A DNA stretch of 64,000 nt from assembly GCA_025356655.1 (NCBI GenBank), contig JANXRW010000013.1, positions 1 through 64,000 on the forward strand. The letters are read 5' to 3'. Position numbers and translations under genes: made by a program. The notes below the pieces were generated by a model. The model saw only the letters and a list, made by a program, of their open reading frames with translations, did no database searches and was not told the DNA's origin. The DNA comes from Betaproteobacteria bacterium. Lineage in GTDB: Bacteria > Pseudomonadota > Gammaproteobacteria > Burkholderiales > SHXO01. Shown piece by piece: positions 1-64,000 of the stretch (position 1 is the stretch's first letter; each line of letters begins with the position of its first letter).

Positions 1-174
1 GAAAGGGGGCACTTCACCGACACCCTGGTGAACCAGACCGGCCCTGAGGGCCCACAATATTTCACTAGGCGGTCAGATTTTCCGGGGAATGAAACCGAGA
101 CAAAAAGCCGGTGGCCCAGCGAAATAACTTGCGACCCAACAGCTGGCCGCGCTTACAAGCGCTGCAGCGTGCTC

Positions 175-390
175 AGCGCAACGCGCTCTCGCTCGCAAAA
201 CTCGCGCTGCGTGAGTCCACTACGCTCGAAGAGACCAACCATCTGGGCCGCCTGCTCTCGGTCTTGCCGCACGCCACTGCGCCCCACTGCGCCCACGCGC
301 ACCCGCCATCTGCCTGCCCTCCAGCGCGTTGCGGTGCCTGCAGTGTGGCGACTGACGAGGCCGCGGGGAAGAACGCCGCTGGGGAACCGG
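175..390 (-). mobile_element. IS66-family remnant, direct-repeat copy 1
   Basis: The minus strand encodes a short piece reading ...VGLFERSGLTQREFCERE, which matches the N-terminal signature of IS66-type TnpA (OrfA): a hydrophobic position, then SGL, then FC. The frame is lost on both sides, so this is a scrap and not a gene. The same 216 bp recurs without indels at 51079-51294 in the same orientation, with roughly 25 mismatches counted by eye (about 88% identity). No terminal inverted repeats or target duplications were seen. Family assignment rests on the short protein motif plus the TnpB-like sequence beside the second copy. Confidence 0.55.
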
Positions 391-1081
391 CACATACCAG
401 CAGCCCGACCACGCCCAGCCCAAGCACTGCCATCTGCAGGTACTTGGCCTAGCGGTAGAGGCTTGCCGACTCGCGACCGCCGCAGGACCTGCGGATCGCG
501 CGCTGGGTCAGACCGTCGGCAGCGCCAACCGGTGTACAACAGCAGGCGTAGAGGAGCGAACCGCGGCAACGTAGCGAAGCGCACGCCGAGCGATTGCGTG
601 CCGACGCATCGGCAAATCGCGCACGCAATTCGATCGCCACGGCTCACCGCCCTTCAGATGGACAAGGAAAGTCGTATGCGACCGACCTGCGGAGGTTCTA
701 TCATTTCCCAAAGACCAAAAAAAAAGATGACGGTGAGCCTTCTCCCGACCCACTTCTTTTCAGAGAGTCAACGGACCTGACTACCTTTCAAAGCGTTGCA
801 GGCGGCGCGGGACTCGGTGTGGTTCTCGGATGGGTTGCCGTTCTTGTCACGCGACGTTCGTGGCGGAGAAGGCTGGGGTCGATCACAGGGGCCATTGGCT
901 TCGTCGTGCTCCTAATAACTGCGGCGGAATATGTTGAAGCGCATCAAGTTGTCGGCCCGGCAGCGTGGCGGTCTGACCCCGGGTATACCAGATAGCGGCG
1001 CGCCCCCGGCGGTCGCAGGTACTGCAGAAGTCCCGATCCCGGCGACGATGCAGCGGCGATCAACGATCCCGCTCCCTACCG
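391..1081. other. Gene-poor left region with a possible membrane-protein remnant
   Basis: No intact gene is supported here. In the plus frame covering about 765-995 there is a hydrophobic stretch with two potential membrane helices (GAGLGVVLGWVAVLV and GAIGFVVLLITAAEY). It is preceded by a polar segment and followed directly by a stop. The pattern loosely resembles the C-terminal end of a VanZ-type protein, but the match is too weak to name. Upstream of about 720 the sequence reads as degraded DNA in all frames. Confidence 0.25.
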
Positions 1082-3052
1082 TCAGGCACCGCCCTGCTCG
1101 AGCCAGGCCTGGAACATGAGCACGTCCCAGATCAGGTGCTGCACGGCAGCCCCGCTCTTCTGCAGGGCATTCCACCGGGCGGTGATGGGTGCCGCCTCGA
1201 AGTAGCCCTCACGGCGCAGGCGCTGGGGGGAGAGCAGTTCCTCCGCCCAGGGACGCAGCGGACCCCGCAGCCAGTCCGTGAGTGGCACGCCAAAACCCAT
1301 CTTGGGGCGCTCCGTGAGCGAGGAGGGCACATGCCGGGCCAGTACTTCGCGCAGCACCCGCTTGCCCGGGCCGTGGCCCGTGCGGTAGTCGTCCGGCAGA
1401 CTGCTGGCGAATTCGTAGATGCGGTGATCGAGCAAGGGGGCGCGGGTTTCAAGGCCGACCGCCATGGCCGCGCGGTCCACCTTGGTCAGGATGTCATCGG
1501 GCAGGTAGGAGACGCTGTCCCGGTACATCATACGCTGGGGCAAGGAGAGCCCTGCCAAGTCCGCCGCTAACGGCGGGAAGGGCAAGGCAACGGGCCCTCC
1601 CACTAGGATCCGCTCGGGGTGGGGCCACTGCGCGAGGAGCTGCTCGTAGAGCGCCATCCCCGACGCGGACGGCAGCAACTGCCCGAGGAGCGCAAGCCGG
1701 TCGCCGTTGAGCGTGCGGCGCACACGCCGAGGCAGCAGCGGGCCCACGCCGGCAAGGGTGGCGTTCCAGAACCCGGCACCGGGCGCCGCCAGCAGCCCAC
1801 CCACCGCCCGGCGCAGCGGGCGCGGCACGCGGCGCAGGCGCGCCGCCAGGGAATCCGTCATGAAGTAACGGTCGTAACCGCCCAGGATCTCGTCCCCGCC
1901 ATCGCCCGAGAGGCTCACCGTCACCTGCTCCCTGGCCATGCGCGAGACCAGGAAGGTGGGGATGGCGGAGGAGTCCCCAAAAGGCTCGTCATGGATACGA
2001 GGCAACTGCGGCACCACGTCCAGAGCGGCCTGCGGCGGAACGTAGAGCTCCTCGTGGCGCGTTCCCAGGTGCTCGGCCACCGCCCTCGCGTGATGCGCCT
2101 CGTTGAAGGCTTCACTGCCAAACCCGATGGTGAAAGTCCGCACAGCGCCGCGGCCCTGCTGCTGCATGAGCGCCACGACCGTGGAGGAGTCGATGCCCCC
2201 CGATAGGAACGCGCCCACCGGGACGTCAGCGAGCATCTGGTCGCCGATGGCACCGCGGAGCAGTGTCTCCAGCCGGTCCGCCGCTTCACTCAGGCTGCCC
2301 GCGAAGGGCGCCGCCCGCGCCGCCAGCAGCGCCGAGCGGGCGCTCCAGTAGGCTTCCGGCTGCGCGAGGGCACCAGCGGCCACCTGGGCGGGCGTGATCC
2401 CGACTAGGGTGCCGGGCGGCAGCTTGTACACCCCCTCGTGGATGGAATGCGGGGCAGGAACATAGCCGTGGCGCAGGTACAGGGCGAGGGCCTCGCGGTC
2501 CACTGGGGGCATCGTACCGTTGGCCGCACGCAGGGCCTTCAACTCCGAGCCGAACAGCAGGTCGCCGTGCACCAGCCCGTAGTAGAGCGGCTTCTCCCCG
2601 AACCGGTCGCGGGCAAGCCAGAGGGTCCTGTTCTCACGGTCCCACAGCGCCAGCGCGAACATGCCGGTGCTGCGCCGGAGGGCCGCGGCAAGGCCCCAAC
2701 GTGCGATGGCCGCGAGGAGTACTTCGGTGTCTGACCCGCCCCGCCAAGCGCCCGCGCCATCGAGCGGCCCAGCGAGTTCCGCGCGCAATTCCCGGTGGTT
2801 GTAGATCTCCCCGTTGAAGGCGATGAGGAACCGCCCGCAGGCTGAAGCCATGGGCTGGGCACCGGCCGGCGTGAGATCAACGATGGCCAGCCGACGGTGC
2901 GCCAGCGCTACGCCCACGGCGGCATCGCACCAGGTTCCCGATCCGTCCGGGCCGCGGTGCGCCAGGGCGTCCCCGATGCGCTGCGCGACCTGCGATAGCT
3001 CCTTGGCGCCAACCTCAGGGCGGGAAAGAACTACGCCGGCAATTCCGCACAT
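1082..3052 (-). CDS. Asparagine synthase (glutamine-hydrolysing)-like amidotransferase
   Basis: This 656-aa protein belongs to the AsnB family, which moves ammonia from glutamine onto an adenylated carboxylate. The start at 3052 is chosen because it places the nucleophile Cys at position 2 (MCGIAG). An open frame runs further upstream, but initiating there would bury that Cys. The N-terminal class II glutaminase domain shows RGPDG (about 34-38) and FNGEIYN (79-85). The synthetase domain shows the PP-loop SGGIDS (284-289) and a canonical SGDGGDE loop. An AGGTGAG ribosome site lies upstream. It is transcribed away from the plus-strand glycan operon. Such genes beside polysaccharide loci may amidate a sugar acid and not aspartate; the sequence cannot decide. 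Confidence 0.85.
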   Translation of the reverse strand: MCGIAGVVLSRPEVGAKELSQVAQRIGDALAHRGPDGSGTWCDAAVGVALAHRRLAIVDLTPAGAQPMASACGRFLIAFNGEIYNHRELRAELAGPLDGAGAWRGGSDTEVLLAAIARWGLAAALRRSTGMFALALWDRENRTLWLARDRFGEKPLYYGLVHGDLLFGSELKALRAANGTMPPVDREALALYLRHGYVPAPHSIHEGVYKLPPGTLVGITPAQVAAGALAQPEAYWSARSALLAARAAPFAGSLSEAADRLETLLRGAIGDQMLADVPVGAFLSGGIDSSTVVALMQQQGRGAVRTFTIGFGSEAFNEAHHARAVAEHLGTRHEELYVPPQAALDVVPQLPRIHDEPFGDSSAIPTFLVSRMAREQVTVSLSGDGGDEILGGYDRYFMTDSLAARLRRVPRPLRRAVGGLLAAPGAGFWNATLAGVGPLLPRRVRRTLNGDRLALLGQLLPSASGMALYEQLLAQWPHPERILVGGPVALPFPPLAADLAGLSLPQRMMYRDSVSYLPDDILTKVDRAAMAVGLETRAPLLDHRIYEFASSLPDDYRTGHGPGKRVLREVLARHVPSSLTERPKMGFGVPLTDWLRGPLRPWAEELLSPQRLRREGYFEAAPITARWNALQKSGAAVQHLIWDVLMFQAWLEQGGA

Positions 3053-3911
3053 AAGGGGCTCACCTGAAGGAAGGTCCTTGCAACCGGTCGTCAACCCACA
3101 CTGAGGACTGAGATCCGTACGCCGAAAGCATACCGCAGCCCGGGCGCTGCACCGCGCGGCCACCAAGGACGGCGCGCCGCACCGCGAACCAACGCCAACC
3201 CGGTCGCCGTCGACGGCTGGCATTGCAGTGGGTGTCCCACCGTGCCGCGCCGTTGACGCCGCCCACGGAGCAGGCTGGGGCGCAGGTCGATGGCGGTGTC
3301 GCGCGAGCGGAGCTGCCGGCTCTTGCCAAGACGCTTGAGGGGGATCTCCACGCCGCCCGAGATGGTGTCCGCGACGCCGTGTGAGGTCTATTCGCCGGGC
3401 TCCCGCAGGTCCCGGCGTTGACCCACCACTGGCAGGGGTGCGGGCACCACTTCGGGCGGGTCGGAAGCGCCCGGGTGAGGGGCGCCTCTTAGACCCGAAT
3501 CGGCTGATGCACTGCGGGTCTTGGCCAAGGGGCGGCGGCGTCCGCTGAATTGGGCTCGGCATGCTTTACGGGAAAGCCTAGTGTATATTTCAGCGGCGCG
3601 CGTGGCTATCCGCATCGCAGACTGCGGAATCGCGCCCGATTTGTTCTGGCGGTGGCCAACGCCCACCTCCGGTTCACCGCTGAGCGGCCGACCGGCGGAA
3701 CCGGTGCGGAGCACGCAGGCGTCGTGCCGCCGGGCCAGGCTCGACCCAAGCGGTGGCCTCCCCCCTGACACGCTCAGGTGGGTTCAAGTCACGCTCCACC
3801 CGCGGCTAAAGACTGTTCCCTGCAGGTACTCCGCATGAACCACAAAAGCGACCACCCCGACATATCCCACCGCCCCGAGCACCCTGCCCGGCGGCCTGAG
3901 GGCCGACGCCT
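3053..3911. other. Long divergent intergenic region
   Basis: These 859 bp lie between the minus-strand asparagine-synthase-like gene and the start of the plus-strand sugar operon, so they probably hold promoters for both. The open frames on either strand look like GC-rich noise, with no recognisable domain. A TATATT hexamer at 3584-3589 is a conceivable -10, but no convincing -35 sits at 16-18 bp. The only coding candidate is a 28-codon ORF at the far end (3835-3921). Confidence 0.5.
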
Positions 3912-3921
3912 ATGGCGGTGA
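3835..3921 (+). CDS. Possible 28-aa leader ORF overlapping the operon's first gene
   Basis: A short frame begins MNHKSDHPDI... and is rich in His, Arg and Pro. It has an AGG 8 nt before its ATG, and its TGA (3919-3921) overlaps the next gene's ATG at 3912. That next gene has no visible ribosome site of its own, so coupled translation from this leader is conceivable. There is no homology argument and the frame could be chance. Confidence 0.2.
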   Translation: MNHKSDHPDISHRPEHPARRPEGRRLWR

Positions 3922-4601
3922 CCGCCGTGGTGCAGGCGCGGATGTCCTCGGCCCGCCTGCCGGGAAAAGTGCTGCGCGAAGTGGCAGGGCAACCCCTGTT
4001 GGGTTATTTGTTGGATCGGCTCGCCCGGGCGCGTCATTTGGACCGGGTTATCGTGGCCACCTCCTTGGATTCCAGCGATGACGCCGTGGCCCACTGGTGC
4101 GAACGCCACGGCGTGGAATACCACCGTGGCCCACTGACCAACGTGTTAGCTCGCTTCGTCGAGGTGGCACGTTCCCGGGACCTGGAAGCTTTGGCACGGA
4201 TCAGCGGCGACAGCCCGCTGCTCGACCCGGTCGTGGTGGACGCCGTGGTGTCGGCCTTCGAATCGGCGCCCTGCGACATTGCCACCAACGTCTTCCCGCG
4301 CAGCTTTCCGCGGGGTCAGTCTGCGGAGGTGATGCGCCGGGACGCACTGGAGGCGGTGTTGGCCAGCACGACGGATCCAGCGGACCTGGAACATGTGACC
4401 GCGCACTTCTACCGCCACCCGCAGCGCTGGCGCATCGTCAACGTAAGCTGCGCAGCGGACCGATCGGGCGAGCAACTCTCCGTGGATACGCCTGAAGACC
4501 TTGCTGCTTTCGAGCGACTGCGCGCGCAGATGGACCAGGAACCCTGGGCCTATCACATTGACGCCTTATTGGCACTGCGGGATAATGCGCAGTTAACCTG
4601 A
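3912..4601 (+). CDS. SpsF-type cytidylyltransferase
   Basis: This 229-aa protein starts TAVVQARMSSARLPGK, the nucleotide-binding signature of the SpsF/NeuA-like (cytidylyltransferase 3) family, and has an ISGDSPLLDP motif at about 97-106. SpsF-like enzymes are expected to activate a sugar acid as its CMP derivative. The NeuB-like synthase three genes downstream fits that role: this enzyme would make the CMP-donor of the final ulosonic acid. It is the first gene of the long plus-strand operon. No clear Shine-Dalgarno precedes the ATG. NeuA proper has a different motif set, so I give no symbol. Confidence 0.8.
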   Translation: MAVTAVVQARMSSARLPGKVLREVAGQPLLGYLLDRLARARHLDRVIVATSLDSSDDAVAHWCERHGVEYHRGPLTNVLARFVEVARSRDLEALARISGDSPLLDPVVVDAVVSAFESAPCDIATNVFPRSFPRGQSAEVMRRDALEAVLASTTDPADLEHVTAHFYRHPQRWRIVNVSCAADRSGEQLSVDTPEDLAAFERLRAQMDQEPWAYHIDALLALRDNAQLT

Positions 4602-4631
4602 CTGCAGCCTAAAAGCCTAGGCTAACACGCC

Positions 4632-5783
4632 ATGCTCAGAAACCTGCCCTTCGGCGCCCCGATGATCGGGGAAGAAGAACGCGCCGCCGTCATGGACGTC
4701 ATGGCTGGGCCAATCCTCGTCCACGGCCCACGCGCAGTCCAGTTCGAACAGGACTTCGCCCACTTCACGGGCGCACCCCATGCGGTGAGTGTCTCGTCTT
4801 GCACTGCCGGCATGCATCTGGTGTGGTTCACCCTGGGCCTGGGGCCCGGCGACGAGGTGATCGTCCCGGCCCAAACCCACACCGCCACCGCCCACTGCGT
4901 GGAACTCACCGGCGCGCGTGCGGTGTTCGTGGACGCCGACACCCGCACCGGAAACATTGACCTCGATGCCCTGGAGGCAGCCGTTACGCCGCGCACGCGC
5001 GCCATCGCGGTGGTGCACTTCCTCGGCATGCCGGTGGACATGGCCCGCCTGATGGCCATTGCCCGGCGCGCCAACTTGTTCGTGCTGGAGGATTGCGCTC
5101 TGTCCCTGGGCAGCCGCTTCGGTGGAACGCACACGGGCCTGATCGGGGACGTGGGTGTGTTCTCGTTCTATCCGGTCAAGCACATGACCACTGCCGAAGG
5201 CGGGATGGTCATCACTCACGACGGCGACCTCGCGGCGCGACTGCGCCTGCGGAAGGCGTTCGGCGTCGACCGCACCCATGGCGAACGCAAGATCCCCGGC
5301 ACCTACGATGTGGTGGCCCTGGGTTTCAATTACCGCATGAGCGAGATCCACTGTGCCATTGGCATCGCGCAGCTACCCAAGGTCCCAGGGTTCCTCACCC
5401 AGCGCGAGTGCAACTATGGCAGGCTTTCCAAAGGCTTGGAGGGCATTGCGGGGTTGAGCCTGCTGCAATCCACCACGGGTGTCTTCCAGAGTAGCTATTA
5501 CTGCCTGTCCGTGATATTGGACGCCTCACTGGCCACCCGACGCGCGGCGGTCGTGGCCGGACTCAACGCGCGCGGAGTAGGCACAAGCGTCTATTACCCC
5601 CAGCCGGTGCCTCGCATGACTTACTATCAGGAGCGCTACGGCTGGACCGATGGCTCCTTCCCCAACGCGGCACGAATCAGCGATCAATCCATCGCCCTGT
5701 CGGTGGGCCCGCACCTTAGCGAGGACGACATGGACTACACGGCCGCTTCGCTGCGCCAGGTCATCCAGGAGCTCGGCGCTTGA
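4632..5783 (+). CDS. DegT/DnrJ/EryC1/StrS-family sugar aminotransferase
   Basis: This 383-aa protein matches the PLP-dependent sugar aminotransferase family, which installs an amino group on a nucleotide keto-sugar. It has the EDCALSLG segment (153-160) with the PLP-ring Asp154, and FSFYPVKHMTTAEGG (178-191) with Lys183 as the Schiff-base lysine. Length is usual for the family. A small inverted repeat (AGCCTA/TAGGCT, 4606-4623) lies in the 30-bp gap after the cytidylyltransferase, and no strong ribosome site is visible. In this pathway the product is likely an amino sugar precursor that is later acylated or formylated. Confidence 0.9.
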   Translation: MLRNLPFGAPMIGEEERAAVMDVMAGPILVHGPRAVQFEQDFAHFTGAPHAVSVSSCTAGMHLVWFTLGLGPGDEVIVPAQTHTATAHCVELTGARAVFVDADTRTGNIDLDALEAAVTPRTRAIAVVHFLGMPVDMARLMAIARRANLFVLEDCALSLGSRFGGTHTGLIGDVGVFSFYPVKHMTTAEGGMVITHDGDLAARLRLRKAFGVDRTHGERKIPGTYDVVALGFNYRMSEIHCAIGIAQLPKVPGFLTQRECNYGRLSKGLEGIAGLSLLQSTTGVFQSSYYCLSVILDASLATRRAAVVAGLNARGVGTSVYYPQPVPRMTYYQERYGWTDGSFPNAARISDQSIALSVGPHLSEDDMDYTAASLRQVIQELGA

Positions 5784-6829
5784 AACCTATCGATCTGGCA
5801 GGAAAGCGCGTCGCCCTCATCGGCGGCGCTGGCTTCATTGGGCACAACCTTGCACTGAGCCTGGTGCGAGCGGGAGCTGATGTGCACTGCGTGGACGGAC
5901 TTCAGGTCAACAGCCTGGGCGCCTATGCCAGCGCCACCAGCGACCCGGACAAGGAACTCTTTGTCCAGCTGATCAACGAGCGCCTATCCCTGTTGCGCCA
6001 GGAGCGCATTCCGCTGCACGTCATCGACGCCCGTGACTACCATGCACTGTGCCGCTGCCTGGGTGAGATCCGTCCGCAGGTGGTCGTCCAGCTAGCGGCC
6101 GTGGCCCACGCCAACCGCTCGAACAAGGACCCTTTCAGTACATTCGACCACAGCTTCCGAACGCTGGAAAACGCGTTGGACTACTCGCGCGGGAACGTAG
6201 AGCAGTTCATCTACTTCTCCTCCTCCATGGTCTACGGGGACTTCGATGGCGAGGCGGTGAGCGAGGAGCGGCAATGCGAACCGCTGGGAATCTATGGGGC
6301 GCTGAAGTACGGCGGCGAGAAGCTGGTGATCGCATACCGACAGGTGTTCGGCCTCGACTACACGATCGTGCGGCCCTCCGCCCTCTACGGCGAGCGCTGC
6401 GTGAGCCGGCGCGTGGGCCAGGCCTTCATCGAGAACGCGTTGCGCGGCAAGGGATTGACCGTCAACGGTGACGGTACCGATGCCCTGGACTTCACCTATA
6501 TCGGCGATCTGGTGCAGGGTGTCACTCGCTGCATCGGCCTGCCCGAGGCGCGCAACCAGATCTTCAACCTGACCTACGGTGGTGCGCGCACCCTGAACCA
6601 GATGATCGACCTGGTGCGCCGGGGCTTTCCCGGCGTGGACGTACGCTACCAGCCGCGCGACGCGCTCATGCCGGAGCGCGGCACTTTGTCGGTGGAGAAG
6701 GCCCGCCGCCTTCTGGGCTACGAACCGCAGTTCCCCCTCGAACTAGGGTTCCCGCGCTACATCGAGTGGTACCAGGACCTGGCGCGCCGCCATCCGGACT
6801 ACTTCGGCGGCCCGCGGGCCCACGCCTGA
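5780..6829 (+). CDS. NAD-dependent epimerase/dehydratase (extended SDR)
   Basis: This 349-aa extended short-chain dehydrogenase has the dinucleotide motif GGAGFIG (15-21), the catalytic YGALK (172-176) and Ser147-149 region. The TTG start at 5780 overlaps the aminotransferase stop by 4 nt and has AGGAG 8 nt upstream, which supports it over later starts. Family members act as 4,6-dehydratases, 4-epimerases or reductases of nucleotide sugars. It probably acts before or with the adjacent aminotransferase to make the keto or epimerised sugar. The exact reaction cannot be read from the motifs. Confidence 0.85.
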   Translation: MKPIDLAGKRVALIGGAGFIGHNLALSLVRAGADVHCVDGLQVNSLGAYASATSDPDKELFVQLINERLSLLRQERIPLHVIDARDYHALCRCLGEIRPQVVVQLAAVAHANRSNKDPFSTFDHSFRTLENALDYSRGNVEQFIYFSSSMVYGDFDGEAVSEERQCEPLGIYGALKYGGEKLVIAYRQVFGLDYTIVRPSALYGERCVSRRVGQAFIENALRGKGLTVNGDGTDALDFTYIGDLVQGVTRCIGLPEARNQIFNLTYGGARTLNQMIDLVRRGFPGVDVRYQPRDALMPERGTLSVEKARRLLGYEPQFPLELGFPRYIEWYQDLARRHPDYFGGPRAHA

Positions 6830-6844
6830 GGGGAGTAGAGACCC

Positions 6845-7855
6845 TTGCGCCTGTTCGGGAAGGACCTGGACCAGCAGGTTGCGCTCATCGCTGAAGTGGG
6901 CGTGAATCACGAGGGCGACGTGGAAGCTGCGCGCCGAATGATCGACCTGGCCGCGGACGCCGGTGCCGACGCGGTCAAGCTGCAGTCCTATACGCCCTCG
7001 CGCTACGCGTCCGCCTCGGACCCGGCACGCCTGGCGCGAGTAACGCGTTTCAGCTTGGACTCGGCGGCCCAACTCGACTTGGCCCGCCATGCCGCTGCGC
7101 GGGGCATCCCCCTGTTTTCGTCCGCGCTGACCGAGGACGTGGTGCCATTCCTCGCCCAGTGGTGCCCGGCCATCAAGATCGCCAGTGGCGACCTGGACTT
7201 CGAGCCCGTGATCCGTGCTGCGGCCGCCACCGGCAAAGTGGTGATCCTGTCCACCGGGATCGGCACCGTGGCGGAGATCGACCGGGCCGTGGGGTGGTTC
7301 GCCGATGTGGTCGGCGCCGCCGCACTGGCGTCACGGCTGGTGCTGATGCACTGCGTATCCGCATACCCAACGCCGGTCGAGCAGGCGAACGTGCGCAGCG
7401 TGCCCTTCCTGCGCGAGCGCTTTGGCCTAGTAACCGGTTACTCCAACCATGTGATGGAACCGGAGGCGGTCCTCGCAGCGGTCGCGCTTGGCGCCCAGAT
7501 GGTGGAGGTCCACTTCACCGACCGGCGTGAGGGCCGCGAATTCCGTGACCACGCCCTGTCCCTGGAACCAGCGGAACTGGCTGCCCTGCGCGGTTCCATA
7601 GATCGCGTGCGGGCCAGCCTGGGCGCCCACGACAAGCAACCCCAGGCGTGTGAGCTACCGCTGCGGCTTGCCATCCGCAAAGGTCTGGTCGCCGCCCGCG
7701 AGCTGCCCGCCGGTACGCGGATTGCGGCCGGGGATCTGCACTTTGCGCGGCCGGCCACCGAGTTCGCCGCTGGTGAGCTAGGGGCAGTGCAGGGCCGCGA
7801 ACTGCTCCGCCCTTTGCAGGCGGGTGAAACCCTGGTCCGAGACGGCGTGCGCTGA
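6845..7855 (+). CDS. NeuB-type N-acetylneuraminate/nonulosonate synthase with SAF domain
   Basis: This 336-aa protein resembles sialic, legionaminic and pseudaminic acid synthases, which condense phosphoenolpyruvate with a six-carbon amino sugar to give a nine-carbon ulosonic acid. The TIM-barrel part shows AEVGVNHEG near residues 17-25, AVKLQSY, IASGDL and TGYSNHVMEPEA with a metal-binding His. The last 60 residues form the antifreeze-like SAF domain (LVAARELPAGTRIAAGDL). The TTG start at 6845 has GAGGGGAG at 6828-6835. It sits between the epimerase and a formyltransferase. No PseG- or NeuC-type enzyme, which normally releases the free sugar substrate, is present in the window. Confidence 0.88.
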   Translation: MRLFGKDLDQQVALIAEVGVNHEGDVEAARRMIDLAADAGADAVKLQSYTPSRYASASDPARLARVTRFSLDSAAQLDLARHAAARGIPLFSSALTEDVVPFLAQWCPAIKIASGDLDFEPVIRAAAATGKVVILSTGIGTVAEIDRAVGWFADVVGAAALASRLVLMHCVSAYPTPVEQANVRSVPFLRERFGLVTGYSNHVMEPEAVLAAVALGAQMVEVHFTDRREGREFRDHALSLEPAELAALRGSIDRVRASLGAHDKQPQACELPLRLAIRKGLVAARELPAGTRIAAGDLHFARPATEFAAGELGAVQGRELLRPLQAGETLVRDGVR

Positions 7856-7859
7856 GGCC

Positions 7860-8573
7860 GTGCGCGTCGCCGTCCTGACCACGCAGACACCGCACCATGC
7901 TTGGTTCGTGCGCGAACTCGCGCGCGAGGTGGGTGCGCTGCATGTGCTCATCGAGCGCGAGGGGGTGCGCGCTCCCTTCGACACCGGTCATCCGTTCGAA
8001 ACCACGCGTGATCAGGACGAGTGCACCGCGTGGTTCAGCGGCCACAACCCGACCCTGGAGGAATTCGCCCCGTGCAGCGCTTGTGGCAACATCAATGACC
8101 CGGCAGCCGCCGCCGTGCTCCGGGACATGGCCCCCGATCTGGTGCTGGTGTTCGGCACGCGGAAACTGCTGCCTCCGGTGATCGCCGCCGCGGGCCCGCT
8201 CGTGCTCAATCTGCACGGCGGAGACCCTGAGTATTACCGCGGCCTCGACAGCCACCTGTGGGCCATCTACCACCACGACTTCGCGAACCTCGTCACGACG
8301 CTGCACCACCTCACCGAGGGCCTCGACCAGGGCGCGATCGTGGGCACCAGGCCAGTGCCCCTGTCCCGCGGCCTGAAACTGCATCAACTGCGCCGCGTGA
8401 ACACGGAAACAGCGCTTTGCCTCACTCTGCACGCCGTACGGGAGTACCGCGAGCGCGGTAGCCTGCCGGCACGGCCGCAGCGCTGCGCCGGGCGGTACTA
8501 CTCCTTTATGCCCGCCGTGCTCAAGGAACTGTGCGTGGCACGGCTTGAACGCCATACCGAGAGCCTTCCATGA
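7860..8573 (+). CDS. Formyltransferase-family protein (sugar N-formyltransferase candidate)
   Basis: This protein has the Fmt/PurN fold and would transfer formyl from N10-formyltetrahydrofolate to an amine. The Asn-His-Asp triad is visible as N117 and H119 (VLNLHGGDPEYYRG) and D156 (EGLDQGAI), numbered from GTG 7860. That start gives 237 aa and follows the synthase stop by 4 nt. Another GTG at 7824 would add 12 residues and overlap the synthase. There is no C-terminal tRNA-binding domain, and the neighbours are sugar genes, so a nucleotide-sugar or ulosonate amine is the likely target. A paired C-x2-C (PCSAC, 71-75) is unusual. The next gene starts in a 4-nt overlap. Confidence 0.78.
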   Translation: MRVAVLTTQTPHHAWFVRELAREVGALHVLIEREGVRAPFDTGHPFETTRDQDECTAWFSGHNPTLEEFAPCSACGNINDPAAAAVLRDMAPDLVLVFGTRKLLPPVIAAAGPLVLNLHGGDPEYYRGLDSHLWAIYHHDFANLVTTLHHLTEGLDQGAIVGTRPVPLSRGLKLHQLRRVNTETALCLTLHAVREYRERGSLPARPQRCAGRYYSFMPAVLKELCVARLERHTESLP

Positions 8574-9475
8574 ATGCCTACGCACAACGCCTTGGTGAAG
8601 ACACCCTTGCCATCTTCCTGTTCCACGGCGTGACGCGACCGCACGGTTGCGCCGTGCGCAACTACACGCGCAAGCACATCGAGCCCGACTTCTTCGCCTC
8701 CATCCTGCGCGCACTCAAGGCCGCCGGGGGGCGGCCTGTGAGCATGCAGGAGGTGCTCGATCACGTCGATAGCGGCACCGCCCTTCCGCCGCGTGCCTTT
8801 GCCATCACTTTCGACGACGGGTTCCACAACAACCTGGACGTGGCGGCCCCCATCCTCGCTGAGGAGGGCATTCCGGCGACCTTCTATGTGACCACCGACT
8901 TCGTGGACCGCAACCGGATGGGCTGGATCGACCGCATCGAGTTTGCGGTCGAACAGCACCCCACTGGTTGCCTGCGGCTGCCGTGGGGCGATTGGGAATT
9001 CAGCGGCGACGCGGCACGGCGGGCCCTGCTCAGCGATATCCGGACCCGGGTCAAGAGCGACGCCGGCGTCGATGCCGACGCCCTGGCCACTGCGATCCAG
9101 GTGCAACTCGGCCTGGAGCCCACGTTCTCCAGCGATCACCTGCTCGACCGCAAACTCAACTGGGAAGATGTTGGACGGCTCGCCGCCGGCCCCGGCTTCA
9201 TCGTCGCGGGGCACTCCCACACCCACCGGATCCTCGAATACCTGGATGATGAGAGCCTGGAGGCGGAGATCGCGACCAGTATCGAACTGCTGGCGCAGCA
9301 GGCCGGCATTCGAAGCCCTCACTACAGTTACCCGGAGGGCCAGCCTTACTGTTACTCGAACCGGGTAATCGACGTCCTTGCGCACCATGGCGTACGCTGC
9401 AGCCCGAGTGCCATCGACGGCATCAATGCCGCAGGCACCTCGCCATTTCACCTGCGGCGGGTCATGGTGACATGA
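8570..9475 (+). CDS. NodB-type polysaccharide deacetylase-family protein (cytoplasmic)
   Basis: This 301-aa protein has NodB motif 1 TFDDG (80-84), a LFHGV motif (17-21) and a His-rich HSHTH (215-219) in place of the usual HxxxH metal motif. There is no signal peptide, so it should act in the cytoplasm. It overlaps the formyltransferase by 4 nt. That pairing suggests de-N-acetylation of a sugar intermediate to expose an amine for formylation, but this is inference. Cell-wall or polysaccharide deacetylases are normally exported, so the missing leader argues for a small-molecule substrate. Confidence 0.75.
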   Translation: MNAYAQRLGEDTLAIFLFHGVTRPHGCAVRNYTRKHIEPDFFASILRALKAAGGRPVSMQEVLDHVDSGTALPPRAFAITFDDGFHNNLDVAAPILAEEGIPATFYVTTDFVDRNRMGWIDRIEFAVEQHPTGCLRLPWGDWEFSGDAARRALLSDIRTRVKSDAGVDADALATAIQVQLGLEPTFSSDHLLDRKLNWEDVGRLAAGPGFIVAGHSHTHRILEYLDDESLEAEIATSIELLAQQAGIRSPHYSYPEGQPYCYSNRVIDVLAHHGVRCSPSAIDGINAAGTSPFHLRRVMVT

Positions 9476-10503
9476 TCACCCAGGCCGCCCCCCTGCGCGC
9501 TGGTGTCATCGGCTTGGGCGTGGGCGAGAAGTTGGCCGAAGCCGTGCGTGCACACCCGCATGCCGAGTTGCGCACGCTGTGTGACTTCGACCCGGCCAAG
9601 CGGGCAGAAGTGTCGACGCGGTTTCCCGGTGTGCCCGTCGTCGCAGACGCAGACGCGGTGCTCGAGGATCCCGCCATCGATCTGGTCTGTATCGCCAGCC
9701 ACGACAACTTTCATAGCGCGCAGACCTTACGTGCCCTGGCGGCCGGCAAGCATGTGTTCGTGGAAAAACCCTTCGTCCTCGACGAAGCCGAGGCCATTCA
9801 GGTACGCGACGCCCTGTTGCAGCGTCCTGGCCTGCGCCTGTCCTCGAACCTGATCCTCCGCCGCTGCCCGAGGTTCCTTGACCTCCGCCGGCGCATCCGG
9901 GCGGGCGAACTCGGACGGCTTTTTCACCTGGAAGGCGATTACAACTACGGGCGGCTACACAAAATCCTGGAGGGCTGGCGCGGCCGTATGGCGAACTACT
10001 CGGCGGTCCATGGCGGCGGCGTCCACATGGCCGATCTACTCATGTGGCTGTCGGGCGAGCGCGTGCTGGAAGTCACGGCCTGGGGCAATGCCATCGCTAG
10101 CGCGGGCTCCGGATTTCGCAACTTGGATCTAGTAATGGCCCTGCTGCGTTTCGAGCACGGTGCAGTAGGCAAGCTGGGGGTGAACTTCGGCTGTGTATAC
10201 CCTCATTTCCACAAGCTCGAGCTCTACGGAACAGAAGGCACCTTCAGCAACCGCCGGGAACATGCCCTGCTCTACCGATCGCGCGACCCGGCGCAGTTGC
10301 CGGAGCAGCTCACGGGGGCCTACCCGGGGACCCACAAGGGCGAACTTCTGGCCAACTTCATCGACAGTCTGCACGGCCTGGCCAGTCCTGACGTGAGCGA
10401 GGCTGATGTATTCGACAGCCTCAGCGTCTGTCTGGCGATCGAGCGCAGTGTGCACACGGGGCAGCCGGTGCGCGTGGACTACCTCTGGGAGGGACGTCCA
10501 TGA
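9472..10503 (+). CDS. Gfo/Idh/MocA-family NAD(P)-dependent oxidoreductase
   Basis: This 343-aa protein has an N-terminal Rossmann motif (GVIGLGVGEKLAEAV) and the family's VEKPF motif, where Lys is catalytic. The C-terminal half matches the substrate-binding sheet of sugar oxidoreductases. Members oxidise or reduce sugar hydroxyls, including UDP-sugar C3 in acetamido-uronate pathways and PtmF in Campylobacter legionaminate synthesis. It shares a 4-nt overlap with both neighbours, which ties it to the same pathway. The exact substrate is unknown. Confidence 0.85.
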   Translation: MITQAAPLRAGVIGLGVGEKLAEAVRAHPHAELRTLCDFDPAKRAEVSTRFPGVPVVADADAVLEDPAIDLVCIASHDNFHSAQTLRALAAGKHVFVEKPFVLDEAEAIQVRDALLQRPGLRLSSNLILRRCPRFLDLRRRIRAGELGRLFHLEGDYNYGRLHKILEGWRGRMANYSAVHGGGVHMADLLMWLSGERVLEVTAWGNAIASAGSGFRNLDLVMALLRFEHGAVGKLGVNFGCVYPHFHKLELYGTEGTFSNRREHALLYRSRDPAQLPEQLTGAYPGTHKGELLANFIDSLHGLASPDVSEADVFDSLSVCLAIERSVHTGQPVRVDYLWEGRP

Positions 10504-11207
10504 TCCACAGCACCCCCGACAATTGGCTGGCCGCAATCCTTGGCCACCCGGCGTGGCGCGTCTCCGGGGAGGTCGCACCGGGCGACCCGGAGACCCTGCG
10601 CGCACTCACGGCGCAGTCCGCCTTTCTCTACGCGCGCCTGCCCACGACAAGCGTTGCGTCGGTGCAGAGCTACGAGGACGCGGGCTTCCGCTTGGTCGAC
10701 GTCACCATCACCCTCGAGACCGGCCTGTTGCCGGTGGACGATGCGCCCGCCCTGACCGTCGGCTTCGCCCGACCCGAAGACGCAGCGGCCTTGGTGCAAC
10801 TGGCGGGTGAGGGTTTTGACCGCTCCCGCTTTCACCTGGACCCGCGTATCCCGGCCCAACTGGCCAGCACCATCAAGGAGCGCTGGGTAGCCAACTACTT
10901 CACGGGTGGCCGCGGCACGCACATGGTGGTGGGCCGCGATGCGCAGGGCCCGGTGAGCTTCCTACAATTGCTGGCCGACCCCGCTGGCGTGCTCACCATC
11001 GACCTCATCGCCGTGGCCTCCCGGGCCAGACGCCAGGGCTTCGGGCGCGCCATGATCGCCTTCGCGGCCCGCACCTGCCCGGGCGTGCACCGGTTGCGCG
11101 TGGGAACGCAAGCAGCCAACGGGGAGTCCCTGCGCTTCTATGGACAGTTGGGGTTCCAGGTGGTGGACTCGGCCTACGTGCTGCATTGCCATGGCCCGGT
11201 AGCCTAG
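10500..11207 (+). CDS. GNAT-family N-acetyltransferase
   Basis: This 235-aa protein shows the acetyl-CoA-binding GNAT core near its C-terminus (LTIDLIAVASRARRQGFGRAM, then VGTQAANGESLRFYGQLGF). The size and the extra N-terminal domain resemble WecD-type sugar N-acetyltransferases. It probably acetylates the amine made by the DegT aminotransferase. The start overlaps the oxidoreductase stop by 4 nt. Protein substrates cannot be excluded from sequence alone. Confidence 0.8.
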   Translation: MIHSTPDNWLAAILGHPAWRVSGEVAPGDPETLRALTAQSAFLYARLPTTSVASVQSYEDAGFRLVDVTITLETGLLPVDDAPALTVGFARPEDAAALVQLAGEGFDRSRFHLDPRIPAQLASTIKERWVANYFTGGRGTHMVVGRDAQGPVSFLQLLADPAGVLTIDLIAVASRARRQGFGRAMIAFAARTCPGVHRLRVGTQAANGESLRFYGQLGFQVVDSAYVLHCHGPVA

Positions 11208-11225
11208 ACAAGGAGACAGATACCG

Positions 11226-13052
11226 ATGTGCGGCATCGCAGGATTCATCGGCCACCGCGAGATCCTCGAGGACGCCGTGCGGGCGTGTCTCCAACGCATG
11301 CAGCGGCGCGGCCCGGACGCCTGTGGCGCACAGCGCTTTCGCACCCCCGACGGACGCCAAGTGCTGCTGCTGCACACGCGGCTGTCCATCATCGACCTCG
11401 ACCCGCGCGCCAACCAGCCCTATCGCTGGGGCGAGCACTGGATGGCTTTCAACGGCGAACTCTACAACTACCTGGAACTGGCGCAGCAATTGCAGGGCGA
11501 TGCCCCCCTGCAGACGCGCTCCGACACCGAGGTCTTCGTGCGTCTGCTGGCCCGTCAGGGGCTCGCGGCCCTCGATCAGGCCGAGGGCATGTGGGCCTTC
11601 GCCCTCTACGACGGGGCCGACGGCAGTCTGGTGCTATGCCGCGATCGTTTCGGCGAGAAGCCGCTGTACCTGTTGCGCACGCCCGAGGGCGTCTACTTCG
11701 GCTCCGAGCCGAAGTTCGTATTCGCCCTGCTGGGTCGGACTCTGCCGCCCAATACCGAGCAGTTGCGCCGCTATCTGGTCAATGGCTACAAATCGCTCTA
11801 CAAGACCCGGGACACTTTTTTCGTGGGGCTGGAGGAACTGGAACCGGCCCACTGCCTGCGCATCAGCCCCGAGGGCGTGGGCACCCCCACGCGCTACTGG
11901 ACGCCGGCGTATGCCCCGCAGGCGGACATGAGCTACGACGAGGCCGTGCGGGGCGCCCGGACGCGGCTGGAGCGCTCACTCGAACTGCGCCTACGCAGCG
12001 ATGTGCCGCTGGCCTTCTTGATGAGCGGCGGGGTGGACTCTAACGCCCTCATCAGCATCGCCCACCGGGTGTTCGGTCACGACGTGCACGGTTTCACCAT
12101 CCTCAACCAGGATGCACGTTATGACGAGCGGGCCATCGTGGAAGAGGCCGTGGCGGAGTACGGCATCCGGCACACGGGCGTCGGCATGGGCACCGAGGAC
12201 TTCCTCGACCGGCTGCGCGCACTGGTGGCCTACCACGATGCCCCCGTGTCCACCATTACGTATTACGTGCAGTGGCTGCTGATGCGACATATCCAGGACG
12301 CCGGCTACAAGATCTCCATCAGCGGGACGGGCGCCGACGAGATGTTCACGGGCTACTACGACCACCACCTGCTGCACCTCGCCGAGATCCACGGCACGCC
12401 CGCTCATGCCCCGACGCTAGAGGCCTGGCAGACCCACATCCAGCCTCTAGTGCGCAATCCGTTTCTGCGGGACCCCGATCTGTTCGTGCGCGACCGCAGC
12501 TTCCGAGACCACATCTACCTGGGCAACGAGGGCTTCGCGCAGTACCTCACCCAACCCTTCCAGGAAGCCTTTGAGGAAGCACAGTATGCGGAGTCGCTAC
12601 TGCGCAACCGAATGCTTAACGAGATGTTCCACGAGGCGGTGCGCGTGATCCTGCATGAGGACGACCTCAATGCCATGTATTACTCCATCGAGAACCGGTC
12701 GCCATTCCTCGACCGCGAGTTGTTCGAGTTCTGCTACCGCATCCCGAACCCGCACCTCATCCGGGACGGCTTCAACAAGGCGGTTCTGCGCGATGCCGTG
12801 CGCGATCTGGCGCCGGGCTGTGTCATCGGCAAGCGCGAGAAGGTTGGCTTCAACGCCCCGGTAGAAGCTTTTTTGGATCTCGATGACCCGAACGTCCGGG
12901 CCACGCTGCTGGCCGAGAGCCCCGTGTTTGATATAATCCGTCGTGACCGAATCGAGGGTCTTCTCGCGTCTCGCGGGCTCCCGAACAGCGAGAGCAAATT
13001 TTTGTTCTATTTCGTTAATACAAAACTTTTTTTGGAACAACTACTAACTTGA
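11226..13052 (+). CDS. Asparagine-synthase-like glutamine amidotransferase of the sugar operon
   Basis: This 608-aa protein begins MCGIAG with Cys2 as glutaminase nucleophile, then RRGPDACG (27-34) and FNGELYN (75-81). The synthetase PP-loop SGGVDS is at 267-272. The loop usually written SGDGGDE reads SGTGADE (366-372). A GGAGA ribosome site is near 11212. It follows the acetyltransferase within the operon, and WbpS-like proteins of this family are implicated in making carboxamides of sugar acids in O-antigens. It is therefore a good candidate to amidate an ulosonic or uronic carboxylate. The last 20 codons are AT-rich and contain a TATAAT (12932-12937), which may mark a module boundary. Confidence 0.82.
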   Translation: MCGIAGFIGHREILEDAVRACLQRMQRRGPDACGAQRFRTPDGRQVLLLHTRLSIIDLDPRANQPYRWGEHWMAFNGELYNYLELAQQLQGDAPLQTRSDTEVFVRLLARQGLAALDQAEGMWAFALYDGADGSLVLCRDRFGEKPLYLLRTPEGVYFGSEPKFVFALLGRTLPPNTEQLRRYLVNGYKSLYKTRDTFFVGLEELEPAHCLRISPEGVGTPTRYWTPAYAPQADMSYDEAVRGARTRLERSLELRLRSDVPLAFLMSGGVDSNALISIAHRVFGHDVHGFTILNQDARYDERAIVEEAVAEYGIRHTGVGMGTEDFLDRLRALVAYHDAPVSTITYYVQWLLMRHIQDAGYKISISGTGADEMFTGYYDHHLLHLAEIHGTPAHAPTLEAWQTHIQPLVRNPFLRDPDLFVRDRSFRDHIYLGNEGFAQYLTQPFQEAFEEAQYAESLLRNRMLNEMFHEAVRVILHEDDLNAMYYSIENRSPFLDRELFEFCYRIPNPHLIRDGFNKAVLRDAVRDLAPGCVIGKREKVGFNAPVEAFLDLDDPNVRATLLAESPVFDIIRRDRIEGLLASRGLPNSESKFLFYFVNTKLFLEQLLT

Positions 13053-13130
13053 AGGGCGCCGGGGTCTGTCGGCGAGGCAGTGGCACGATTACGCGCACGA
13101 TCTGTTGATGTAGGCTGATGAGGGTAACCG

Positions 13131-13745
13131 GTGAAAGTCGTAGTGGTGGACTATGGGCTGGGAAACCTTCGATCCGTGGCGGGCGCCGTGGAGCGGCTTG
13201 GCGCACAGACCACCGTCTCTTCGGACCCCACAACAATCCAGGACGCTGACCGGTTGATCCTCCCCGGCGTGGGTGCATTCGCGGATGGTATGGCAAACCT
13301 CCGTGCGCGAGGGCTTGTCGACGCCTTGCAGGAGGCCGCCCGTGGGAAGGGCCGCCCCGTTCTGGGCATCTGCCTTGGCGCACAACTGATGGCTCGTGAA
13401 AGCGAGGAATTCGGGCTACATCCCGGCCTGGGCTGGCTGGATGCTCGCGTGGTTCGACTCGCGCCGGTGGATCAGTCTCTGCGCATCCCCCATGTCGGCT
13501 GGAATGACGTCTCCGCAAAGGCGGGGAGCGTCCTGTTCCAAGATGTGCCGGAGCGTTCATTGTTCTACTTCGTTCACAGCTTTCACATCGATGGGATGGG
13601 TATCGACAGGGCGGCAATGTGTGACTATGGCCAGCCCTTCACCGCCGCTTTTGAAGCAGATAACCTGTACGGGACACAGTTTCACCCAGAGAAGAGCCAA
13701 TTGCAGGGACTTCAGGTGCTGCGCAACTTCCTCGAACGGACTTGA
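13131..13745 (+). CDS. hisH2: HisH2-type glutaminase subunit for sugar amidine formation
   Basis: This 204-aa class I glutamine amidotransferase resembles HisH. The triad is intact: Cys81 in GICLGAQ, His185 and Glu187 in FHPEKSQ. It starts at GTG 13131 behind a GAGGGT ribosome site. It is not with histidine genes. It is followed 3 nt later by a HisF-like gene and then an N-acetyl-sugar amidotransferase, the trio known from Pseudomonas O-antigen loci. Its job would be to release ammonia from glutamine for conversion of an N-acyl group to an amidine. Confidence 0.88.
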   Translation: MKVVVVDYGLGNLRSVAGAVERLGAQTTVSSDPTTIQDADRLILPGVGAFADGMANLRARGLVDALQEAARGKGRPVLGICLGAQLMARESEEFGLHPGLGWLDARVVRLAPVDQSLRIPHVGWNDVSAKAGSVLFQDVPERSLFYFVHSFHIDGMGIDRAAMCDYGQPFTAAFEADNLYGTQFHPEKSQLQGLQVLRNFLERT

Positions 13746-13748
13746 GCC

Positions 13749-14498
13749 GTGCTACGCAAGCGTCTGATAACGGTGCTGACCCTCAACGATGGGGTACTGT
13801 TCCGAACCCGGAACTTCCAGCCGGACTATCGGTACACCGCCAATTTCGTTGACGCCTGGTCAGTGGACGAATTGGTGGCCCTCGACATCACGCGCCCTGG
13901 CGAGGGTAGCCGTGAGCACTTTCATAGGGCTATTGCGGAACTCTCCCGCCAGTGTTTTGTCCCGTTGGCCGCAGGTGGCGGTGTCCGCAGCGTGGATGAT
14001 TTTCACGCACTCCTGGGCATGGGCGCCGACAAGGTCGTGATCAACACCGGCGCAGTGGAAAACCCCGGCCTGATCACTGAGGCCGCCCGCCTTTTTGGGA
14101 CCCAGTGCGTGGTGCTCTCGGTGGATGCACGACGCAGAACGGACGGAACATACGAGGTATACACACACTTTGGCTCCCACCCCACCGGTCTCACCCCTGA
14201 AGCCTGGGCTCGCCGCGCGGAAGACCTCGGCGCCGGGGAAATCATGATCACGTCCATCGACCGTGATGGCACACTGGAAGGCTACGACAACGACCTCAAT
14301 CGACAGGTTGCCGACTCTGTGAGGATCCCGGCGCTTGTCTGCGGTGGCGCGGGAAGATGGAAGGACTTCGTGGACGGATTTGAGCTAGGCCACGCTGCCG
14401 CTGTCTGCACGACCAACATCTATCACTTTACCGAAACAAGCGTTCGCAGCGCAAAAATGTTCCTGCACGATGCAGGCATCTCTATTCGGGAGAGTTAG
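13749..14498 (+). CDS. hisF2: AglZ/HisF2-family acetamidino-modification protein
   Basis: This 249-aa (beta-alpha)8 protein aligns along its length with HisF. Asp11, essential for imidazole-glycerol-phosphate synthesis, is replaced by Thr11 (RLITVLTLNDG against the usual CLDVKDG). The second catalytic Asp is kept as Asp126 (VLSVDARR). Loss of Asp11 is known in the HisF2 group that works with WbpG-type amidotransferases, so this protein probably passes ammonia from HisH2 without cyclase activity. GTG start at 13749; the next gene follows after 2 nt. Confidence 0.87.
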   Translation: MLRKRLITVLTLNDGVLFRTRNFQPDYRYTANFVDAWSVDELVALDITRPGEGSREHFHRAIAELSRQCFVPLAAGGGVRSVDDFHALLGMGADKVVINTGAVENPGLITEAARLFGTQCVVLSVDARRRTDGTYEVYTHFGSHPTGLTPEAWARRAEDLGAGEIMITSIDRDGTLEGYDNDLNRQVADSVRIPALVCGGAGRWKDFVDGFELGHAAAVCTTNIYHFTETSVRSAKMFLHDAGISIRES

Positions 14499-14500
14499 GA

Positions 14501-15646
14501 GTGACGTTCCTGAGTCCAGCTTCAGCCGGCGGGCGCCGGATTGCCTACTGCACACACTGCATCATGCCGAACACCCGCCCGCGCGTTCAATTTGATGCCG
14601 CAGGGGTATGCAACGCCTGTCGAAACGGGGAGGAGAAGGCGGTAATCGACTGGGAGGCCCGACGTGCGGAGTTCGTGGAACTTGTCTCCCAGCAGAAATC
14701 GGTCTCCGGGGGCTGGGATTGCGTCGTCCCCTGGAGCGGAGGCAAGGACAGCAGTTCGATCGCCTACCGGCTCAAATTCACGTACGGCCTTAACCCACTG
14801 TTGGTCACTTTCTCGCCCATGATCCCCAATGAGGTCGCGGAGAAGAACCGCGAGCTGATGATACAAGAAGGCTTCGATCATTTGCTTGTCCGCGCGAACC
14901 AGAAAGTACACCGACAACTAGCGCGCCGCTTCTTCATCGAGCGTGGAAACCCCAAAGTGGCCTGGGATGCGGGCGTCAACTCGATCCCGATGCAGGTCGC
15001 CGTCAACTACCGGATTCCACTGGTGTTCTACGCGGAGCATGGCGAGAGCGAATACGGCGGTCGGGTGCTCAGCGAGGAGTCGCGCAAACGGCGGGATTTC
15101 ACGGAAGTCATTGAGCACCAAATCGGCGATGACCCCAGGAACTGGACCGGGGACGGCGTAAAAGCAGCGGACCTTAACCCTTACCTCTACCCCGATCTCG
15201 GTGACCTCGCGAGGCTGAGTGTGACGGCATATTACTTCGCCTATTTCCACCGATGGAGCATGCTGGAGAATTATCAGTTCCTGAAGGAAAAAATTCCGTT
15301 CCAGACGCACCCCGGTGGCCGGACGAGCGGTACCTTCACCGACTTCGACAGCCTCGATGACAAGATGGACAACCTGTATTACTACATGCAGTTCATCAAG
15401 TTCGGGTTCGGTCGTACGGTGCGCGACGCTTGCCGCATGATCCAGAACGATCAGATGACCCGTGACGAGGGCTTGGATCTGGCCCGCCGCTACGACGGCG
15501 AATTCCCCGAGGAATTTCTGGACGACGTCCTGGAGTACCTCAGGCTCACCCGCGACGAATTCACCCAGGTAGTGGACAAGCACCGCAACGCCGAAGTTTG
15601 GGATCGCTCGGACGGTCAATGGGTGCTGCGGCATCCGCTGTGCTAG
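14501..15646 (+). CDS. N-acetyl-sugar amidotransferase (WbpG/PseA family)
   Basis: This 381-aa ATP-pyrophosphatase-type enzyme has an N-terminal four-cysteine cluster (C17, C20, C37, C40) and the PP-loop SGGKDS (79-84). Family members adenylate an N-acetyl group on a sugar and use ammonia to make an acetamidino group, with examples in P. aeruginosa O-antigens and Campylobacter pseudaminic acid. The preceding HisH2 and HisF2 supply the ammonia. GTG start at 14501. The substrate is likely the sugar acid made upstream. Because a formyltransferase is also present, an N-formyl group is a second possible target. Confidence 0.88.
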   Translation: MTFLSPASAGGRRIAYCTHCIMPNTRPRVQFDAAGVCNACRNGEEKAVIDWEARRAEFVELVSQQKSVSGGWDCVVPWSGGKDSSSIAYRLKFTYGLNPLLVTFSPMIPNEVAEKNRELMIQEGFDHLLVRANQKVHRQLARRFFIERGNPKVAWDAGVNSIPMQVAVNYRIPLVFYAEHGESEYGGRVLSEESRKRRDFTEVIEHQIGDDPRNWTGDGVKAADLNPYLYPDLGDLARLSVTAYYFAYFHRWSMLENYQFLKEKIPFQTHPGGRTSGTFTDFDSLDDKMDNLYYYMQFIKFGFGRTVRDACRMIQNDQMTRDEGLDLARRYDGEFPEEFLDDVLEYLRLTRDEFTQVVDKHRNAEVWDRSDGQWVLRHPLC

Positions 15647-15668
15647 GGGCGCTCCAGAGGCCCCGACG

Positions 15669-17432
15669 ATGAAAATCCTCTTCTTTGCTCCGCACTCAGC
15701 CCTCTGGAAGCACGCCTTTCCGGAGGCCGTGGTTGCGGAAGCATTGCAGAAGCGGGGCCACGAACTCGTCTTCGCGACCTGTGGCGAACTCTTCAATCGC
15801 GGGTGTATTCCCATGAATGCCGAGGGGATCTCGCACCGGGCAGCGTCCGAGACGCGGGCCCAGGTGTGCTCGCGCTGCAAGACCAAGGCGTCGCTCCTTC
15901 GCCGGGAACTCCGCCTTACGGGGCCCGACCTAGCGACCCTGGTGGACGCGGCTGCGCGCGCGGAAGTCTCCGCCGCAATGGCGCGCGTGACGCGCGAGAG
16001 CTTCCTCAACTTCGAGCACGAGGGCGTCGCCGTGGGACGGTATGCCCTGTACCAACTACTGCTGCGGAGAAAGCGGATCTCCTTGGAGTTCGACCCCGTT
16101 GAGTGGGAAGAATACCTCGCTGACCTGGAGGTCACGCTGCTAGCCTTAGTGGCCGCCCGCGCGCTGCTTTTGGCGGAGTGCCCGGATCGGCTTGTCCTCT
16201 ACAACGGACTGTATTCGGTCAACCGGGCGGTGAGCCGACTTGCGGAACAACGCGGCGTGCCATCCTACTTCCTCCATGCCGGCGGCAACCTCTCGGAGCG
16301 GCTGCAGTCCTTGATGCTCGCCCGCGACAATACCTATCCCTTCATGCAGGCCATGGTGGCTGCTTGGCCCCGGTTCCGGGATCGGCCCTGTTCGCCCGCA
16401 TCCTTGCAACGCATCGGCAACCACTTCCTCGAGCTGTTCCAGGGGCGCAGCGTCTTCGTCTACTCGACGGGCGCCGTGACCGGAGCGCCGGGCATCCGGG
16501 AGCGTTTCGGCCTGCAGCCCGCACAGAAGCTTCTGGTGGCCACGTTGAGCAGCTACGACGAGGAGTTTGCCGCGGAGCAGGTCGGCGCCAGGGTCCCCGT
16601 GGAGAACCTACTCTTTGCCCGCCAAGCGGACTGGGTGGCGGCGCTCATCGAAATATTACGGACCCGTCCCGAATGGTTCCTGTTGATCCGGGTACATCCG
16701 CGCGAGTTCCCGAACAAGCGCGACTCGGTGAAGTCGGAGCACGCTGCCCTTCTGGAGGGGTTGTTCCGGACCTTGCCCGCCAACGTGGCGGTGAACTGGC
16801 CTGACGACCGCATCTCCATGTACGCCCTGGCGGAAGAGACGGACGTTTTCCTGAACTCCTGGTCCAGCGTGGGTAAGGAGATGAGCGCGCTCGGCCTGCC
16901 CGTGGTGATGTATACCGATGCAATCGCCTTCTATCCCGCAGACCTGAACTACCTAGGCACCACCCAGGAAGAGTATGTGCGCCAGATCGACCTCGCACTG
17001 AGCACCGGATGGAGCCTTGAGCATGCGCGCAAAGTATTCCGGTGGCTCGCGGTGGAATACGAATACGCCCTGCTGGACATCAGCGATGCCTACACGGAGC
17101 GCGAAGGCGCCCGCGCCTCGCTTCTGTCCCGTGCGTTTGCCAAGGTGCGCAGGCGGCTCGACCCCCTGTACCGGGAGCGCCGCGATTGCAATCGGCGGGC
17201 GACGGCGCTCAAGGACGGGCCATTGGCGGAAATGACCTTGGCCCGAGCCAGTTCCTCGGTCCTGGAAACAAGGACGCTGACCCCGCAAACGGCCAATGCG
17301 GAGGCCTTGGAAACCGAGCATCTCATCCGGCAATTGCTGATCTTACGGGCCACACTCTACGGGGACGCCCGCCCGGCGTCATCGAAAACGCTCAACGGCA
17401 GGCTGGCCCAGTTGGCGCAAGCGCGCCTATGA
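15669..17432 (+). CDS. GT-B-like surface-polysaccharide glycosyltransferase candidate
   Basis: This 587-aa protein opens MKILFFAPHSALWKHAFPEA, typical of a GT-B N-terminal domain. It has an SRC-type pair of cysteines (C67, C70) and a second-domain stretch with LLIRVHPREF and DVFLNSWSSVGKEMSALGLPVV. That region resembles the donor-binding half of capsule-type (Kdo transferase-like) glycosyltransferases. The C-terminal 100 residues are basic and helical. It directly follows the amidine trio, so it may transfer the finished CMP-sugar acid. I do not recognise a specific family. Confidence 0.6.
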   Translation: MKILFFAPHSALWKHAFPEAVVAEALQKRGHELVFATCGELFNRGCIPMNAEGISHRAASETRAQVCSRCKTKASLLRRELRLTGPDLATLVDAAARAEVSAAMARVTRESFLNFEHEGVAVGRYALYQLLLRRKRISLEFDPVEWEEYLADLEVTLLALVAARALLLAECPDRLVLYNGLYSVNRAVSRLAEQRGVPSYFLHAGGNLSERLQSLMLARDNTYPFMQAMVAAWPRFRDRPCSPASLQRIGNHFLELFQGRSVFVYSTGAVTGAPGIRERFGLQPAQKLLVATLSSYDEEFAAEQVGARVPVENLLFARQADWVAALIEILRTRPEWFLLIRVHPREFPNKRDSVKSEHAALLEGLFRTLPANVAVNWPDDRISMYALAEETDVFLNSWSSVGKEMSALGLPVVMYTDAIAFYPADLNYLGTTQEEYVRQIDLALSTGWSLEHARKVFRWLAVEYEYALLDISDAYTEREGARASLLSRAFAKVRRRLDPLYRERRDCNRRATALKDGPLAEMTLARASSSVLETRTLTPQTANAEALETEHLIRQLLILRATLYGDARPASSKTLNGRLAQLAQARL

Positions 17433-17685
17433 GACCCGCGCGTAGGCCCGCCAGTGCATCTCCGCCGAGTCCCTGGGCATTGGGGAAATTCCCTATCCGG
17501 TCTGGCGGAGGAACGGCGGCGGAGATCCCCTCGACCGCGTGCGCGGGCCGCTGTGGGCTGTTGATGGCCGCGGGCTTCGGTTGATTGGCGGGCGCTCACC
17601 CCGGGGGGATCAGCCACAGCCGTGCGCCCGGTCTCCCGATGCCCCCGGACCCCGAGGCGCGGCCGTTCTCACGGGAGAAAATGCT

Positions 17686-18714
17686 ATGACCAATGCCGAG
17701 CATCCATTGACGCTGCTGAAGCATGTGGTGCGTCTGGGCCTTGGCGCGCCCGGCTTCTTAGCTCGACGAAGGACGTCGGATTCAGCTTACCAGGCCATGG
17801 TGAGTCTTTTCTGTGCGACGGGCGGAAAGTCCAACGATTGGCTCTCACGCGGAATCTCTCTGCTGTATCCGCCGAGCCCGCTGGACCGGGCGAGCGGACT
17901 GCTTGGTGAACTCGACCAAGGTCGCACCTCCGGTATCGTCGAGGATATCGACCGGCAGGGCTTCCATGTATTTGAGCAGCGCCTACCGGAAGATCTGTGC
18001 AATCGGCTCCTGGAATTCGCCTTGGCAAACCCCTGCGTGCGCCGCGCCCCTGGGGGCAGCGGCGTGGGCCCCACACCGGTTGACGCCTATGAGCGCGACC
18101 GCCCGGAGGGGGTGCGCTACGACTTCTCCGCGACCGCCGTGGTGAACAACCCGGACGTACAGCGGTTGATGGCAGATCAGTCCTTTTTAGGCATCGCCCA
18201 AGCCTATTTGCGATGTGCACCGATCCTGGATGTGATGTCCCTGTGGTGGCACACCGCCCACGGTCACGAGCCAGACCCGGAGGCGGCCCAGTTCTGGCAC
18301 TTCGACATGGATAGGATCAAGTGGCTCAAGTTCTTCGTGTACCTCACGGATGTCGGCAGCGCCAATGGGCCGCACAGCTTCGTGCGCGGATCCCATCGGA
18401 CCGGTGGAATACCGCGTGCCCTTGCCCGAAAGGGCTATGCGCGCCTGACCGACACGGAGGTGGCTGCCTGTTACCCGACGACGGATTTCATCGAGTTCAC
18501 CGGCCCGCGCGGAACCGTCATTGCGGAGGATACCCGCGGCCTCCACAAGGGCAAGATGGTGGAATCGGGGGATCGGCTGATCCTCCAATTGCAGTTCAGC
18601 AACAGCCTTTTCGGGGGTTATTACCCCCCTGAACGGATCACGCGAGTGGTCAATGAGGACCTGCACGCTATGATCGGTCGCCACCCCCGACTGTACTCCA
18701 GCTACTACCCCTGA
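17686..18714 (+). CDS. Phytanoyl-CoA dioxygenase (PhyH) family 2-oxoglutarate/Fe(II) oxygenase
   Basis: This 342-aa protein carries the Fe(II) triad: H205 and D207 (FWHFDMD) and H287 (RGLHKGK), with Arg297 (SGDRLIL) placed to bind 2-oxoglutarate. The start at 17686 is supported by GGGAGA 8 nt upstream. The open frame extends to 17539 but without a ribosome site. Members hydroxylate varied small molecules, and in glycan loci the target could be a sugar or lipid carrier. About 250 bp without a gene precede it, so it may begin a second transcript. Confidence 0.85.
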   Translation: MTNAEHPLTLLKHVVRLGLGAPGFLARRRTSDSAYQAMVSLFCATGGKSNDWLSRGISLLYPPSPLDRASGLLGELDQGRTSGIVEDIDRQGFHVFEQRLPEDLCNRLLEFALANPCVRRAPGGSGVGPTPVDAYERDRPEGVRYDFSATAVVNNPDVQRLMADQSFLGIAQAYLRCAPILDVMSLWWHTAHGHEPDPEAAQFWHFDMDRIKWLKFFVYLTDVGSANGPHSFVRGSHRTGGIPRALARKGYARLTDTEVAACYPTTDFIEFTGPRGTVIAEDTRGLHKGKMVESGDRLILQLQFSNSLFGGYYPPERITRVVNEDLHAMIGRHPRLYSSYYP

Positions 18715-18724
18715 AAGGATCCGT

Positions 18725-19537
18725 ATGCCCCACCTAGATCACCCCAGTTCGGCCGGATTCCTCCTCAGGAAAGCTTTGTTTGTGCTGCGCCGACCAAAAA
18801 TGAACCGAAATGCCGTCAGCGTTTCCGAGGAATACTCAGCCGGGTGGGCCAGCTACCTGAAGTATCTGGATCAAGCGAGCGACCTGCGCGACTGGCTACT
18901 CATCCCGGGTGTCGATGACGAGGCGGGGTTTTACAACGGGCAGGGGAAGCTTTCTTGGGGCGAGTTTGCCTGCGCAGAGTATTACCGGAGCGTCCTCCAG
19001 GGGCTGTTGGCCAAGCACTTCCCGTCCGCACAGTCTGTCACCGAGTTTGGTGCGGGCGTTGGTCGCAATCTGCTTTATCTGAAGGAACAGCGTCCTGAAC
19101 TTCGGGCGGCGGGTTATGAGCTGTGCGCGCCCGGGGTTGACGTGGCCCGGGCAGCGGCCCAAAAGTTCGGCCTGGACGTTCGCTACGAGCAACTCGACTA
19201 TCTCCGGGATCCCCCAGAAAAGTACGTGCTGCCGAAGGCGGATGTGGTATTCACCCTGTTCTCTCTTGAACAACTGCCCGACGGCGTGGATCGGGCCATC
19301 GAGAACATCTTGGCCCAGGCGACCCTGGGCGCAATCCACATTGAACCCGTGCCCGAGAACTACCCGTTCGGTCTGCGCGGTCTGCTCGGGCGACTGGACC
19401 ATTGGAAGGTCGACTACCTGGCGGGGTTCGACCGGGCGGTCAGGAGACTGCGCGGACTGCAGGTTTCAGTGGAGCGATTGGAGAGCGCCCACAATCCGCT
19501 GATGTTCCCTTCGGCCTATGTGCTTCGCAAGGCATGA
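18725..19537 (+). CDS. Class I SAM-dependent methyltransferase
   Basis: This 270-aa protein has the SAM motif I as VTEFGAGVGRNLLYL (about 100-114), then a hydrophobic strand DVVFTLFSLEQLP for motif IV. The first 60 residues lack a methyltransferase match. The start follows the dioxygenase stop by 10 nt with AAAGGA in between. It is one of seven methyltransferase-like genes of the locus and probably O- or N-methylates a glycan residue. No specific substrate can be assigned. Confidence 0.75.
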   Translation: MPHLDHPSSAGFLLRKALFVLRRPKMNRNAVSVSEEYSAGWASYLKYLDQASDLRDWLLIPGVDDEAGFYNGQGKLSWGEFACAEYYRSVLQGLLAKHFPSAQSVTEFGAGVGRNLLYLKEQRPELRAAGYELCAPGVDVARAAAQKFGLDVRYEQLDYLRDPPEKYVLPKADVVFTLFSLEQLPDGVDRAIENILAQATLGAIHIEPVPENYPFGLRGLLGRLDHWKVDYLAGFDRAVRRLRGLQVSVERLESAHNPLMFPSAYVLRKA

Positions 19538-19545
19538 TTTAACCT

Positions 19546-20532
19546 GTGCTGAACGCTGACACTTGGCGGTCCGCGCTAACACGCGGCGCGCGCACAGCGG
19601 TCAGTCGCTGGCCACTCGCGGCAAGTGTGCGGTATCGCCTGCGTTATCCAGGGTTAGGCATCGACCCGGGTGCGTTCTGCGACATCAAGGGCCGATTCGA
19701 GTACGGCGCACAATGCGCGATCGGCGTGGGCAGTAATCTCATCGTCCCGACCACGGCCCGCCTTCTATTGGGCCGCAAAGCCTATGTGGGGCGATATGTC
19801 GAACTCGGCCCCGGAGGAACCATCGAGGTCGGTGACCAAGCGTCACTGCAGGATCGCTGCATTGTCGTGGGTGACGTTAGCATCGGCCGCTACTGCCTGC
19901 TCTCCTTGAATGTGCTTTTGACCTCCGGCAAGCATCACTTCGACCTTGAGCCCCACCTGCTGATCAGGGATCAGGACCGAATGGTCGAGGGCGGACTGAC
20001 GAATTCGTCCCCGCTCAGTCGGCCCATACTGATCGGAGAAGACTGCTGGCTGGGCATGAACAGCGTGGTCATGCCCGGGGTTTCCGTTGGCCGGGGCTGC
20101 GTCATCGGCTCTAATTCCGTGGTCACGTCCGACCTGCCCCCCTACAGCGTGGCCGTCGGCGTCCCCGCGCGAATTATTCGTTCCCGGCTGGACTTTGTTC
20201 CACCCCGGCGACTGGACTGGCAGGACGTCTCGGTGCTCCCGTACTTCTATTCGGGGTTCGAACTCGCCCAGGCGGAGCGCAGCGGCAACCGTCCCGCGGG
20301 CGGACATGTGGCATCGGGAAGGAGTTTCTCCGTCTGGCTGGCGGAATCCGAGCAGATCGGGTTGCGTATCCGCGCCTTGGACCAACCGGTGCAGGTGCAA
20401 GCCAACGACACCACCGCCCTGATTGGCCAGGACTGGCAGGAAGTGAGTTTCCGCCGCAGCGGGGCCAGCGCGCCTTGTAGGTTCGCCTTTAGCGGCGGGT
20501 CAATCGCCATCAGCGAGGTCTGGGCTGCGTGA
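19546..20532 (+). CDS. Left-handed beta-helix (hexapeptide-repeat) acyltransferase with extra C-terminal domain
   Basis: Residues about 40-220 form hexapeptide repeats (VGRYVELGPGGTIEVGDQASL, then SVVMPGVSVGRGCVIGSNSVV) ending in the PARIIR motif typical of sugar O- or N-acetyltransferases. The 328-aa length exceeds the usual 200 or so. The last 100 residues have an unknown, strand-rich sequence. GTG start at 19546; the end overlaps the next gene by 4 nt. Acetylation of a sugar hydroxyl or amine is likely. Confidence 0.82.
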   Translation: MLNADTWRSALTRGARTAVSRWPLAASVRYRLRYPGLGIDPGAFCDIKGRFEYGAQCAIGVGSNLIVPTTARLLLGRKAYVGRYVELGPGGTIEVGDQASLQDRCIVVGDVSIGRYCLLSLNVLLTSGKHHFDLEPHLLIRDQDRMVEGGLTNSSPLSRPILIGEDCWLGMNSVVMPGVSVGRGCVIGSNSVVTSDLPPYSVAVGVPARIIRSRLDFVPPRRLDWQDVSVLPYFYSGFELAQAERSGNRPAGGHVASGRSFSVWLAESEQIGLRIRALDQPVQVQANDTTALIGQDWQEVSFRRSGASAPCRFAFSGGSIAISEVWAA

Positions 20533-22244
20533 TTCGCATCGATTATCTGCGCACCCTCATCGCCTTCGCGTATGGGCGCAACCCCCTGCTTTATCTAGCC
20601 ACCGTTTTGTCCGTGGGCTCCGTATTGACCGAACTCGCCGCCATGGCCAGCCTCCTACCATTGGCCAGCTTGGCTGCGGGACAACCCGTGGCCCCCGGTT
20701 CGTGGATGCTCAGCGCGCTCAAGGTCGTCCACGCCCCCACCGACGGGCGCTCGCTGCTTCTCGTGTTTGTCGGACTCTTCGCGCTGCGGGTAATCACGCA
20801 GTTCATCGGCCAAGCCCTCACGCTGCTGCTCAGCAAGCGTCTGCTCGCCCAACTGGCAACGGGAGCCTTCGAAACGCTGTTGACGGCGGTTCCACTGGGT
20901 GAAATCGAGCAGACCAGCATCGGCACTTACATCACCCTGGTGGGCGATGAGTCCTTCAGGGCCAGCACCCTCGTAAGCCAGATCAACCAGTTCCTGTCCC
21001 TAGCACTGCTGGGCGCGCTCTACTTTGCCGCTGTTTGCCTGTATTCCCCGGTGGTCGGCTTGTCCGTGCTGGGTTTTCTTGTAGTCAGCTTCCTTGCCAT
21101 GTTTGAGTCCTTTCGTCTCTCTCACCGGCTGGGAGCCGTCCAGGTCGAGCAATCCCAGACCGCAGGCTCCCTGTTTCTGGACGCCCTGAACGGGTTGCGC
21201 GCGGTACGAGCCTACTCGGCAGAATCCTACGTGGTGCAGGGCTACCGGAGCCAGATGGCGGCGTACATGCGCACGCTGTTTCTCATCGACGCCGTCTCGC
21301 TGGCGACGCGGACTGGCCCGGCATTGCTCCTGCTCGCGGCCGTGGGCCTGCTGGCGTCATGGCCCGGGCCGGGCATGGCCGTTGATCTCCCGTTCCTTGT
21401 CACGCTCGTGATCTTTCTGATGCGATTTTTCCCCATCGTGGGTCAAGCGCTCGGCGTCGCGCTACGGCTGATCTCCGACGCCCGGGCGGGCCGGGACGTC
21501 ACCCACCTCGCCATTAGCTATCGTGCGGCGCCTGCCGGGGGCGGGTCGGTAGGACCTGCCTCTCGTCCGGTGAGCAATGTCGAGGCGCGGTCAGTGGATT
21601 TTTCTTATAAGCCGACCAGCCCCGTCCTCAGCGATTTCAACCTACAGCTGCGCAGGGGCCAGAGCTACGCGCTGGTGGGCCTATCCGGTTCAGGAAAATC
21701 CACCGTGCTCGACCTCCTGCTCGGGTTCTATACACCCACCGGCGGGGAGCTGCTCGTTGATGGCGTTCCACTGGCTGGCCTGCCGCCCGGCCAACTGCGC
21801 CAACGTATCCTGCTCGTGCCCCAGGAGACTGCGATCTTCAACGACACCATCGCCAACAACTTGTGCCTCGGCGTTCAGGCATCTGCAGAAGACTTGCACC
21901 GCGCCTGTGACGTCGCCTGCATAGCGGAATTCGTTTCCGCGCAACCCCAAGGCTTCGATACGGTGCTGCGCTATCGTGGTAGCAACCTCTCGGGCGGGCA
22001 AAGGCAACGCATCGGCATCGCTCGTGCCTTGCTGCGCAAGCCGTCGGTGCTGCTGCTCGACGAGAGCACCAGCGCACTGGACGGCGAGACTCGGGCGCGC
22101 CTCGTAAAAAATCTTCAGGAAACGTTCAGGGACGATATCCTGGTGTTCGTGACCCACGATGCAGAAATCATGTCCCAGGTCACTCAGGTGCTCCAGATGT
22201 CAGAACTCAATGGGTCGGGCGCGCACCGAATGGGCCCAGTATGA
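20529..22244 (+). CDS. ABC exporter, fused permease and ATPase (PglK-like flippase candidate)
   Basis: This 571-aa half-transporter has a six-helix type 1 exporter membrane domain (about 1-310) and a nucleotide-binding domain. The latter shows Walker A GLSGSGKST, signature LSGGQRQRIGIAR and Walker B VLLLDESTSALD. The size and arrangement match homodimeric exporters such as MsbA and PglK, the latter flipping lipid-linked oligosaccharides in glycoprotein pathways. It lies amid glycosyltransferases and no Wzx is present, so it may flip the glycan made here. The GTG start overlaps the acyltransferase stop by 4 nt. Confidence 0.85.
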   Translation: MIRIDYLRTLIAFAYGRNPLLYLATVLSVGSVLTELAAMASLLPLASLAAGQPVAPGSWMLSALKVVHAPTDGRSLLLVFVGLFALRVITQFIGQALTLLLSKRLLAQLATGAFETLLTAVPLGEIEQTSIGTYITLVGDESFRASTLVSQINQFLSLALLGALYFAAVCLYSPVVGLSVLGFLVVSFLAMFESFRLSHRLGAVQVEQSQTAGSLFLDALNGLRAVRAYSAESYVVQGYRSQMAAYMRTLFLIDAVSLATRTGPALLLLAAVGLLASWPGPGMAVDLPFLVTLVIFLMRFFPIVGQALGVALRLISDARAGRDVTHLAISYRAAPAGGGSVGPASRPVSNVEARSVDFSYKPTSPVLSDFNLQLRRGQSYALVGLSGSGKSTVLDLLLGFYTPTGGELLVDGVPLAGLPPGQLRQRILLVPQETAIFNDTIANNLCLGVQASAEDLHRACDVACIAEFVSAQPQGFDTVLRYRGSNLSGGQRQRIGIARALLRKPSVLLLDESTSALDGETRARLVKNLQETFRDDILVFVTHDAEIMSQVTQVLQMSELNGSGAHRMGPV

Positions 22245-22939
22245 TCCTCACCGCGATCAAACGGCTCTACCGGACGGTGGTCAGCTTCGACGATGAGCAG
22301 CGCCAGGTGCTCGACTCGATCCGGCGAGCCAGCGGCGGCCGCCCATGCCGGATCCTGGACGTCGGCAGCGGGCAAGGCCGGTATCTCCGCCTGCTCGCTG
22401 GCCCCGGGAGATCGGTGCGGGGCGTTGAGATCAACCGCGCGCTCGCAGCCGAGAACCGGGCGGCCGGTCTTGACTGCGTTACGCCGGAGGAACTCCAGGC
22501 GGCCGAGCAGTTCGACGTCTTGCTGATCTCCCACGTGATAGAGCATTTCACGCCGGAGGGGTTGCTGCCACTCATGGATGGTTATCTGGACCATCTCAAA
22601 CCGGGTGGCAGCCTTGTGATTGCCACACCACTGATGAGCCCGTTCTTTTACGACGACTTCGATCACGTGAAGCCGTATCAACCCCTGGGCATCCTGATGG
22701 TGTTCGGCGGTGAAGGTGCGCAGGTGCAATATTACGCTCGCAACCGGCTAGCCCTGCGCGAGCTCTGGTTCCGCCGCAGCCCTTGGCGCGCCAGCCACCA
22801 CCGCGCCCGCTATTTCACCGGCAGCGCCACCCGCGGGTTGCAGGCAGTGGAGTTTCTGGCGGCGCTGATGTTCCGCTTGAGCGCCCGCCGCCTGGGGCGC
22901 ACCGATGGTTGGGTCGGCCTGTTCGAGAAAACCACATGA
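22241..22939 (+). CDS. Class I SAM-dependent methyltransferase
   Basis: This 232-aa protein has motif I as ILDVGSGQGRYL (about 38-49), the acidic motif II GVEIN, and motif IV LLISHVIEHF. A DFDHVKPYQP segment near 140-150 recurs in many polysaccharide-locus methyltransferases. It overlaps both the ABC exporter and the next methyltransferase by 4 nt, so all three are co-translated. Substrate unknown. Confidence 0.78.
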   Translation: MILTAIKRLYRTVVSFDDEQRQVLDSIRRASGGRPCRILDVGSGQGRYLRLLAGPGRSVRGVEINRALAAENRAAGLDCVTPEELQAAEQFDVLLISHVIEHFTPEGLLPLMDGYLDHLKPGGSLVIATPLMSPFFYDDFDHVKPYQPLGILMVFGGEGAQVQYYARNRLALRELWFRRSPWRASHHRARYFTGSATRGLQAVEFLAALMFRLSARRLGRTDGWVGLFEKTT

Positions 22940-23634
22940 GCCAGCTAAAAGACCTGTTGCGCGGAGCCTGCCCGCCTTTCCTCTGGCAGGGCCTGCAGCG
23001 CGCGGCCGCTGGCCTGCGCCGCAGCCGGGCGGGCTTCGGCCCGGGTTCGGACGCCCAGGACCTCGAGGTGTATTGGGATCCGGCTATGGCCGAGGCGTTG
23101 GAGCTTTGGGGCGAGGGAACCACCTGGAGCGAGATCGAGTTGCTGATGGCTGACCGGCGCGGCCGGGTGCTCGACATCGCCTGTGGCACCGGCCGCACTA
23201 TGTCGAGCTTTCTAGACCAGGACGGACTCGAGGTCTATGGGTTGGATATCTCAGACCTACTGCTGTCCAAGGCCACTGCGCGTGGCATTCCGGCGCAGCA
23301 CTTAGCCCGCGGGGATGCCACGCGTCTGCCCTACGCCGACGCGGCCTTCGACTGGGCCTACTCCATCGGCTCGCTGGAGCACTTTACCGACGCCGGGATC
23401 GACCAGTTCCTGCGCGAGTGTCACCGGGTCGTCAGGGGCGCCAGCTTTCACATGGTGCCGACCACTCGGGGCCCTCGAGACGAGGGCTGGGTGAAGACGT
23501 TCCAGAGCTTCCACAACAACACCCCGCAGTGGTGGATCGCGAAGTGTCAGGCGGTCTACCCCCGCGTACGGGCGTTGCCTTCGGCCTGGTCCGACCAGAT
23601 CTCTGTCGGCCGCTGGCTGGTCTGCGAACGATGA
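22936..23634 (+). CDS. Class I SAM-dependent methyltransferase
   Basis: This 232-aa protein has motif I VLDIACGTGRT (about 75-85), GLDISD as motif II and SIGSLEHFTD near motif IV. The ATG at 22936 is chosen because it overlaps the preceding stop as ATGA. Earlier in-frame starts would sit deep inside the upstream gene. It is the second of two adjacent methyltransferases, which may act on different hydroxyls of one glycan. Confidence 0.78.
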   Translation: MSQLKDLLRGACPPFLWQGLQRAAAGLRRSRAGFGPGSDAQDLEVYWDPAMAEALELWGEGTTWSEIELLMADRRGRVLDIACGTGRTMSSFLDQDGLEVYGLDISDLLLSKATARGIPAQHLARGDATRLPYADAAFDWAYSIGSLEHFTDAGIDQFLRECHRVVRGASFHMVPTTRGPRDEGWVKTFQSFHNNTPQWWIAKCQAVYPRVRALPSAWSDQISVGRWLVCER

Positions 23635-24608
23635 GTGACCCCGTCCCAGGCCTGCCGGCCTCCCTGCGGGAACCGGCCGCGCCTGCACCCATCGCCTTGT
23701 TTGTGTACAAGCGTCCCGACCATGCCCGCGGCGCCTTGGCGGCACTGGCCGCGGATCCGTTGGCCGCGGCGAGCGCGCTCACCATCTTCAGCGATGGCCC
23801 CCGCAACGAGGGGGACCAAGCCCTGGTCTCCGCCGTTCGCGGGGTCGCCCGCCAAGCCAGGGGATTCGCCTCGGTGCGAATGGTGGAACAGCCGCGCAAT
23901 CTAGGCTTGGCACGGTCCATCATCGCGGGTGTTAGCCAACTCTGTGAAGCCCAAGGGCGAGTCATCGTGCTCGAGGACGACCTGGAAGTCGTGCCAGGCT
24001 TCCTCCGCTTCATGAACGAGGCGCTGAACCGATATGCGCAAGAGCCCCGGGTCATGCACGTGTCCGGCTACAATTACCCGGGCAGCTACGTTGCCGAGGA
24101 GGATGCCCTATTCCTCCCCATCAGCCCCACTTGGGGCTGGGCCACGTGGCAGCGGGCTTGGTGCCAGTTCGACGCCTCGGCCGCCGGCTACCAGCGACTC
24201 CAGGACGAGCCGGCCCTGCGGCGCCGTTTCAACCTGGACGACGCCATGGATTTCCACAGCATGTTGGAGCAGCAACTGGAGGGAAGCATCGACTCCTGGG
24301 GCATTCGCTGGCTGCTCACCGTGTTCCTCGCCCAGGGGCTCGCCCTCGTCCCGGTCCGGCCGCTCCTTCGAAACCTAGGCGCCGACGGCTCCGGTACCCA
24401 CGGCGCGGGGCTGAGCACGCTGACGGTCGCATCGCCCATCGCCGTGCCGCCCGACCGGGTGCTTCGCTTCCCCAGGCGCCTGGAGGTGAATGCGCAGGCC
24501 CTCGAGCAAGTCCGCCGTGCCCTTCGCGCCACCCGGCCGGGGCTCATCGCCCGCGCCCGGGGCCGTATCGGCCGCCTGCGCCGGCGGTTGGTGAAGCAAT
24601 GGGCGTGA
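23631..24608 (+). CDS. GT-A-type glycosyltransferase
   Basis: This 325-aa protein begins its domain with PIALFVYKRPDHARGAL and has a VLEDDLEV motif (114-120), the metal- and nucleotide-binding acidic site of GT-A enzymes, resembling that of the GT13 and related families. The segment TWGWATWQRAW recurs in bacterial members. The ATG at 23631 overlaps the previous stop as ATGA. It should transfer a residue from a nucleotide sugar in the cytoplasm. Confidence 0.75.
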   Translation: MSDPVPGLPASLREPAAPAPIALFVYKRPDHARGALAALAADPLAAASALTIFSDGPRNEGDQALVSAVRGVARQARGFASVRMVEQPRNLGLARSIIAGVSQLCEAQGRVIVLEDDLEVVPGFLRFMNEALNRYAQEPRVMHVSGYNYPGSYVAEEDALFLPISPTWGWATWQRAWCQFDASAAGYQRLQDEPALRRRFNLDDAMDFHSMLEQQLEGSIDSWGIRWLLTVFLAQGLALVPVRPLLRNLGADGSGTHGAGLSTLTVASPIAVPPDRVLRFPRRLEVNAQALEQVRRALRATRPGLIARARGRIGRLRRRLVKQWA

Positions 24609-25474
24609 TGCTCACCTGGGAGCAGGCCGTGCAACAGCTCCGCCAGCAGCCAGACCAGACCGAACTGGTGCGCGCGTGCTACTACGACGATCCGCTGCTC
24701 GAGGCGGCCGAGCGCTTCGCCGCCAGCCCCGAGTGGGCGGCGGTCCTGGAATTGCTGCCCCGGGGGCCGGGGCATGCCCTGGATCTGGGGGCGGGCCGTG
24801 GCATCAGTAGCTACGCCCTGGCGGGGGCGGGCTGGCGCGTGGTCGCCCTCGAACCGGACCCCAGCAATTTGGTCGGCGCGGGTGCGATCCGCGCCCTTGC
24901 GCGCGAGAGCGGCGTGGAGATCGAGGTGGCGGGTGACTATTCCGAGCATCTGCCCTTTGCCGACGCCAGCTTTGATCTCGTGCATTGCCGCCAGGCCCTG
25001 CATCACGCGCGGGACCTGCGTCAGACCTGCCGTGAGATCGCCCGGGTGCTCAAGCCGGGGGGAACCATGGTCGCCACACGGGAACATGTGCTCAGCCGAA
25101 GCGGCGACTTGCCGCGCTTCCTGCAAGCCCATCCCCTTCACCACCTCTATGGCGGCGAGAACGCTTTCCTGTTGGCTGAATACCGGGGAGCCATGGCGTC
25201 GGCTGGCCTGGAGCTTCGTCGGGCCTTGGGCCCACTGTCGAGCCCCATCAACTTTCATCCCATGAGTCGGGACCAATGGGCGGCGCACTGCGCGCGCCCT
25301 TTGGCCTTGCTGGTCGGTACCACCCTGGCGAGGCGGCTGCTCAACCCGGAGCGCCCTTGGGGCCGGAGGCTCTTGCCGCTCATGGCCGGGGCACTGGACC
25401 TGCGGGATCGCTCGCCCGGTCGGCTCTACTCCTTTGTCGCCCATAAAGACGCGCCTAGCGACGCTCGACCATGA
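24599..25474 (+). CDS. Class I SAM-dependent methyltransferase
   Basis: This 291-aa protein has motif I ALDLGAGRGISSYALA (about 59-74), VVALEPD for motif II and LVHCRQALHHA, which resembles the UbiE/COQ5-like methyltransferase-11 core. RVLKPGG follows. The start overlaps the glycosyltransferase by 10 nt. The last 100 residues are not typical of the family and may hold the acceptor site. A glycan or sugar acceptor is likely from context. Confidence 0.78.
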   Translation: MGVMLTWEQAVQQLRQQPDQTELVRACYYDDPLLEAAERFAASPEWAAVLELLPRGPGHALDLGAGRGISSYALAGAGWRVVALEPDPSNLVGAGAIRALARESGVEIEVAGDYSEHLPFADASFDLVHCRQALHHARDLRQTCREIARVLKPGGTMVATREHVLSRSGDLPRFLQAHPLHHLYGGENAFLLAEYRGAMASAGLELRRALGPLSSPINFHPMSRDQWAAHCARPLALLVGTTLARRLLNPERPWGRRLLPLMAGALDLRDRSPGRLYSFVAHKDAPSDARP

Positions 25475-25493
25475 TGTTGCGGGGGAATCTCAG

Positions 25494-26408
25494 ATGAAAC
25501 GTGCACTGGTCACCGGCGCCTACGGCTTCCTCGGGCGCCATTGCGCCCGCGCGCTCGCGCAGGCCGGGTGGCGCGTCACCGGCCTGGGACACGGCACCTG
25601 GTCCCGGGATCAGTGGCGGCTGTGGGGGCTGGAGGAGTGGCACACGGTGGACATCACCCTGGACAGCCTGATCACCTATGGCGGCGAACCTGAGCTGGTC
25701 CTGCACTGCGCTGGCAGCGGCTCCGTGGGCTTCTCCGTGAGCCATCCTTACCAGGATCTGCAGCGCTCCACTTGGACCGTGGCAGCGGCACTGGAGTACT
25801 GCCGCCTGCATGCTCCGGGCGCGGCATTGGTGCTACCCTCGAGCGCCGCGGTCTACGGCATCGCCACGGAACTTCCTCTGCGGGAGAGCGCAGCACTCCA
25901 GCCCGTGTCGCCCTACGGCGTGCATAAACGCATGGCCGAGGAAATGTGCGCCTACTACGCGAGCGGCTACGGACTGCGCGTCGCCGTTGTCCGGCTCTTC
26001 TCCATCTACGGGCGCGCGCTGCGCAAACAGTTGCTCTGGGACGCCTACGCCAAACTCTCCGCGGGCGATACCCGGTTCGCGGGGACAGGGAAGGAGCTAC
26101 GCGACTGGATTCACGTGGACGACGCCGTGGGCTTACTCTTAGAGGCGAGCCGCCTAGCCAGCGCGAACTGCCCAGTGGCTAATGGCGCCAGCGGGGCGGC
26201 GATCAGCGTGCGAGACCTGCTGGAGATGGTGCGTGGCCACTTTCGGGATGCGCCGCCGCTTGCCTTTTCCGGAGAGGTCCGACGCGGTGATCCAACGCGC
26301 TACCAAGCCGACATCGCCATCGCCATGGGATGGGGGTGGCGTCCGCGCCGCGCACTCCCAGAGGGCATCGCGGACTACGTCCGCTGGGTACGCGAGGGCG
26401 CGTCTTGA
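25494..26408 (+). CDS. NAD-dependent epimerase/dehydratase (extended SDR)
   Basis: This 304-aa protein has GAYGFLG (8-14) as the dinucleotide motif and YGVHK (141-145) with catalytic Tyr and Lys. PSSAAVYG supplies the Ser. The ATG at 25494 has GGGGGAA 7 nt upstream, which favours it over the in-frame start at 25434. It probably makes a nucleotide sugar (a 4-epimer or 4-reduced sugar) for the adjacent glycosyltransferases. The gene ends in a 4-nt overlap with the next. Confidence 0.82.
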   Translation: MKRALVTGAYGFLGRHCARALAQAGWRVTGLGHGTWSRDQWRLWGLEEWHTVDITLDSLITYGGEPELVLHCAGSGSVGFSVSHPYQDLQRSTWTVAAALEYCRLHAPGAALVLPSSAAVYGIATELPLRESAALQPVSPYGVHKRMAEEMCAYYASGYGLRVAVVRLFSIYGRALRKQLLWDAYAKLSAGDTRFAGTGKELRDWIHVDDAVGLLLEASRLASANCPVANGASGAAISVRDLLEMVRGHFRDAPPLAFSGEVRRGDPTRYQADIAIAMGWGWRPRRALPEGIADYVRWVREGAS

Positions 26409-27580
26409 TTCGCGTAGGACTGCTGCTGCTGTTCACGGACCAAGGCTGGATGGGAGGGCTGAGTTATTTCCGCAACCTGATCGGCGCGCTCTACGATCTG
26501 CCCGATCGTCAGATCGAGCCCGTGGTGATCACGACGCCTAGTGCGCCGGCACAGATCCTCGCGAACTTCGCGCCCGCCCCTATCCTGCGTAGCCGCCTCG
26601 TCGTCCCCGGCGGCGTGCTGTGGAAGTGCCGTCGCTTCCTGCAGCAGGGGCTGGGCCGCGATCCGCTCTTGGAACGCCTGCTGCGCCGCGAGGGCATCGC
26701 CTTGCTGTCCCACTCGGGCACGCTGGGGCGCCGCTCGCCCGTGGCCACCCTTCCCTGGATCCCCGACTTCCAGGAACTGCATTATCCGGAGTTCTTCTCC
26801 GCGGCCGAACGGGGCGCGCGACGGCGTAGCGCCGCCCAGTGCTGTGCCACGGCGACTGCGGTCCTGCTCAGTTCCGAGGCGGCGCGCGCGGACTTGGCGA
26901 GCATTAATCCCGACTGCGCCGGACGCGCCCGAGTGTTACCCTTCGTTGCCTCGGTGCCCGGCTTATCAGAGTTGCCCAGCGTCGCCGAACTGGAATCCCG
27001 TCACGGGTTCTCCGGGCCCTACTTCCACTTGCCCAATCAGTTTTGGGCGCACAAGAACCATGGCATCGTCGTGGAGGCGCTCCGACTCCTGCGCGCCCGC
27101 GGCCAGCCCGTTCAGGTCCTCGCCACCGGCAACCCGCGGGATCACCGGCAACCCGGCCATTACGAAGCGCTGCTGCAGTCGGCGGCGGCCGCCGGCGCAG
27201 GCTCGGATTTCCGCAGCCTGGGCCTAGTCTCCTACCTCGACCTCATGGGCCTCATGGCCGGAGCCCGCGCGGTGCTCAACCCCTCCCTCTTCGAGGGCTG
27301 GAGCACCACGGTGGAGGAGGCCAAGTCCCTGGGCAAGCCGGTAATTCTCTCGGACCTGCCCGTGCACCGGGAGCAGAATCCGCCCGCGGGCGTGTTTTTC
27401 GACCCGAGGGACCCGGTGACGCTCGCCGCACACCTAGCCGCGGCATGGGCGTGCCCAGCCGGTCCGGCAGATGCCGAGCGCATGGCACTGGCAGCGCAAA
27501 CCCTGCGCGAGCGGCGGCGCGAATTTGCGGGGCGCTTTCAGGACATCGTGCTGGACTTGGCCGCCAGCCAGCCCGCCTAG
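26405..27580 (+). CDS. Family-4-like (GT-B) glycosyltransferase
   Basis: This 391-aa protein has the C-terminal GT4 signature LNPSLFEGWSTTVEEAKSLG, with its EGWSTTVEE acidic motif, and then PVILSDLPVHRE. The N-terminal half fits a GT-B acceptor domain. The TTG start at 26405 overlaps the epimerase stop as TTGA and begins RVGLLLLFTDQGWMGGLSYF. It should transfer hexose-type residues from nucleotide donors, and the adjacent epimerase may supply one. Confidence 0.85.
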   Translation: MIRVGLLLLFTDQGWMGGLSYFRNLIGALYDLPDRQIEPVVITTPSAPAQILANFAPAPILRSRLVVPGGVLWKCRRFLQQGLGRDPLLERLLRREGIALLSHSGTLGRRSPVATLPWIPDFQELHYPEFFSAAERGARRRSAAQCCATATAVLLSSEAARADLASINPDCAGRARVLPFVASVPGLSELPSVAELESRHGFSGPYFHLPNQFWAHKNHGIVVEALRLLRARGQPVQVLATGNPRDHRQPGHYEALLQSAAAAGAGSDFRSLGLVSYLDLMGLMAGARAVLNPSLFEGWSTTVEEAKSLGKPVILSDLPVHREQNPPAGVFFDPRDPVTLAAHLAAAWACPAGPADAERMALAAQTLRERRREFAGRFQDIVLDLAASQPA

Positions 27581-27606
27581 GGCGCGCTGCCCCTCCTTCG
27601 ATACCC

Positions 27607-29607
27607 ATGGCCCCGACGCCCGCGCACCCCGGCTACCGCGCCGACATCGACGGCCTGCGCGCAGTGGCCGTGTTGCTGGTGGTGGTTTTTCATGCGGCGC
27701 CTGCCGCGATCCCCGGGGGATTCATCGGTGTGGACGTGTTCTTCGTCATCTCCGGCTTCCTCATCAGCACCATCCTCCTCTCCGGTCGGGACGGCGGCGG
27801 CATCGGATACCGCGAGTTCTATGCCCGGCGCATCCGCCGCATATTCCCTGCCCTGTGTCTGGTACTCACCGCCGCATTGGCCCTGGGGTCCGTCTTGCTT
27901 CTGGCCGATGAGTTCGACCTCCTCGGCAAGCATGTTCTGGCGGGCGCCGGATTTTTCTCCAACATCATCCTTTGGCGGGAGGTGGGTTACTTCGACCGCG
28001 CCGCCGAAGCCAAGCCGCTGCTCCACCTGTGGTCGCTCGGCATCGAGGAGCAGTTCTACCTGCTCTGGCCGCTGTTGCTGGGAATTGCCGCGAGGGCGCG
28101 TCTGCCCTCGGCGTGGCCCATCCTGCTGGTGGCGGTGGGCAGCGCCATCTGGTGCCTCTGGGCCGGCGTGAGCGACCCCGCCGCTGCTTTCTATTCGCCT
28201 CTCGCGCGCTTCTGGGAACTAGCCCTAGGCGGCATGTTGGCCTGTATGAGCGGGAGCCACCCTCGTTTTCCCGAGAGCTTGCGGATTTCCCGCTCCCTGG
28301 TGGGTGGCCTGGGGCTGTCACTGGTTCTGGGTGCTGCCTTCCTGTTCGACCGCAGCAGCCCGTTTCCTGGCTGGCGTGCCCTGCTGCCGGTTTGCGGATC
28401 CCTGATGATCCTCGCGGCGGGTGCCCACGCCTGGCCGAATCAGAAAATCCTAGCCTGCCGCGCGCTGGTCTGGGTAGGCCTGATCAGTTACCCCCTGTAT
28501 CTCTGGCACTGGCCGCTGCTGGCCTTCGCCCGCATCCTGGATACCCGTGGGCGGGGTGGGGCAGTTACCGTCGCGCTGGTGGCACTCGCTTTTTTGCTGG
28601 CCTGGGGCACCTACCGCTGGGTGGAACGCCCCATTCGTTCGGGGGTACCCCGGGGCAGGGCGACGGCTACCCTGGTGATCATCCTGCTCCTGATCGGGGC
28701 CGGAGGGCAGGCGGTCCACCGGCTGCACGGCCTGCCCGGCAGGGAGGTCGTCGCCCTGAACCCGACGCTTGCACCCAGCACCGAGCAGCCGATCAGCGCG
28801 CTGGTGGCGCCCGGCTGCGGCGCGCGGGCCGCACAGGGCGATGCCTTCGCCAACTGCGTGAGCGAGCGTCGAGGAGTGCCTGGCGTGGCGCTGGTGGGTG
28901 ACAGCAAGGCCGCCGCCCTGTTCCCGGGCTTGGTACGCAGTTCCGCGGAGCGCGGGCGCTGGCTCTTTATCGGCGGCAACGGACCCAGTGGCCCGGTAGT
29001 ACCGGTACTGAGCGATGCGCCTGTCTACCGGGAATTCCAGGCGCTCGCGCGCCTGGCGGCGGAAACCGTTACCGCCGATGCCTCCGTGGACCGCGTGGTG
29101 CTAACCGCCGCTGCACGCAACCTGTTCCAGCTCACGAGCAACAGCTCCTTGGAGGAACTTGCCGCGAGCCCCCTTGGGCCCAGCGCGTTGGAGGGCCTGG
29201 ACCGTTTCGCCACGGCATTGGTGAGAGCTGGCAAGCAGGTCGTCCTGACCGTCGACAATCCAGCGCTGCCGGATCCAGCGCAGTGCGTGCCCCGTCGAAC
29301 GGGCCTGGCGTGGTTCAACCGCCTGTTGGGGCTGGGCCAGGCCCCGGTTTGCATGATCGCCTACCACGAATACCTGCGGCAGTCGGAGAACTACCGCCAA
29401 GTGCTGACCGCGGTGGCGGCCCGCCATCCCGGCGCGGTTAGCGTCTTCGATGCGACGGACCTGCTATGCGATGCGGGCACGGACAGTTGCCCCACCGTGC
29501 TGCGCGGCCAGCGCCTGTACAGCTACTCGGACCATATCTCCGACGCAGTGGCCAGCGCCATGGGACGCCGGCTCAATGCCTACCTGGCCGCGCTGCCGAG
29601 GAACTAG
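27607..29607 (+). CDS. Acyltransferase-3 membrane protein with C-terminal SGNH domain
   Basis: This 666-aa protein starts HPGYRADIDGLRAVAVLLVVVFHA, the hallmark of OatA/acyltransferase-3 proteins, and includes GVDVFFVISGFLI. About ten membrane helices span residues 15-375. The C-terminal 280 residues are periplasmic and show the SGNH block I GDSKAAAL. Such fusions O-acetylate extracellular or periplasmic glycans. The ATG at 27607 is chosen since the open frame upstream reads through the previous gene. Its stop shares CTAG with the convergent gene. Confidence 0.9.
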   Translation: MAPTPAHPGYRADIDGLRAVAVLLVVVFHAAPAAIPGGFIGVDVFFVISGFLISTILLSGRDGGGIGYREFYARRIRRIFPALCLVLTAALALGSVLLLADEFDLLGKHVLAGAGFFSNIILWREVGYFDRAAEAKPLLHLWSLGIEEQFYLLWPLLLGIAARARLPSAWPILLVAVGSAIWCLWAGVSDPAAAFYSPLARFWELALGGMLACMSGSHPRFPESLRISRSLVGGLGLSLVLGAAFLFDRSSPFPGWRALLPVCGSLMILAAGAHAWPNQKILACRALVWVGLISYPLYLWHWPLLAFARILDTRGRGGAVTVALVALAFLLAWGTYRWVERPIRSGVPRGRATATLVIILLLIGAGGQAVHRLHGLPGREVVALNPTLAPSTEQPISALVAPGCGARAAQGDAFANCVSERRGVPGVALVGDSKAAALFPGLVRSSAERGRWLFIGGNGPSGPVVPVLSDAPVYREFQALARLAAETVTADASVDRVVLTAAARNLFQLTSNSSLEELAASPLGPSALEGLDRFATALVRAGKQVVLTVDNPALPDPAQCVPRRTGLAWFNRLLGLGQAPVCMIAYHEYLRQSENYRQVLTAVAARHPGAVSVFDATDLLCDAGTDSCPTVLRGQRLYSYSDHISDAVASAMGRRLNAYLAALPRN

Positions 29608-30512
29608 GGTGCGGGGCGCAGTTGCTCGAAGCCCAGGCTCTGCTCGTGCCACTGGGCCATGAAGCGCACCACGGCTGCGGGATCATCCACCTCGATGGGT
29701 TCGTCGGCGGCCGGGAGTTCCACCCGCTGTGCGATGATGCACAGGACATCGGAGTCGAAATAGCGGTTGGTGTAGACCGGCACGAACCCGGCCACGCGCA
29801 GCAGGCCAGCGAGGGCCCGGTGCGAGAAACAGAAGGGGTGGATGTCCAGGGGATGGACCTGGCTCACGTAGTCCCTCAGGGACTTACGATAGGGCACCAT
29901 GATGCGCGAGCTGTCGGCGACGCAAAGGTAGCCCGATTCAGAAATGGCGTCGCGAATCTCCAGCGGGACCGCCAAGGGATCGATGCAGTTACACAGCGTC
30001 CAGGTCAGCACGCCCACGTCCACCGGGGTCGCCTCGGACAGCGCGCCTTCGCCTAGGCCGCAGTTGAGCACCGGGAAGCCCTCGGCGCCCAACTTCGCGG
30101 CCAAGGTGGGCGAGCCCTCCGTCGCGGAGAGTTCCAAGTCCGGAAAACAGTTGCGCGCATGCCTGAGGAAATAGCCCTCGCCCGTGGCAAAGTCGCACAG
30201 GCTCTTCATCCGCCGATCTGCGCCCGCAAGAAAGTTCCTGATGGTAAGGGCCACGTACAGGAGCCGCGCTTGCGCGAAAGGATTGACCGCCGAATAGTCC
30301 TCGGGGCTGCTGGACTTAAAAATCTTCTCCCCCCAATACTCCAGGATCTGCGCCGCGCTGTGGCGCTTGGCCGATCGCAGGATGCCCGTGCCGGCGTCCA
30401 CATAGAGCAGGTCGCCGTTGGACCAGTGCGATAGGAATTCCAAGGGGTGGACGGAGTCGTCCGTTCCCATTTTTCTGAAGGCTGTGGCCAATTCTGCTGC
30501 AGACGTATCCAT
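29604..30512 (-). CDS. SAM-dependent methyltransferase-like protein
   Basis: This 302-aa protein has SLCDFATGEGYFLRHA as a degenerate SAM motif I (DFATGEG in place of the usual DxGxGxG), followed by an acidic motif and TWTLCNCIDPLA. The N-terminal 80 residues contain LEFLSHWSNGD, not recognised. It is convergent with the acyltransferase, and both stop codons fall within one CTAG (29604-29607). Function as a glycan methyltransferase is inferred from context only. Confidence 0.6.
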   Translation of the reverse strand: MDTSAAELATAFRKMGTDDSVHPLEFLSHWSNGDLLYVDAGTGILRSAKRHSAAQILEYWGEKIFKSSSPEDYSAVNPFAQARLLYVALTIRNFLAGADRRMKSLCDFATGEGYFLRHARNCFPDLELSATEGSPTLAAKLGAEGFPVLNCGLGEGALSEATPVDVGVLTWTLCNCIDPLAVPLEIRDAISESGYLCVADSSRIMVPYRKSLRDYVSQVHPLDIHPFCFSHRALAGLLRVAGFVPVYTNRYFDSDVLCIIAQRVELPAADEPIEVDDPAAVVRFMAQWHEQSLGFEQLRPAP

Positions 30513-30651
30513 TTATCCGTGCCCTTTGCGGTTCCCTCGCCGCGCGCCGGGGCGCCCCCGGGGGCGGTGCGGGTCCCGATTCTATCCGCCCTCCGGGCGG
30601 GGCACAATTGCGCGCAGGCACGGGTCGGCGCGGAGGCGGAAAAGGAACCCG

Positions 30652-31584
30652 GTGCTCTATACTTTCGGAATCGTGGCTGGAACCGGAAGGCGTGTGCGCA
30701 TCTCCATCGTAACTCCCAGCTTCAACCTCGCGCCCTACCTCGAGGAAACCCTGTCCTCTGTGCTTGCCGAACTCGCTCCCGGGGACGAATACTTCGTCAT
30801 CGACGGCGGCTCCACCGATGGGAGCGTGGAATTGCTGCGGGGCTTCTCCGAGCGGCTGACCGGCTGGGTCAGCGAGCCCGACCGTGGCTACGCCGACGCC
30901 ATCGCCAAGGGCTTTGCCCGTGCCACGGGTGACATCCTGTGTTGGGTCAACGTCTCCGATGTCCTGCTCCCCGGGGCGCTGGACGCCGCGCGCGGCGCGC
31001 TGACGAGCACGGGCTGCGATCTGGTATTCGGCGATGACTTTTACATCGACGAAGGCAGCCGCGTCCTGGGGCTGAGCCGGGGCGTTTGCCGGGACCTGCG
31101 TTCGGCCATGCTCTACGGGGGCTGGACGCCACTGCAGGACGCTTGTTTCTGGCTGCGGGAAGCCTACGAGGCCGTGGGAGGTATCGATCCCTCCCTCACT
31201 GCGGCCGCCGACTACGACTTCTTTCTTCGGCTCGCCACCCGTCGCAGCAGCCGATACGTGCCCGTGGCCTTTAGCGCCTATCGGCGCCACGCGGGGCAGA
31301 AGGCAATTGCGCAATCGGCCGCCTATGAGCGCGAGCGAACCCTTGCCCGGGCGCGCGAGTGGCAACGTGAGGGGAGACGAGGGCCCGGCGAAGGTTTGCG
31401 CGCGCTCTGGTACTGGGCCGCCGTCCGCTTCCGCGTACGCGTGCTGCAGCGGCTATGGCAGGTACCGACCTTGCACGGCCAAGCGGTGGGCCAGCTGCGC
31501 TGTGGCCGGTATTGGCCCGGCGGTCGCTGGCACCCGCCCGGGTTCGCCGTGCCGGGGACTCAGGCCGTTCGGCGCAGGGTGTAG
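30652..31584 (+). CDS. Family-2 (GT-A) glycosyltransferase
   Basis: This protein of 310 aa (from GTG 30652) has RISIVTPSFN, the GT2 start, then FVIDGGSTDGS and SEPDRGYADAIAKG. DILCWVNVSDVLLPG occupies the DxD position. The 30652 start has AAGGA 5 nt upstream. GTG 30694 would start nearer the domain but has a ribosome site only 3 nt away. It diverges from the methyltransferase-like gene, and its last 25 nt overlap the convergent DUF268 gene. Confidence 0.82.
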   Translation: MLYTFGIVAGTGRRVRISIVTPSFNLAPYLEETLSSVLAELAPGDEYFVIDGGSTDGSVELLRGFSERLTGWVSEPDRGYADAIAKGFARATGDILCWVNVSDVLLPGALDAARGALTSTGCDLVFGDDFYIDEGSRVLGLSRGVCRDLRSAMLYGGWTPLQDACFWLREAYEAVGGIDPSLTAAADYDFFLRLATRRSSRYVPVAFSAYRRHAGQKAIAQSAAYERERTLARAREWQREGRRGPGEGLRALWYWAAVRFRVRVLQRLWQVPTLHGQAVGQLRCGRYWPGGRWHPPGFAVPGTQAVRRRV

Positions 31585-32360
31585 ATCCCGCAGCCGTAGT
31601 GTAGCGCGGGCAAGTGCGTCGGCGACTGCTCCCTATGCAGGGCACCGGCATCGTCCACGAAGTCGAAACGGAGGAGTTCGAACAGGCCGCGCGCCCACTC
31701 CAGGGGCTCAGCGGGAGCAAAAACGCGGTGGGCGTTGAAGTGCACACCGGACTCGCCGATGGGAAAGGAGAGGTAGAGGATCCCACTAGGGGCCAGCAAC
31801 CGGTGCAGGTTACGGAAACCCTTACGGTGGCCTTCGGGATCGATGGGGTCACCGTAGCGACCGAGGCCGAGATGCTCCAGTGCGTGAAGGCAACTCAGGG
31901 AATCGCAGATACCGACAAGGTGGCTGGGCACGTTCATCAGGTCCGCCTGCATGAATCGGATGCGCGGATGACCGGTATCCCCGAGGGGTCGAATATCGAT
32001 CACCTCTACCTCGCGGAAGCTCGCCACGTGTGCCACGAAGCCATCGATGCGGCTGCCTACGTCCAGGTGCCTGATCGGGTTGGCCTGCTGCACCAGCGTG
32101 GCGACCAGCAGGTCCTGATGGAAGTAGTGGCCGCGCGCCGTGCCGGCCTGTGCGCGCAGGTCTTCAAGGACGGGCTGGTGGCGCGCAATCACGCCGCCGG
32201 CACGGCGGAAGGCCCGACGATCCGCGAGGTAGCGCGGAAGGTAGCGCAGTGCGAGCAGGCGCCTGACATCCAAGCCCAGCGCGAGCAGTGCAAGGCCAAA
32301 GCCGCGCAACGCCCTGCTTCCCTGGCCACCCTGTTCCCCTTCGGCACCACCCGCCATCAA
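31560..32360 (-). CDS. DUF268-family methyltransferase-like protein
   Basis: This 266-aa protein matches DUF268: DVGSRIDGFVAHVASF, then LSCLHALEHLGLGRYGDPID, and LSFPIGESGVHFNAHRVF. The DVGSRID segment fits a SAM-binding motif I, so methyl transfer is plausible but unproven for this family. Members are common in polysaccharide loci. It overlaps the convergent GT2 gene by 25 nt. The first 20 residues are low-complexity and the true start may be a few codons later. Confidence 0.78.
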   Translation of the reverse strand: MMAGGAEGEQGGQGSRALRGFGLALLALGLDVRRLLALRYLPRYLADRRAFRRAGGVIARHQPVLEDLRAQAGTARGHYFHQDLLVATLVQQANPIRHLDVGSRIDGFVAHVASFREVEVIDIRPLGDTGHPRIRFMQADLMNVPSHLVGICDSLSCLHALEHLGLGRYGDPIDPEGHRKGFRNLHRLLAPSGILYLSFPIGESGVHFNAHRVFAPAEPLEWARGLFELLRFDFVDDAGALHREQSPTHLPALHYGCGIYTLRRTA

Positions 32361-33231
32361 CCGCCCCCCTCACGACCCTGCGCCGGCGCCACCGCACGTT
32401 CCGCGCGAGCGCTAAGCTTACCGGCTCCCTGGGCTGCCGTGCCGCACCCGGCTGGCAGGGGCCGCAGGAGTCGTGCCTGAGGCGACGCCATGAGGGAGGC
32501 CGAGCAGCGTTGGGGTTTTGCGCGCGGGACCGGCGCCTTGCTGGTGTTGGGCGCGCGCTCGTCATGCGCAATGGCCTGCTTCAGGTGTACGGCCCTTTGT
32601 TGAGTCTGTGTATCGACGCCAACGACTGCCTGCTGGCGCTGCTCGCAACGGTGGCGCTCGGCGCGTGGCACGACAGGGCGTGCGAATGAACGAAGTGGTC
32701 CTCGTCTACATCAGCGTGTGGTGGGTGGGCGGAGCCTTTCCCCTGCTGCAGTCCGACGCAGCGTGGCTGCCCCGGGGGTCGTGGACGGGGGGCCGACCTC
32801 GTTGCTTCGCGCTCTACCGTCCCGAAGCCGCTTGGGCCTCGCACGCGGTGGCGGGGCTCTGCTGCGTTGCCTACGCCTGCGGCCGGTTCTTTTCTGCCGG
32901 CATGGCTCGCGTCCGGCCGCATTGGCCCCCGCACGGTTCTCCTGTCGCCTCGCTCTGAACCACCTGCCCCTGCTGCTGCTCACCTATTCCCTGGCCGTGA
33001 CTGGGTGGGAAGGTCCCGGGCGCACTCGCTCGCGGCCGCACTGATTTGCGCAGTGGCCATCGTGCCGATCGCGGAGCGCCTCGCGCGCGTGTTCGAGCAT
33101 CCGCAGCGCCTGCGCCGTTGGCTGAAATCCGCGTCCACGGGCGCGCTCCCAGGCGTGGGTGTGGCACACTAGGGCCCCCGGGAATCCGCACCCCGCCGAT
33201 CGCGGGGCGCAGCCCGTCTCTCGCCGACCTC
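32361..33231 (+). pseudogene. Degraded region, possible acyltransferase remnant
   Basis: No intact gene fits here. Reading + frames in turn gives hydrophobic fragments: NGLLQVYGPLLSL (about 32570), LNHLPLLLLTYSLAVTGW (about 32955-33008) and, after a frameshift near 33009, ALICAVAIVPIAERLARVFEHP (about 33040-33105). The last two resemble the C-terminal helices and the R-x-FEHP tail of acyltransferase-3 proteins. This would be an inactivated relative of the intact gene at 27.6 kb. The match is by eye and weak. Confidence 0.3.
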
Positions 33232-33975
33232 ATGCTCAACGCCCTTCGCCGCCATCTGGCCGCTAGCGAACTGCTCTCTTTCAACCAGGTGCGGCGAGAC
33301 CGCTGGATTTCCGCACAGGCAGCAGCGATCCCGGCAGGCGCCCGGGTGCTGGATGTCGGCGCGGGGTCCGCGCCCTATCGGCATCTGTTCGTCCATTGCG
33401 ATTACCGTACGCAGGATCTGCAGGGGTTGCGGCCCGAGCAGTTGCGCTATGGCGGCTACGGCCAGATCGACTATGTATGCGACGCCGCGGCGATCCCGGC
33501 GCCCGATGGCAGCTTCGACGCCATCCTGTGCACCGAGGTGCTGGAGCATGTGCCCGAGCCCATCCTCGTGGTCCGGGAGTTCGGCCGGCTCCTGGCACCG
33601 GGCGGACGCCTGATCCTGACCGCCCCCCTGGGCGCCGGCATTCACCAGGAGCCCTACCATTTCTACGGAGGCTACACGCCCTGGTGGTACGAACGGTTTC
33701 TCGCGGGCGCCGGATTCGCACACATCCGCGTTGAACCCAACGAGGGTTCCTTCCGCTTCTTTGCCCAGGAGTCCCTGCGCTTCGTGCGCGAGAGCCGGCC
33801 CGGCCGCGGCATCCCCCTGCTGGCCGGATTGCCCTGGCTGCCCTTCTGGCTCCTCCTGGCACCGGTGCTGGGCATCCTGGTGCCGGTAGCCTGCCGGCTG
33901 CTGGACCGGCACGACCAGGCGCGGCGTTTCACCGTGGGATACCACGTCACCGCCACCCGGGCTGGCGCCGCGTGA
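33232..33975 (+). CDS. Class I SAM-dependent methyltransferase with C-terminal hydrophobic segment
   Basis: This 247-aa protein has VLDVGAGSAPY (about 38-48), DLQGLRPEQL and AILCTEVLEHVPEP, the methyltransferase-11 pattern. The segment GIHQEPYHFYGGYTPWWYERFL is typical of polysaccharide-locus members. A hydrophobic stretch (LPFWLLLAPVLGILVPVACRL, about 200-221) could anchor it to the membrane. The ATG at 33232 is preferred over an upstream in-frame start at 33046. It overlaps the next gene by 4 nt. Confidence 0.78.
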   Translation: MLNALRRHLAASELLSFNQVRRDRWISAQAAAIPAGARVLDVGAGSAPYRHLFVHCDYRTQDLQGLRPEQLRYGGYGQIDYVCDAAAIPAPDGSFDAILCTEVLEHVPEPILVVREFGRLLAPGGRLILTAPLGAGIHQEPYHFYGGYTPWWYERFLAGAGFAHIRVEPNEGSFRFFAQESLRFVRESRPGRGIPLLAGLPWLPFWLLLAPVLGILVPVACRLLDRHDQARRFTVGYHVTATRAGAA

Positions 33976-35195
33976 AAGTGCTTTGCGTGCTGGGGGAACA
34001 CGCCTATGGCAATCCTGCGCGGGGCGAGAACTACGAGCACGCCAACTTCCTTCCTGCCCTGCGCGCCCTGGGCTGCGAGGTGGTCCTTCTGGACTCGTTG
34101 CGGCGCGATCGCCAGTGCAGCTTCGCGGAGTTGAACCGGGCGCTAATAGAGACCGTGCGCCGAGAAAACCCCGACCTCGTACTGTGCGTGTTGTTGTCCT
34201 ACGAGATCTGGACCGAGACCTTGGCCTGGCTGCGGGACAACACCACGGTCGCGCTCATGAACTGGGGATCCGACGATTCCTGGAAATATCGTCAGTTCAC
34301 GCGCCACCTGGCTCCCTACTTCGACCTGCACGCCACCACCCATGCGGGCGCGGCGGCACAGGCAAGCCGCGATGGACTGCACGCGGTAACGCTCACGCAG
34401 TGGGCTGCGGACGAGGCGACGCTGGCCACGCCCCTGCCCGCAGCCCGATGCCGCTACCCGGTCAGCTTTGTGGGTGCCGCCTACGGGAACCGCCGTCGCT
34501 GGATCGAGGGCCTGCGCTCGCGCGGTGTGCCGGTGCACTGCTTCGGCCACGGCTGGGAGGGCGGCACGCTCAGTGCCAAGGCCATGGGTGAAGTGATCCG
34601 CGAGTCCGTACTTTGCCTCAACTTCGGCGACTCCGGGCTTCACTTTCGCGGCCTCCTGCCCTTCCGCAGCCGCCAGATCAAGGCGCGGGTATTCGAGGTG
34701 CCGGGGCGCGGCGGGTTCCTGCTAACCGAGCCTGCGCAGGGGCTGGCGAACTTCCTGACCCCAGGCCAAGACATCGCGCTGTTCCAAACACCGGAGGATT
34801 TGGCCCGGCAGGCAACCTACTACCTTGCCCACCCGGAGGAGCGCGACCGCATGGCGCGCGCCGGGCACGACCGCGTGCGTTCACAGCACACCTACCGGCT
34901 GCGCTTTTCCAGCCTCCTGGAGACGGCGCTGGCTCAAGCGGCACGACGGCCGCGCGCCCGCGGTGAACCCCTATGGAACAGTGCAATCACGGAGGCCTGT
35001 GACCGCCACCGGGCCACTTGGGCGAGCAGCCTGTTGCGGGCCCTGCTCTGTGCGCCCGCCCAGACCCTGCTCGGGCCCCGACGTGGGCCGCGCGCGGCAC
35101 GACGGGCACTCTACGAAATCAGTTGGCGTTTGGCGGGCGCGCGCACCTATAGCGCGGCAGGGCTGCCCGGGCGTCTGTTCTACCGCGAGAGCTGA
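33972..35195 (+). CDS. CgeB-like GT-B glycosyltransferase
   Basis: This 407-aa protein opens KVLCVLGEHAYGNPARGENYEHANF and has NWGSDDSWKYRQFT, then the segment SRQIKARVFEVPGRGGFLLTE, which matches the CgeB/glycosyl transferase 1_2 domain found in spore maturation and polysaccharide proteins. The donor half ends with DLARQATYYLAHPEERDRMA. The GTG start overlaps the methyltransferase stop by 4 nt. It probably adds a residue to the glycan. Confidence 0.78.
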   Translation: MKVLCVLGEHAYGNPARGENYEHANFLPALRALGCEVVLLDSLRRDRQCSFAELNRALIETVRRENPDLVLCVLLSYEIWTETLAWLRDNTTVALMNWGSDDSWKYRQFTRHLAPYFDLHATTHAGAAAQASRDGLHAVTLTQWAADEATLATPLPAARCRYPVSFVGAAYGNRRRWIEGLRSRGVPVHCFGHGWEGGTLSAKAMGEVIRESVLCLNFGDSGLHFRGLLPFRSRQIKARVFEVPGRGGFLLTEPAQGLANFLTPGQDIALFQTPEDLARQATYYLAHPEERDRMARAGHDRVRSQHTYRLRFSSLLETALAQAARRPRARGEPLWNSAITEACDRHRATWASSLLRALLCAPAQTLLGPRRGPRAARRALYEISWRLAGARTYSAAGLPGRLFYRES

Positions 35196-35199
35196 GCCC

Positions 35200-36081
35200 A
35201 TGGCGTTACCGGCCGAACCGAAAGTGAGCGTACTCATGGCGGTGCGCGATAGCGCGGCCACGCTCGCGCCGACGCTGTGCTCCTTGCTGGCCCAGAGCTA
35301 TCGCCGTTGGGAACTCGTATTGCTCGACGACGGCTCGCGCGACGGCACGGCGGCCCTGGCGCGCTCCTTCCCCGACGCGCGCATCCGCGTGCTGCAGGAT
35401 GGCCTGCGCCGTGGGCTCGCCGGCCGTCTGAACCAGGCCGTCGCACTGGCGGATGGAGACCTCCTGGCGCGCGTTGATGGCGACGACATCCTCTACCCGG
35501 AACGCTTTGCGGAACAGGTGGCCTACCTGCGCGAACACCCGCAGGTCGATCTGCTAGGCACCGGCATGCTGGTGTTCACGTCCAGCGGCTCCGTTCGCGG
35601 ACAGTGGCAGGGGCCCACGACCCACGAGGCCATTTGTCGCCGCGCCTTCCACGGGCTGCCGTTGGCCCACCCCACCTGGATGGGACGCCGTGCCTGGTTC
35701 AGAGCTTGGCCCTACGATGAGCACAACCGCCGTTCCGAGGACCAGGACCTGCTGCTGCGCGCGCACCGCAATAGCCATTTCGCAGCACTCCCGCACCTCT
35801 TGGTGGCCTATCGCCAGGACCGCATCTCTCTCGCGAAGTCACTCCGAGGCCGCTACGACTTCTGCCGTGGCTTGCCTGCGGCGGCTCGCCGCAACCGTGC
35901 CTGGGGTGCGGCGGCGGGCGGCCTACTGGCGCATTTGGCCAAGTTCGGGTTAGATGCCTTGGCCGTCGGCACGGGCCTGGAGCAGCGCCTGCTACGACAT
36001 CGATTCCGCGCTGCCCCGCCGGCGGAATTGCGCCGCTGGCAAGCGCTCTGGGCCGCAGTCACCGCGGAGCATGACGGTTGA
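35200..36081 (+). CDS. Family-2 (GT-A) glycosyltransferase
   Basis: This 293-aa protein shows KVSVLMAVRDSAATLAPTLCSLLAQ, then VLLDDGSRDGT and LARVDGDDI, where DGDD is the nucleotide- and metal-binding motif of GT2. A SEDQDLLLRA segment supplies the catalytic-base ED motif. The ATG at 35200 follows the previous stop by 4 nt. An earlier in-frame start would overlap the CgeB-like gene by hundreds of bases. Confidence 0.85.
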   Translation: MALPAEPKVSVLMAVRDSAATLAPTLCSLLAQSYRRWELVLLDDGSRDGTAALARSFPDARIRVLQDGLRRGLAGRLNQAVALADGDLLARVDGDDILYPERFAEQVAYLREHPQVDLLGTGMLVFTSSGSVRGQWQGPTTHEAICRRAFHGLPLAHPTWMGRRAWFRAWPYDEHNRRSEDQDLLLRAHRNSHFAALPHLLVAYRQDRISLAKSLRGRYDFCRGLPAAARRNRAWGAAAGGLLAHLAKFGLDALAVGTGLEQRLLRHRFRAAPPAELRRWQALWAAVTAEHDG

Positions 36082-36109
36082 AGGCCTGCGCGCTGCAGGA
36101 GAAGCCGCG

Positions 36110-37288
36110 GTGAACTCCATGATGACGCCTGCCGTGGGCCTATCCGCGAATCACGCAGCCAGGCCACGCCGCCTGCTCTATTTCGTGACCGAGGACTGGT
36201 ACTTCTGGTCTCACCGACTGCCCCTTGCCCTGGCTGCCCAGCAGGCGGGCTGGGAGGTACACCTGCTCACGCGGGTGCGACAGCACGGGGAACGCCTGCG
36301 CCACGCGGGGATCTCCGTCACCCCGCTGGAACTGGCGCGCTCGGGGCGCCATCCGCTGCGCGAACTGCGCACGGTGCTCCAGGTGATCTCCGCCTACCGG
36401 CGCCTGCGCCCACAACTCGTGCACCAGGTGGCCATCAAACCGGTGCTCTACGGCTGCCTGGCGGCATGGCTCACCGGGGTGCCCGCCCAGGTCAACGCCC
36501 TCGCGGGTTTGGGCTACGTCTTCAGTTCGCGCGATCGTTTAGCCCAGGTGCTGCGCCCACTGCTGCGACTCGCCTTCCGTCTGCTGCTCGACAGGGAGCG
36601 CACGCGGGTCATTTTGCAGAACCCGGACGACGAAGCGTTGCTGCTACGAGCGGGTCTGATCGATCCGAGGCGCACGGTGATCGTCCGGGGTTCCGGGGTA
36701 GACCCCCTGGTCTTCACGCCGGCGCCGGCGCCAGAGGGAGAGCCTCTGGTGGTCCTTCCGGCCCGCCTGCTCTGGGACAAGGGGGTTGGCGAATTCGTCG
36801 AAGCCGCACGAATATTACGCGAACACGGAGTGAGCGCTCGCTTTGCCTTGGTGGGCGATCCGGATCCGCAGAATCCGGCCAGCATCCCCCGGGACCAGCT
36901 CGAGGCGTGGCGAGCCGAGGGCGCAGTGGAACTCTGGGGGTGGCGGGAGGACATGCCGGCGGTTTTTCGTCAATGCAGCATCGTTTGCCTTCCCTCCTAC
37001 CGGGAAGGGCTGCCCAAGGGCCTCATCGATGCCGCGGCGGCCGGCCTTGCCCTGGTGACTTGCGACGTGCCGGGTTGCCGAGAGGTCGTGCGCGACGGAG
37101 ATAACGGCCTACTGGTGCCCGCTCGCGATAGTGCTGCGCTCGCAGCAGCGCTCCTCCGGTTGCTGGAGGATCCGCCGCTCCGGGCACGCTTCGGCGAGCG
37201 CTCGCGCGCGCGGGCGGCGGCGGAGTTCTCTGTGCAGAGGGTGGTGCAGGACACCCTGGCGGTCTACGCGGGGCTTTCCCCGCCATGA
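36110..37288 (+). CDS. Family-4 (GT-B) glycosyltransferase
   Basis: This 392-aa protein carries the GT4 core: VHQVAIKPVLYG, then LPARLLWDKGVGEFVEAA and SYREGLPKGLIDAAAAG with the EGLPKGLIDA donor motif, typical of WbpH/CapM-type enzymes. The start is set at GTG 36110 because AGGAGA lies 7 nt upstream. ATG 36071 would start earlier and has no comparable site. It ends in ATGA with a truncated epimerase, which suggests an original GT plus epimerase pair. Confidence 0.87.
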   Translation: MNSMMTPAVGLSANHAARPRRLLYFVTEDWYFWSHRLPLALAAQQAGWEVHLLTRVRQHGERLRHAGISVTPLELARSGRHPLRELRTVLQVISAYRRLRPQLVHQVAIKPVLYGCLAAWLTGVPAQVNALAGLGYVFSSRDRLAQVLRPLLRLAFRLLLDRERTRVILQNPDDEALLLRAGLIDPRRTVIVRGSGVDPLVFTPAPAPEGEPLVVLPARLLWDKGVGEFVEAARILREHGVSARFALVGDPDPQNPASIPRDQLEAWRAEGAVELWGWREDMPAVFRQCSIVCLPSYREGLPKGLIDAAAAGLALVTCDVPGCREVVRDGDNGLLVPARDSAALAAALLRLLEDPPLRARFGERSRARAAAEFSVQRVVQDTLAVYAGLSPP

Positions 37289-37345
37289 CCTTGCTGGTCA
37301 CGGGCGCAACGGGGTTCGTTGGGCGCCGCTGTTGCGGCCCCTGGC
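37285..37345 (+). pseudogene. Truncated NAD-dependent epimerase, N-terminus only
   Basis: The frame starting at ATG 37285 reads MTLLVTGATGFVGRR, the glycine-rich dinucleotide fold of an extended SDR epimerase. After about 15 codons all similarity stops, so catalytic Tyr and Lys are absent and the gene cannot work. The ATGA overlap with the GT4 gene shows that it once belonged to the operon. The break point abuts sequence from a DUF4143 gene. Confidence 0.65.
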
Positions 37346-37369
37346 GTAGCCCAAGTTGTGCGGCCGTGC

Positions 37370-38000
37370 GGGAACTGGGTCGAGGCGGCCTTCGCCGGAT
37401 CACCCCGTCAGGCGGGGCCCAGCGTTCTCGGTGCATACCTGGTGGAGGCGGTGCTGGGCGGCAGACCTGGCTGCTCCAGTCTGTTGACGCGCTCCTTCGG
37501 CGCGACGTGCGCGAACTGGCGCTGGCGCGGGTCGCAAGGCAAATGTGCAACTACCGCCGCCTGGGCGTTCAAGTGGGCCTGGACGGAGAGACGACCCTCC
37601 GCTACGTCAGCGCCATTGAGCCGATGGACCTGCTGCGCCGCGTCGAGCCCTGGTCCGGCAACCACCTCAGCCGGTGGGTGGGGACACCCGAGTTCTAGCT
37701 GGTGGACTCCGGTCTGCTGGCCAGCCTGCAGGACCTGGAAGCGCCGAGATCGCCGCGGATCACAACCGGTTCGGTGCCGTGTTGGAGCGGTTCGTCTGCG
37801 CGGAATTGGCGAAGCACGCCACCAGGTCCGATGCGAATTACGGCCTGCTGCACTACCGCGACGCCGATGGATTCGAGATCGATGTGGTCATCGAGAACGG
37901 CGCCGGCCTGCTGGCTTCCTGCGCTGCAATGGCGGCCAAGCCCTGCTGCGAGGCGAGGGGCTGTGCGCACTGCCCGTGGCCAGCCTATGGGGACCATGGT
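37370..38000 (+). pseudogene. Broken DUF4143/AAA-type ATPase gene, C-terminal part
   Basis: Joined across frames, this stretch reads RDVRELALARVAR, then TLRYVSAIEPMDLLRRVEPWSGN, a stop (37696-37698), LVDSGLLASLQ, then in another frame FGAVLERFVCAELAKHA and LLHYRDADGFEIDVVIENG, and finally GEGLCALPVASLWG. These segments match the DUF4143 domain of ATPases of unknown function. At least two frameshifts and one stop inactivate it, and the N-terminal ATPase domain is missing. It ends against the histidine-kinase gene. Confidence 0.6.
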
Positions 38001-38005
38001 GCCGC

Positions 38006-41000
38006 TCAGGAGCCCGGCAGCGTGGGCGCGCTGGGTTGCGCCGGATCCGGCGCGCAGGGAAGCAGAAAGCTCACCCGGGCGCCGCCCCCCTCGACATGCT
38101 CCGCCCAGATGCGTCCTTGATGCTGAGCCACGATTTCCCGGCAGATGGACAAGCCCAGGCCTGTGCCGCCGGCGCCGCTGCGCGTCTTGCTGCTCTGTAC
38201 GAACTTGTCAAAAACCTCCTCGAGTTCGCCCTCGGGTATGCCGACTCCTTGGTCAGTGACCCGCAACATCACCGCCTGGCGGGGCGCCTGGGGCCCTTCC
38301 CCACCCAGGGTGACCGGCAGTAGCTCCAGGGTCACGGACTTGTGCGCCGGGGTGAATTTCAGCGCGTTGGAGATGAGATTGCGTAGCACTTGCCCGATGC
38401 GGTCGGAATCGCACCACGCCCGCAAGGACGTGCCCGCGTCAATAAAATCGAGGCCAACCGACCGCCCGCGGGCCAGCTCAGCAAATTCCGCCACGGCCTC
38501 CCGCACCGCCTCGGCGAGGTCATAGGCACGCATATGGTAGACGGTCGCGCCCGCCTCCAGCTTGGAGAGATCGAGCAAGTCGTTGAGCAAGCGCAGCAGG
38601 CGCTCGCCCCCCGCATCGATGTTGCGCAGGTAATGAAGCAGGCGCGGGAGTTCGCCACGGCCCGCCTCGATACGCTCGACGCCCAGGCGGGCAAAGGACA
38701 GGATGGCATGCATGGGCGTGCGCAGTTCGTGGGACATGTTGGCGAGGAACTCCGACTTGGCGCGATTCGCGCGCTCGGCCTCGTCGCGCGCCCGGATGAG
38801 GTCCCCGGCATGCTCCTGTAGAAGTGCCTGCAGGTCATCGCGATGCCTGCGCAGTTCCTCACGCGCCCAAAGTTCCTCAGTGGCATCGCGCCCAACGCCG
38901 CGGTAACCCCGGAAGCGCCCCTCGGGACCGAAGACGGGTTCCCCGCTCACGCTCAGCCACACCGTCGAGCCGTCTTTTCCCGTGCGCGAATAAACGAAAT
39001 CCCGGTAAGGCTCGTGGCGCAGGCAAATCTCGCGGTGCGCCTGCCAATCGACGTTCGACTGACTGACCCCGGGCAGGTCCCAGCGCGTCATGCCGATCCC
39101 CTCATCGCGGGAGTAGCCATGCCCCTGGGCCACGGGGAAGTGGGGGAGCTCAGTGAAGCGAAACTGTTCGTCCTGCTCCCAGAACCAGTCCGAGGTAAGC
39201 TGGAGAAGACTTCGGAAGCGCTCCTCGCTCTCGCGCAGGGCGAGTTCTGCGCGTTTCCGTGGGGTGATGTCCTGGGCCGTCCCCCAGAGGAGGGGCCCCC
39301 GCCCGGTCACTCGGGTGGCTTGGGCTTGCACACGTATCCAAGTCTCGCGCCCGGTGACGGTGACCATGGGCAGTTCAGCCTCCCAGGGCGTGCCGCGGCT
39401 GGCTACCTCGCGCAGCGCCTCGGTGATGCGCTGGCGCGCAGACTCCGGGTAGAGTTGCAGCACGCTCTGGAGGTCGATGTCACGGCCCCGGGGCCAATCG
39501 TGCAGCGCGTAGGTTCCCTCGGTCCAGGACAGTACCTGGGTGTCGGTGTCGAGTTCCCACCCGCCGATTTGCGCCGTGCGCTCGGTCTGATTCAGCAGGC
39601 CCGCGCTGCGCGTCAGTTCCTCTTCGGCTTGCTTGCGCGCCGAGATGTCTTGCACCTGCGCGGTGGTGTAGGTCACCTGGCCCTGGCTGTCCCGCACGGC
39701 CGCAACATTCAGCAGCACCCAGAGCCAGCTCCCATCCTTGCGCCGGTAGCGCTTTTCGATCTGGAAGCTCTCGATCTCGCCGGCGAGCAGGCGGTCGTTG
39801 AGTCGCGTGTCCAGGACCAGCTCTTCGGCAACACTGATTTCTGCGAAGGTCAGCGCGCACAGCTCCGCTTCGCTGTAGCCCAACATTTGGCAGAGGGCTC
39901 GGTTCGCCTGCATAAAGCGGCCTTGCCGGGACACCAGCGTGACACCGATGGGGGCAAAGTCGAAGGCACTGCGAAACCGCGCCTCGCTCTCGCGCAGGAT
40001 CTCCTCCTGGCGACGCAGGTGCGTAATGTCGTCCGCAGAGCTGAAGAGCCCGACCACCTCCCCCGACGGCAGGCGATCGGGCACGAGTTCAACACGCAAG
40101 ATTCTTGCGCCACCAGAGCCTTCCATACGCCGCTCGAAATTCACGCGCTGACCGGACAGGGCGCTCTGCACGTGCTCGTGGACGAGCGGGTAGGCGATGG
40201 GGTCCACCACATCGGCCAGGTGATGCCCGATCAACGCATCGAGGGGCCGCGAGTACAAAGCCTGGAAGGCCCGGTTGCAGAACAGGATCCGTTGCGAGCG
40301 GTCCACGTAGCACATGCAGGATGCGGCATTGTCAGTGATCAATTGAAGCCGGCGGGCACGCGCCACGGCCTGTTCCGTGAGTCCCGCATTGGTCTGCTCG
40401 AGTTGGTGCAGGAGCCGGCGCCGGGCGGCCTCGGAGCGAGCGCGCAGGTAGTCGGTACGCCGCAGGACAGCAGCCGCCCACCAGATGCACGCCACCAGCA
40501 CGGCGACGGCTGCGAGTGCTGAGGAGGCGATCCCGGCGTCATGGCTGTACCATCCCCAGCGCTCGCCCAGAACCCGCGGGAAATTCAGGAGCGGAATGGC
40601 CACCAGGGTCGCCAGGAGCAGTCGGCGTGCCACCAGGGCGCTGCTCCTCGACCCGCTCAGGACGCGCAGCAGGCCGCGGCGCCCCCCCGAACCGAGTATC
40701 GCCAGCGCGACGGCAAACATCCCCAGCGCCGCGTCGGGCCCCACGGGCACCTGCACCAGCGCATCCAGCCCCAGGGAATTACCCAACAAGTAGCGCAGCA
40801 GCGTGGCCAGCATCGGAACTGCGGCGGCGAGCGCCAGCCCCTGCACTAGCCAGGGGCGCCAGGGTGGGCGCTGTTCGGCAAGGAGCAACGCAGGGCTCAG
40901 ACAGACGATGGCGAAGGCTGCCGAGGCCGACATGGGCCGAGGCGATATCACCCCCGGAAGGACACTCTGCGACAGATCCAGGTCGAGGCCAAGAAAGGGC

Positions 41001-41353
41001 TCGACGAGGCGCAGCGTCGAGAGGATCAACGCGGGCCAGACCAGTAACGAAGCCAGGCTTGGCCAGGATGGCCGCAAACCGATGGCCAGACCCAACAACA
41101 CCAAGCACAGGGCCGCGTTCGTAGCCGCGCCCGGAACGCCCAGGAGGCGGGCACTGTGCGCGCCGCCGAAGCGCCAATAGTCCACCAAGGCGAGCATACC
41201 CGACAGCGCGGCGACGGCGCCCAGGCCCTGCACCCAGATCAGCGCCGATTGCGATTCCCGTCGACCGGCGGACACCGCTTCCAGTCGCCGACTCGTGTAC
41301 AGACCGCTCTCCTCTCCAGGCCGTGACGGTGGCAAGGACCCCCTCCTGGACAA
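38006..41353 (-). CDS. Membrane-anchored hybrid-less sensor histidine kinase with four PAS domains
   Basis: This 1115-aa protein has about eight membrane helices in residues 35-300, then four PAS domains (roughly 335-455, 462-585, 590-710, 712-840), seen as repeats such as QRILFCNRAFQALY and DITPRKRAELALRESEERF. The kinase core follows with His875 in SHELRTP and N, G1 and G2 boxes (LISNALKF, DQGVGIPEG, GTGLGLSI). There is no receiver domain, and no response regulator lies beside it. It reads toward the glycan locus and away from trpE. Confidence 0.9.
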   Translation of the reverse strand: MSRRGSLPPSRPGEESGLYTSRRLEAVSAGRRESQSALIWVQGLGAVAALSGMLALVDYWRFGGAHSARLLGVPGAATNAALCLVLLGLAIGLRPSWPSLASLLVWPALILSTLRLVEPFLGLDLDLSQSVLPGVISPRPMSASAAFAIVCLSPALLLAEQRPPWRPWLVQGLALAAAVPMLATLLRYLLGNSLGLDALVQVPVGPDAALGMFAVALAILGSGGRRGLLRVLSGSRSSALVARRLLLATLVAIPLLNFPRVLGERWGWYSHDAGIASSALAAVAVLVACIWWAAAVLRRTDYLRARSEAARRRLLHQLEQTNAGLTEQAVARARRLQLITDNAASCMCYVDRSQRILFCNRAFQALYSRPLDALIGHHLADVVDPIAYPLVHEHVQSALSGQRVNFERRMEGSGGARILRVELVPDRLPSGEVVGLFSSADDITHLRRQEEILRESEARFRSAFDFAPIGVTLVSRQGRFMQANRALCQMLGYSEAELCALTFAEISVAEELVLDTRLNDRLLAGEIESFQIEKRYRRKDGSWLWVLLNVAAVRDSQGQVTYTTAQVQDISARKQAEEELTRSAGLLNQTERTAQIGGWELDTDTQVLSWTEGTYALHDWPRGRDIDLQSVLQLYPESARQRITEALREVASRGTPWEAELPMVTVTGRETWIRVQAQATRVTGRGPLLWGTAQDITPRKRAELALRESEERFRSLLQLTSDWFWEQDEQFRFTELPHFPVAQGHGYSRDEGIGMTRWDLPGVSQSNVDWQAHREICLRHEPYRDFVYSRTGKDGSTVWLSVSGEPVFGPEGRFRGYRGVGRDATEELWAREELRRHRDDLQALLQEHAGDLIRARDEAERANRAKSEFLANMSHELRTPMHAILSFARLGVERIEAGRGELPRLLHYLRNIDAGGERLLRLLNDLLDLSKLEAGATVYHMRAYDLAEAVREAVAEFAELARGRSVGLDFIDAGTSLRAWCDSDRIGQVLRNLISNALKFTPAHKSVTLELLPVTLGGEGPQAPRQAVMLRVTDQGVGIPEGELEEVFDKFVQSSKTRSGAGGTGLGLSICREIVAQHQGRIWAEHVEGGGARVSFLLPCAPDPAQPSAPTLPGS

Positions 41354-41397
41354 CTCGCTAACGACCGGCCAGGATCAACCTTGAGCAGCGTCGGTGA

Positions 41398-42876
41398 TCA
41401 CGGTTCCGCGGTGAGCCCCAGCCCCGCGTGAGCCATCTCCGCAGCACGGAGCACGGCGCGGGCCTTGCTCTGGGTTTCCGCCCACTCCAACTCGGGCACG
41501 GAGTCGGCGACGATACCGGCACCCGCCTGCACGTAGAGCCGGCCACCTTTGATGACCGCCGTACGGATGGCGATGGCCAAATCCATATCGCCGTTGAAGC
41601 CGAGATAGCCTACCGCACCCGCATAGATGCCTCGACGGCTGGGCTCCAGTTCGTCGATGATCTCCATGGCGCGCACCTTCGCCGCGCCAGACACGGTCCC
41701 CGCCGGGAAACTTGCCTTCAGCACGTCGAGCGCTGTGAGGCCGGGCTTTAACCTCCCCTCCACGTTGGACACGATGTGCATCACGTGGGAATAACGCTCC
41801 ACCACCATGTTCTCGGTGACACGCACGGTACCCACTTGGGCGACGCGGCCCACATCATTGCGTCCCAGGTCCATGAGCATCACGTGCTCCGCGCGCTCCT
41901 TCGGATCGTCGAGGAGTTCGCGCTCCAGCGCCAGGTCCTCCTCCCGCGTGCCCCCCCGGCGGCGCGTGCCGGCGATGGGACGAAGGGTCACCATGTCGCC
42001 CTCGAGACGCACCAGGATCTCCGGTGAGGCCCCCACCACGTGGAACGCCTCCATGTCGAAGTAGAACATGTAGGGCGACGGGTTCAGGGCGCGCAGCGCC
42101 CGGTACAGAGAAAGGGGCGAAGCCTCGTAGGGGTGGCTGATACGCCGAGACAACACCACCTGCATGATATCTCCGTCGCGAATGTAACGCTTGGCGCGTT
42201 CCACTGCCTCGATGAAGGCATCCTCGCTGAACTCCGACTCTACCCGGGCTGGGGGGTGAACCGCCTCAACGGGCGCGGCAAGCGGTTCTGCCAACTGCCG
42301 AGCCAACTCCCGGAGGCGGGCGCGGGCGCGCTCGAAGGCACCGCCCTCCCGGGGATCGGCATACACCACGAGGTAGAGTTTGCCGGAGAGGTTGTCCACC
42401 ACCGCGAGTTGCTCCGAGAGCAGCAGCAGGATGTCCGGGGTGCCCAGCGCATCGGGCTTTGCCGCCTGGGCTACCCGCCGCTCCACATAGCGCACGGTTT
42501 CATAGCCGAAATACCCCACGAGGCCGCCGCAGAAGCGCGGCAGGCCTTCACGCGGCGCGGCCCGGTAGCGCGCCTGCAGTGCCATCACCCAGGCGAGCGG
42601 GTCGGCCTGCTCCTCCTGCTGCACCAACTGGCCGTGCCGGTACTCGCAGCAGAGGTAGCCGCGCACCTCAAAGCGCGACTCGGCCGCTAGGCCGATGAAG
42701 GAATACCGGCCGAAGCGCTCGCCACCTTGGACCGACTCCAGCAGGTAGGTGTAAGGCTTGGCGGCAAGTTTCAGGTACACCGACAGCGGTGTATCGAGGT
42801 CGGCAAAGGTCTCCAAAACGAGGGGAATGCGATTAAAGCCCCGGGCAGCAAGCTGCAGGAATTCGGATTCGGTCAT
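41398..42876 (-). CDS. trpE: Anthranilate synthase component I
   Basis: This enzyme makes anthranilate from chorismate in tryptophan synthesis with ammonia from TrpG. The 492-aa protein begins [23 protein letters not shown] and carries the chorismate-binding C-terminal domain ([54 protein letters not shown]). GTG 42888 would add four residues. No TrpG partner lies in the window. No leader peptide or attenuator was recognised in the 140 bp between trpE and gph. Confidence 0.97.
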
Positions 42877-43014
42877 GTACAACTCCACGTGGGCGCCGAC
42901 GGATCAGGCGCGAGGGCTGGACTTAGGCGGTCAGCGCGGCTGCACAGGAGCGGCGCCAGCACCGGGTTGCAGCGCAGAGCGGTCGGGGCAGGGCCGGTGG
43001 CGACAGGCTCGGAG

Positions 43015-43713
43015 TCATGGACGCGACGGGGAGCGAAGGAAGGAGGGCAATTCCTCCAGACGATCCACTATAGCATCGGGGCCTAGGCTGCGCACATCCC
43101 CTTCCCCACAGTAGCCATAGGAGACGCACACTACCGGGGACCCGGCGGCGCGGGCGCAAAGCACGTCATTGGCGGAGTCTCCCACCATGAGCAGGCGCTC
43201 GGGATCGAGCCCGGCCTGGGCGCAGCAGGCCAGCAACGGCGCAGGGTCCGGCTTGCGCGTGGGCAGGTCATCACCGCTGAGGACGAGGTCGAAGAACGGC
43301 GCCAGCGCGCAATGCGCCAGGAGCGGGCGGGTGAAGGCCGCTGCCTTGTTGGTGACGCAGTAGAGGCGCAGGCCCTGGGCGCGCAGGCCCCTGAGCAACT
43401 CCAGCGCCCCCGGATAGGGCCGTGAAGCGCGCAGGAAATGCTCGCGGTAGTGTTGGATGAAGGACTCAAGGCCTCGGCTGGCCAGTTCGGGCGCTGGCTC
43501 TCCCGCCTGCTCGCCGGTGATCAGGCGCTTGGTCAGGCGTGCAATCCCATCGCCAACGAAGCCGCGTACCCGGGCCAGATCCGCGCTAGGACGGCCCAGG
43601 TCGGCGAGCATCTGGTTGGCGGCCGCGGCGATATCCGGCAGCGTGTCCACCAGCGTCCCGTCCAGATCGAAGGCGACTGCTCCCAAGTCCCAGGGTGGCG
43701 CACGGCGGCTCAT
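43015..43713 (-). CDS. gph: Phosphoglycolate phosphatase (HAD superfamily)
   Basis: This 232-aa HAD phosphatase removes phosphate from 2-phosphoglycolate. The nucleophile motif is VAFDLDGTLVDTLPDI (Asp pair in DLDGT), with TNKAAA for motif II and the GDSANDVLCARAAG motif III/IV. The start at 43713 is set by the overlap with the rpe stop (ATGA) and by Met-Ser before the fold. The order rpe-gph-trpE on one strand is conserved in many gammaproteobacteria. Confidence 0.95.
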   Translation of the reverse strand: MSRRAPPWDLGAVAFDLDGTLVDTLPDIAAAANQMLADLGRPSADLARVRGFVGDGIARLTKRLITGEQAGEPAPELASRGLESFIQHYREHFLRASRPYPGALELLRGLRAQGLRLYCVTNKAAAFTRPLLAHCALAPFFDLVLSGDDLPTRKPDPAPLLACCAQAGLDPERLLMVGDSANDVLCARAAGSPVVCVSYGYCGEGDVRSLGPDAIVDRLEELPSFLRSPSRP

Positions 43714-44387
43714 CACGCCTTGCCCGCAGCCAGCGCCCCGCGCAACTCGGCCACCCGCTGGGGATAGTCCGGCGCGCCGAACAGGGCGGAGCCCACGACA
43801 AAGGTGTCGGCTCCGGCAGCGGCCACGGCGGCAATGTTCGAGGGCTTGACCCCGCCGTCGACCTCCAGCCAGATCTCGCGCCCGAGTTTGTCGATGCGCG
43901 CACGCACCGCTGCGACCTTGTCGAGGGTATAGGGAATGAACGCCTGTCCACCGAAGCCAGGGTTGACGGACATGACGAGGACCAGGTCCAGGAGCGGCAG
44001 CACGTGGTCCAGGCAAGCCAGCGGCGTAGCGGGATTGAGCACCAGCCCAGGCCGGCAACCGGCATCGCGGATCAACCGGATGGTCCGGTCCACGTGCTGC
44101 GACGCCTCAGGGTGGAAGCTAATCAGGCTGGCGCCGGCCCGGGCAAAGGCGAGTGCCAGATCGTCCACGGGCTTGACCATGAGGTGCACGTCCAGCGGCG
44201 CCTGCGTCACGCGCGCGATCGCCTCGCAGACCATGGGTCCGATGGTGAGGTTGGGGACGTAGTGGTTGTCCATTACGTCCAGGTGCACCAAGTCGGCGCC
44301 GGCGGCAACCACCTGGGTCACCTCGTCGCCCAGGCGCGCGAAGTCGGCGGAAAGGATACTGGCGGCAATGCGTGCGGGTCGGTTCAT
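43713..44387 (-). CDS. rpe: Ribulose-phosphate 3-epimerase
   Basis: This 224-aa TIM barrel interconverts ribulose-5-phosphate and xylulose-5-phosphate in the pentose phosphate pathway. Signatures are [35 protein letters not shown] and [12 protein letters not shown]. The start MNRPARIAA (44387) gives the usual family length. An upstream GTG would add a 13-residue tail with no family match. The end overlaps gph. Confidence 0.97.
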
Positions 44388-44488
44388 GTGGGTAAACAGT
44401 CGTGGGGCGCCAAATTGTACTGGCAAATGGGGGCCCAGCCGCGGAGCACCCGCTTGTCAGGGCGGAGGAAATCGTGTGCAATGCGGTT

Positions 44489-44872
44489 ATGTCCGAAGCC
44501 AGCAAATACAATATCTCCGTGCGCACACGCGCCACCTACCTCCCCGAGCAGTCGGACGAGGCGGCGGGGCGCTACGTGTTCAGCTATACCATCACGATCA
44601 CCAACACCGGCGACACGACAGCCAAGCTGGTGAGCCGCCACTGGATCATCACTGACGCCGAGGGCCAGGTACAGGAAGTCCGTGGCCTGGGCGTCGTCGG
44701 TGAGCAGCCCGTGCTCCGACCGCAGGAGAGCTTTGAGTACACCAGCGGAGCGGCCATCGCAACGGCCGTGGGCACCATGCGCGGTAGCTATCAGATGAGC
44801 GCGGAGGACGGACACACCTTCGACGCCGTGATCTCCGAGTTCACGCTGAGCGTGCCCAGGGTACTGCACTAG
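44489..44872 (+). CDS. apaG: ApaG domain protein
   Basis: This 127-aa protein matches ApaG (Co2+/Mg2+ efflux-associated family): YNISVRTRATYLPEQSD, then YTITITNTGDTTAKLVSRHWIITDA and VVGEQPVLRPQESFEYTSG. The ATG at 44489 yields the normal size, and the longer open frame from 44402 has no support. It is divergent from rpe, about 100 bp away, where the promoter must lie. The biochemical role of ApaG is unclear. Confidence 0.96.
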   Translation: MSEASKYNISVRTRATYLPEQSDEAAGRYVFSYTITITNTGDTTAKLVSRHWIITDAEGQVQEVRGLGVVGEQPVLRPQESFEYTSGAAIATAVGTMRGSYQMSAEDGHTFDAVISEFTLSVPRVLH

Positions 44873-44938
44873 GCGCCGAGGACCGGCTCCACCGCAGCGC
44901 CCGCACGGACAAGCCTCGCCACAGCCTCAATCCAGCGG

Positions 44939-45055
44939 CTAATCCGGGTCGGGGGGCGTTTCCCGGCGAGCCGACGAGGACCGTGGAAGGGTCCACCATA
45001 CGATGAAAACGAAGATCAGGGCGGCCACGCCCATTTCGATCAGGAACCAGATCAT
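44939..45055 (-). CDS. Small single-helix membrane protein (38 aa)
   Basis: This short frame reads MIWFLIEMGVAALIFVFIVWWTLPR and then a polar tail SSSARRETPPDPD. It has one strong membrane helix and no cleavable leader. Its start codon shares CATG (45053-45056) with the mltA start on the other strand, so either both genes use a shared start point, or one start is wrong. The composition looks real for a small protein but no family was recognised. Confidence 0.45.
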   Translation of the reverse strand: MIWFLIEMGVAALIFVFIVWWTLPRSSSARRETPPDPD

Positions 45056-46244
45056 GTCTTGTCTTTCCCCCGGCGTGCGCGGCAGGGTCGCCTGCGCCGC
45101 CCTACTTTGCCTTGTCGCCTGTGCCAGTGTACCGAAGCCGGCGCCCGCACCGCCAGCGCCCTGCACCTGTGGCACCGCGCCGGCCCCGCCCGCGGAGCAC
45201 CCGCAGCTGCGCCCGGTAGCGTGGAGCGAACTGCCGGGCTGGGCGGAGGATCAGCACGCCGAGGGTCTGCGCGCCTTCCTGCGTGGATGTCCGGCCCTGC
45301 GCGGCGCCCCATGGAAGGCGTTTTGTGGGGCGGCAAGGGCCGAGGAAGGCGCCACCCCGGAACGCCTCCGGGCGTTCCTGGAAGCGCAACTCGTACCCCA
45401 TGCGGTGATCAACGCAGACGGCACGCGGACCGGGCTCATCACTGGCTATTACGAGCCGGTGCTCACGGGTAGCCTCACGCCCAGCGCGCGCTTCCGCTTC
45501 CCGCTGTTGGGCGTACCGCCAGACCTGTTGGTGCTGGATCTCGCCAGCGTCTACCCAGAGGTGAAAGGCCTGCGCCTGCGCGGGCGCTTAGACGGTGCCC
45601 GCGTGGTGCCCTATCCCGACCGCGCGCAGATCGAGGCGGGGGGCACACAGGCCCCGGCGCTCATCTGGCTGGAGGACCGGCTCGATGGCTTCATTCTGGA
45701 AATTCAAGGCTCGGGCAAGGTCCGGCTGGACTCCGGCGAGGTCCTGCGCTTGGCCTACGCGGAGCAGAATGGACACCCCTACCGGGCCATCGGACGGGTG
45801 CTGGTGAGCCGCGGTGAACTCACGGTCGACAAGGCGACCTTGCCGGGCATCCGACTCTGGGCAAACCAACACCCGGAGGCACTGGACGAACTTCTCAGGC
45901 AGAACCCCTCCAAGGTCTTTTTTACGCGTGCCCCGGCCGACGGCGGCGGACCGCGCGGCTCACTGGGTGTGGAACTCACCCCACTGCGCAGCCTTGCCGT
46001 GGACCCTCGGGTCATCACCCTGGGCGCCCCGGTGTTTCTGGCCGGCGATGGCCCCCCAGGATCACCCGCCCTAAACCGGCTGATGGCGGCGCAGGACACC
46101 GGCGGGGCCATCCGAGGTGGCGTGCGGGCCGACGTGTTTTTTGGAACAGGCGATCTGGCAGCCGCACAGGCGGGCGTTCAACGGGGGCGCGGACGACTCT
46201 TCGTGCTACTCCCCCGAGGCATCCCCGAAGAGCTGGCCAACTAA
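45054..46244 (+). CDS. mltA: Membrane-bound lytic murein transglycosylase A (lipoprotein)
   Basis: This 396-aa enzyme cleaves peptidoglycan to 1,6-anhydromuropeptides. The leader ends in the lipobox LVAC, so Cys23 should be lipidated. The MltA domain (GYYEPVLTGSLTPSARFRFPL, LDGFILEIQGSGKVRL) and the C-terminal 3D domain (AAQDTGGAIRGGVRADVFFG) with its catalytic Asp are intact. The leader is the reason for choosing ATG 45054 over 45003. It has a divergent relation with the short membrane ORF. Confidence 0.95.
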   Translation: MSCLSPGVRGRVACAALLCLVACASVPKPAPAPPAPCTCGTAPAPPAEHPQLRPVAWSELPGWAEDQHAEGLRAFLRGCPALRGAPWKAFCGAARAEEGATPERLRAFLEAQLVPHAVINADGTRTGLITGYYEPVLTGSLTPSARFRFPLLGVPPDLLVLDLASVYPEVKGLRLRGRLDGARVVPYPDRAQIEAGGTQAPALIWLEDRLDGFILEIQGSGKVRLDSGEVLRLAYAEQNGHPYRAIGRVLVSRGELTVDKATLPGIRLWANQHPEALDELLRQNPSKVFFTRAPADGGGPRGSLGVELTPLRSLAVDPRVITLGAPVFLAGDGPPGSPALNRLMAAQDTGGAIRGGVRADVFFGTGDLAAAQAGVQRGRGRLFVLLPRGIPEELAN

Positions 46245-46261
46245 TAAGCCGGCCATGGGCT

Positions 46262-46693
46262 TCAGGTGCCGGTCCCGGCGTGGCACAACAGCAGGGTCTT
46301 AGCCCGGGAGCGGGGGTCGGCGCTCTTCTCGGAGAGCCGACGCAGTTGGCGGAGGTAGCCGTTGACGTTACCGCGCGCCGCCAGTTCCGGGAATGTATGG
46401 GCCACCACGTCGACCGGGGCAACGAAGAGAAGGCCGTAGTCGTCTCCCTGGCCGCCGTCACCGGGCTCGAAGTAGAACGCCGTCACGAGAAGCCCGCGCA
46501 GTGTTCCCACGTTGGGCAGGGAGAGCATCACCGGCGCGCGCGCCCCCAGGACCTCTCGGGCCGCCCCGTGGCCCAGGTCCAGTCCGCATTCGCTCACCCC
46601 CTTGAAAAACGCCTCGAAACTGGGCAATTCGGCCCGGGCGCTGGCGGCGCAGCAGAGAAGCATCAACAGGGGTAGCAGACGCATGGCGGTCAT
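46262..46693 (-). CDS. Hypothetical secreted protein
   Basis: This 143-aa protein has a signal peptide (MRLLPLLMLLCCAASARA, cut before ELPSFEAF) and a mature part of about 120 residues. That part includes VMLSLPNVGTLRGLLVTAFYF, GDDYGLLFVAPVDVV and an end rich in Arg. No catalytic motif or known domain was recognised. It probably starts at 46693 or at MRLL a few codons later. It is convergent with mltA and about 60 bp downstream of the VanZ gene, on the same strand. Confidence 0.65.
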   Translation of the reverse strand: MTAMRLLPLLMLLCCAASARAELPSFEAFFKGVSECGLDLGHGAAREVLGARAPVMLSLPNVGTLRGLLVTAFYFEPGDGGQGDDYGLLFVAPVDVVAHTFPELAARGNVNGYLRQLRRLSEKSADPRSRAKTLLLCHAGTGT

Positions 46694-46755
46694 TCCTGTA
46701 ATGGCGGGGCCGATGGCACCGCGCTATGCGGTAGACCACGGCTCGCCCCCCGGGT

Positions 46756-47868
46756 TCAACCGCCGCCATCGTTCAAGCTTCGGCACTCTCCCCACAAAGT
46801 CAGGAGGTAGGCCAGGCTGAGCAACGGCCAGAGCGCGGACACCAGCCGGGTGATGGCGCGGAAGCTGGCGAAATGGCCGTACTGCAAAGCGTGGGCGGAT
46901 GCCTGGAGGTAGGGGTTGGGTGGGACAAGGTTGACCAACAGCAGGCCGACCAAGAGCGCGAGTGCGCAAAGCGCGATGGCTGCCCGGCGCGGCGCACGCT
47001 GCAGCCCGAGGAACAGGACCGCACCCAGTGCCAGCCCAAGCGCGGCGGCGCGCGTCATCCACAACGTCGCCCCTCCGGGGGCAAAGAGCGCGAAGGAGGC
47101 CAGTGTCTTCACCCCCAGCGCCGCCCCCAGGAGACCGGCGAGCGGGCGCAGCCAGGGCGCGCCGGCGGGCGTCAACAGTGCCGCCAGCATCAGGGCGGCC
47201 GTGAGGTTCAGGGCGGTGATGGCCAGTTCCAGCAGGAAGTACGCGGACGCCTGGTAGGGCAATTCGGGAAGCAAGCCGAAGAGGTGCCCGAGATCCCCCG
47301 TGGCGAAGAGGGCCACCTCGGGGTTCAACTGGGTGAATAACCAGAGCAACAGCACGATGAGCCCCACGTCGGTGAGCGGACCCGGCCGAAATAACCCCTG
47401 GCCGGATCGCCAACTGCGCCCATGGCGCTGCCAACCCTCCACGGTGAGGACGGCGCCGATACCGGCACCCGCCAGGTTGGCCAGGACATCGAGCTTGGAG
47501 GGCACGCGCGCGGGGAGGTAGGTTTGCAGGCCCTCGAGCAGCACGCTGAGCGCCCCTGGCAGCAGCGTGGCGAGCCCGACCGCCACCCGCCGCCCCTGCC
47601 GCTCCAGAGCGAGGCCAAGCAAGACCCCCAAGGGCAAGTAACCCAGCACGTTGAGCTCCACGTCGCCGGGCGTGTGGTAGGCCGGCCAGGCCATGGAGAG
47701 GTAAGCGAACATGCCTGTGCCCGTGCTGCGCCAGCCGGCGAAGGGATAGAGGCTGGCCAATAGCACGATGATGAGATAGCCGCCGGCGCAGACGCCAGCG
47801 AGCCGTTGGCGGTGGTCCTCGCCGGCCGCCTGCTGAGCCATGCCCTCCCGGCCGCCCCGGGTGCTCAC
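46756..47868 (-). CDS. VanZ-family integral membrane protein
   Basis: This 370-aa protein has about ten membrane helices. Its N-terminal VanZ domain includes LLASLYPFAGWR, DVELNVLGYLPLGVLLGLAL and SKLDVLANLAGAGIGAVL. VanZ relatives are often found near exopolysaccharide and cell-envelope genes, with uncertain roles. The GTG start at 47868 has a G-rich stretch upstream, and MAQQ at 47841 is an alternative. It is divergent from the DHH gene, about 114 bp away. Confidence 0.85.
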   Translation of the reverse strand: MSTRGGREGMAQQAAGEDHRQRLAGVCAGGYLIIVLLASLYPFAGWRSTGTGMFAYLSMAWPAYHTPGDVELNVLGYLPLGVLLGLALERQGRRVAVGLATLLPGALSVLLEGLQTYLPARVPSKLDVLANLAGAGIGAVLTVEGWQRHGRSWRSGQGLFRPGPLTDVGLIVLLLWLFTQLNPEVALFATGDLGHLFGLLPELPYQASAYFLLELAITALNLTAALMLAALLTPAGAPWLRPLAGLLGAALGVKTLASFALFAPGGATLWMTRAAALGLALGAVLFLGLQRAPRRAAIALCALALLVGLLLVNLVPPNPYLQASAHALQYGHFASFRAITRLVSALWPLLSLAYLLTLWGECRSLNDGGG

Positions 47869-47981
47869 CTGCCCCCCCCGACCCGAGGCGGGAACGGGAC
47901 CAGCGCAGTGAATGATGCGACTTCTGCTATGGTTACGGTTCTGGCCACAAAGGTGTGTCTCAGCCTTCGACGCGGCGGTCC

Positions 47982-48956
47982 ATGCCAGTCTACGACATCT
48001 TCAACGGCGATGCCGACGGCCTCTGCGCACTGCAGCAGCTTCGCCTCGTGCAGCCGCGCCCGTCGCTCCTGGTGACCGGGCCTAAGCGCGACATTGCCCT
48101 GCTGGGCCAAATTCAAGCGGCCCCCGACGATGAAATCACGGTGCTGGATCTGGCACTGCCGCCCAATCGCGATGCCCTGCTGACCTGCCTTGCACGGGGT
48201 GCGTCCTGCCTCTACGTCGACCACCACGGGTGCGGGGAACGTCCGTCCCATCCCCGACTTCGGCTGCATATCGATACCCGGGCGGATACCTGCACCGCCC
48301 TGCTGGTCGATGCGCTGGTCGGTGGTGTGGCGCGCGCCTGGGCCGTCGTGGCCGCCTTCGGCGATGGCCTGCCCGGCCCGGCGGAGGCTGCGGCCGCGCC
48401 CCTGGGGCTTTCGCCCGAAGCGCTCGCCCGCCTGCGCATCCTGGGCGAGGCCCTCAACTACAACGCTTATGGCGAACAGGTGCAGGACTTGGCCTTCCAT
48501 CCGGCCGAGCTTCACCACCGATTGCTGCGCCATGCCGATCCCTTGGAATTTCTGCGCCACGACGAGGCGGCGGGTGCGCTCGGCGAGCTGTTGGAGCGCG
48601 ATGTTGCGCGCGCCCAGCAATGCATGCCACAACTGCTCACCGGGCGGCACCGGCTATTGATCCTCCCCGCGCAGCCCTGGTCGCGCCGCGCGAGCGGTGT
48701 ACTCGCCCACCGCCTCGCGCAAGCCGCCCCCGCACAAGCCCAGGCGGTGCTCACCCCTTGCTCGGGCGGTTACGTGGTCAGCGTCCGGGCTCCCGTAGAC
48801 ACCCCTCGGGGGGCGGGTACCCTGTGCCAGCGTTTCGGCGGCGGTGGGCGCGAGCAGGCCGGTGGCATCGCGCGGTTGCACGAGGCAGCACTGCCAGCGT
48901 TCCGCGACGCCTTCGTGCGGAGCTTCCCGGCGGCGGACGACCCTACTTTGCCTTGA
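47982..48956 (+). CDS. DHH/DHHA1-family phosphoesterase
   Basis: This 324-aa protein has FNGDADGLCALQ (7-18) and the motif YVDHHGCGE (79-87), the metal-binding DHH signature, plus a C-terminal DHHA1-like GGGGREQAGGIARL. Relatives act on nucleotides, oligoribonucleotides or inorganic polyphosphate, so the substrate is not fixed. ATG 47982 is preferred, though a GTG at 47955 also fits. Its last 14 nt overlap the convergent potD. Confidence 0.82.
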   Translation: MPVYDIFNGDADGLCALQQLRLVQPRPSLLVTGPKRDIALLGQIQAAPDDEITVLDLALPPNRDALLTCLARGASCLYVDHHGCGERPSHPRLRLHIDTRADTCTALLVDALVGGVARAWAVVAAFGDGLPGPAEAAAAPLGLSPEALARLRILGEALNYNAYGEQVQDLAFHPAELHHRLLRHADPLEFLRHDEAAGALGELLERDVARAQQCMPQLLTGRHRLLILPAQPWSRRASGVLAHRLAQAAPAQAQAVLTPCSGGYVVSVRAPVDTPRGAGTLCQRFGGGGREQAGGIARLHEAALPAFRDAFVRSFPAADDPTLP

Positions 48957-49998
48957 TCTCCGTCCACAACCGGTTCAATAGCTGCCGTTGCTTGGGCGTG
49001 AGGTCCTTCAACTGCTCCAAGGTTTTCGAGGCCGCCTCGTCCGGAAAGATCGCCTTCATGGCCTTGATCTCCGGTCGGATAAAGCCGAGCGCTTCGCGGT
49101 TGGGGTTGCCCGAGCCGATCATGTTGGTGAGATCGGCCGAGTTCCGCCCTTCGAGCACGAAGTTGATGAACTGCAGGGCGAGGTCGGGACGCGGCGCGCT
49201 CTTTTGGATCACCATGGTGTCCACGGCCAGCACCGCCCCTTCGCGCGGCAGGCTCGCGCGGATGCGAAAGGACTGCTTGGCCTTTTGCGCCCCCAGGTCG
49301 GCCTGGTAGATGTCGTTGGAGTAACCGTGAACGACCCAGAAGTTGCCCGAGGCTAACTCCTTGATGTAGCCCGAGGCGTTGAAGGCGGCCCAGTAGGGTT
49401 TGGCCTTGAGGATGACGTCACGCGCCTGCTGCCATTTCTTGGGGTCGGTCTCGTTGACCGAATAGCCGAGATATTTCAGCGCCGCAGCCATGACCTCCCG
49501 CTGGCTGTCGAGCACGCTCACCCGGCCCTTGATCTTCTGCAGGATAGCCGGATCGAAGATGGTGGCCCAGGAGTCGGCTGTGACGCCCAGTTCCTTGAGC
49601 TTCTGCTCGTTGTAGCCGATCAGCGTGATCGACATGGCGTAGGGCGCGGAGTAACGGTTACCCGGGTCGAAGGGCGTATCCAGGTAAGCCGGGGCGATGT
49701 TCTTCAGGTTGGGCAGCTTGGCCCGGTCTAGCGGCAGCAACCAGCCTGCCTTCGCCATGCCCGCCACGTAGTTGGAGGTGGGCACCAACACGTCGTAGCC
49801 CCTGGCCCCAGCGGCGAGCTTGGTCACCAGTTCCTCGTTGTCAGAGAAATAGTCCTGTACCACCTTGCATTTGCAGGCCTTCTCGAAACGCTGCACCGTC
49901 TCGGGCGCGATGTAATCGTTCCAGTTATACAGGTGCAATTCGTCGGCCGCCAGGACGGGCAGCGCGGCGAACGCCAGAACGGCGGCTAGAATCCTCAT
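48943..49998 (-). CDS. potD: Polyamine ABC transporter, periplasmic binding protein
   Basis: This 351-aa protein has a signal peptide (MRILAAVLAFAALPVLA, cut before ADELHLYNWNDYI). The NWNDYI motif and the rest follow the spermidine/putrescine-binding family (PotD/PotF), including DVLVPTSNYVAGM and VLDSQREVMAAALKYLGYS. It should deliver polyamines to the PotABC membrane complex. It is separated from potC by 1.46 kb of remnants, so it probably uses its own promoter there. PotF cannot be excluded by motif. Confidence 0.93.
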   Translation of the reverse strand: MRILAAVLAFAALPVLAADELHLYNWNDYIAPETVQRFEKACKCKVVQDYFSDNEELVTKLAAGARGYDVLVPTSNYVAGMAKAGWLLPLDRAKLPNLKNIAPAYLDTPFDPGNRYSAPYAMSITLIGYNEQKLKELGVTADSWATIFDPAILQKIKGRVSVLDSQREVMAAALKYLGYSVNETDPKKWQQARDVILKAKPYWAAFNASGYIKELASGNFWVVHGYSNDIYQADLGAQKAKQSFRIRASLPREGAVLAVDTMVIQKSAPRPDLALQFINFVLEGRNSADLTNMIGSGNPNREALGFIRPEIKAMKAIFPDEAASKTLEQLKDLTPKQRQLLNRLWTEIKAK

Positions 49999-50479
49999 GG
50001 TCAGATCTCCTCTATCGGGCAGGCCCGGCACGCCCGGACCATAAACAAAATACGCCGTTCCGTCCAGCGGGCCGGGCCTTCAGCAGCAATGCTCATTGGC
50101 GTTGCCAGCAAAGCGCCGGGGCGCTGATCCATACGCTGCGCCGGGGTCAAGCCAAGCCGTGCCGCAACTTTTTTCGCCAGTTGCGCGCGGGGGGCCGGTG
50201 GCCGGGTGACCTGGATCGGGCAACACCCGGCTCTGGGGTCGTGAACTGCGGCGACGCTCGCCGGTCCGTCTCCGGGGTCTCGGCTGTCGGTGCTGCATCC
50301 CCTACCAATCGAATCGGCTGTGCAGGTGAATCGCCGCCCGCTACTGTTCCGTCAAATTGCTCTGGGAACACCCGCTCGCCGGGTCTTGCTTACACTTGGA
50401 GAGTTACCATGCCTCCGCGGGTGTGCCCGACCTTCGCGGACTGGTTCTGTACCTTGAAACTGTGCACAGATCGCCTGCC

Positions 50480-50610
50480 ATGACCGAAGTCAACGTCACC
50501 CACCCGCGCCAGCATCTGCCCGAGTATCGGGCCCAGGCCTTGGCTGACGACACTATCCAGATGACGTCGCGGGGACGACTGGTGACGGAGATTTCGCCGC
50601 CGCAAGGTGC
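50480..50610 (+). pseudogene. Phd/YefM-type antitoxin remnant
   Basis: The frame from ATG 50480 reads MTEVNVTHPRQHLPEYRAQA and then DDTIQMTSRGRLVTEISPP, which matches the N-terminal half of Phd/YefM antitoxins. After that, the frame turns to low-complexity Ser, Pro and Arg with no antitoxin C-terminal toxin-binding tail. No toxin gene was found on either side. It is a decayed or captured fragment. Confidence 0.5.
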
Positions 50611-50810
50611 CTGGGCTGGACGCTTCCAGCGCACCTCCCCAAAGCGCGCGTCACCTTCGACGAGCTCCATGTCATCGCGCACGCCTCCGAGGATGCGGCC
50701 GCAGCCTCAGGTATTCCTGCCGCCAGAACCCACTCGGAATTCAATGAAGCCTCCAGTCCATCCACTCACAGACCTGGCGCGCCACCGCCCCGCGGGTCAG
50801 ATGGGGCTGG

Positions 50811-51146
50811 CTACCCACGCGAATCGCGGATGCGCAGGATTAGTTCATCGGTGAAATCGTGGCGGGTGACGACCATGGACCGAACAATAGCGAGAAAAAG
50901 CGCCCTTGGTTCAGTGCGTTGACTAGTCAGGTCGGTGACCCGCGACCCATCCGACACGAATCGACCTTGCTCGAGACGCTTCGACCCGATGCAAAATCCG
51001 CTGCGTGTCGAAGTAGGGCGCACCCACTGAGTGCCGCGCCGATTGATGTACACGAACACGTTGCCGCTGACCGGGTCGAGCGCAACGTGCTCTCGCTCGC
51101 AAAACTCACGCTGCGTGAGCCCACTGCGCTCGAAGAGACCAACCAT
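50811..51146 (-). pseudogene. Internally deleted IS66 TnpA-TnpB fusion remnant
   Basis: The frame begins VGLFERSGLTQREFCERE (TnpA N-terminus) and then jumps straight to DPVSGNVFVYINRRGTQ and SGFCIGSKRLEQGRF, the core of IS66 TnpB. The missing middle implies a deletion joining tnpA to tnpB. It lacks the TnpC transposase altogether, so it cannot move by itself. It overlaps the 216-bp repeat copy at 51079-51294. Confidence 0.65.
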
Positions 51147-51294
51147 CTGGGCCGCCTGCTCTTGGTCTCACTGCGGGCCACTGCGCCCCACTGCGCCCGC
51201 TCACACCCGCCATCTTCCTGCGCTCCACCCCGTTGAGATAGCCGCAGTGTGCCGACTGACAAGGCCGCGGGGAAGAACGCCGCTGAGGAACCGG
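51079..51294 (-). repeat. 216-bp direct repeat, copy 2 (IS66 remnant)
   Basis: It matches 175-390 in the same orientation without gaps. About 25 mismatches were counted by eye. Similarity stops within a few bases of both ends, which fits two remnants of one element type deleted to the same inner segment. Confidence 0.8.
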
Positions 51295-51460
51295 TTTCGG
51301 CGCAATCGCCTTCCGCCCGATGCCCCCCTGCAGTGGTGTCTGTGGGACCTGCGCCGACTGCCCTGCGCCTGGGGCGCGGTCTCCGCAGCCATCGCCGCCT
51401 TGGCTGGAAGCCCAGCCCCCGGTGCGCGACCCGGCCGATCAGATGAGCGCCGGCCCCGCC

Positions 51461-52237
51461 CTAGGCGCCGCTGCGCAGGGCGCTGGGCGAGAGCTTGGAG
51501 GCCACCAGGATCAGCACCAAAGTGAGCAACATCAGCAGGCTGGAGATGGCGTTCACCTCCGGCGTGACCGAGGTCTTGACCATGGTGTAGATCTGCAGGG
51601 GCAGCGTGGACGCGCCCACGCCCGCGGTAAAAAATGTGATCACGAAATCATCGATGGACAGCGTGAAGGCCATCAGAGCGCCGGCCACCACGCCGGGCAT
51701 GATCAGGGGCAAGGTGACCCGCCGGAAGGCGCACCAGGGCGTGGCCCCCAAGTCGCGTGCAGCCTCGGTGAGGCTCTCGTCCATGCCCGCCAGTCGCGAG
51801 CGTACGACGATAGCAACGAAACCCAGGCAAAAGGCAATGTGCGACAGGATGATGGACACCATGCCCAGGGTCATCCCCAGGAGCACGAAAAACAAGAGCA
51901 GCGAGACGCCCGTGAGAATCTCGGGAATCGCGATGGGCGCCAGCACCAGGAGTGGCAGGACGCGCAGACGGAAACGGTACATGGCAAATCCCGCCATGGT
52001 ACCCAGAACCGTGGACACGGCGCTCGCCACCAGGGCGATGAGCAGTGAATTGCCCGCCGCCTGCAACATGGCCTCGTGGTGTAACAGCACCCGATACCAC
52101 TCCAGGGTGAACCCTACCCACTGGGAGTTGAGGCGCGAGTCATTGAAGGAAAACGCCACGACGATGAGCAGCGGTGCGTACAGGAACACGTAGACCAGAA
52201 AACCGGCCAGCGGAAGCCAGAGCGAGTTCTTGCGCAT
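51461..52237 (-). CDS. potC: Polyamine ABC transporter permease PotC
   Basis: This 258-aa inner-membrane protein has six predicted helices and the permease loop EAARDLGATPWCAFRRVTLPLIMPG, which contacts PotA. The start MRKNSLWLPLAGFLVYVFLYAPLLI at 52237 is 2 bp from the potB stop. An earlier in-frame start would overlap potB heavily. It works with PotB as the translocation channel for polyamines. Confidence 0.95.
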   Translation of the reverse strand: MRKNSLWLPLAGFLVYVFLYAPLLIVVAFSFNDSRLNSQWVGFTLEWYRVLLHHEAMLQAAGNSLLIALVASAVSTVLGTMAGFAMYRFRLRVLPLLVLAPIAIPEILTGVSLLLFFVLLGMTLGMVSIILSHIAFCLGFVAIVVRSRLAGMDESLTEAARDLGATPWCAFRRVTLPLIMPGVVAGALMAFTLSIDDFVITFFTAGVGASTLPLQIYTMVKTSVTPEVNAISSLLMLLTLVLILVASKLSPSALRSGA

Positions 52238-52239
52238 GA

Positions 52240-53133
52240 TCAGACCCGGGTCCTGCGGCCAAACAGCGCTGCTAGGCCCGCCAGGGCCAGTGCCCCCACC
52301 GTGAGGACCATGGACAGCACGCTGCCGAAGGGCCAGTCGCGCGTGTCGAGAAACTGCTGCTTGATCACATTGCCGATCATGATTCCCTGCGTGCCGCCAA
52401 GCAGGTCCGGAATAGCAAAGATACCGAAGGCGGGAATGAATACCAGGGCCGTACCGGCGTAGACCCCCGGCAGCGACAGCGGGAAGGTAACCCGCCAGAA
52501 CCGCGACCAAGCGCCCGCGCCCAGATCCTGGGCGGCGTCGAGCAAGGCCGGGTCATGCTTCTCCAAGTTCGCAAACAACGGCAGGACCATGAAGGGCAGG
52601 TGGACGTAGACCAGTCCGACGAGCACGGCGAAGGGCGTGAAAAGCAGTTCCACCGGCGCGATGCCCAGCCCCGCCAGTAGCGCGTTGAGGGTACGTGTGA
52701 GGACGGACTCCGGCCCCAATATGATCATCCAGGCGTACACGCGGATGAGGAAATTACTCCAAAAGGGCAGGATCACCAACAGCACCAAGAGGTCGCGGCG
52801 CTTTCCCGGTGAGCGCGCGATCAGCAAAGCCAGCGGATAGGCCAGCAGCAGGCAAGCGACCGCCGTCACCAGCGCGTAGAGGAAGGACTTGAAAAACAGC
52901 CAGGCATAAAGGGAATCGGAGAAGAAACGGCCGTAACTCTCCAGGGAAAGGTTGAGCTCCGTGCCCGACGGCCCGGTCTCCCACAGCGGGGCCAGCCCGC
53001 CAAACTCGCCGGGCAGACGCAGGGAGGCCAACACCATGATGAGCGTGGGGATGCCGAAGAACAGCAGCAGGTACACGAGCGGCGGGCCGGTGATGAGGAA
53101 TCGCTGAAGGCTTGCACGCCAGGCCGCGCTCAT
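52240..53133 (-). CDS. potB: Polyamine ABC transporter permease PotB
   Basis: This 297-aa protein has about six helices and the ABC permease loop DAAQDLGAGAWSRFWRVTFPLSLPG. Helix 1 (FLITGPPLVYLLLFFGIPTLIMVLAS) is typical of PotB. It is 5 bp after potA and 2 bp before potC, so one transcript carries the three genes. It forms the channel with PotC. Confidence 0.95.
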   Translation of the reverse strand: MSAAWRASLQRFLITGPPLVYLLLFFGIPTLIMVLASLRLPGEFGGLAPLWETGPSGTELNLSLESYGRFFSDSLYAWLFFKSFLYALVTAVACLLLAYPLALLIARSPGKRRDLLVLLVILPFWSNFLIRVYAWMIILGPESVLTRTLNALLAGLGIAPVELLFTPFAVLVGLVYVHLPFMVLPLFANLEKHDPALLDAAQDLGAGAWSRFWRVTFPLSLPGVYAGTALVFIPAFGIFAIPDLLGGTQGIMIGNVIKQQFLDTRDWPFGSVLSMVLTVGALALAGLAALFGRRTRV

Positions 53134-53138
53134 GGCAG

Positions 53139-54233
53139 CTAATCGGTAAGAAACACACCGGCCTCGGGCAGCCAGCCGACGTGCACGGAATCACCTGCTT
53201 CGAAGAACTTGGCACGCCCGGGCGCAGAGTTGGGCAGCATGGCTTCCACGCGCACCCCGCTATCCAGTTCGACCACGTAGATGGTCACGTCACCCAGGTA
53301 CAGGAAGTCGAAGACCTTGCCCGTCGTCCGGTTGTGGCCCGGTAGCGGCGCCTCGCGGCTGATGGCAACCTTCTCCGGACGCAGGGCGAGAACGCCGCGC
53401 ACACCCGGGACGAGCCGCTCGACTTGCCCCTCAACGGGCGATGACCGGACCGTCCCGATGCCGTCCAAGCGCAGCTCAAGGGCGTCGCGCGAATGGGCCG
53501 CCACCTCCCCCTCGAGAAGGTTGCAGGTACCGATGAAATCCGCCACGAAGCGATTGCGGGGGGAGCCGTAGAGGCGTGACGGCTCGTCCATTTGCTCCAC
53601 GCGCCCTCGGTTCATCACCGCGATGCGGTGGGAGAGCGCCAGTGCCTCCTGCTGGTCGTGGGTGACGTAGACGAAGGTGATCCCCACCTCCTTCTGCAAG
53701 GTGATGAGCTCGAGTTGCATCCGCTCCTTGAGTTTCGCGTCCAGGGCCGCCAGCGGTTCGTCCAGGAGCAATAGCTTCGGCCGGTCCACTAGGGCGCGCG
53801 CCACCGCAACGCGCTGGCGCTGGCCACCGGAGAGCTCGCTGGGGTAGCGCCCGCTCATGCCGCCGAGGGACACGCCGTCCAGGGCCTCCTCCACCCGTCG
53901 GCGCGACGCCTCTGCCCCGACGCCTGCCATGGTGAGCGGGAAAGCGATGTTCTGCGCCACGGTCATGTGGGGAAACAGCGCGTAGCTCTGAAACACCGTG
54001 TGCACGTCGCGCTTCTCGGGCGGGATTCCAGCCACGTCGCGCCCATCGAGCAGGATGGCCCCACCATCGGGCGCATCGAAGCCAGCCACCATACGCAGCA
54101 GCGTCGTCTTGCCGCAGCCCGAGGGGCCGAGCAGGCAAAAGAACTCCCCAGCCTCGATGCTGAGGCTTACATCGTCAACCGCAAGGAAGTCGCCGAAGCG
54201 GCGGCTCACGCCGCGAATCTCTAATAACGCCAT
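53139..54233 (-). CDS. potA: Polyamine ABC transporter ATPase PotA
   Basis: This 364-aa protein has Walker A GPSGCGKTT, Q-loop FQSYALFPHM, signature LSGGQRQRVAVARAL and Walker B LLLLDEPLAALD. The C-terminal TOBE regulatory domain (GVRGVLALRPEKVAIS) is present. It powers polyamine import by PotBC with PotD. The start MALLEIRGVSRRFGDF is well placed. A likely promoter lies in the 95 bp toward ubiB. Confidence 0.95.
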   Translation of the reverse strand: MALLEIRGVSRRFGDFLAVDDVSLSIEAGEFFCLLGPSGCGKTTLLRMVAGFDAPDGGAILLDGRDVAGIPPEKRDVHTVFQSYALFPHMTVAQNIAFPLTMAGVGAEASRRRVEEALDGVSLGGMSGRYPSELSGGQRQRVAVARALVDRPKLLLLDEPLAALDAKLKERMQLELITLQKEVGITFVYVTHDQQEALALSHRIAVMNRGRVEQMDEPSRLYGSPRNRFVADFIGTCNLLEGEVAAHSRDALELRLDGIGTVRSSPVEGQVERLVPGVRGVLALRPEKVAISREAPLPGHNRTTGKVFDFLYLGDVTIYVVELDSGVRVEAMLPNSAPGRAKFFEAGDSVHVGWLPEAGVFLTD

Positions 54234-54328
54234 GGACCACTACCGGCGAGCAGAAAGGCACCAGTTTAGCAAATCAGGCCTGCCGAATCCCCCCCTCCCT
54301 CGGGAAATCTGCGCCCGTACCCCAGCGC

Positions 54329-55858
54329 TCAGCCGCGCGGCCAGCCGCGCCAGAGCTCCACCAGCCATAGGGCGAGGAGCCCCGCGAGCAGGGCCCCGTG
54401 TCGCCAGCGCCCGGCGTTAGCCTGGCGCTCGAGCAACGCGAGGCGCCGCCCCGCGTCTGCGCTGCCCTGCTCCGCGAGGGCACGGTGCACCAGGCGGGGC
54501 AACTGCGGCAGCAGGGTGCCCCACTGGGGTGCCTCCTCCTCCACCTGCCGCCACAGGGCGCGCCACCCCACCTGCTCGGACATCCATCGCTCCAGGTAGG
54601 GCTTGGCGGTCTTCCAGAGGTCGAGTTCCGGATCGAGTTCGCGTCCCAGGCCCTCGATGTTCAGGAGCGTCTTCTGCAGCAGAACCAGCTGGGGCTGGAT
54701 CTCCACGTTGAAGCGCCGCGAGGTTTGGAACAGGCGAAGCAGCACGCGCCCGAAGGAGATCTCGCGCAGCGGGCGGTCGAAAACCGGCTCGCACACCGCG
54801 CGGATAGCTGTCTCGAACTCCTCCACCCGGGTGTCCGCAGCGACCCACCCGGCGTCCAGGTGGGCCTGGGCGACCCGCCGGTAGTCCCGACGAAAGAATG
54901 CTAAAAAATTCTGCGCCAGGTACTTCTTGTCCCGATCCGTGAGCGTGCCCATGATCCCGAAGTCCAGCGCGATGTAGTAGCCCCGAGGGTCGACGAGGAT
55001 GTTGCCCGGGTGCATGTCGGCGTGGAAGAAGCCGTCGCGGAACACCTGCATAAAAAAAATCTCCACGCCGTTGCGGGCCAATTTGGGGATGTCCACGCCC
55101 TGCTCGCGCAACGCCGCGACCTGGCTCACCGGCGTGCCGCTCATGCGCTCCATCACCATCACCTCACTACGGCAGTAGTCCCAGTAGACCTCGGGAACGA
55201 GCAGCAGCGGGGAGCCCGCGAAATTTCGTCGCAGTTGGCTGGCGCTCGCGGCCTCTAAGAGCAGGTCGAGTTCGTTGCGCAGGTGGCGCTCGAATTCCGC
55301 CACCACCAGGGTGATCTTCAAGCGCCGCCCCTCGCGCCAGAGGCGTTCCACCAGCGCGGCGGCGCTGTAAAGCAAACCCACGTCATGGGCAATAACGGCG
55401 GCGATGCCGGGGCGTAGCACTTTCACGGCCGCAGGTTGCCCGCCCGGCAGCACAGCGAAGTGCACCTGGGCCACGGACGCGCTCGCCACAGGGTCGGCAT
55501 CGAAGGATTCGAACACGTCGTCGAGCGAGCGGCCGTAGATTCGCTCCAACGCCTGACGCACTCGTGCCGACTCAAAGGGTGGCACCCGGTCCTGCAGCCG
55601 CGCCAATTCGTCGGCAATGTCCGCCGGGAGCAAGTCGCGCCGTGTGGAGAGTTGTTGTCCAAATTTCACGAAGATCGGCCCCAGCGCCTCGAGCGCCAGG
55701 CGCAGGCGCTGCCCGCGCGGGGTGCCCAGTTCGCGCCAGAAGAACAGGCCGCGGGCCAGCAGGCGCAGCGCGCGCAGCCGACGGTGTCCGAGGATAAGTT
55801 CGTCCAGGCCGAAGCGGAACGCTACTGAAACGATGAACAGGAGACGGAACAGGCGCAT
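54329..55858 (-). CDS. ubiB: Ubiquinone biosynthesis accessory kinase-like protein UbiB
   Basis: This 509-aa ABC1/ADCK-family protein has the KxGQ motif in [16 protein letters not shown], an AAVKVLRPG strand, and [25 protein letters not shown] for the catalytic and metal-binding parts. The C-terminus has one or two membrane helices ([14 protein letters not shown]). The atypical kinase supports coenzyme Q synthesis. It sits in the ubiE-ubiJ-ubiB order typical of gammaproteobacteria. It follows ubiJ by 18 bp. Confidence 0.96.
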
Positions 55859-55876
55859 GGCGGGGGCGGTCGGGTC

Positions 55877-56449
55877 CTAGGCTCGGGCCAGGCGCTCCAG
55901 GCGCTTCTCCAGGCGCGCCACGTCCTCGCGTAGTCCATCCACGCCGGTTACGAAGGCCTCGACCTCCCAGGCGGGGGCGGCGAGCGCGATCTCCTCGGTC
56001 CAATACTCGGACAGGTTGTCCGCGAAGCTGGCCGCGGCTTCACGGGGCAGGCGCCCGAGCGAGCGCGCGGCACGCACCACGCGGTGGGCGAGCACGTCTC
56101 CGAGTAGGGCGGAGAGATCTTCCTCCACATCCCAGCTCAGCTGCAGGGCCAGACCGGAGAGCAGGGCAGCGAGGCCCGGATCACCCTGCAGCCGGAAGTC
56201 CCCAGCGTGCGGCCGGGCGCCTGCGGCGATCTTGATGAGCCCTGCCGTGCTCAGTTCCACCCGGGTGTCCGCCGTGGCGCCGCGGGCCGCCAGGAAGCCT
56301 CCCGCAGGGTCGATGCGCAGCCCCAGGCGCAGGCCCAGGACGCGCAGTTCCAGATGCCGCCCGGCAAACCTCTGCAGGCGGTCGCGCTGCGCGGGTTGCG
56401 CGCGCAACAGGTGGTTCAACGCGCCGGCGAGGGCGGACGATGCAAGCAT
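55877..56449 (-). CDS. ubiJ: Ubiquinone biosynthesis accessory factor UbiJ (SCP2-like)
   Basis: This protein of about 190 aa has an N-terminal SCP2-type lipid-binding domain (LNHLLRAQPAQRDRLQRFAGRHLELRVLG) and a C-terminal coiled-coil rich in Glu, Arg and Leu. It is part of the aerobic Ubi complex. The ATG at 56449 is taken as start, with GTG 56482 a possible earlier one that would overlap ubiE by 17 nt. No clear ribosome site separates them. Confidence 0.9.
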   Translation of the reverse strand: MLASSALAGALNHLLRAQPAQRDRLQRFAGRHLELRVLGLRLGLRIDPAGGFLAARGATADTRVELSTAGLIKIAAGARPHAGDFRLQGDPGLAALLSGLALQLSWDVEEDLSALLGDVLAHRVVRAARSLGRLPREAAASFADNLSEYWTEEIALAAPAWEVEAFVTGVDGLREDVARLEKRLERLARA

Positions 56450-56465
56450 GGGGGTAGGGCGCGCA

Positions 56466-57203
56466 TCAAAGGCGCCAGCCACGGTGCAGGGCCACGGCCC
56501 CGGCGGCCAGGTTGTGGTAGCGGACGCGATCCAACCCGGCGTCCTCCATCAGCGACTTGAGCTCCTCCTGCCCCGGGTGGCGGCGGATGGATTCCGCCAG
56601 GTAGCGGTAACTTGCGGCATCCCCCGCCACCAGTCGACCCAGGGCCGGCAACACGTGGAAGGAATAGGCGTCGTAGGCCCCGGCCAGCGGTGCCTGGATG
56701 CGCGAGAACTCTAAAATCAGCACCTGGCCACCGGGGCGCAGCACGCGCGTCATCTCCTGGATCGCGCGTGCCTTGCGCGTGACGTTGCGCAGGCCAAAGG
56801 CAATGCATACGCAATCGAACTGGGCGGAGGCCAGGGGCAATTGCTCAGCGTCGCACTGCAAAAGCGGCGGTAGTAGGCCCTCGTCGCACAGCCGGTCGCG
56901 CCCGCGGCGCAGCATCTGGGCGTTGATGTCGCCAAGCACCACCTGGCCGGTGGGCCCCACGCGCGCGAGGAACAGCCGGGTCATGTCCCCCGTGCCCCCC
57001 GCCAAGTCGAGCACCCGGTCACCCGGGCGCACACCGCTCACGCTCACGGCAAAGCGCTTCCACAGCCGGTGCATGCCCAGCGACATGAGATCGTTCATGA
57101 CATCGTAGCGCCCGGCGACGGAGTCGAACACACCGCCTACGAGCCGCGCCTTCTGATCCTCAGGAATTTGGCGGTAACCAAAATCAGTGGTTTTGGATGT
57201 CAT
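56466..57203 (-). CDS. ubiE: Ubiquinone/menaquinone C-methyltransferase UbiE
   Basis: This 245-aa enzyme C-methylates the benzoquinol or naphthoquinol ring. Signatures are [25 protein letters not shown] and [12 protein letters not shown], ending [14 protein letters not shown]. It lies 14 bp after the DUF971 gene and just ahead of ubiJ, forming the same-strand quinone block. Confidence 0.97.
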
Positions 57204-57217
57204 GGCTGGTGCGGACG

Positions 57218-57655
57218 CTAGGAAGGTTTGTAAAAACGCACGGTATGCTGGTGGGGCTTTACGGCGGCCTCCGGATCCCGACTGCCGCCTTCGCGCTCGA
57301 GGCGCTGCAGGTACTGCCGCCAGAGGGCATCCTGATCACGCCCGATGGCGTGGAGATAGTCCCAGGAGAATATGCCGCTGTCGTGTCCGTCCGTAAAAAC
57401 GAGACGGACTGCGTAGTTTCCCACGGGCTCGACCGCGCGCACACCCACGTCGCGCTTGCCCCGTTGCAACACCTCCTGACCCGGCCCGTGGCCGCGCACC
57501 TCCGCCGAGGGGGAGTACACGCGCAGGAACTCGCAGGGCAAGCGCACCGTGGAACCATTCGCGTAGCTCAGTTCGAGCACGCGCGAGCCTTGGTGCAGGG
57601 TGATCTCAGCGGGTACGTGATTTGCGTCCCGGGTAGCGCGGGCCTGCTCAACCAT
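57218..57655 (-). CDS. DUF971 (gamma-butyrobetaine hydroxylase N-terminal-like) protein
   Basis: This 145-aa protein has [21 protein letters not shown] and [14 protein letters not shown], typical of DUF971 proteins that are small and contain a zinc- or metal-like beta domain. The start [10 protein letters not shown] at 57655 has GGAGG 10 nt upstream. In gammaproteobacteria it frequently precedes ubiE, as it does here. The role is unknown. Confidence 0.88.
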
Positions 57656-57776
57656 GAATGGAGGTCCTCCGAGGGGCACGGTGTCGGGATCGGACCGCAG
57701 GAATGCGGCTCCGGCGGGCGACTATAGCCCATCCGGGCTACTGGGCTCAACGCGCCGCGGGACGCGTTTTAGGGGG

Positions 57777-57810
57777 CTGTAACGACCACGCAACATTGTT
57801 GTCATAGTAT
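57777..57810 (+). promoter_or_regulatory. Candidate Pho box and -10 of phoB
   Basis: Three heptamers fall at an 11-bp spacing: CTGTAAC (57777), ACGCAAC (57788) and TTGTCAT (57799). The Pho box consensus is built of such CTGTCAT-type repeats in phase. TAGTAT (57805-57810) could be the -10, 10 bp after the second repeat. It lies 30 bp before phoB, which would fit autoregulation by phosphorylated PhoB. Matches are imperfect. Confidence 0.4.
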
Positions 57811-57839
57811 GAGCTGGAAGCCCACTCTGGAGAACCGAC

Positions 57840-58526
57840 GTGGCCGCTACCGTACTGGTGGTTGAAGATGAGCCGGCGATTCAAGAACTCATCGCCTATA
57901 ACTTGAAGCAGGCAGGGCATCAGCCGATGCGTGCCGACAATGCCGAACAAGCGATGCGCCTAGTACAGGATGCGCTGCCCGATTTGGTGCTACTCGACTG
58001 GATGCTGCCTGGACTCTCAGGCATCGAGTTCGCTCGGCGCCTGCGTTCCGACCGGCGCACGCGCGGCGTCCCCATCATCATGCTCACGGCGCGGGCTGAC
58101 GAGCAGGACAAGCTCACGGGCCTGGACACCGGGGCCGATGACTATATCACCAAGCCTTTTTCTCCGCGGGAGCTCAACGCGCGGGTGAAAGCGGTGCTGC
58201 GGCGCCGGGCCCCGCAAATGACCGACGACCTGGTGCAGACCGGTGCGCTAGCGCTCGATCCGGCCACTCACCGCGTCACGGCCGAGGGTGCACCCATCCA
58301 CCTGGGGCCCACCGAATTCCGCCTGCTGCACTTCCTGATGACCCATCCCGAGCGCGTGCACTCGCGCACGCAATTGCTCGACCAGGTCTGGGGGGATCAT
58401 GTCTTCGTGGAAGAGCGTACCGTGGACGTGCACATCCGGCGCCTGCGTAAGGCGCTGGAGGATTCCCGCACCGACCGGCTCATCCAGACCGTGCGCGGCG
58501 CCGGCTACCGGTTCTCTGCGGACTAA
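57840..58526 (+). CDS. phoB: Phosphate regulon response regulator PhoB
   Basis: This 228-aa OmpR-family regulator has a receiver domain with phospho-acceptor Asp53 (LLDWMLPG) and Lys105 (YITKPF), then a winged-helix DNA-binding domain (TEFRLLHFLMTHPERVHSRTQLL, RTVDVHIRRLRKAL). GTG start at 57840 with GGAGA 6 nt upstream. It is paired with phoR downstream. It should activate phosphate-scavenging genes when phosphorylated. Confidence 0.95.
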   Translation: MAATVLVVEDEPAIQELIAYNLKQAGHQPMRADNAEQAMRLVQDALPDLVLLDWMLPGLSGIEFARRLRSDRRTRGVPIIMLTARADEQDKLTGLDTGADDYITKPFSPRELNARVKAVLRRRAPQMTDDLVQTGALALDPATHRVTAEGAPIHLGPTEFRLLHFLMTHPERVHSRTQLLDQVWGDHVFVEERTVDVHIRRLRKALEDSRTDRLIQTVRGAGYRFSAD

Positions 58527-58531
58527 AGACG

Positions 58532-58574
58532 CCTCAGGGCACCGGCCGCGAGGCCGTTGCCCTGAGGGTTTTCT
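58532..58574 (+). terminator. Hairpin between phoB and phoR
   Basis: A perfect 10-bp stem, CCTCAGGGCA (58532-58541) with TGCCCTGAGG (58558-58567), encloses an inner CGGCC/GGCCG stem with a GCGA loop. It is followed by GTTTTCT. It looks like an intrinsic terminator or attenuator, so phoR may be made at lower level than phoB. Confidence 0.65.
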
Positions 58575-58617
58575 GGGATAATCGGCACTTGCCCTGCCAC
58601 GGGGCACCTTGCGGACG

Positions 58618-59979
58618 ATGATTGTGCTGAAGCTCTGGTGGGAACAACTGTTCCCGGTGGCGGTGCTCGCCGTGGCCTGTCTCATCGCCCTGCCCTTCCT
58701 CGGGGCGGTCGTCGCGTTGGGGTTGGCCTGCCTGGGCCTCCTCCTGATGTTGCTCTCGCAACTGCATAACCTGATCCAACTCGGGCGCTGGGTGCGCGAA
58801 CCGCTCCCGCAATCGGTGCCGGAGAGCCGGGGCGCCTGGGATCGCGCCTTCACCGGCCTGCTCCACCTCACGCGACGTCAACTCCACGTGGAGGCGCGCC
58901 TTTCAGCCGCCCTGGAGCAATTCCAGCTCGCTGGGGCGGCCATGCCCGAGGGCGTCATCGTGCTCGACGACAAGGATCGTATCGAGTGGTGCAATCCCCG
59001 GGCGGAGAGCTATTTCGGCCTCTCCAGCACACGCGACCGGGCTCAGCACATTACCTACCTGATCCGGGCCCGAGGTTTCGTCGAATATCTCAAGGAGGGC
59101 CAGTTCGGCCAGCCGCTGGTGCTCCGGGTGACCCGCGGCGCTGCCGAGCTCAGCCTTTCCGTTCAGTTGGTTACCTACGGTGGTCGGCAGAAGCTCTTGC
59201 TCACCCGGGACGTGACCCGCTGGGAACAGTTGGAAACCGCGCGCAGGGACTTCGTGGCGAACGTCTCCCATGAATTGCGCACCCCGCTGACGGTGGTGTC
59301 GGGGTTTCTGGAGACGCTCACGGACATGCCGGCCGAGGAGCAGGAGATGCGCGCACGCGCACTCACCTTCATGTCCGAGCAGACGGCGCGCATGCTGCGC
59401 CTCATCGAAGACCTGCTCACCTTGTCCCGGCTCGAGAGTAGCAGCGACCAAGTGCGCTCCGAGTGGGTGGACATCGCCGGGATGGCGCGCGCCCTGCACG
59501 CCGACGCGCTCGCGCTCTCCGCCGGGCGGCACCGCGTGAGCGCACGGGTGGAGACGCACCTGGGACTGAAGGGCAACGCGGAGGAACTACGTAGTGCCTT
59601 CTCCAACCTGGTGACCAACGCCGTGCGTTATACCCCCGAAGGCGGCGAGGTGGAACTGCGCTGGTTTCAGCGGCAAAATCAGGTCGGCTTCTCCGTACGC
59701 GATACGGGTATCGGCATCGAGCCCCATCATATTCCCCGACTCACGGAACGCTTCTACCGGGTCGATCGTAGCCGCTCGCGCAGCACCGGCGGCACTGGGC
59801 TGGGACTCGCCATCGTCAAGCACGTGCTCTCCCGCCACGACGGCCGACTGGAGGTGCAGAGCGAACTCTCCAGGGGCAGCACCTTCACCGCGGTCTTCGC
59901 AACCGAACGCATCACCCACGCTTTCCCGGGGAGTGACGCAACGCCGGATGAATCCGACCCACACCCGCAACCCGGTTAA
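58618..59979 (+). CDS. phoR: Phosphate regulon sensor kinase PhoR
   Basis: This 453-aa inner-membrane kinase has two hydrophobic helices (about 10-50), a PAS domain (about 100-200), and the kinase core with His218 in NVSHELRTPLTVV, N box NLVTNAVRYT and G boxes DTGIGIEP and GTGLGLAIVKHVL. The ATG at 58618 is chosen; TTG 58609 would add three residues. It phosphorylates PhoB under phosphate limitation. Its 3' end leads after 13 nt into the next gene. Confidence 0.95.
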   Translation: MIVLKLWWEQLFPVAVLAVACLIALPFLGAVVALGLACLGLLLMLLSQLHNLIQLGRWVREPLPQSVPESRGAWDRAFTGLLHLTRRQLHVEARLSAALEQFQLAGAAMPEGVIVLDDKDRIEWCNPRAESYFGLSSTRDRAQHITYLIRARGFVEYLKEGQFGQPLVLRVTRGAAELSLSVQLVTYGGRQKLLLTRDVTRWEQLETARRDFVANVSHELRTPLTVVSGFLETLTDMPAEEQEMRARALTFMSEQTARMLRLIEDLLTLSRLESSSDQVRSEWVDIAGMARALHADALALSAGRHRVSARVETHLGLKGNAEELRSAFSNLVTNAVRYTPEGGEVELRWFQRQNQVGFSVRDTGIGIEPHHIPRLTERFYRVDRSRSRSTGGTGLGLAIVKHVLSRHDGRLEVQSELSRGSTFTAVFATERITHAFPGSDATPDESDPHPQPG

Positions 59980-59992
59980 GGAGGCCCAGCGC

Positions 59993-61081
59993 GTGACGAC
60001 CATCACATCCATTGAGTGCAACCGCTACCCCATCGTACTGCCGGTTACCCTCTCCGACAGCACGCATGGGGACATGACCCACTTCGAGCTGATCACGGTA
60101 CGCCTGCGTGACAGCGACGGCGCCGAAGGCGTCGGCTACAGCTACACGGTGGGGGCCAACGGTCACGCGGCGCGCGCCACGGTGAACGCTGATCTCACGC
60201 CCTGCCTGCTGGGTCAACCCGCAGACCGGATCGAGGCCCTATTTAAACGCATGTGGTGGGCTGTGCATTACGGCGGGCGGGGCGGCGCAGCCTCGCTCGC
60301 CATCTCGGCGGTGGACATCGCGCTGTGGGACCTGCGCGCAAAGCGCCTGAATGAACCGCTGTGGAAGCTGCTCGGCGGCGCTGACCCGCTGGTGCCCTGC
60401 TACGCTGGCGGAATCGACTTGCAGTTCACCTTGGAGCGCCTACTCGCGCAGACCGAGGCCAACCTGGCGCGTGGCTTCCGGGCCATCAAGATGAAGGTGG
60501 GGCGCCCGCGCCTATCCGAGGACGTGGCCCGCGTCGTGGCCATGCGCCGGCTGCTGGGCGCGGATTTCCCGCTGATGGTGGATGCCAACATGCGCTGGAG
60601 CGCCGACGAGGCTATCCGCGCGGCGCGCGCCTTCCGCGAGGAGGACGTCTATTGGCTGGAGGAACCGACCATCCCGGATGACGTCGAGGGCAATGCCCGC
60701 ATCCTGCGCGAAGGGGGGCTACCGCTCGCCACGGGCGAGAACCTGCACACGCTCTACGAATTCAGCCACATGATGCGCGCGGGCGCCGTCAGCTTCCCCG
60801 AACCCGACGTGACCAACTGCGGCGGAATTACGGTGTTTATGAAGATCGCCCATCTGGCCGAGGGCTTTAACCTGCCCGTGACCTCCCACGGCGCCCATGA
60901 CATCACCGTGCACCTCTTGGCCGCAGTACCCAACCGCTCCTACCTGGAAGCACACGGCTTCGGACTGGAGCGCTATATCGCCCACCCGCTGGTGATCGAG
61001 GAGGGTTTCGCACGGGCCCCGGACCGCCCCGGCCACGGCATCGAATTCGACTGGGCGGCCCTGGAAAAGCTGCGGACCTGA
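59993..61081 (+). CDS. Enolase-superfamily dehydratase or racemase (mandelate racemase/muconate-lactonizing type)
   Basis: This 362-aa protein starts at GTG 59993, with AAGGAGG 8 nt upstream. Catalytic bases are K166 and K168 (AIKMKVG) and H299 (TSHGAHD). Metal ligands are D197 (MVDAN), E223 (WLEEPT) and E249 (TGEN). Members dehydrate acid sugars or racemise substrates. The substrate cannot be named. It follows phoR by 13 bp but the stop of phoR lies inside its upstream region, so co-transcription is possible. Confidence 0.88.
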   Translation: MTTITSIECNRYPIVLPVTLSDSTHGDMTHFELITVRLRDSDGAEGVGYSYTVGANGHAARATVNADLTPCLLGQPADRIEALFKRMWWAVHYGGRGGAASLAISAVDIALWDLRAKRLNEPLWKLLGGADPLVPCYAGGIDLQFTLERLLAQTEANLARGFRAIKMKVGRPRLSEDVARVVAMRRLLGADFPLMVDANMRWSADEAIRAARAFREEDVYWLEEPTIPDDVEGNARILREGGLPLATGENLHTLYEFSHMMRAGAVSFPEPDVTNCGGITVFMKIAHLAEGFNLPVTSHGAHDITVHLLAAVPNRSYLEAHGFGLERYIAHPLVIEEGFARAPDRPGHGIEFDWAALEKLRT

Positions 61082-61118
61082 GGGCCTTCGGAGCCCCCCC
61101 CCACGTCAAGCTGGTACT

Positions 61119-61220
61119 TGGGTGGGGATGGGGCGGGGATGGGGCGGGGATGGGGCGGGGGTGGGGGCGGGGGTGGGGTGGGGTGGGGTGGGGGCGAGGT
61201 AGGGGAGGGGAGGAAGTGGG
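61119..61220 (+). repeat. G-rich tandem tract (G-quadruplex-forming candidate)
   Basis: The stretch repeats units like GGGGATGGGGC and GGGGT, with over a dozen runs of four or more G, and shows almost no other composition. It lies between the enolase-superfamily gene and the small gene at 61317. It could fold as a DNA or RNA quadruplex, and slipped-strand changes would be expected. The minus-strand C-rich side gives no protein with a known domain. Confidence 0.85.
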
Positions 61221-61316
61221 CTTGCAGCGCCCCGCGGAACAGCGTGCCACAATCCGGTCTTCGATTCCCCGCGGCCCCCAGCGCCCGCGAAGCCCCTTAA
61301 ACCCGCGGATGAGACC

Positions 61317-61796
61317 ATGAGCGATCAGCACAGTTCGGCCACGCCCCAGGGCGCCCAGTACGCCACCGTCTTCCACCAGAAGCTGCTCGGTGCAAACTGC
61401 GATATCGATGTGGTCGTGGACTTGGTCAGCCTCGAGGCTGAGGCGACTATCGCCATGAAGCAGATGTTCAGCGCGCAGCCGTCCTTCACTATGACCGCTG
61501 TGCAGTTGCGGCAGCTCGAGGCGGGTCTGCGGGAGATGAAGCGTTCCAGCGCCTTACTCGACAACCGCCTGCCGGAGGCGGCGGATCACCAACTGAACAT
61601 CAGCGCGGGGGCAGCCACCGCCATCATCCTGCGCCCTGAGGGCAAACCGGCACGCTTCGCGCTGTCGGTGGGCTTATTCCACCGCGAAGGCGCGCTCGCG
61701 CAGTTGCCTCTGGAGGAAATTGGGCAGGCGCTGCGGCAGATCGACGCGCTCCTGGCTGCGGCTGTCGCCAAGGTTCGTAACGGCCGCGGCAAATAG
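61317..61796 (+). CDS. Hypothetical protein (159 aa)
   Basis: This soluble protein of 159 aa begins MSDQHSSATPQG and has FHQKLLGANCDIDVVVDLVSLEAE and a Leu/Ala-rich C-terminal helix (EEIGQALRQIDALLAAAVAKV). No signal peptide, membrane helix or recognised domain is seen. It follows the G-rich tract by about 100 bp. The codon pattern and balanced composition suggest a real gene. Confidence 0.6.
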   Translation: MSDQHSSATPQGAQYATVFHQKLLGANCDIDVVVDLVSLEAEATIAMKQMFSAQPSFTMTAVQLRQLEAGLREMKRSSALLDNRLPEAADHQLNISAGAATAIILRPEGKPARFALSVGLFHREGALAQLPLEEIGQALRQIDALLAAAVAKVRNGRGK

Positions 61797-61801
61797 CCTA
61801 C

Positions 61802-62227
61802 TCAGGCAACGCCGGGAGACAAGCGCCGAGTCAGGGCCGCACTCAGGCGAGGAGCGAAGTCGCTGGGCACGGGCCGGGGGTTCGGCCTCACCCGCACGTC
61901 CCAGATGGCCGCGGGGAAGTGCGGATCATCTGTAAACCGCGGAATCACGTGCCAATGCAAGTGCGCGATGCGGTTACCGAAGCTCGCCAGGTTCATTTTG
62001 TCGGGGGCGAGGAGTTCGCGCAGCGCCTCCTCTAGGGCATAGACGGCCGTCATGAGCGCATCGCGTTCGCTGCGCGCGAGCTCGGTCATCTCCGCCACAT
62101 GAGCTTGCAGCACCACCCGGCAAAGCCCCGGGTGATCAGCCTCGGCTGGCCAGACCACGCGCACCCGCTCGTCCGCCCAGAGCACCTCCCCGCCGGGGGT
62201 GTCGCAAAGTGCGCAGCCCCCGCTCAC
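61802..62227 (-). CDS. HIT-family protein
   Basis: This 141-aa protein contains HLHWHVIPR, the His triad (H89, H91, H93), and FGNRIAH before it. Such enzymes hydrolyse or transfer nucleotidyl groups from dinucleotide or AMP-linked substrates. A C-x2-C (CALC, 5-8) near the N-terminus may bind zinc, as in some branches. It overlaps the upstream oxidoreductase by 4 nt, so the two are likely co-transcribed. Confidence 0.88.
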   Translation of the reverse strand: MSGGCALCDTPGGEVLWADERVRVVWPAEADHPGLCRVVLQAHVAEMTELARSERDALMTAVYALEEALRELLAPDKMNLASFGNRIAHLHWHVIPRFTDDPHFPAAIWDVRVRPNPRPVPSDFAPRLSAALTRRLSPGVA

Positions 62228-64000
62228 AACAGAACCCGCTCGATTCCCCCTCGATTGGCCTTGTCCACGTAGTCGCGCATCCAGTTCTCCCCGAGCAGGT
62301 GACGCGCCATCTCCACCACGATGTAATCGGCCGTCGTGCCCGTGTCCTCGTCGTAGCGTGACAGCCCCTGCAGGCAGGAGGGACAGGAGGTGAGCACCTT
62401 GATCGGTCCGTCATGTCCCTGGCCGCGGATGGAAGCTACATTTTTCTGCATCTCCTCCTGCTTGCGGAAGCGCACCTGCGTGGAGATGTCCGGACGCGTG
62501 ACGGCCAGGGTGCCGGACTCGCCGCAGCAGCGCTCGGCCGCCGTCACGGTTTGTCCCATGAGGGTTTTAACGACAGTGAGCGGTGCGTGGGTCTTCATGG
62601 GCGAGTGGCAGGGGTCGTGGTACATGTAGCGCACGCCTGTCAGACCCTCGAGCCGGACGTTCTTCTCCAGCAGGTACTCGTGAATGTCGAGGAGTCGGCA
62701 GCCCGGAAAGATTTTCTCAAACTGATAATCGCGCAACTGGTCATGGCAGGTGCCGCAGGAGACGATGACGGTGCGGATATCCAGGTAGTTCAGCGTGTTG
62801 GCCACTCGGTGAAACAGCACACGGTTGTCGGTGACAATCTGTTGTCCCTTCTCCCCCTCGCCGGCCGCCGTCTGGGGATACCCGCAACAGAGGTAGCCGG
62901 GGGGCAAGACGGTGATGGCACCCACGTGATAGAGCATGGCCTGGGTGGCCAGCCCCACCTGACCGAAGAGCCGCTCGGAGCCGCACCCCGGGAAATAGAA
63001 CACGGCGTCGGACTCCTCGGTGACACGCGCGGCGTCACGGATAACCGGCACCACGGTGCGGTCCTCGATGTCGAGCAGCGCGCGCGAGGTCTTCTTCGGG
63101 AGGCCACCGGGCATGGGCTTGTTGATGAAGTGGATCACCTGGGCACGCAGGGGCGCGCGTCCCAGGGTGGCGGGCGGGGCCTGAGTCTGGGAGCGAGTCA
63201 GTCCGAGCCGGCGGGCGAAGCCATGGGCTAAGCGTTGCGCACGGTAGCCCCACTCGATCATCACCTTGCGCACGAGTTTGATCGTGCGCGGATCGGTGGC
63301 ATTAAGGAAGAGCATGGCAGCTGCCGTGCCCGGGTTGAGACGCTTTTTGCCCATGCGCTGCAGGAGGTTGCGCATGGCGATCGAAACATCGCCGAAGTCG
63401 ATATCCACGGGGCAAGGGGACAAGCACTTGTGGCACACCGTGCAGTGGTCAGCCACGTCGCCGAACTCGTCGAAGTGACGCAAGGACACCCCGCGGCGGG
63501 TTTGCTCTTCGTAGAGGAACGCCTCGATAAGCAGCCCCGTGGCTAGAATCTTGTTGCGCGGGCTGTAGAGGAGGTTCGCCCGCGGCACGTGGGTGCTGCA
63601 CACGGGTTTGCACTTGCCGCAGCGCAGGCAGTCCTTGATGGAATCGGAAATCTCTCCGATGGCGCTCTGCTCGAGGATCAGGCTCTCCTGCTCGAGCAGG
63701 CTGAAGCTCGGCGTATAGGCCCGGTCCAGGTTGGCCCCCTCAAGGAGCTTGCCGGCGTTGAACCGCCCCTCGGGATCGACCTCGGCTTTATATCGCGCGA
63801 AGGCCGCGCGCTCCTCGGGCTCCAGGTAATCGAGCTTGGTAATGCCAATGCCGTGCTCACCGGAGATGACGCCGCCCAGTGCGCGGGCGGTGGCCATGAT
63901 CCGGGCGACCACGCCGTTGGCCTGCTGCAGCATGTCGTAGTCGGCGGAATTCACCGGGATGTTCGTGTGCACGTTACCGTCGCCCGCATGCATGTGCAGC
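62224..64000 (-). CDS. FAD-linked oxidase/iron-sulfur oxidoreductase (GlcD-GlcF type), N-terminus outside window
   Basis: This partial protein (at least 589 aa in the window) runs off the right edge. The visible part begins with the C-terminal FAD-linked oxidase domain (MHAGDGNVHTNIPVN, GVISGEHGIGITKLDYL), then two CxxCxxCxxxC iron-sulfur sites (CLRCGKCKPVCSTH, CTVCHKCLSPCP), and two CCG domains (FPGCGSERL, LCCGYPQ, ERCCGES). Such D-lactate or glycolate-type oxidases pass electrons from a 2-hydroxyacid to quinone. The substrate is not determined. Confidence 0.88.
   Translation of the reverse strand, partial: LHMHAGDGNVHTNIPVNSADYDMLQQANGVVARIMATARALGGVISGEHGIGITKLDYLEPEERAAFARYKAEVDPEGRFNAGKLLEGANLDRAYTPSFSLLEQESLILEQSAIGEISDSIKDCLRCGKCKPVCSTHVPRANLLYSPRNKILATGLLIEAFLYEEQTRRGVSLRHFDEFGDVADHCTVCHKCLSPCPVDIDFGDVSIAMRNLLQRMGKKRLNPGTAAAMLFLNATDPRTIKLVRKVMIEWGYRAQRLAHGFARRLGLTRSQTQAPPATLGRAPLRAQVIHFINKPMPGGLPKKTSRALLDIEDRTVVPVIRDAARVTEESDAVFYFPGCGSERLFGQVGLATQAMLYHVGAITVLPPGYLCCGYPQTAAGEGEKGQQIVTDNRVLFHRVANTLNYLDIRTVIVSCGTCHDQLRDYQFEKIFPGCRLLDIHEYLLEKNVRLEGLTGVRYMYHDPCHSPMKTHAPLTVVKTLMGQTVTAAERCCGESGTLAVTRPDISTQVRFRKQEEMQKNVASIRGQGHDGPIKVLTSCPSCLQGLSRYDEDTGTTADYIVVEMARHLLGENWMRDYVDKANRGGIERVLL

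Follow-up and report, generated by a model that had tools for sequence, protein, structure and literature searches.

Which sugar does a run of twelve apparent sugar-acid genes make, and how does its NeuB-type synthase obtain its substrate? To our knowledge, nonulosonate routes start from a six-carbon sugar that is freed or supplied by NeuC/LegG, PseG or a NanE/AGE-type epimerase, and no PseG- or NeuC-like ORF is found in the window, i.e., the whole 64-kb stretch of DNA that was analysed here. The twelve ORFs extend from 3912 to 15646, all open, intact and on the + strand (Table 1). The ORF check and profile searches agree with the positions and families listed in a sequence-only reading of this DNA, all twelve proteins falling into named families, with HisF2 below the TIGR03572 cut-off. 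The many 4-nt overlaps mentioned in that reading are found at four joints (DegT/SDR, FMT/NodB, NodB/Gfo, and Gfo/GNAT). NeuB and FMT overlap by 32 nt, the start of FMT being uncertain, and the remaining gaps measure 2-30 nt, except for the 78 nt between AsnB and HisH2. A promoter and terminator scan gave no more than expected by chance. The cassette is surrounded by surface-glycan genes.

Table 1. Positions of the cassette genes, the SDR signature and the adjoining gene in the window. Numbers of loci refer to the best 80 of 391 relatives; bits are profile scores.
Feature	Position	Strand	Evidence
SpsF-type cytidylyltransferase, core, predicted CMP activation	3912..4601	+	PF02348 5.7e-27, 95 bits; 65/80 loci
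DegT/PseC/ArnB-type sugar aminotransferase, core	4632..5783	+	PF01041 3.6e-105; 74/80 loci
Extended SDR, C4-epimerase/oxidoreductase type, core, most conserved member	5780..6829	+	PF01370 8.7e-40
SDR signature S147-S-S-M-V-Y-G153, at the acidic-residue site of 4,6-dehydratases	6218..6238	+	M150 in 80/81 sequences
NeuB-type synthase with C-terminal SAF domain, core, predicted PEP condensation	6845..7855	+	PF03102 8.2e-58; PF08666 5.5e-9
Sugar N-formyltransferase (FMT), optional, start uncertain	7824..8573	+	PF00551 6.1e-8; PDB matches ArnA, PseJ
NodB-type deacetylase, no evident signal peptide, optional FMT partner	8570..9475	+	PF01522 1.2e-17
Gfo/Idh/MocA oxidoreductase, core	9472..10503	+	PF01408 1.2e-20; 72/80 loci
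WecD-like GNAT N-acetyltransferase, core	10500..11207	+	PF00583 2.6e-9; 67/80 loci
AsnB-like glutamine amidotransferase/synthase, core	11226..13052	+	TIGR01536 342.6 bits, cut-off 267.1; 66/80 loci
HisH2 glutaminase, optional	13131..13745	+	TIGR01855 222 bits, cut-off 105.4
HisF2/WbuZ-like, predicted ammonia-channelling partner, optional	13749..14498	+	TIGR03572 234 bits, below cut-off 299.7
WbuX/WbpG-type N-acetyl sugar amidotransferase, core, HisHF-linked subtype	14501..15646	+	TIGR03573 319 bits, cut-off 203.2
Gene 13, candidate glycosyltransferase for the sugar, adjoins cassette	15669..17432	+	no Pfam/NCBIfam family

A homologue scan of 84,980 species genomes, anchored on the SDR, gave 391 relatives, and the loci of the best 80 of these were compared. 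These 80 loci span 17 phyla, one archaeon included, and an eight-gene core recurs among them, its commonest order, SpsF-Gfo-DegT-SDR-GNAT-NeuB-AsnB-WbuX, being found exactly in 20. Within the same set, FMT and NodB occur as a pair in 11 loci, NodB never without FMT, and HisH2 and HisF2 occur in five, always together and within the cassette run. As for a shared order in other genomes, that of the eight-gene core recurs, whereas all twelve genes are met in one other contig, from Desulfobacterales, in a different order. The twelve-gene module proposed earlier is thus real as a run but not as a fixed unit: the natural unit is the eight-gene core with two optional two-gene insertions. Because the same genes recur as a single run in 17 phyla, the cassette is far beyond chance, and a fortuitous run of unrelated glycan genes is ruled out by the conserved order.

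The combination, in one conserved cassette, of amino-sugar genes, a cytidylyltransferase and a NeuB-SAF protein with a complete active site (E17, K45, K111, H202, H223, and R302) gives good support to the predicted CMP-activated ulosonic acid; the motif residues are kept in 70 or more of 72 sequences. The NeuB of the window keeps the SAF-domain Arg, which we take to be the residue contacting the N-acyl group in meningococcal NeuB. It scores 238 bits against the NeuB equivalog model TIGR03569, below the cut-off of 399.65, and 188 bits against the PseI model (cut-off 340), so it is not a PseI orthologue; its best PDB relative is 6ncs, deposited as N-acetylneuraminic acid synthetase. In a quick tree search, with a reference set that leaves aside biochemically characterised NeuBs, animal NANS and the Lewis class, 71 cassette NeuBs form a single clade (SH-aLRT 99) apart from the NeuC-linked and PseG-linked NeuBs. 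For the carrier genomes, NeuB phylogeny alone would be an unsafe guide to the sugar type.

The SDR, 66-74% identical across three distant loci, has WbpP, WbgU, and GalE as PDB relatives and reaches 66 bits with the LegB model (cut-off 475); its catalytic S148, Y172, and K176 are invariant in the 81-sequence comparison. DegT reaches 295 bits with the PseC model TIGR03588 (cut-off 423.5), and its best PDB match is a perosamine synthetase. GNAT is likewise below the WecD cut-off (69 bits, cut-off 219). In the optional pair, the N-H-D triad of the formyltransferase (N129, H131, and D168) is invariant in 13 of 13 sequences, and the TFDDG and HxHxH motifs of NodB are retained.

The enzyme that usually releases the sugar is missing from the cassettes. 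A gene resembling a hydrolase or 2-epimerase lies within about 1.5 kb of 15 of 18 ordinary NeuB genes, in contrast to only 5 of 80 cassettes with a hydrolase-like gene within 10 kb and none with such a gene inside. Fusion of a hydrolase into a cassette protein was also considered, and the profile searches gave no extra domain. The absence of a PseG or NeuC hydrolase, already remarked in the window, extends to the whole assemblies of six cassette genomes, in which no PF02350 protein (the NeuC/LegG type), PseG, AGE or over-cut-off NanE was found; these are drafts and include the isolate Methylocystis sp. B8, two MAGs 97 and 94% complete, and the window's own genome, 68.6% complete. The searches covered the known families, so a hydrolase of another family would escape them. 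No PseG above the cut-off is present in any of 14 cassette genomes, and PseG is wholly absent from the six that lack PF02350. The cassette SDR carries M150 within the SSSMVYG motif (80 of 81 sequences) instead of the acidic residues of dehydratases, so the usual first step of the legionaminic (Leg) and pseudaminic (Pse) acid pathways is also absent from the cassette.

We therefore favour, with a probability of roughly two in three, the view that the cassette encodes one version of a separate class of CMP-nonulosonate-type pathway, spread by horizontal transfer and independent of the known enzymes for releasing the sugar. Since some carriers have no member of any known supply-enzyme family, a fundamental step in the synthesis of sialic-acid-type sugars may proceed by a route outside these families.

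An ordinary Leg- or Pse-like pathway, whose dehydratase and hydrolase would be encoded elsewhere and shared with other pathways, is an unlikely alternative. It would account for the DegT, acetyltransferase, synthase, and cytidylyltransferase types shared with the canonical pathways and for the PF02350 protein carried elsewhere by 21 of 27 cassette genomes, a family-level count in which the NeuC/LegG type is not distinguished. A distant 4,6-dehydratase is possible, because all six hydrolase-negative genomes have SDRs matching PF02719; a crude motif search places a dehydratase near the cassette in only 6 of 80 loci, so that proximity is not the rule. Nevertheless, the six carriers without any known release enzyme, the contrast with ordinary NeuB loci and the position of the cassette NeuBs outside the NeuC- and PseG-linked clades argue against it.

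In a still less likely reading, SDR, Gfo, DegT, and GNAT would act late, tailoring the nonulosonate itself after NeuB and SpsF have produced a simple CMP-ulosonic acid. Oxidoreductases acting on finished nonulosonates have a precedent in EpaA (a cytidylyltransferase with an aldo-keto reductase) and EpaB (a short-chain dehydrogenase), which convert Pse into its 8-epimer (PMC12053666), and the PDB matches include a DegT-related Kdo8N aminotransferase, 5k8b. However, NeuB would in that case also depend on NeuC, NanE or AGE for its free hexose, and the six carriers lack these; moreover, the PDB relatives of SDR and DegT act mostly on nucleotide-linked hexoses. It is very unlikely that NeuB condenses PEP with a different aldehyde to give another ulosonic acid, e.g., an eight-carbon, Kdo-like one, given its membership of the NeuB/PseI families with the SAF-domain Arg and its surface-glycan neighbours, even if the partner enzymes usual in nine-carbon routes are absent and the best-scoring NCBIfam models of SpsF are those of KdsB, far below their cut-offs.

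In the favoured pathway, without known release enzymes, all reactions, their order and the product are predictions from the sequences. The SDR, as an enzyme of the C4-oxidoreductase type, would act together with the Gfo dehydrogenase and DegT transaminase to convert an N-acetylhexosamine, most likely nucleotide-linked, to a diamino sugar, whose new amine would be acetylated by GNAT. The sugar would then be freed by some enzyme other than NeuC/LegG or PseG. From this free sugar and PEP, NeuB would form a 2-keto-3-deoxy acid, to be activated by SpsF as the CMP donor. WbuX might turn an acetamido into an acetamidino group, with ammonia from HisH2/HisF2 in the window's genome, AsnB might amidate a carboxylate, and the NodB-formyltransferase pair might exchange an N-acetyl for an N-formyl group. 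Judging from gene content alone, the product may bear the amidine, formyl, and carboxamide groups suggested earlier. Tentatively, Gfo, by a GH4/GH109-like sequence of oxidation, elimination, and re-addition of water, or the SDR might replace the hydrolysing 2-epimerase in at least 17 phyla, although we consider this doubtful. The catalytic K99 and H185 are intact in Gfo, its predicted structure (pLDDT 96) has generic sugar and inositol dehydrogenases as Foldseek neighbours, and no GH109 entry is among the sequence or Foldseek matches listed. If Gfo or the SDR does take over this step, the pathway would yield a novel sialic-acid-like sugar that keeps the C9-OH and has its charge offset in part by amide and amidine groups, the window's variant also bearing N-formyl.

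Known systems share parts of this gene set. The CMP-legionaminic acid pathways of C. jejuni (Leg), Halorubrum PV6, and B. subtilis (Sps) have DegT, acetyltransferase, NeuB-type synthase, and cytidylyltransferase in common with the cassette, and the Halorubrum cluster has a formyltransferase gene, as in the window. Nevertheless, these pathways have LegB/SpsM as 4,6-dehydratase and release the sugar with LegG or, in B. subtilis, SpsG; the cassette lacks both kinds of enzyme and adds Gfo, the epimerase-type SDR, AsnB, and WbuX. In comparison with the CMP-pseudaminic pathway (PseB-C-H-G-I-F), the cassette DegT is nearest to PseC in NCBIfam, below its cut-off, and PseJ of the formyl variant is a PDB relative of the formyltransferase, whereas the SDR has no PseB motif, PseG is missing and NeuB is outside the PseG-linked clade. 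The ManNAc suppliers of the Neu5Ac route are missing from the six carrier assemblies, which have neither PF02350 nor AGE proteins and no NanE over its cut-off.

The three families of the P. aeruginosa WbpG-HisH2-HisF2 acetamidino module are adjacent in the window (13131-15646), but here within a NeuB cassette and with a HisF2 below the WbuZ and AglZ/HisF2 cut-offs, and in most cassettes HisH/HisF are absent and WbuX is of another subtype. Indeed, the WbuX of the window is 63-65% identical to that of four of the five HisHF loci, compared to 27-38% for 47 others. NeuB also occurs with HisF/HisH in the LPS locus of Legionella pneumophila, which makes an acetamidino-type legionaminic acid by a route expected to use NeuC/LegG; the likeness to the window is drawn at the level of gene types. 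The match of the window NeuB to 6ncs recalls the 'animal-like' nonulosonate synthases (Lewis et al. 2009), described as a class without biochemical data (quoted in PMC8053191); the cassette may reveal the product of this class. In Shewanella oneidensis, sfmABCDE includes a NeuB-like SfmA and has a nonulosonate-like product, with no clear PseG orthologue in the genome (PMC3765264). Apart from NeuB, these genes (TPP enzyme, reductase, methyltransferase, ATP-grasp) include no cassette gene type, and PseB and PseC homologues are encoded elsewhere in that genome (PMC3765264).

A literature search, with most subscription journals outside its reach, found no described pathway with this gene set, in agreement with the sequence-only reading. 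The cassette looks like one version of a widespread, apparently undescribed pathway to a surface sugar that is rich in nitrogen and resembles sialic acid. Its presence in 17 phyla, together with carriers lacking the known enzymes, points to a novel release step and probably a novel sugar. It thus offers a genomic handle on the sialic-acid-like sugars of environmental microbes, and named isolates among the carriers (Methylocystis sp. B8, Afipia birgiae, and Azospirillum brasilense) make the pathway experimentally approachable.

We also observe carriers among Nitrospira, methanotrophs, SAR11, cyanobacteria, and Burkholderiales. A plasmid search with the SDR gave a single record, Azospirillum brasilense p5, and a search of viral contigs with the window NeuB gave no relative. 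Pairwise-identity correlations among the cassette proteins are all positive, weak for WbuX, and give no clue to the order of steps. Gene 13 has a poor predicted structure (pLDDT 51), and its homologues adjoin the cassette or a different NeuB cluster in three Nitrospira and two further genomes.

All twelve genes of the run are open and lie where the sequence-only reading had placed them, and profile searches with Pfam and NCBIfam returned the families it had assigned; overlaps or short gaps occur at most joints, in line with the tight packing described there. The catalytic motifs of NeuB, SDR, the formyltransferase (FMT), NodB and Gfo are intact, and the 64-kb window indeed holds no NeuC- or PseG-like ORF. 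The interpretation of the genes as a route to a CMP-activated nonulosonate-type acid is supported. No NeuB other than that of the cassette was found in the assembly (3.81 Mb, the window being contig 22), whose estimated completeness is 68.6%.

The run is one form of a modular, multi-phylum cassette, made of eight core genes and two optional pairs, FMT/NodB and HisH/HisF. SDR served as the anchor of the locus search because it is the most conserved member, with copies in two distant loci 66-74% identical to that of the window. Its relatives are encoded on 391 stretches among 84,980 species genomes scanned; the locus counts rest on the best 80 of these, a gene being counted as present around SDR when the match reached at least 50% of full length. 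These 80 loci represent 17 named phyla, one of them archaeal, and contain DegT (74/80), Gfo (72/80), NeuB (71/80), GNAT (67/80), AsnB (66/80), SpsF (65/80) and WbuX (52/80). All eight core genes form a single run in 43 of the 80 loci, or 38 of 59 when those truncated by a contig or locus end are left out, and 20 loci have the exact order SpsF-Gfo-DegT-SDR-GNAT-NeuB-AsnB-WbuX. As for the twelve-gene order, whose recurrence in other genomes had been proposed as a check, all twelve genes are found in a Desulfobacterales locus (L065), but in a different arrangement. In the plasmid-borne copy of Azospirillum brasilense, SpsF, Gfo and DegT are each broken into two overlapping frames, a sign of errors in sequencing or else of decay.

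A tree of 96 NeuB sequences, obtained by a quick search without bootstrap or biochemically characterised references, groups the 71 NeuBs of the cassettes in a single clade (SH-aLRT 99) that excludes the NeuC-linked and PseG-linked NeuBs. The order SpsF-DegT-SDR-NeuB-FMT-NodB-Gfo-GNAT-AsnB is common to the window and four Nitrospira loci (L030, L036, L038, L040), with whose NeuBs the window NeuB nests in an 11-row subclade (SH-aLRT 100), which suggests transfer of the cassette between phyla. Five loci (L055, L069, L074, L101, L104) have a second NeuB within ~10 kb. These group not with the cassette clade but with NeuBs that are NeuC-linked, PseG-linked or unassigned, suggesting that two nonulosonate-like pathways may adjoin there; two tree rows labelled as cassette members only on the basis of distance (L101 at 6053, L104 at 3932) are such second NeuBs. 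PMC8053191 refers to a biochemically uncharacterised synthase class termed "animal-like".

A PF02350-like (NeuC/LegG-type) or PseG-like ORF lies within ~1.5 kb of NeuB in 15 of 18 other NeuB loci from the same taxonomic order as the window. Such an ORF occurs within 10 kb of the cassette in 5 of the 80 loci and inside it in none. The neighbourhood of L069 includes a second NeuB of the NeuC-linked type, so the hydrolase there probably belongs to another pathway. Genome-level profile searches found no PF02350 in 6 of 27 cassette genomes, namely those of the window (68.6% complete), its order-mate G005 (97%), G096 (94%), the isolate Methylocystis sp. B8, and loci L037 and L076; neither PseG nor the epimerase AGE was found in these six, and NanE gave no match over the cut-off. 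The PF02350 proteins encoded in the other 21 may be ordinary non-hydrolysing epimerases. The cassette route presumably includes a novel sugar-release step.

We propose that SDR, Gfo and DegT would build an amino sugar, which GNAT would acetylate and a further step would free ahead of NeuB; NeuB would then add PEP and SpsF CMP, with decoration by WbuX, AsnB and NodB/FMT. Among the PDB matches of DegT, 4-aminotransferases score higher (perosamine synthetase 210 bits, ArnB ~205-210), against 145 bits for the 3-aminotransferase WbpE, which weakly favors action at what will be C7 of the nonulosonate. The candidate we put forward for the release step is Gfo, by oxidation-elimination, the mechanism of GH4 and GH109. 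Its model is of high confidence (pLDDT 96), but the structural neighbors are sugar and inositol dehydrogenases of generic type, Bordetella WlbA appearing lower in the list, so the idea is no more than a hypothesis of low probability. SDR has the motif SSSMVYG, with M150 in 80 of 81 sequences, at the site where an acidic residue is found in 4,6-dehydratases and UDP-xylose synthases; among PDB structures, its best relatives are for the most part C4-epimerase-like. SDRs matching PF02719 are present in all six PF02350-negative genomes, so a 4,6-dehydratase could possibly be encoded away from the cassette. If the pathway has no 6-deoxygenation step, its product would retain the C9-OH.

Like the cassette, the Leg and Pse pathways have DegT, an acetyltransferase, a synthase and a cytidylyltransferase, but unlike it they include a dehydratase as well as an enzyme for release (PMC6137143, PMC7439481). 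N-formyl nonulosonates have a precedent in 5-N-formyl-legionaminic acid of Halorubrum. PseJ, a formyltransferase precedent, is among the PDB matches of the window FMT. Acetamidino groups are made by WbpG-HisH2-HisF2, and the window HisH2, HisF2 and WbuX match the families of this module in profile searches. Given both precedents, the decorations are not new in kind; the novelty is the core. A literature search of incomplete coverage found no published description of the gene set.

Among the best 80 loci, 11 carry both FMT and NodB, one (L068) has FMT without NodB, and no locus has NodB without FMT. HisH and HisF are paired in 5. The WbuX of four of these shares 63-65% identity with the window copy and that of the fifth 32%, versus 27-38% in the 47 other loci with WbuX, indicating two main WbuX subtypes. 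These pairings are the best argument that FMT would formylate the amine exposed by NodB and that HisHF would feed the window-type WbuX, roles otherwise drawn from family knowledge. A small protein with the motif GFYATPSLN (~125-140 aa) is found in 32 of the 80 loci, usually directly 3' of a HisHF-less WbuX; neither the window nor any of the five HisH+HisF loci has it. The protein has no Pfam match, and its L030 copy no NCBIfam match; in many loci a methyltransferase gene comes next.

Locations of the cassette and neighboring features
Feature	Position	Strand	Description
Twelve-gene run	window 3912-15646	+	SpsF-DegT-SDR-NeuB-FMT-NodB-Gfo-GNAT-AsnB-HisH2-HisF2-WbuX
Second AsnB-like protein	window 1082-3562	-	divergent from cassette
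587-aa protein	window 15669-17432		directly 3' of cassette; no known family; candidate glycosyltransferase
Putative glycan genes	window 17686-36081		PhyH-like oxygenase, several methyltransferases, hexapeptide acyltransferase, ABC transporter, acyltransferase-SGNH protein, glycosyltransferases
Plasmid-borne core cassette	L142:5959-14751		Azospirillum brasilense MTCC4039, plasmid p5
GFYATPSLN protein	L030:18474-18851		
GFYATPSLN protein	L035:15791-16189		
Sulfur-related genes of G005	L022:2332-7493		PAPS reductase-domain, APS-kinase and sulfotransferase genes, 3' of cassette

The 587-aa protein has homologues (39-50%) close to the cassette in G005 and in three Nitrospira; a further one adjoins a different NeuB cluster in the genome G026. 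The structure model of the window protein is of poor quality. The genes further 3' make up a large surface-glycan locus. The second AsnB-like protein is nearer to the XrtA/PEP-CTERM amidotransferase model (514 bits, under the cut-off), and its ORF has ~170 residues upstream of the likely MCGIAG start. In G005, the genes 3' of the cassette hint at sulfation of the glycan.
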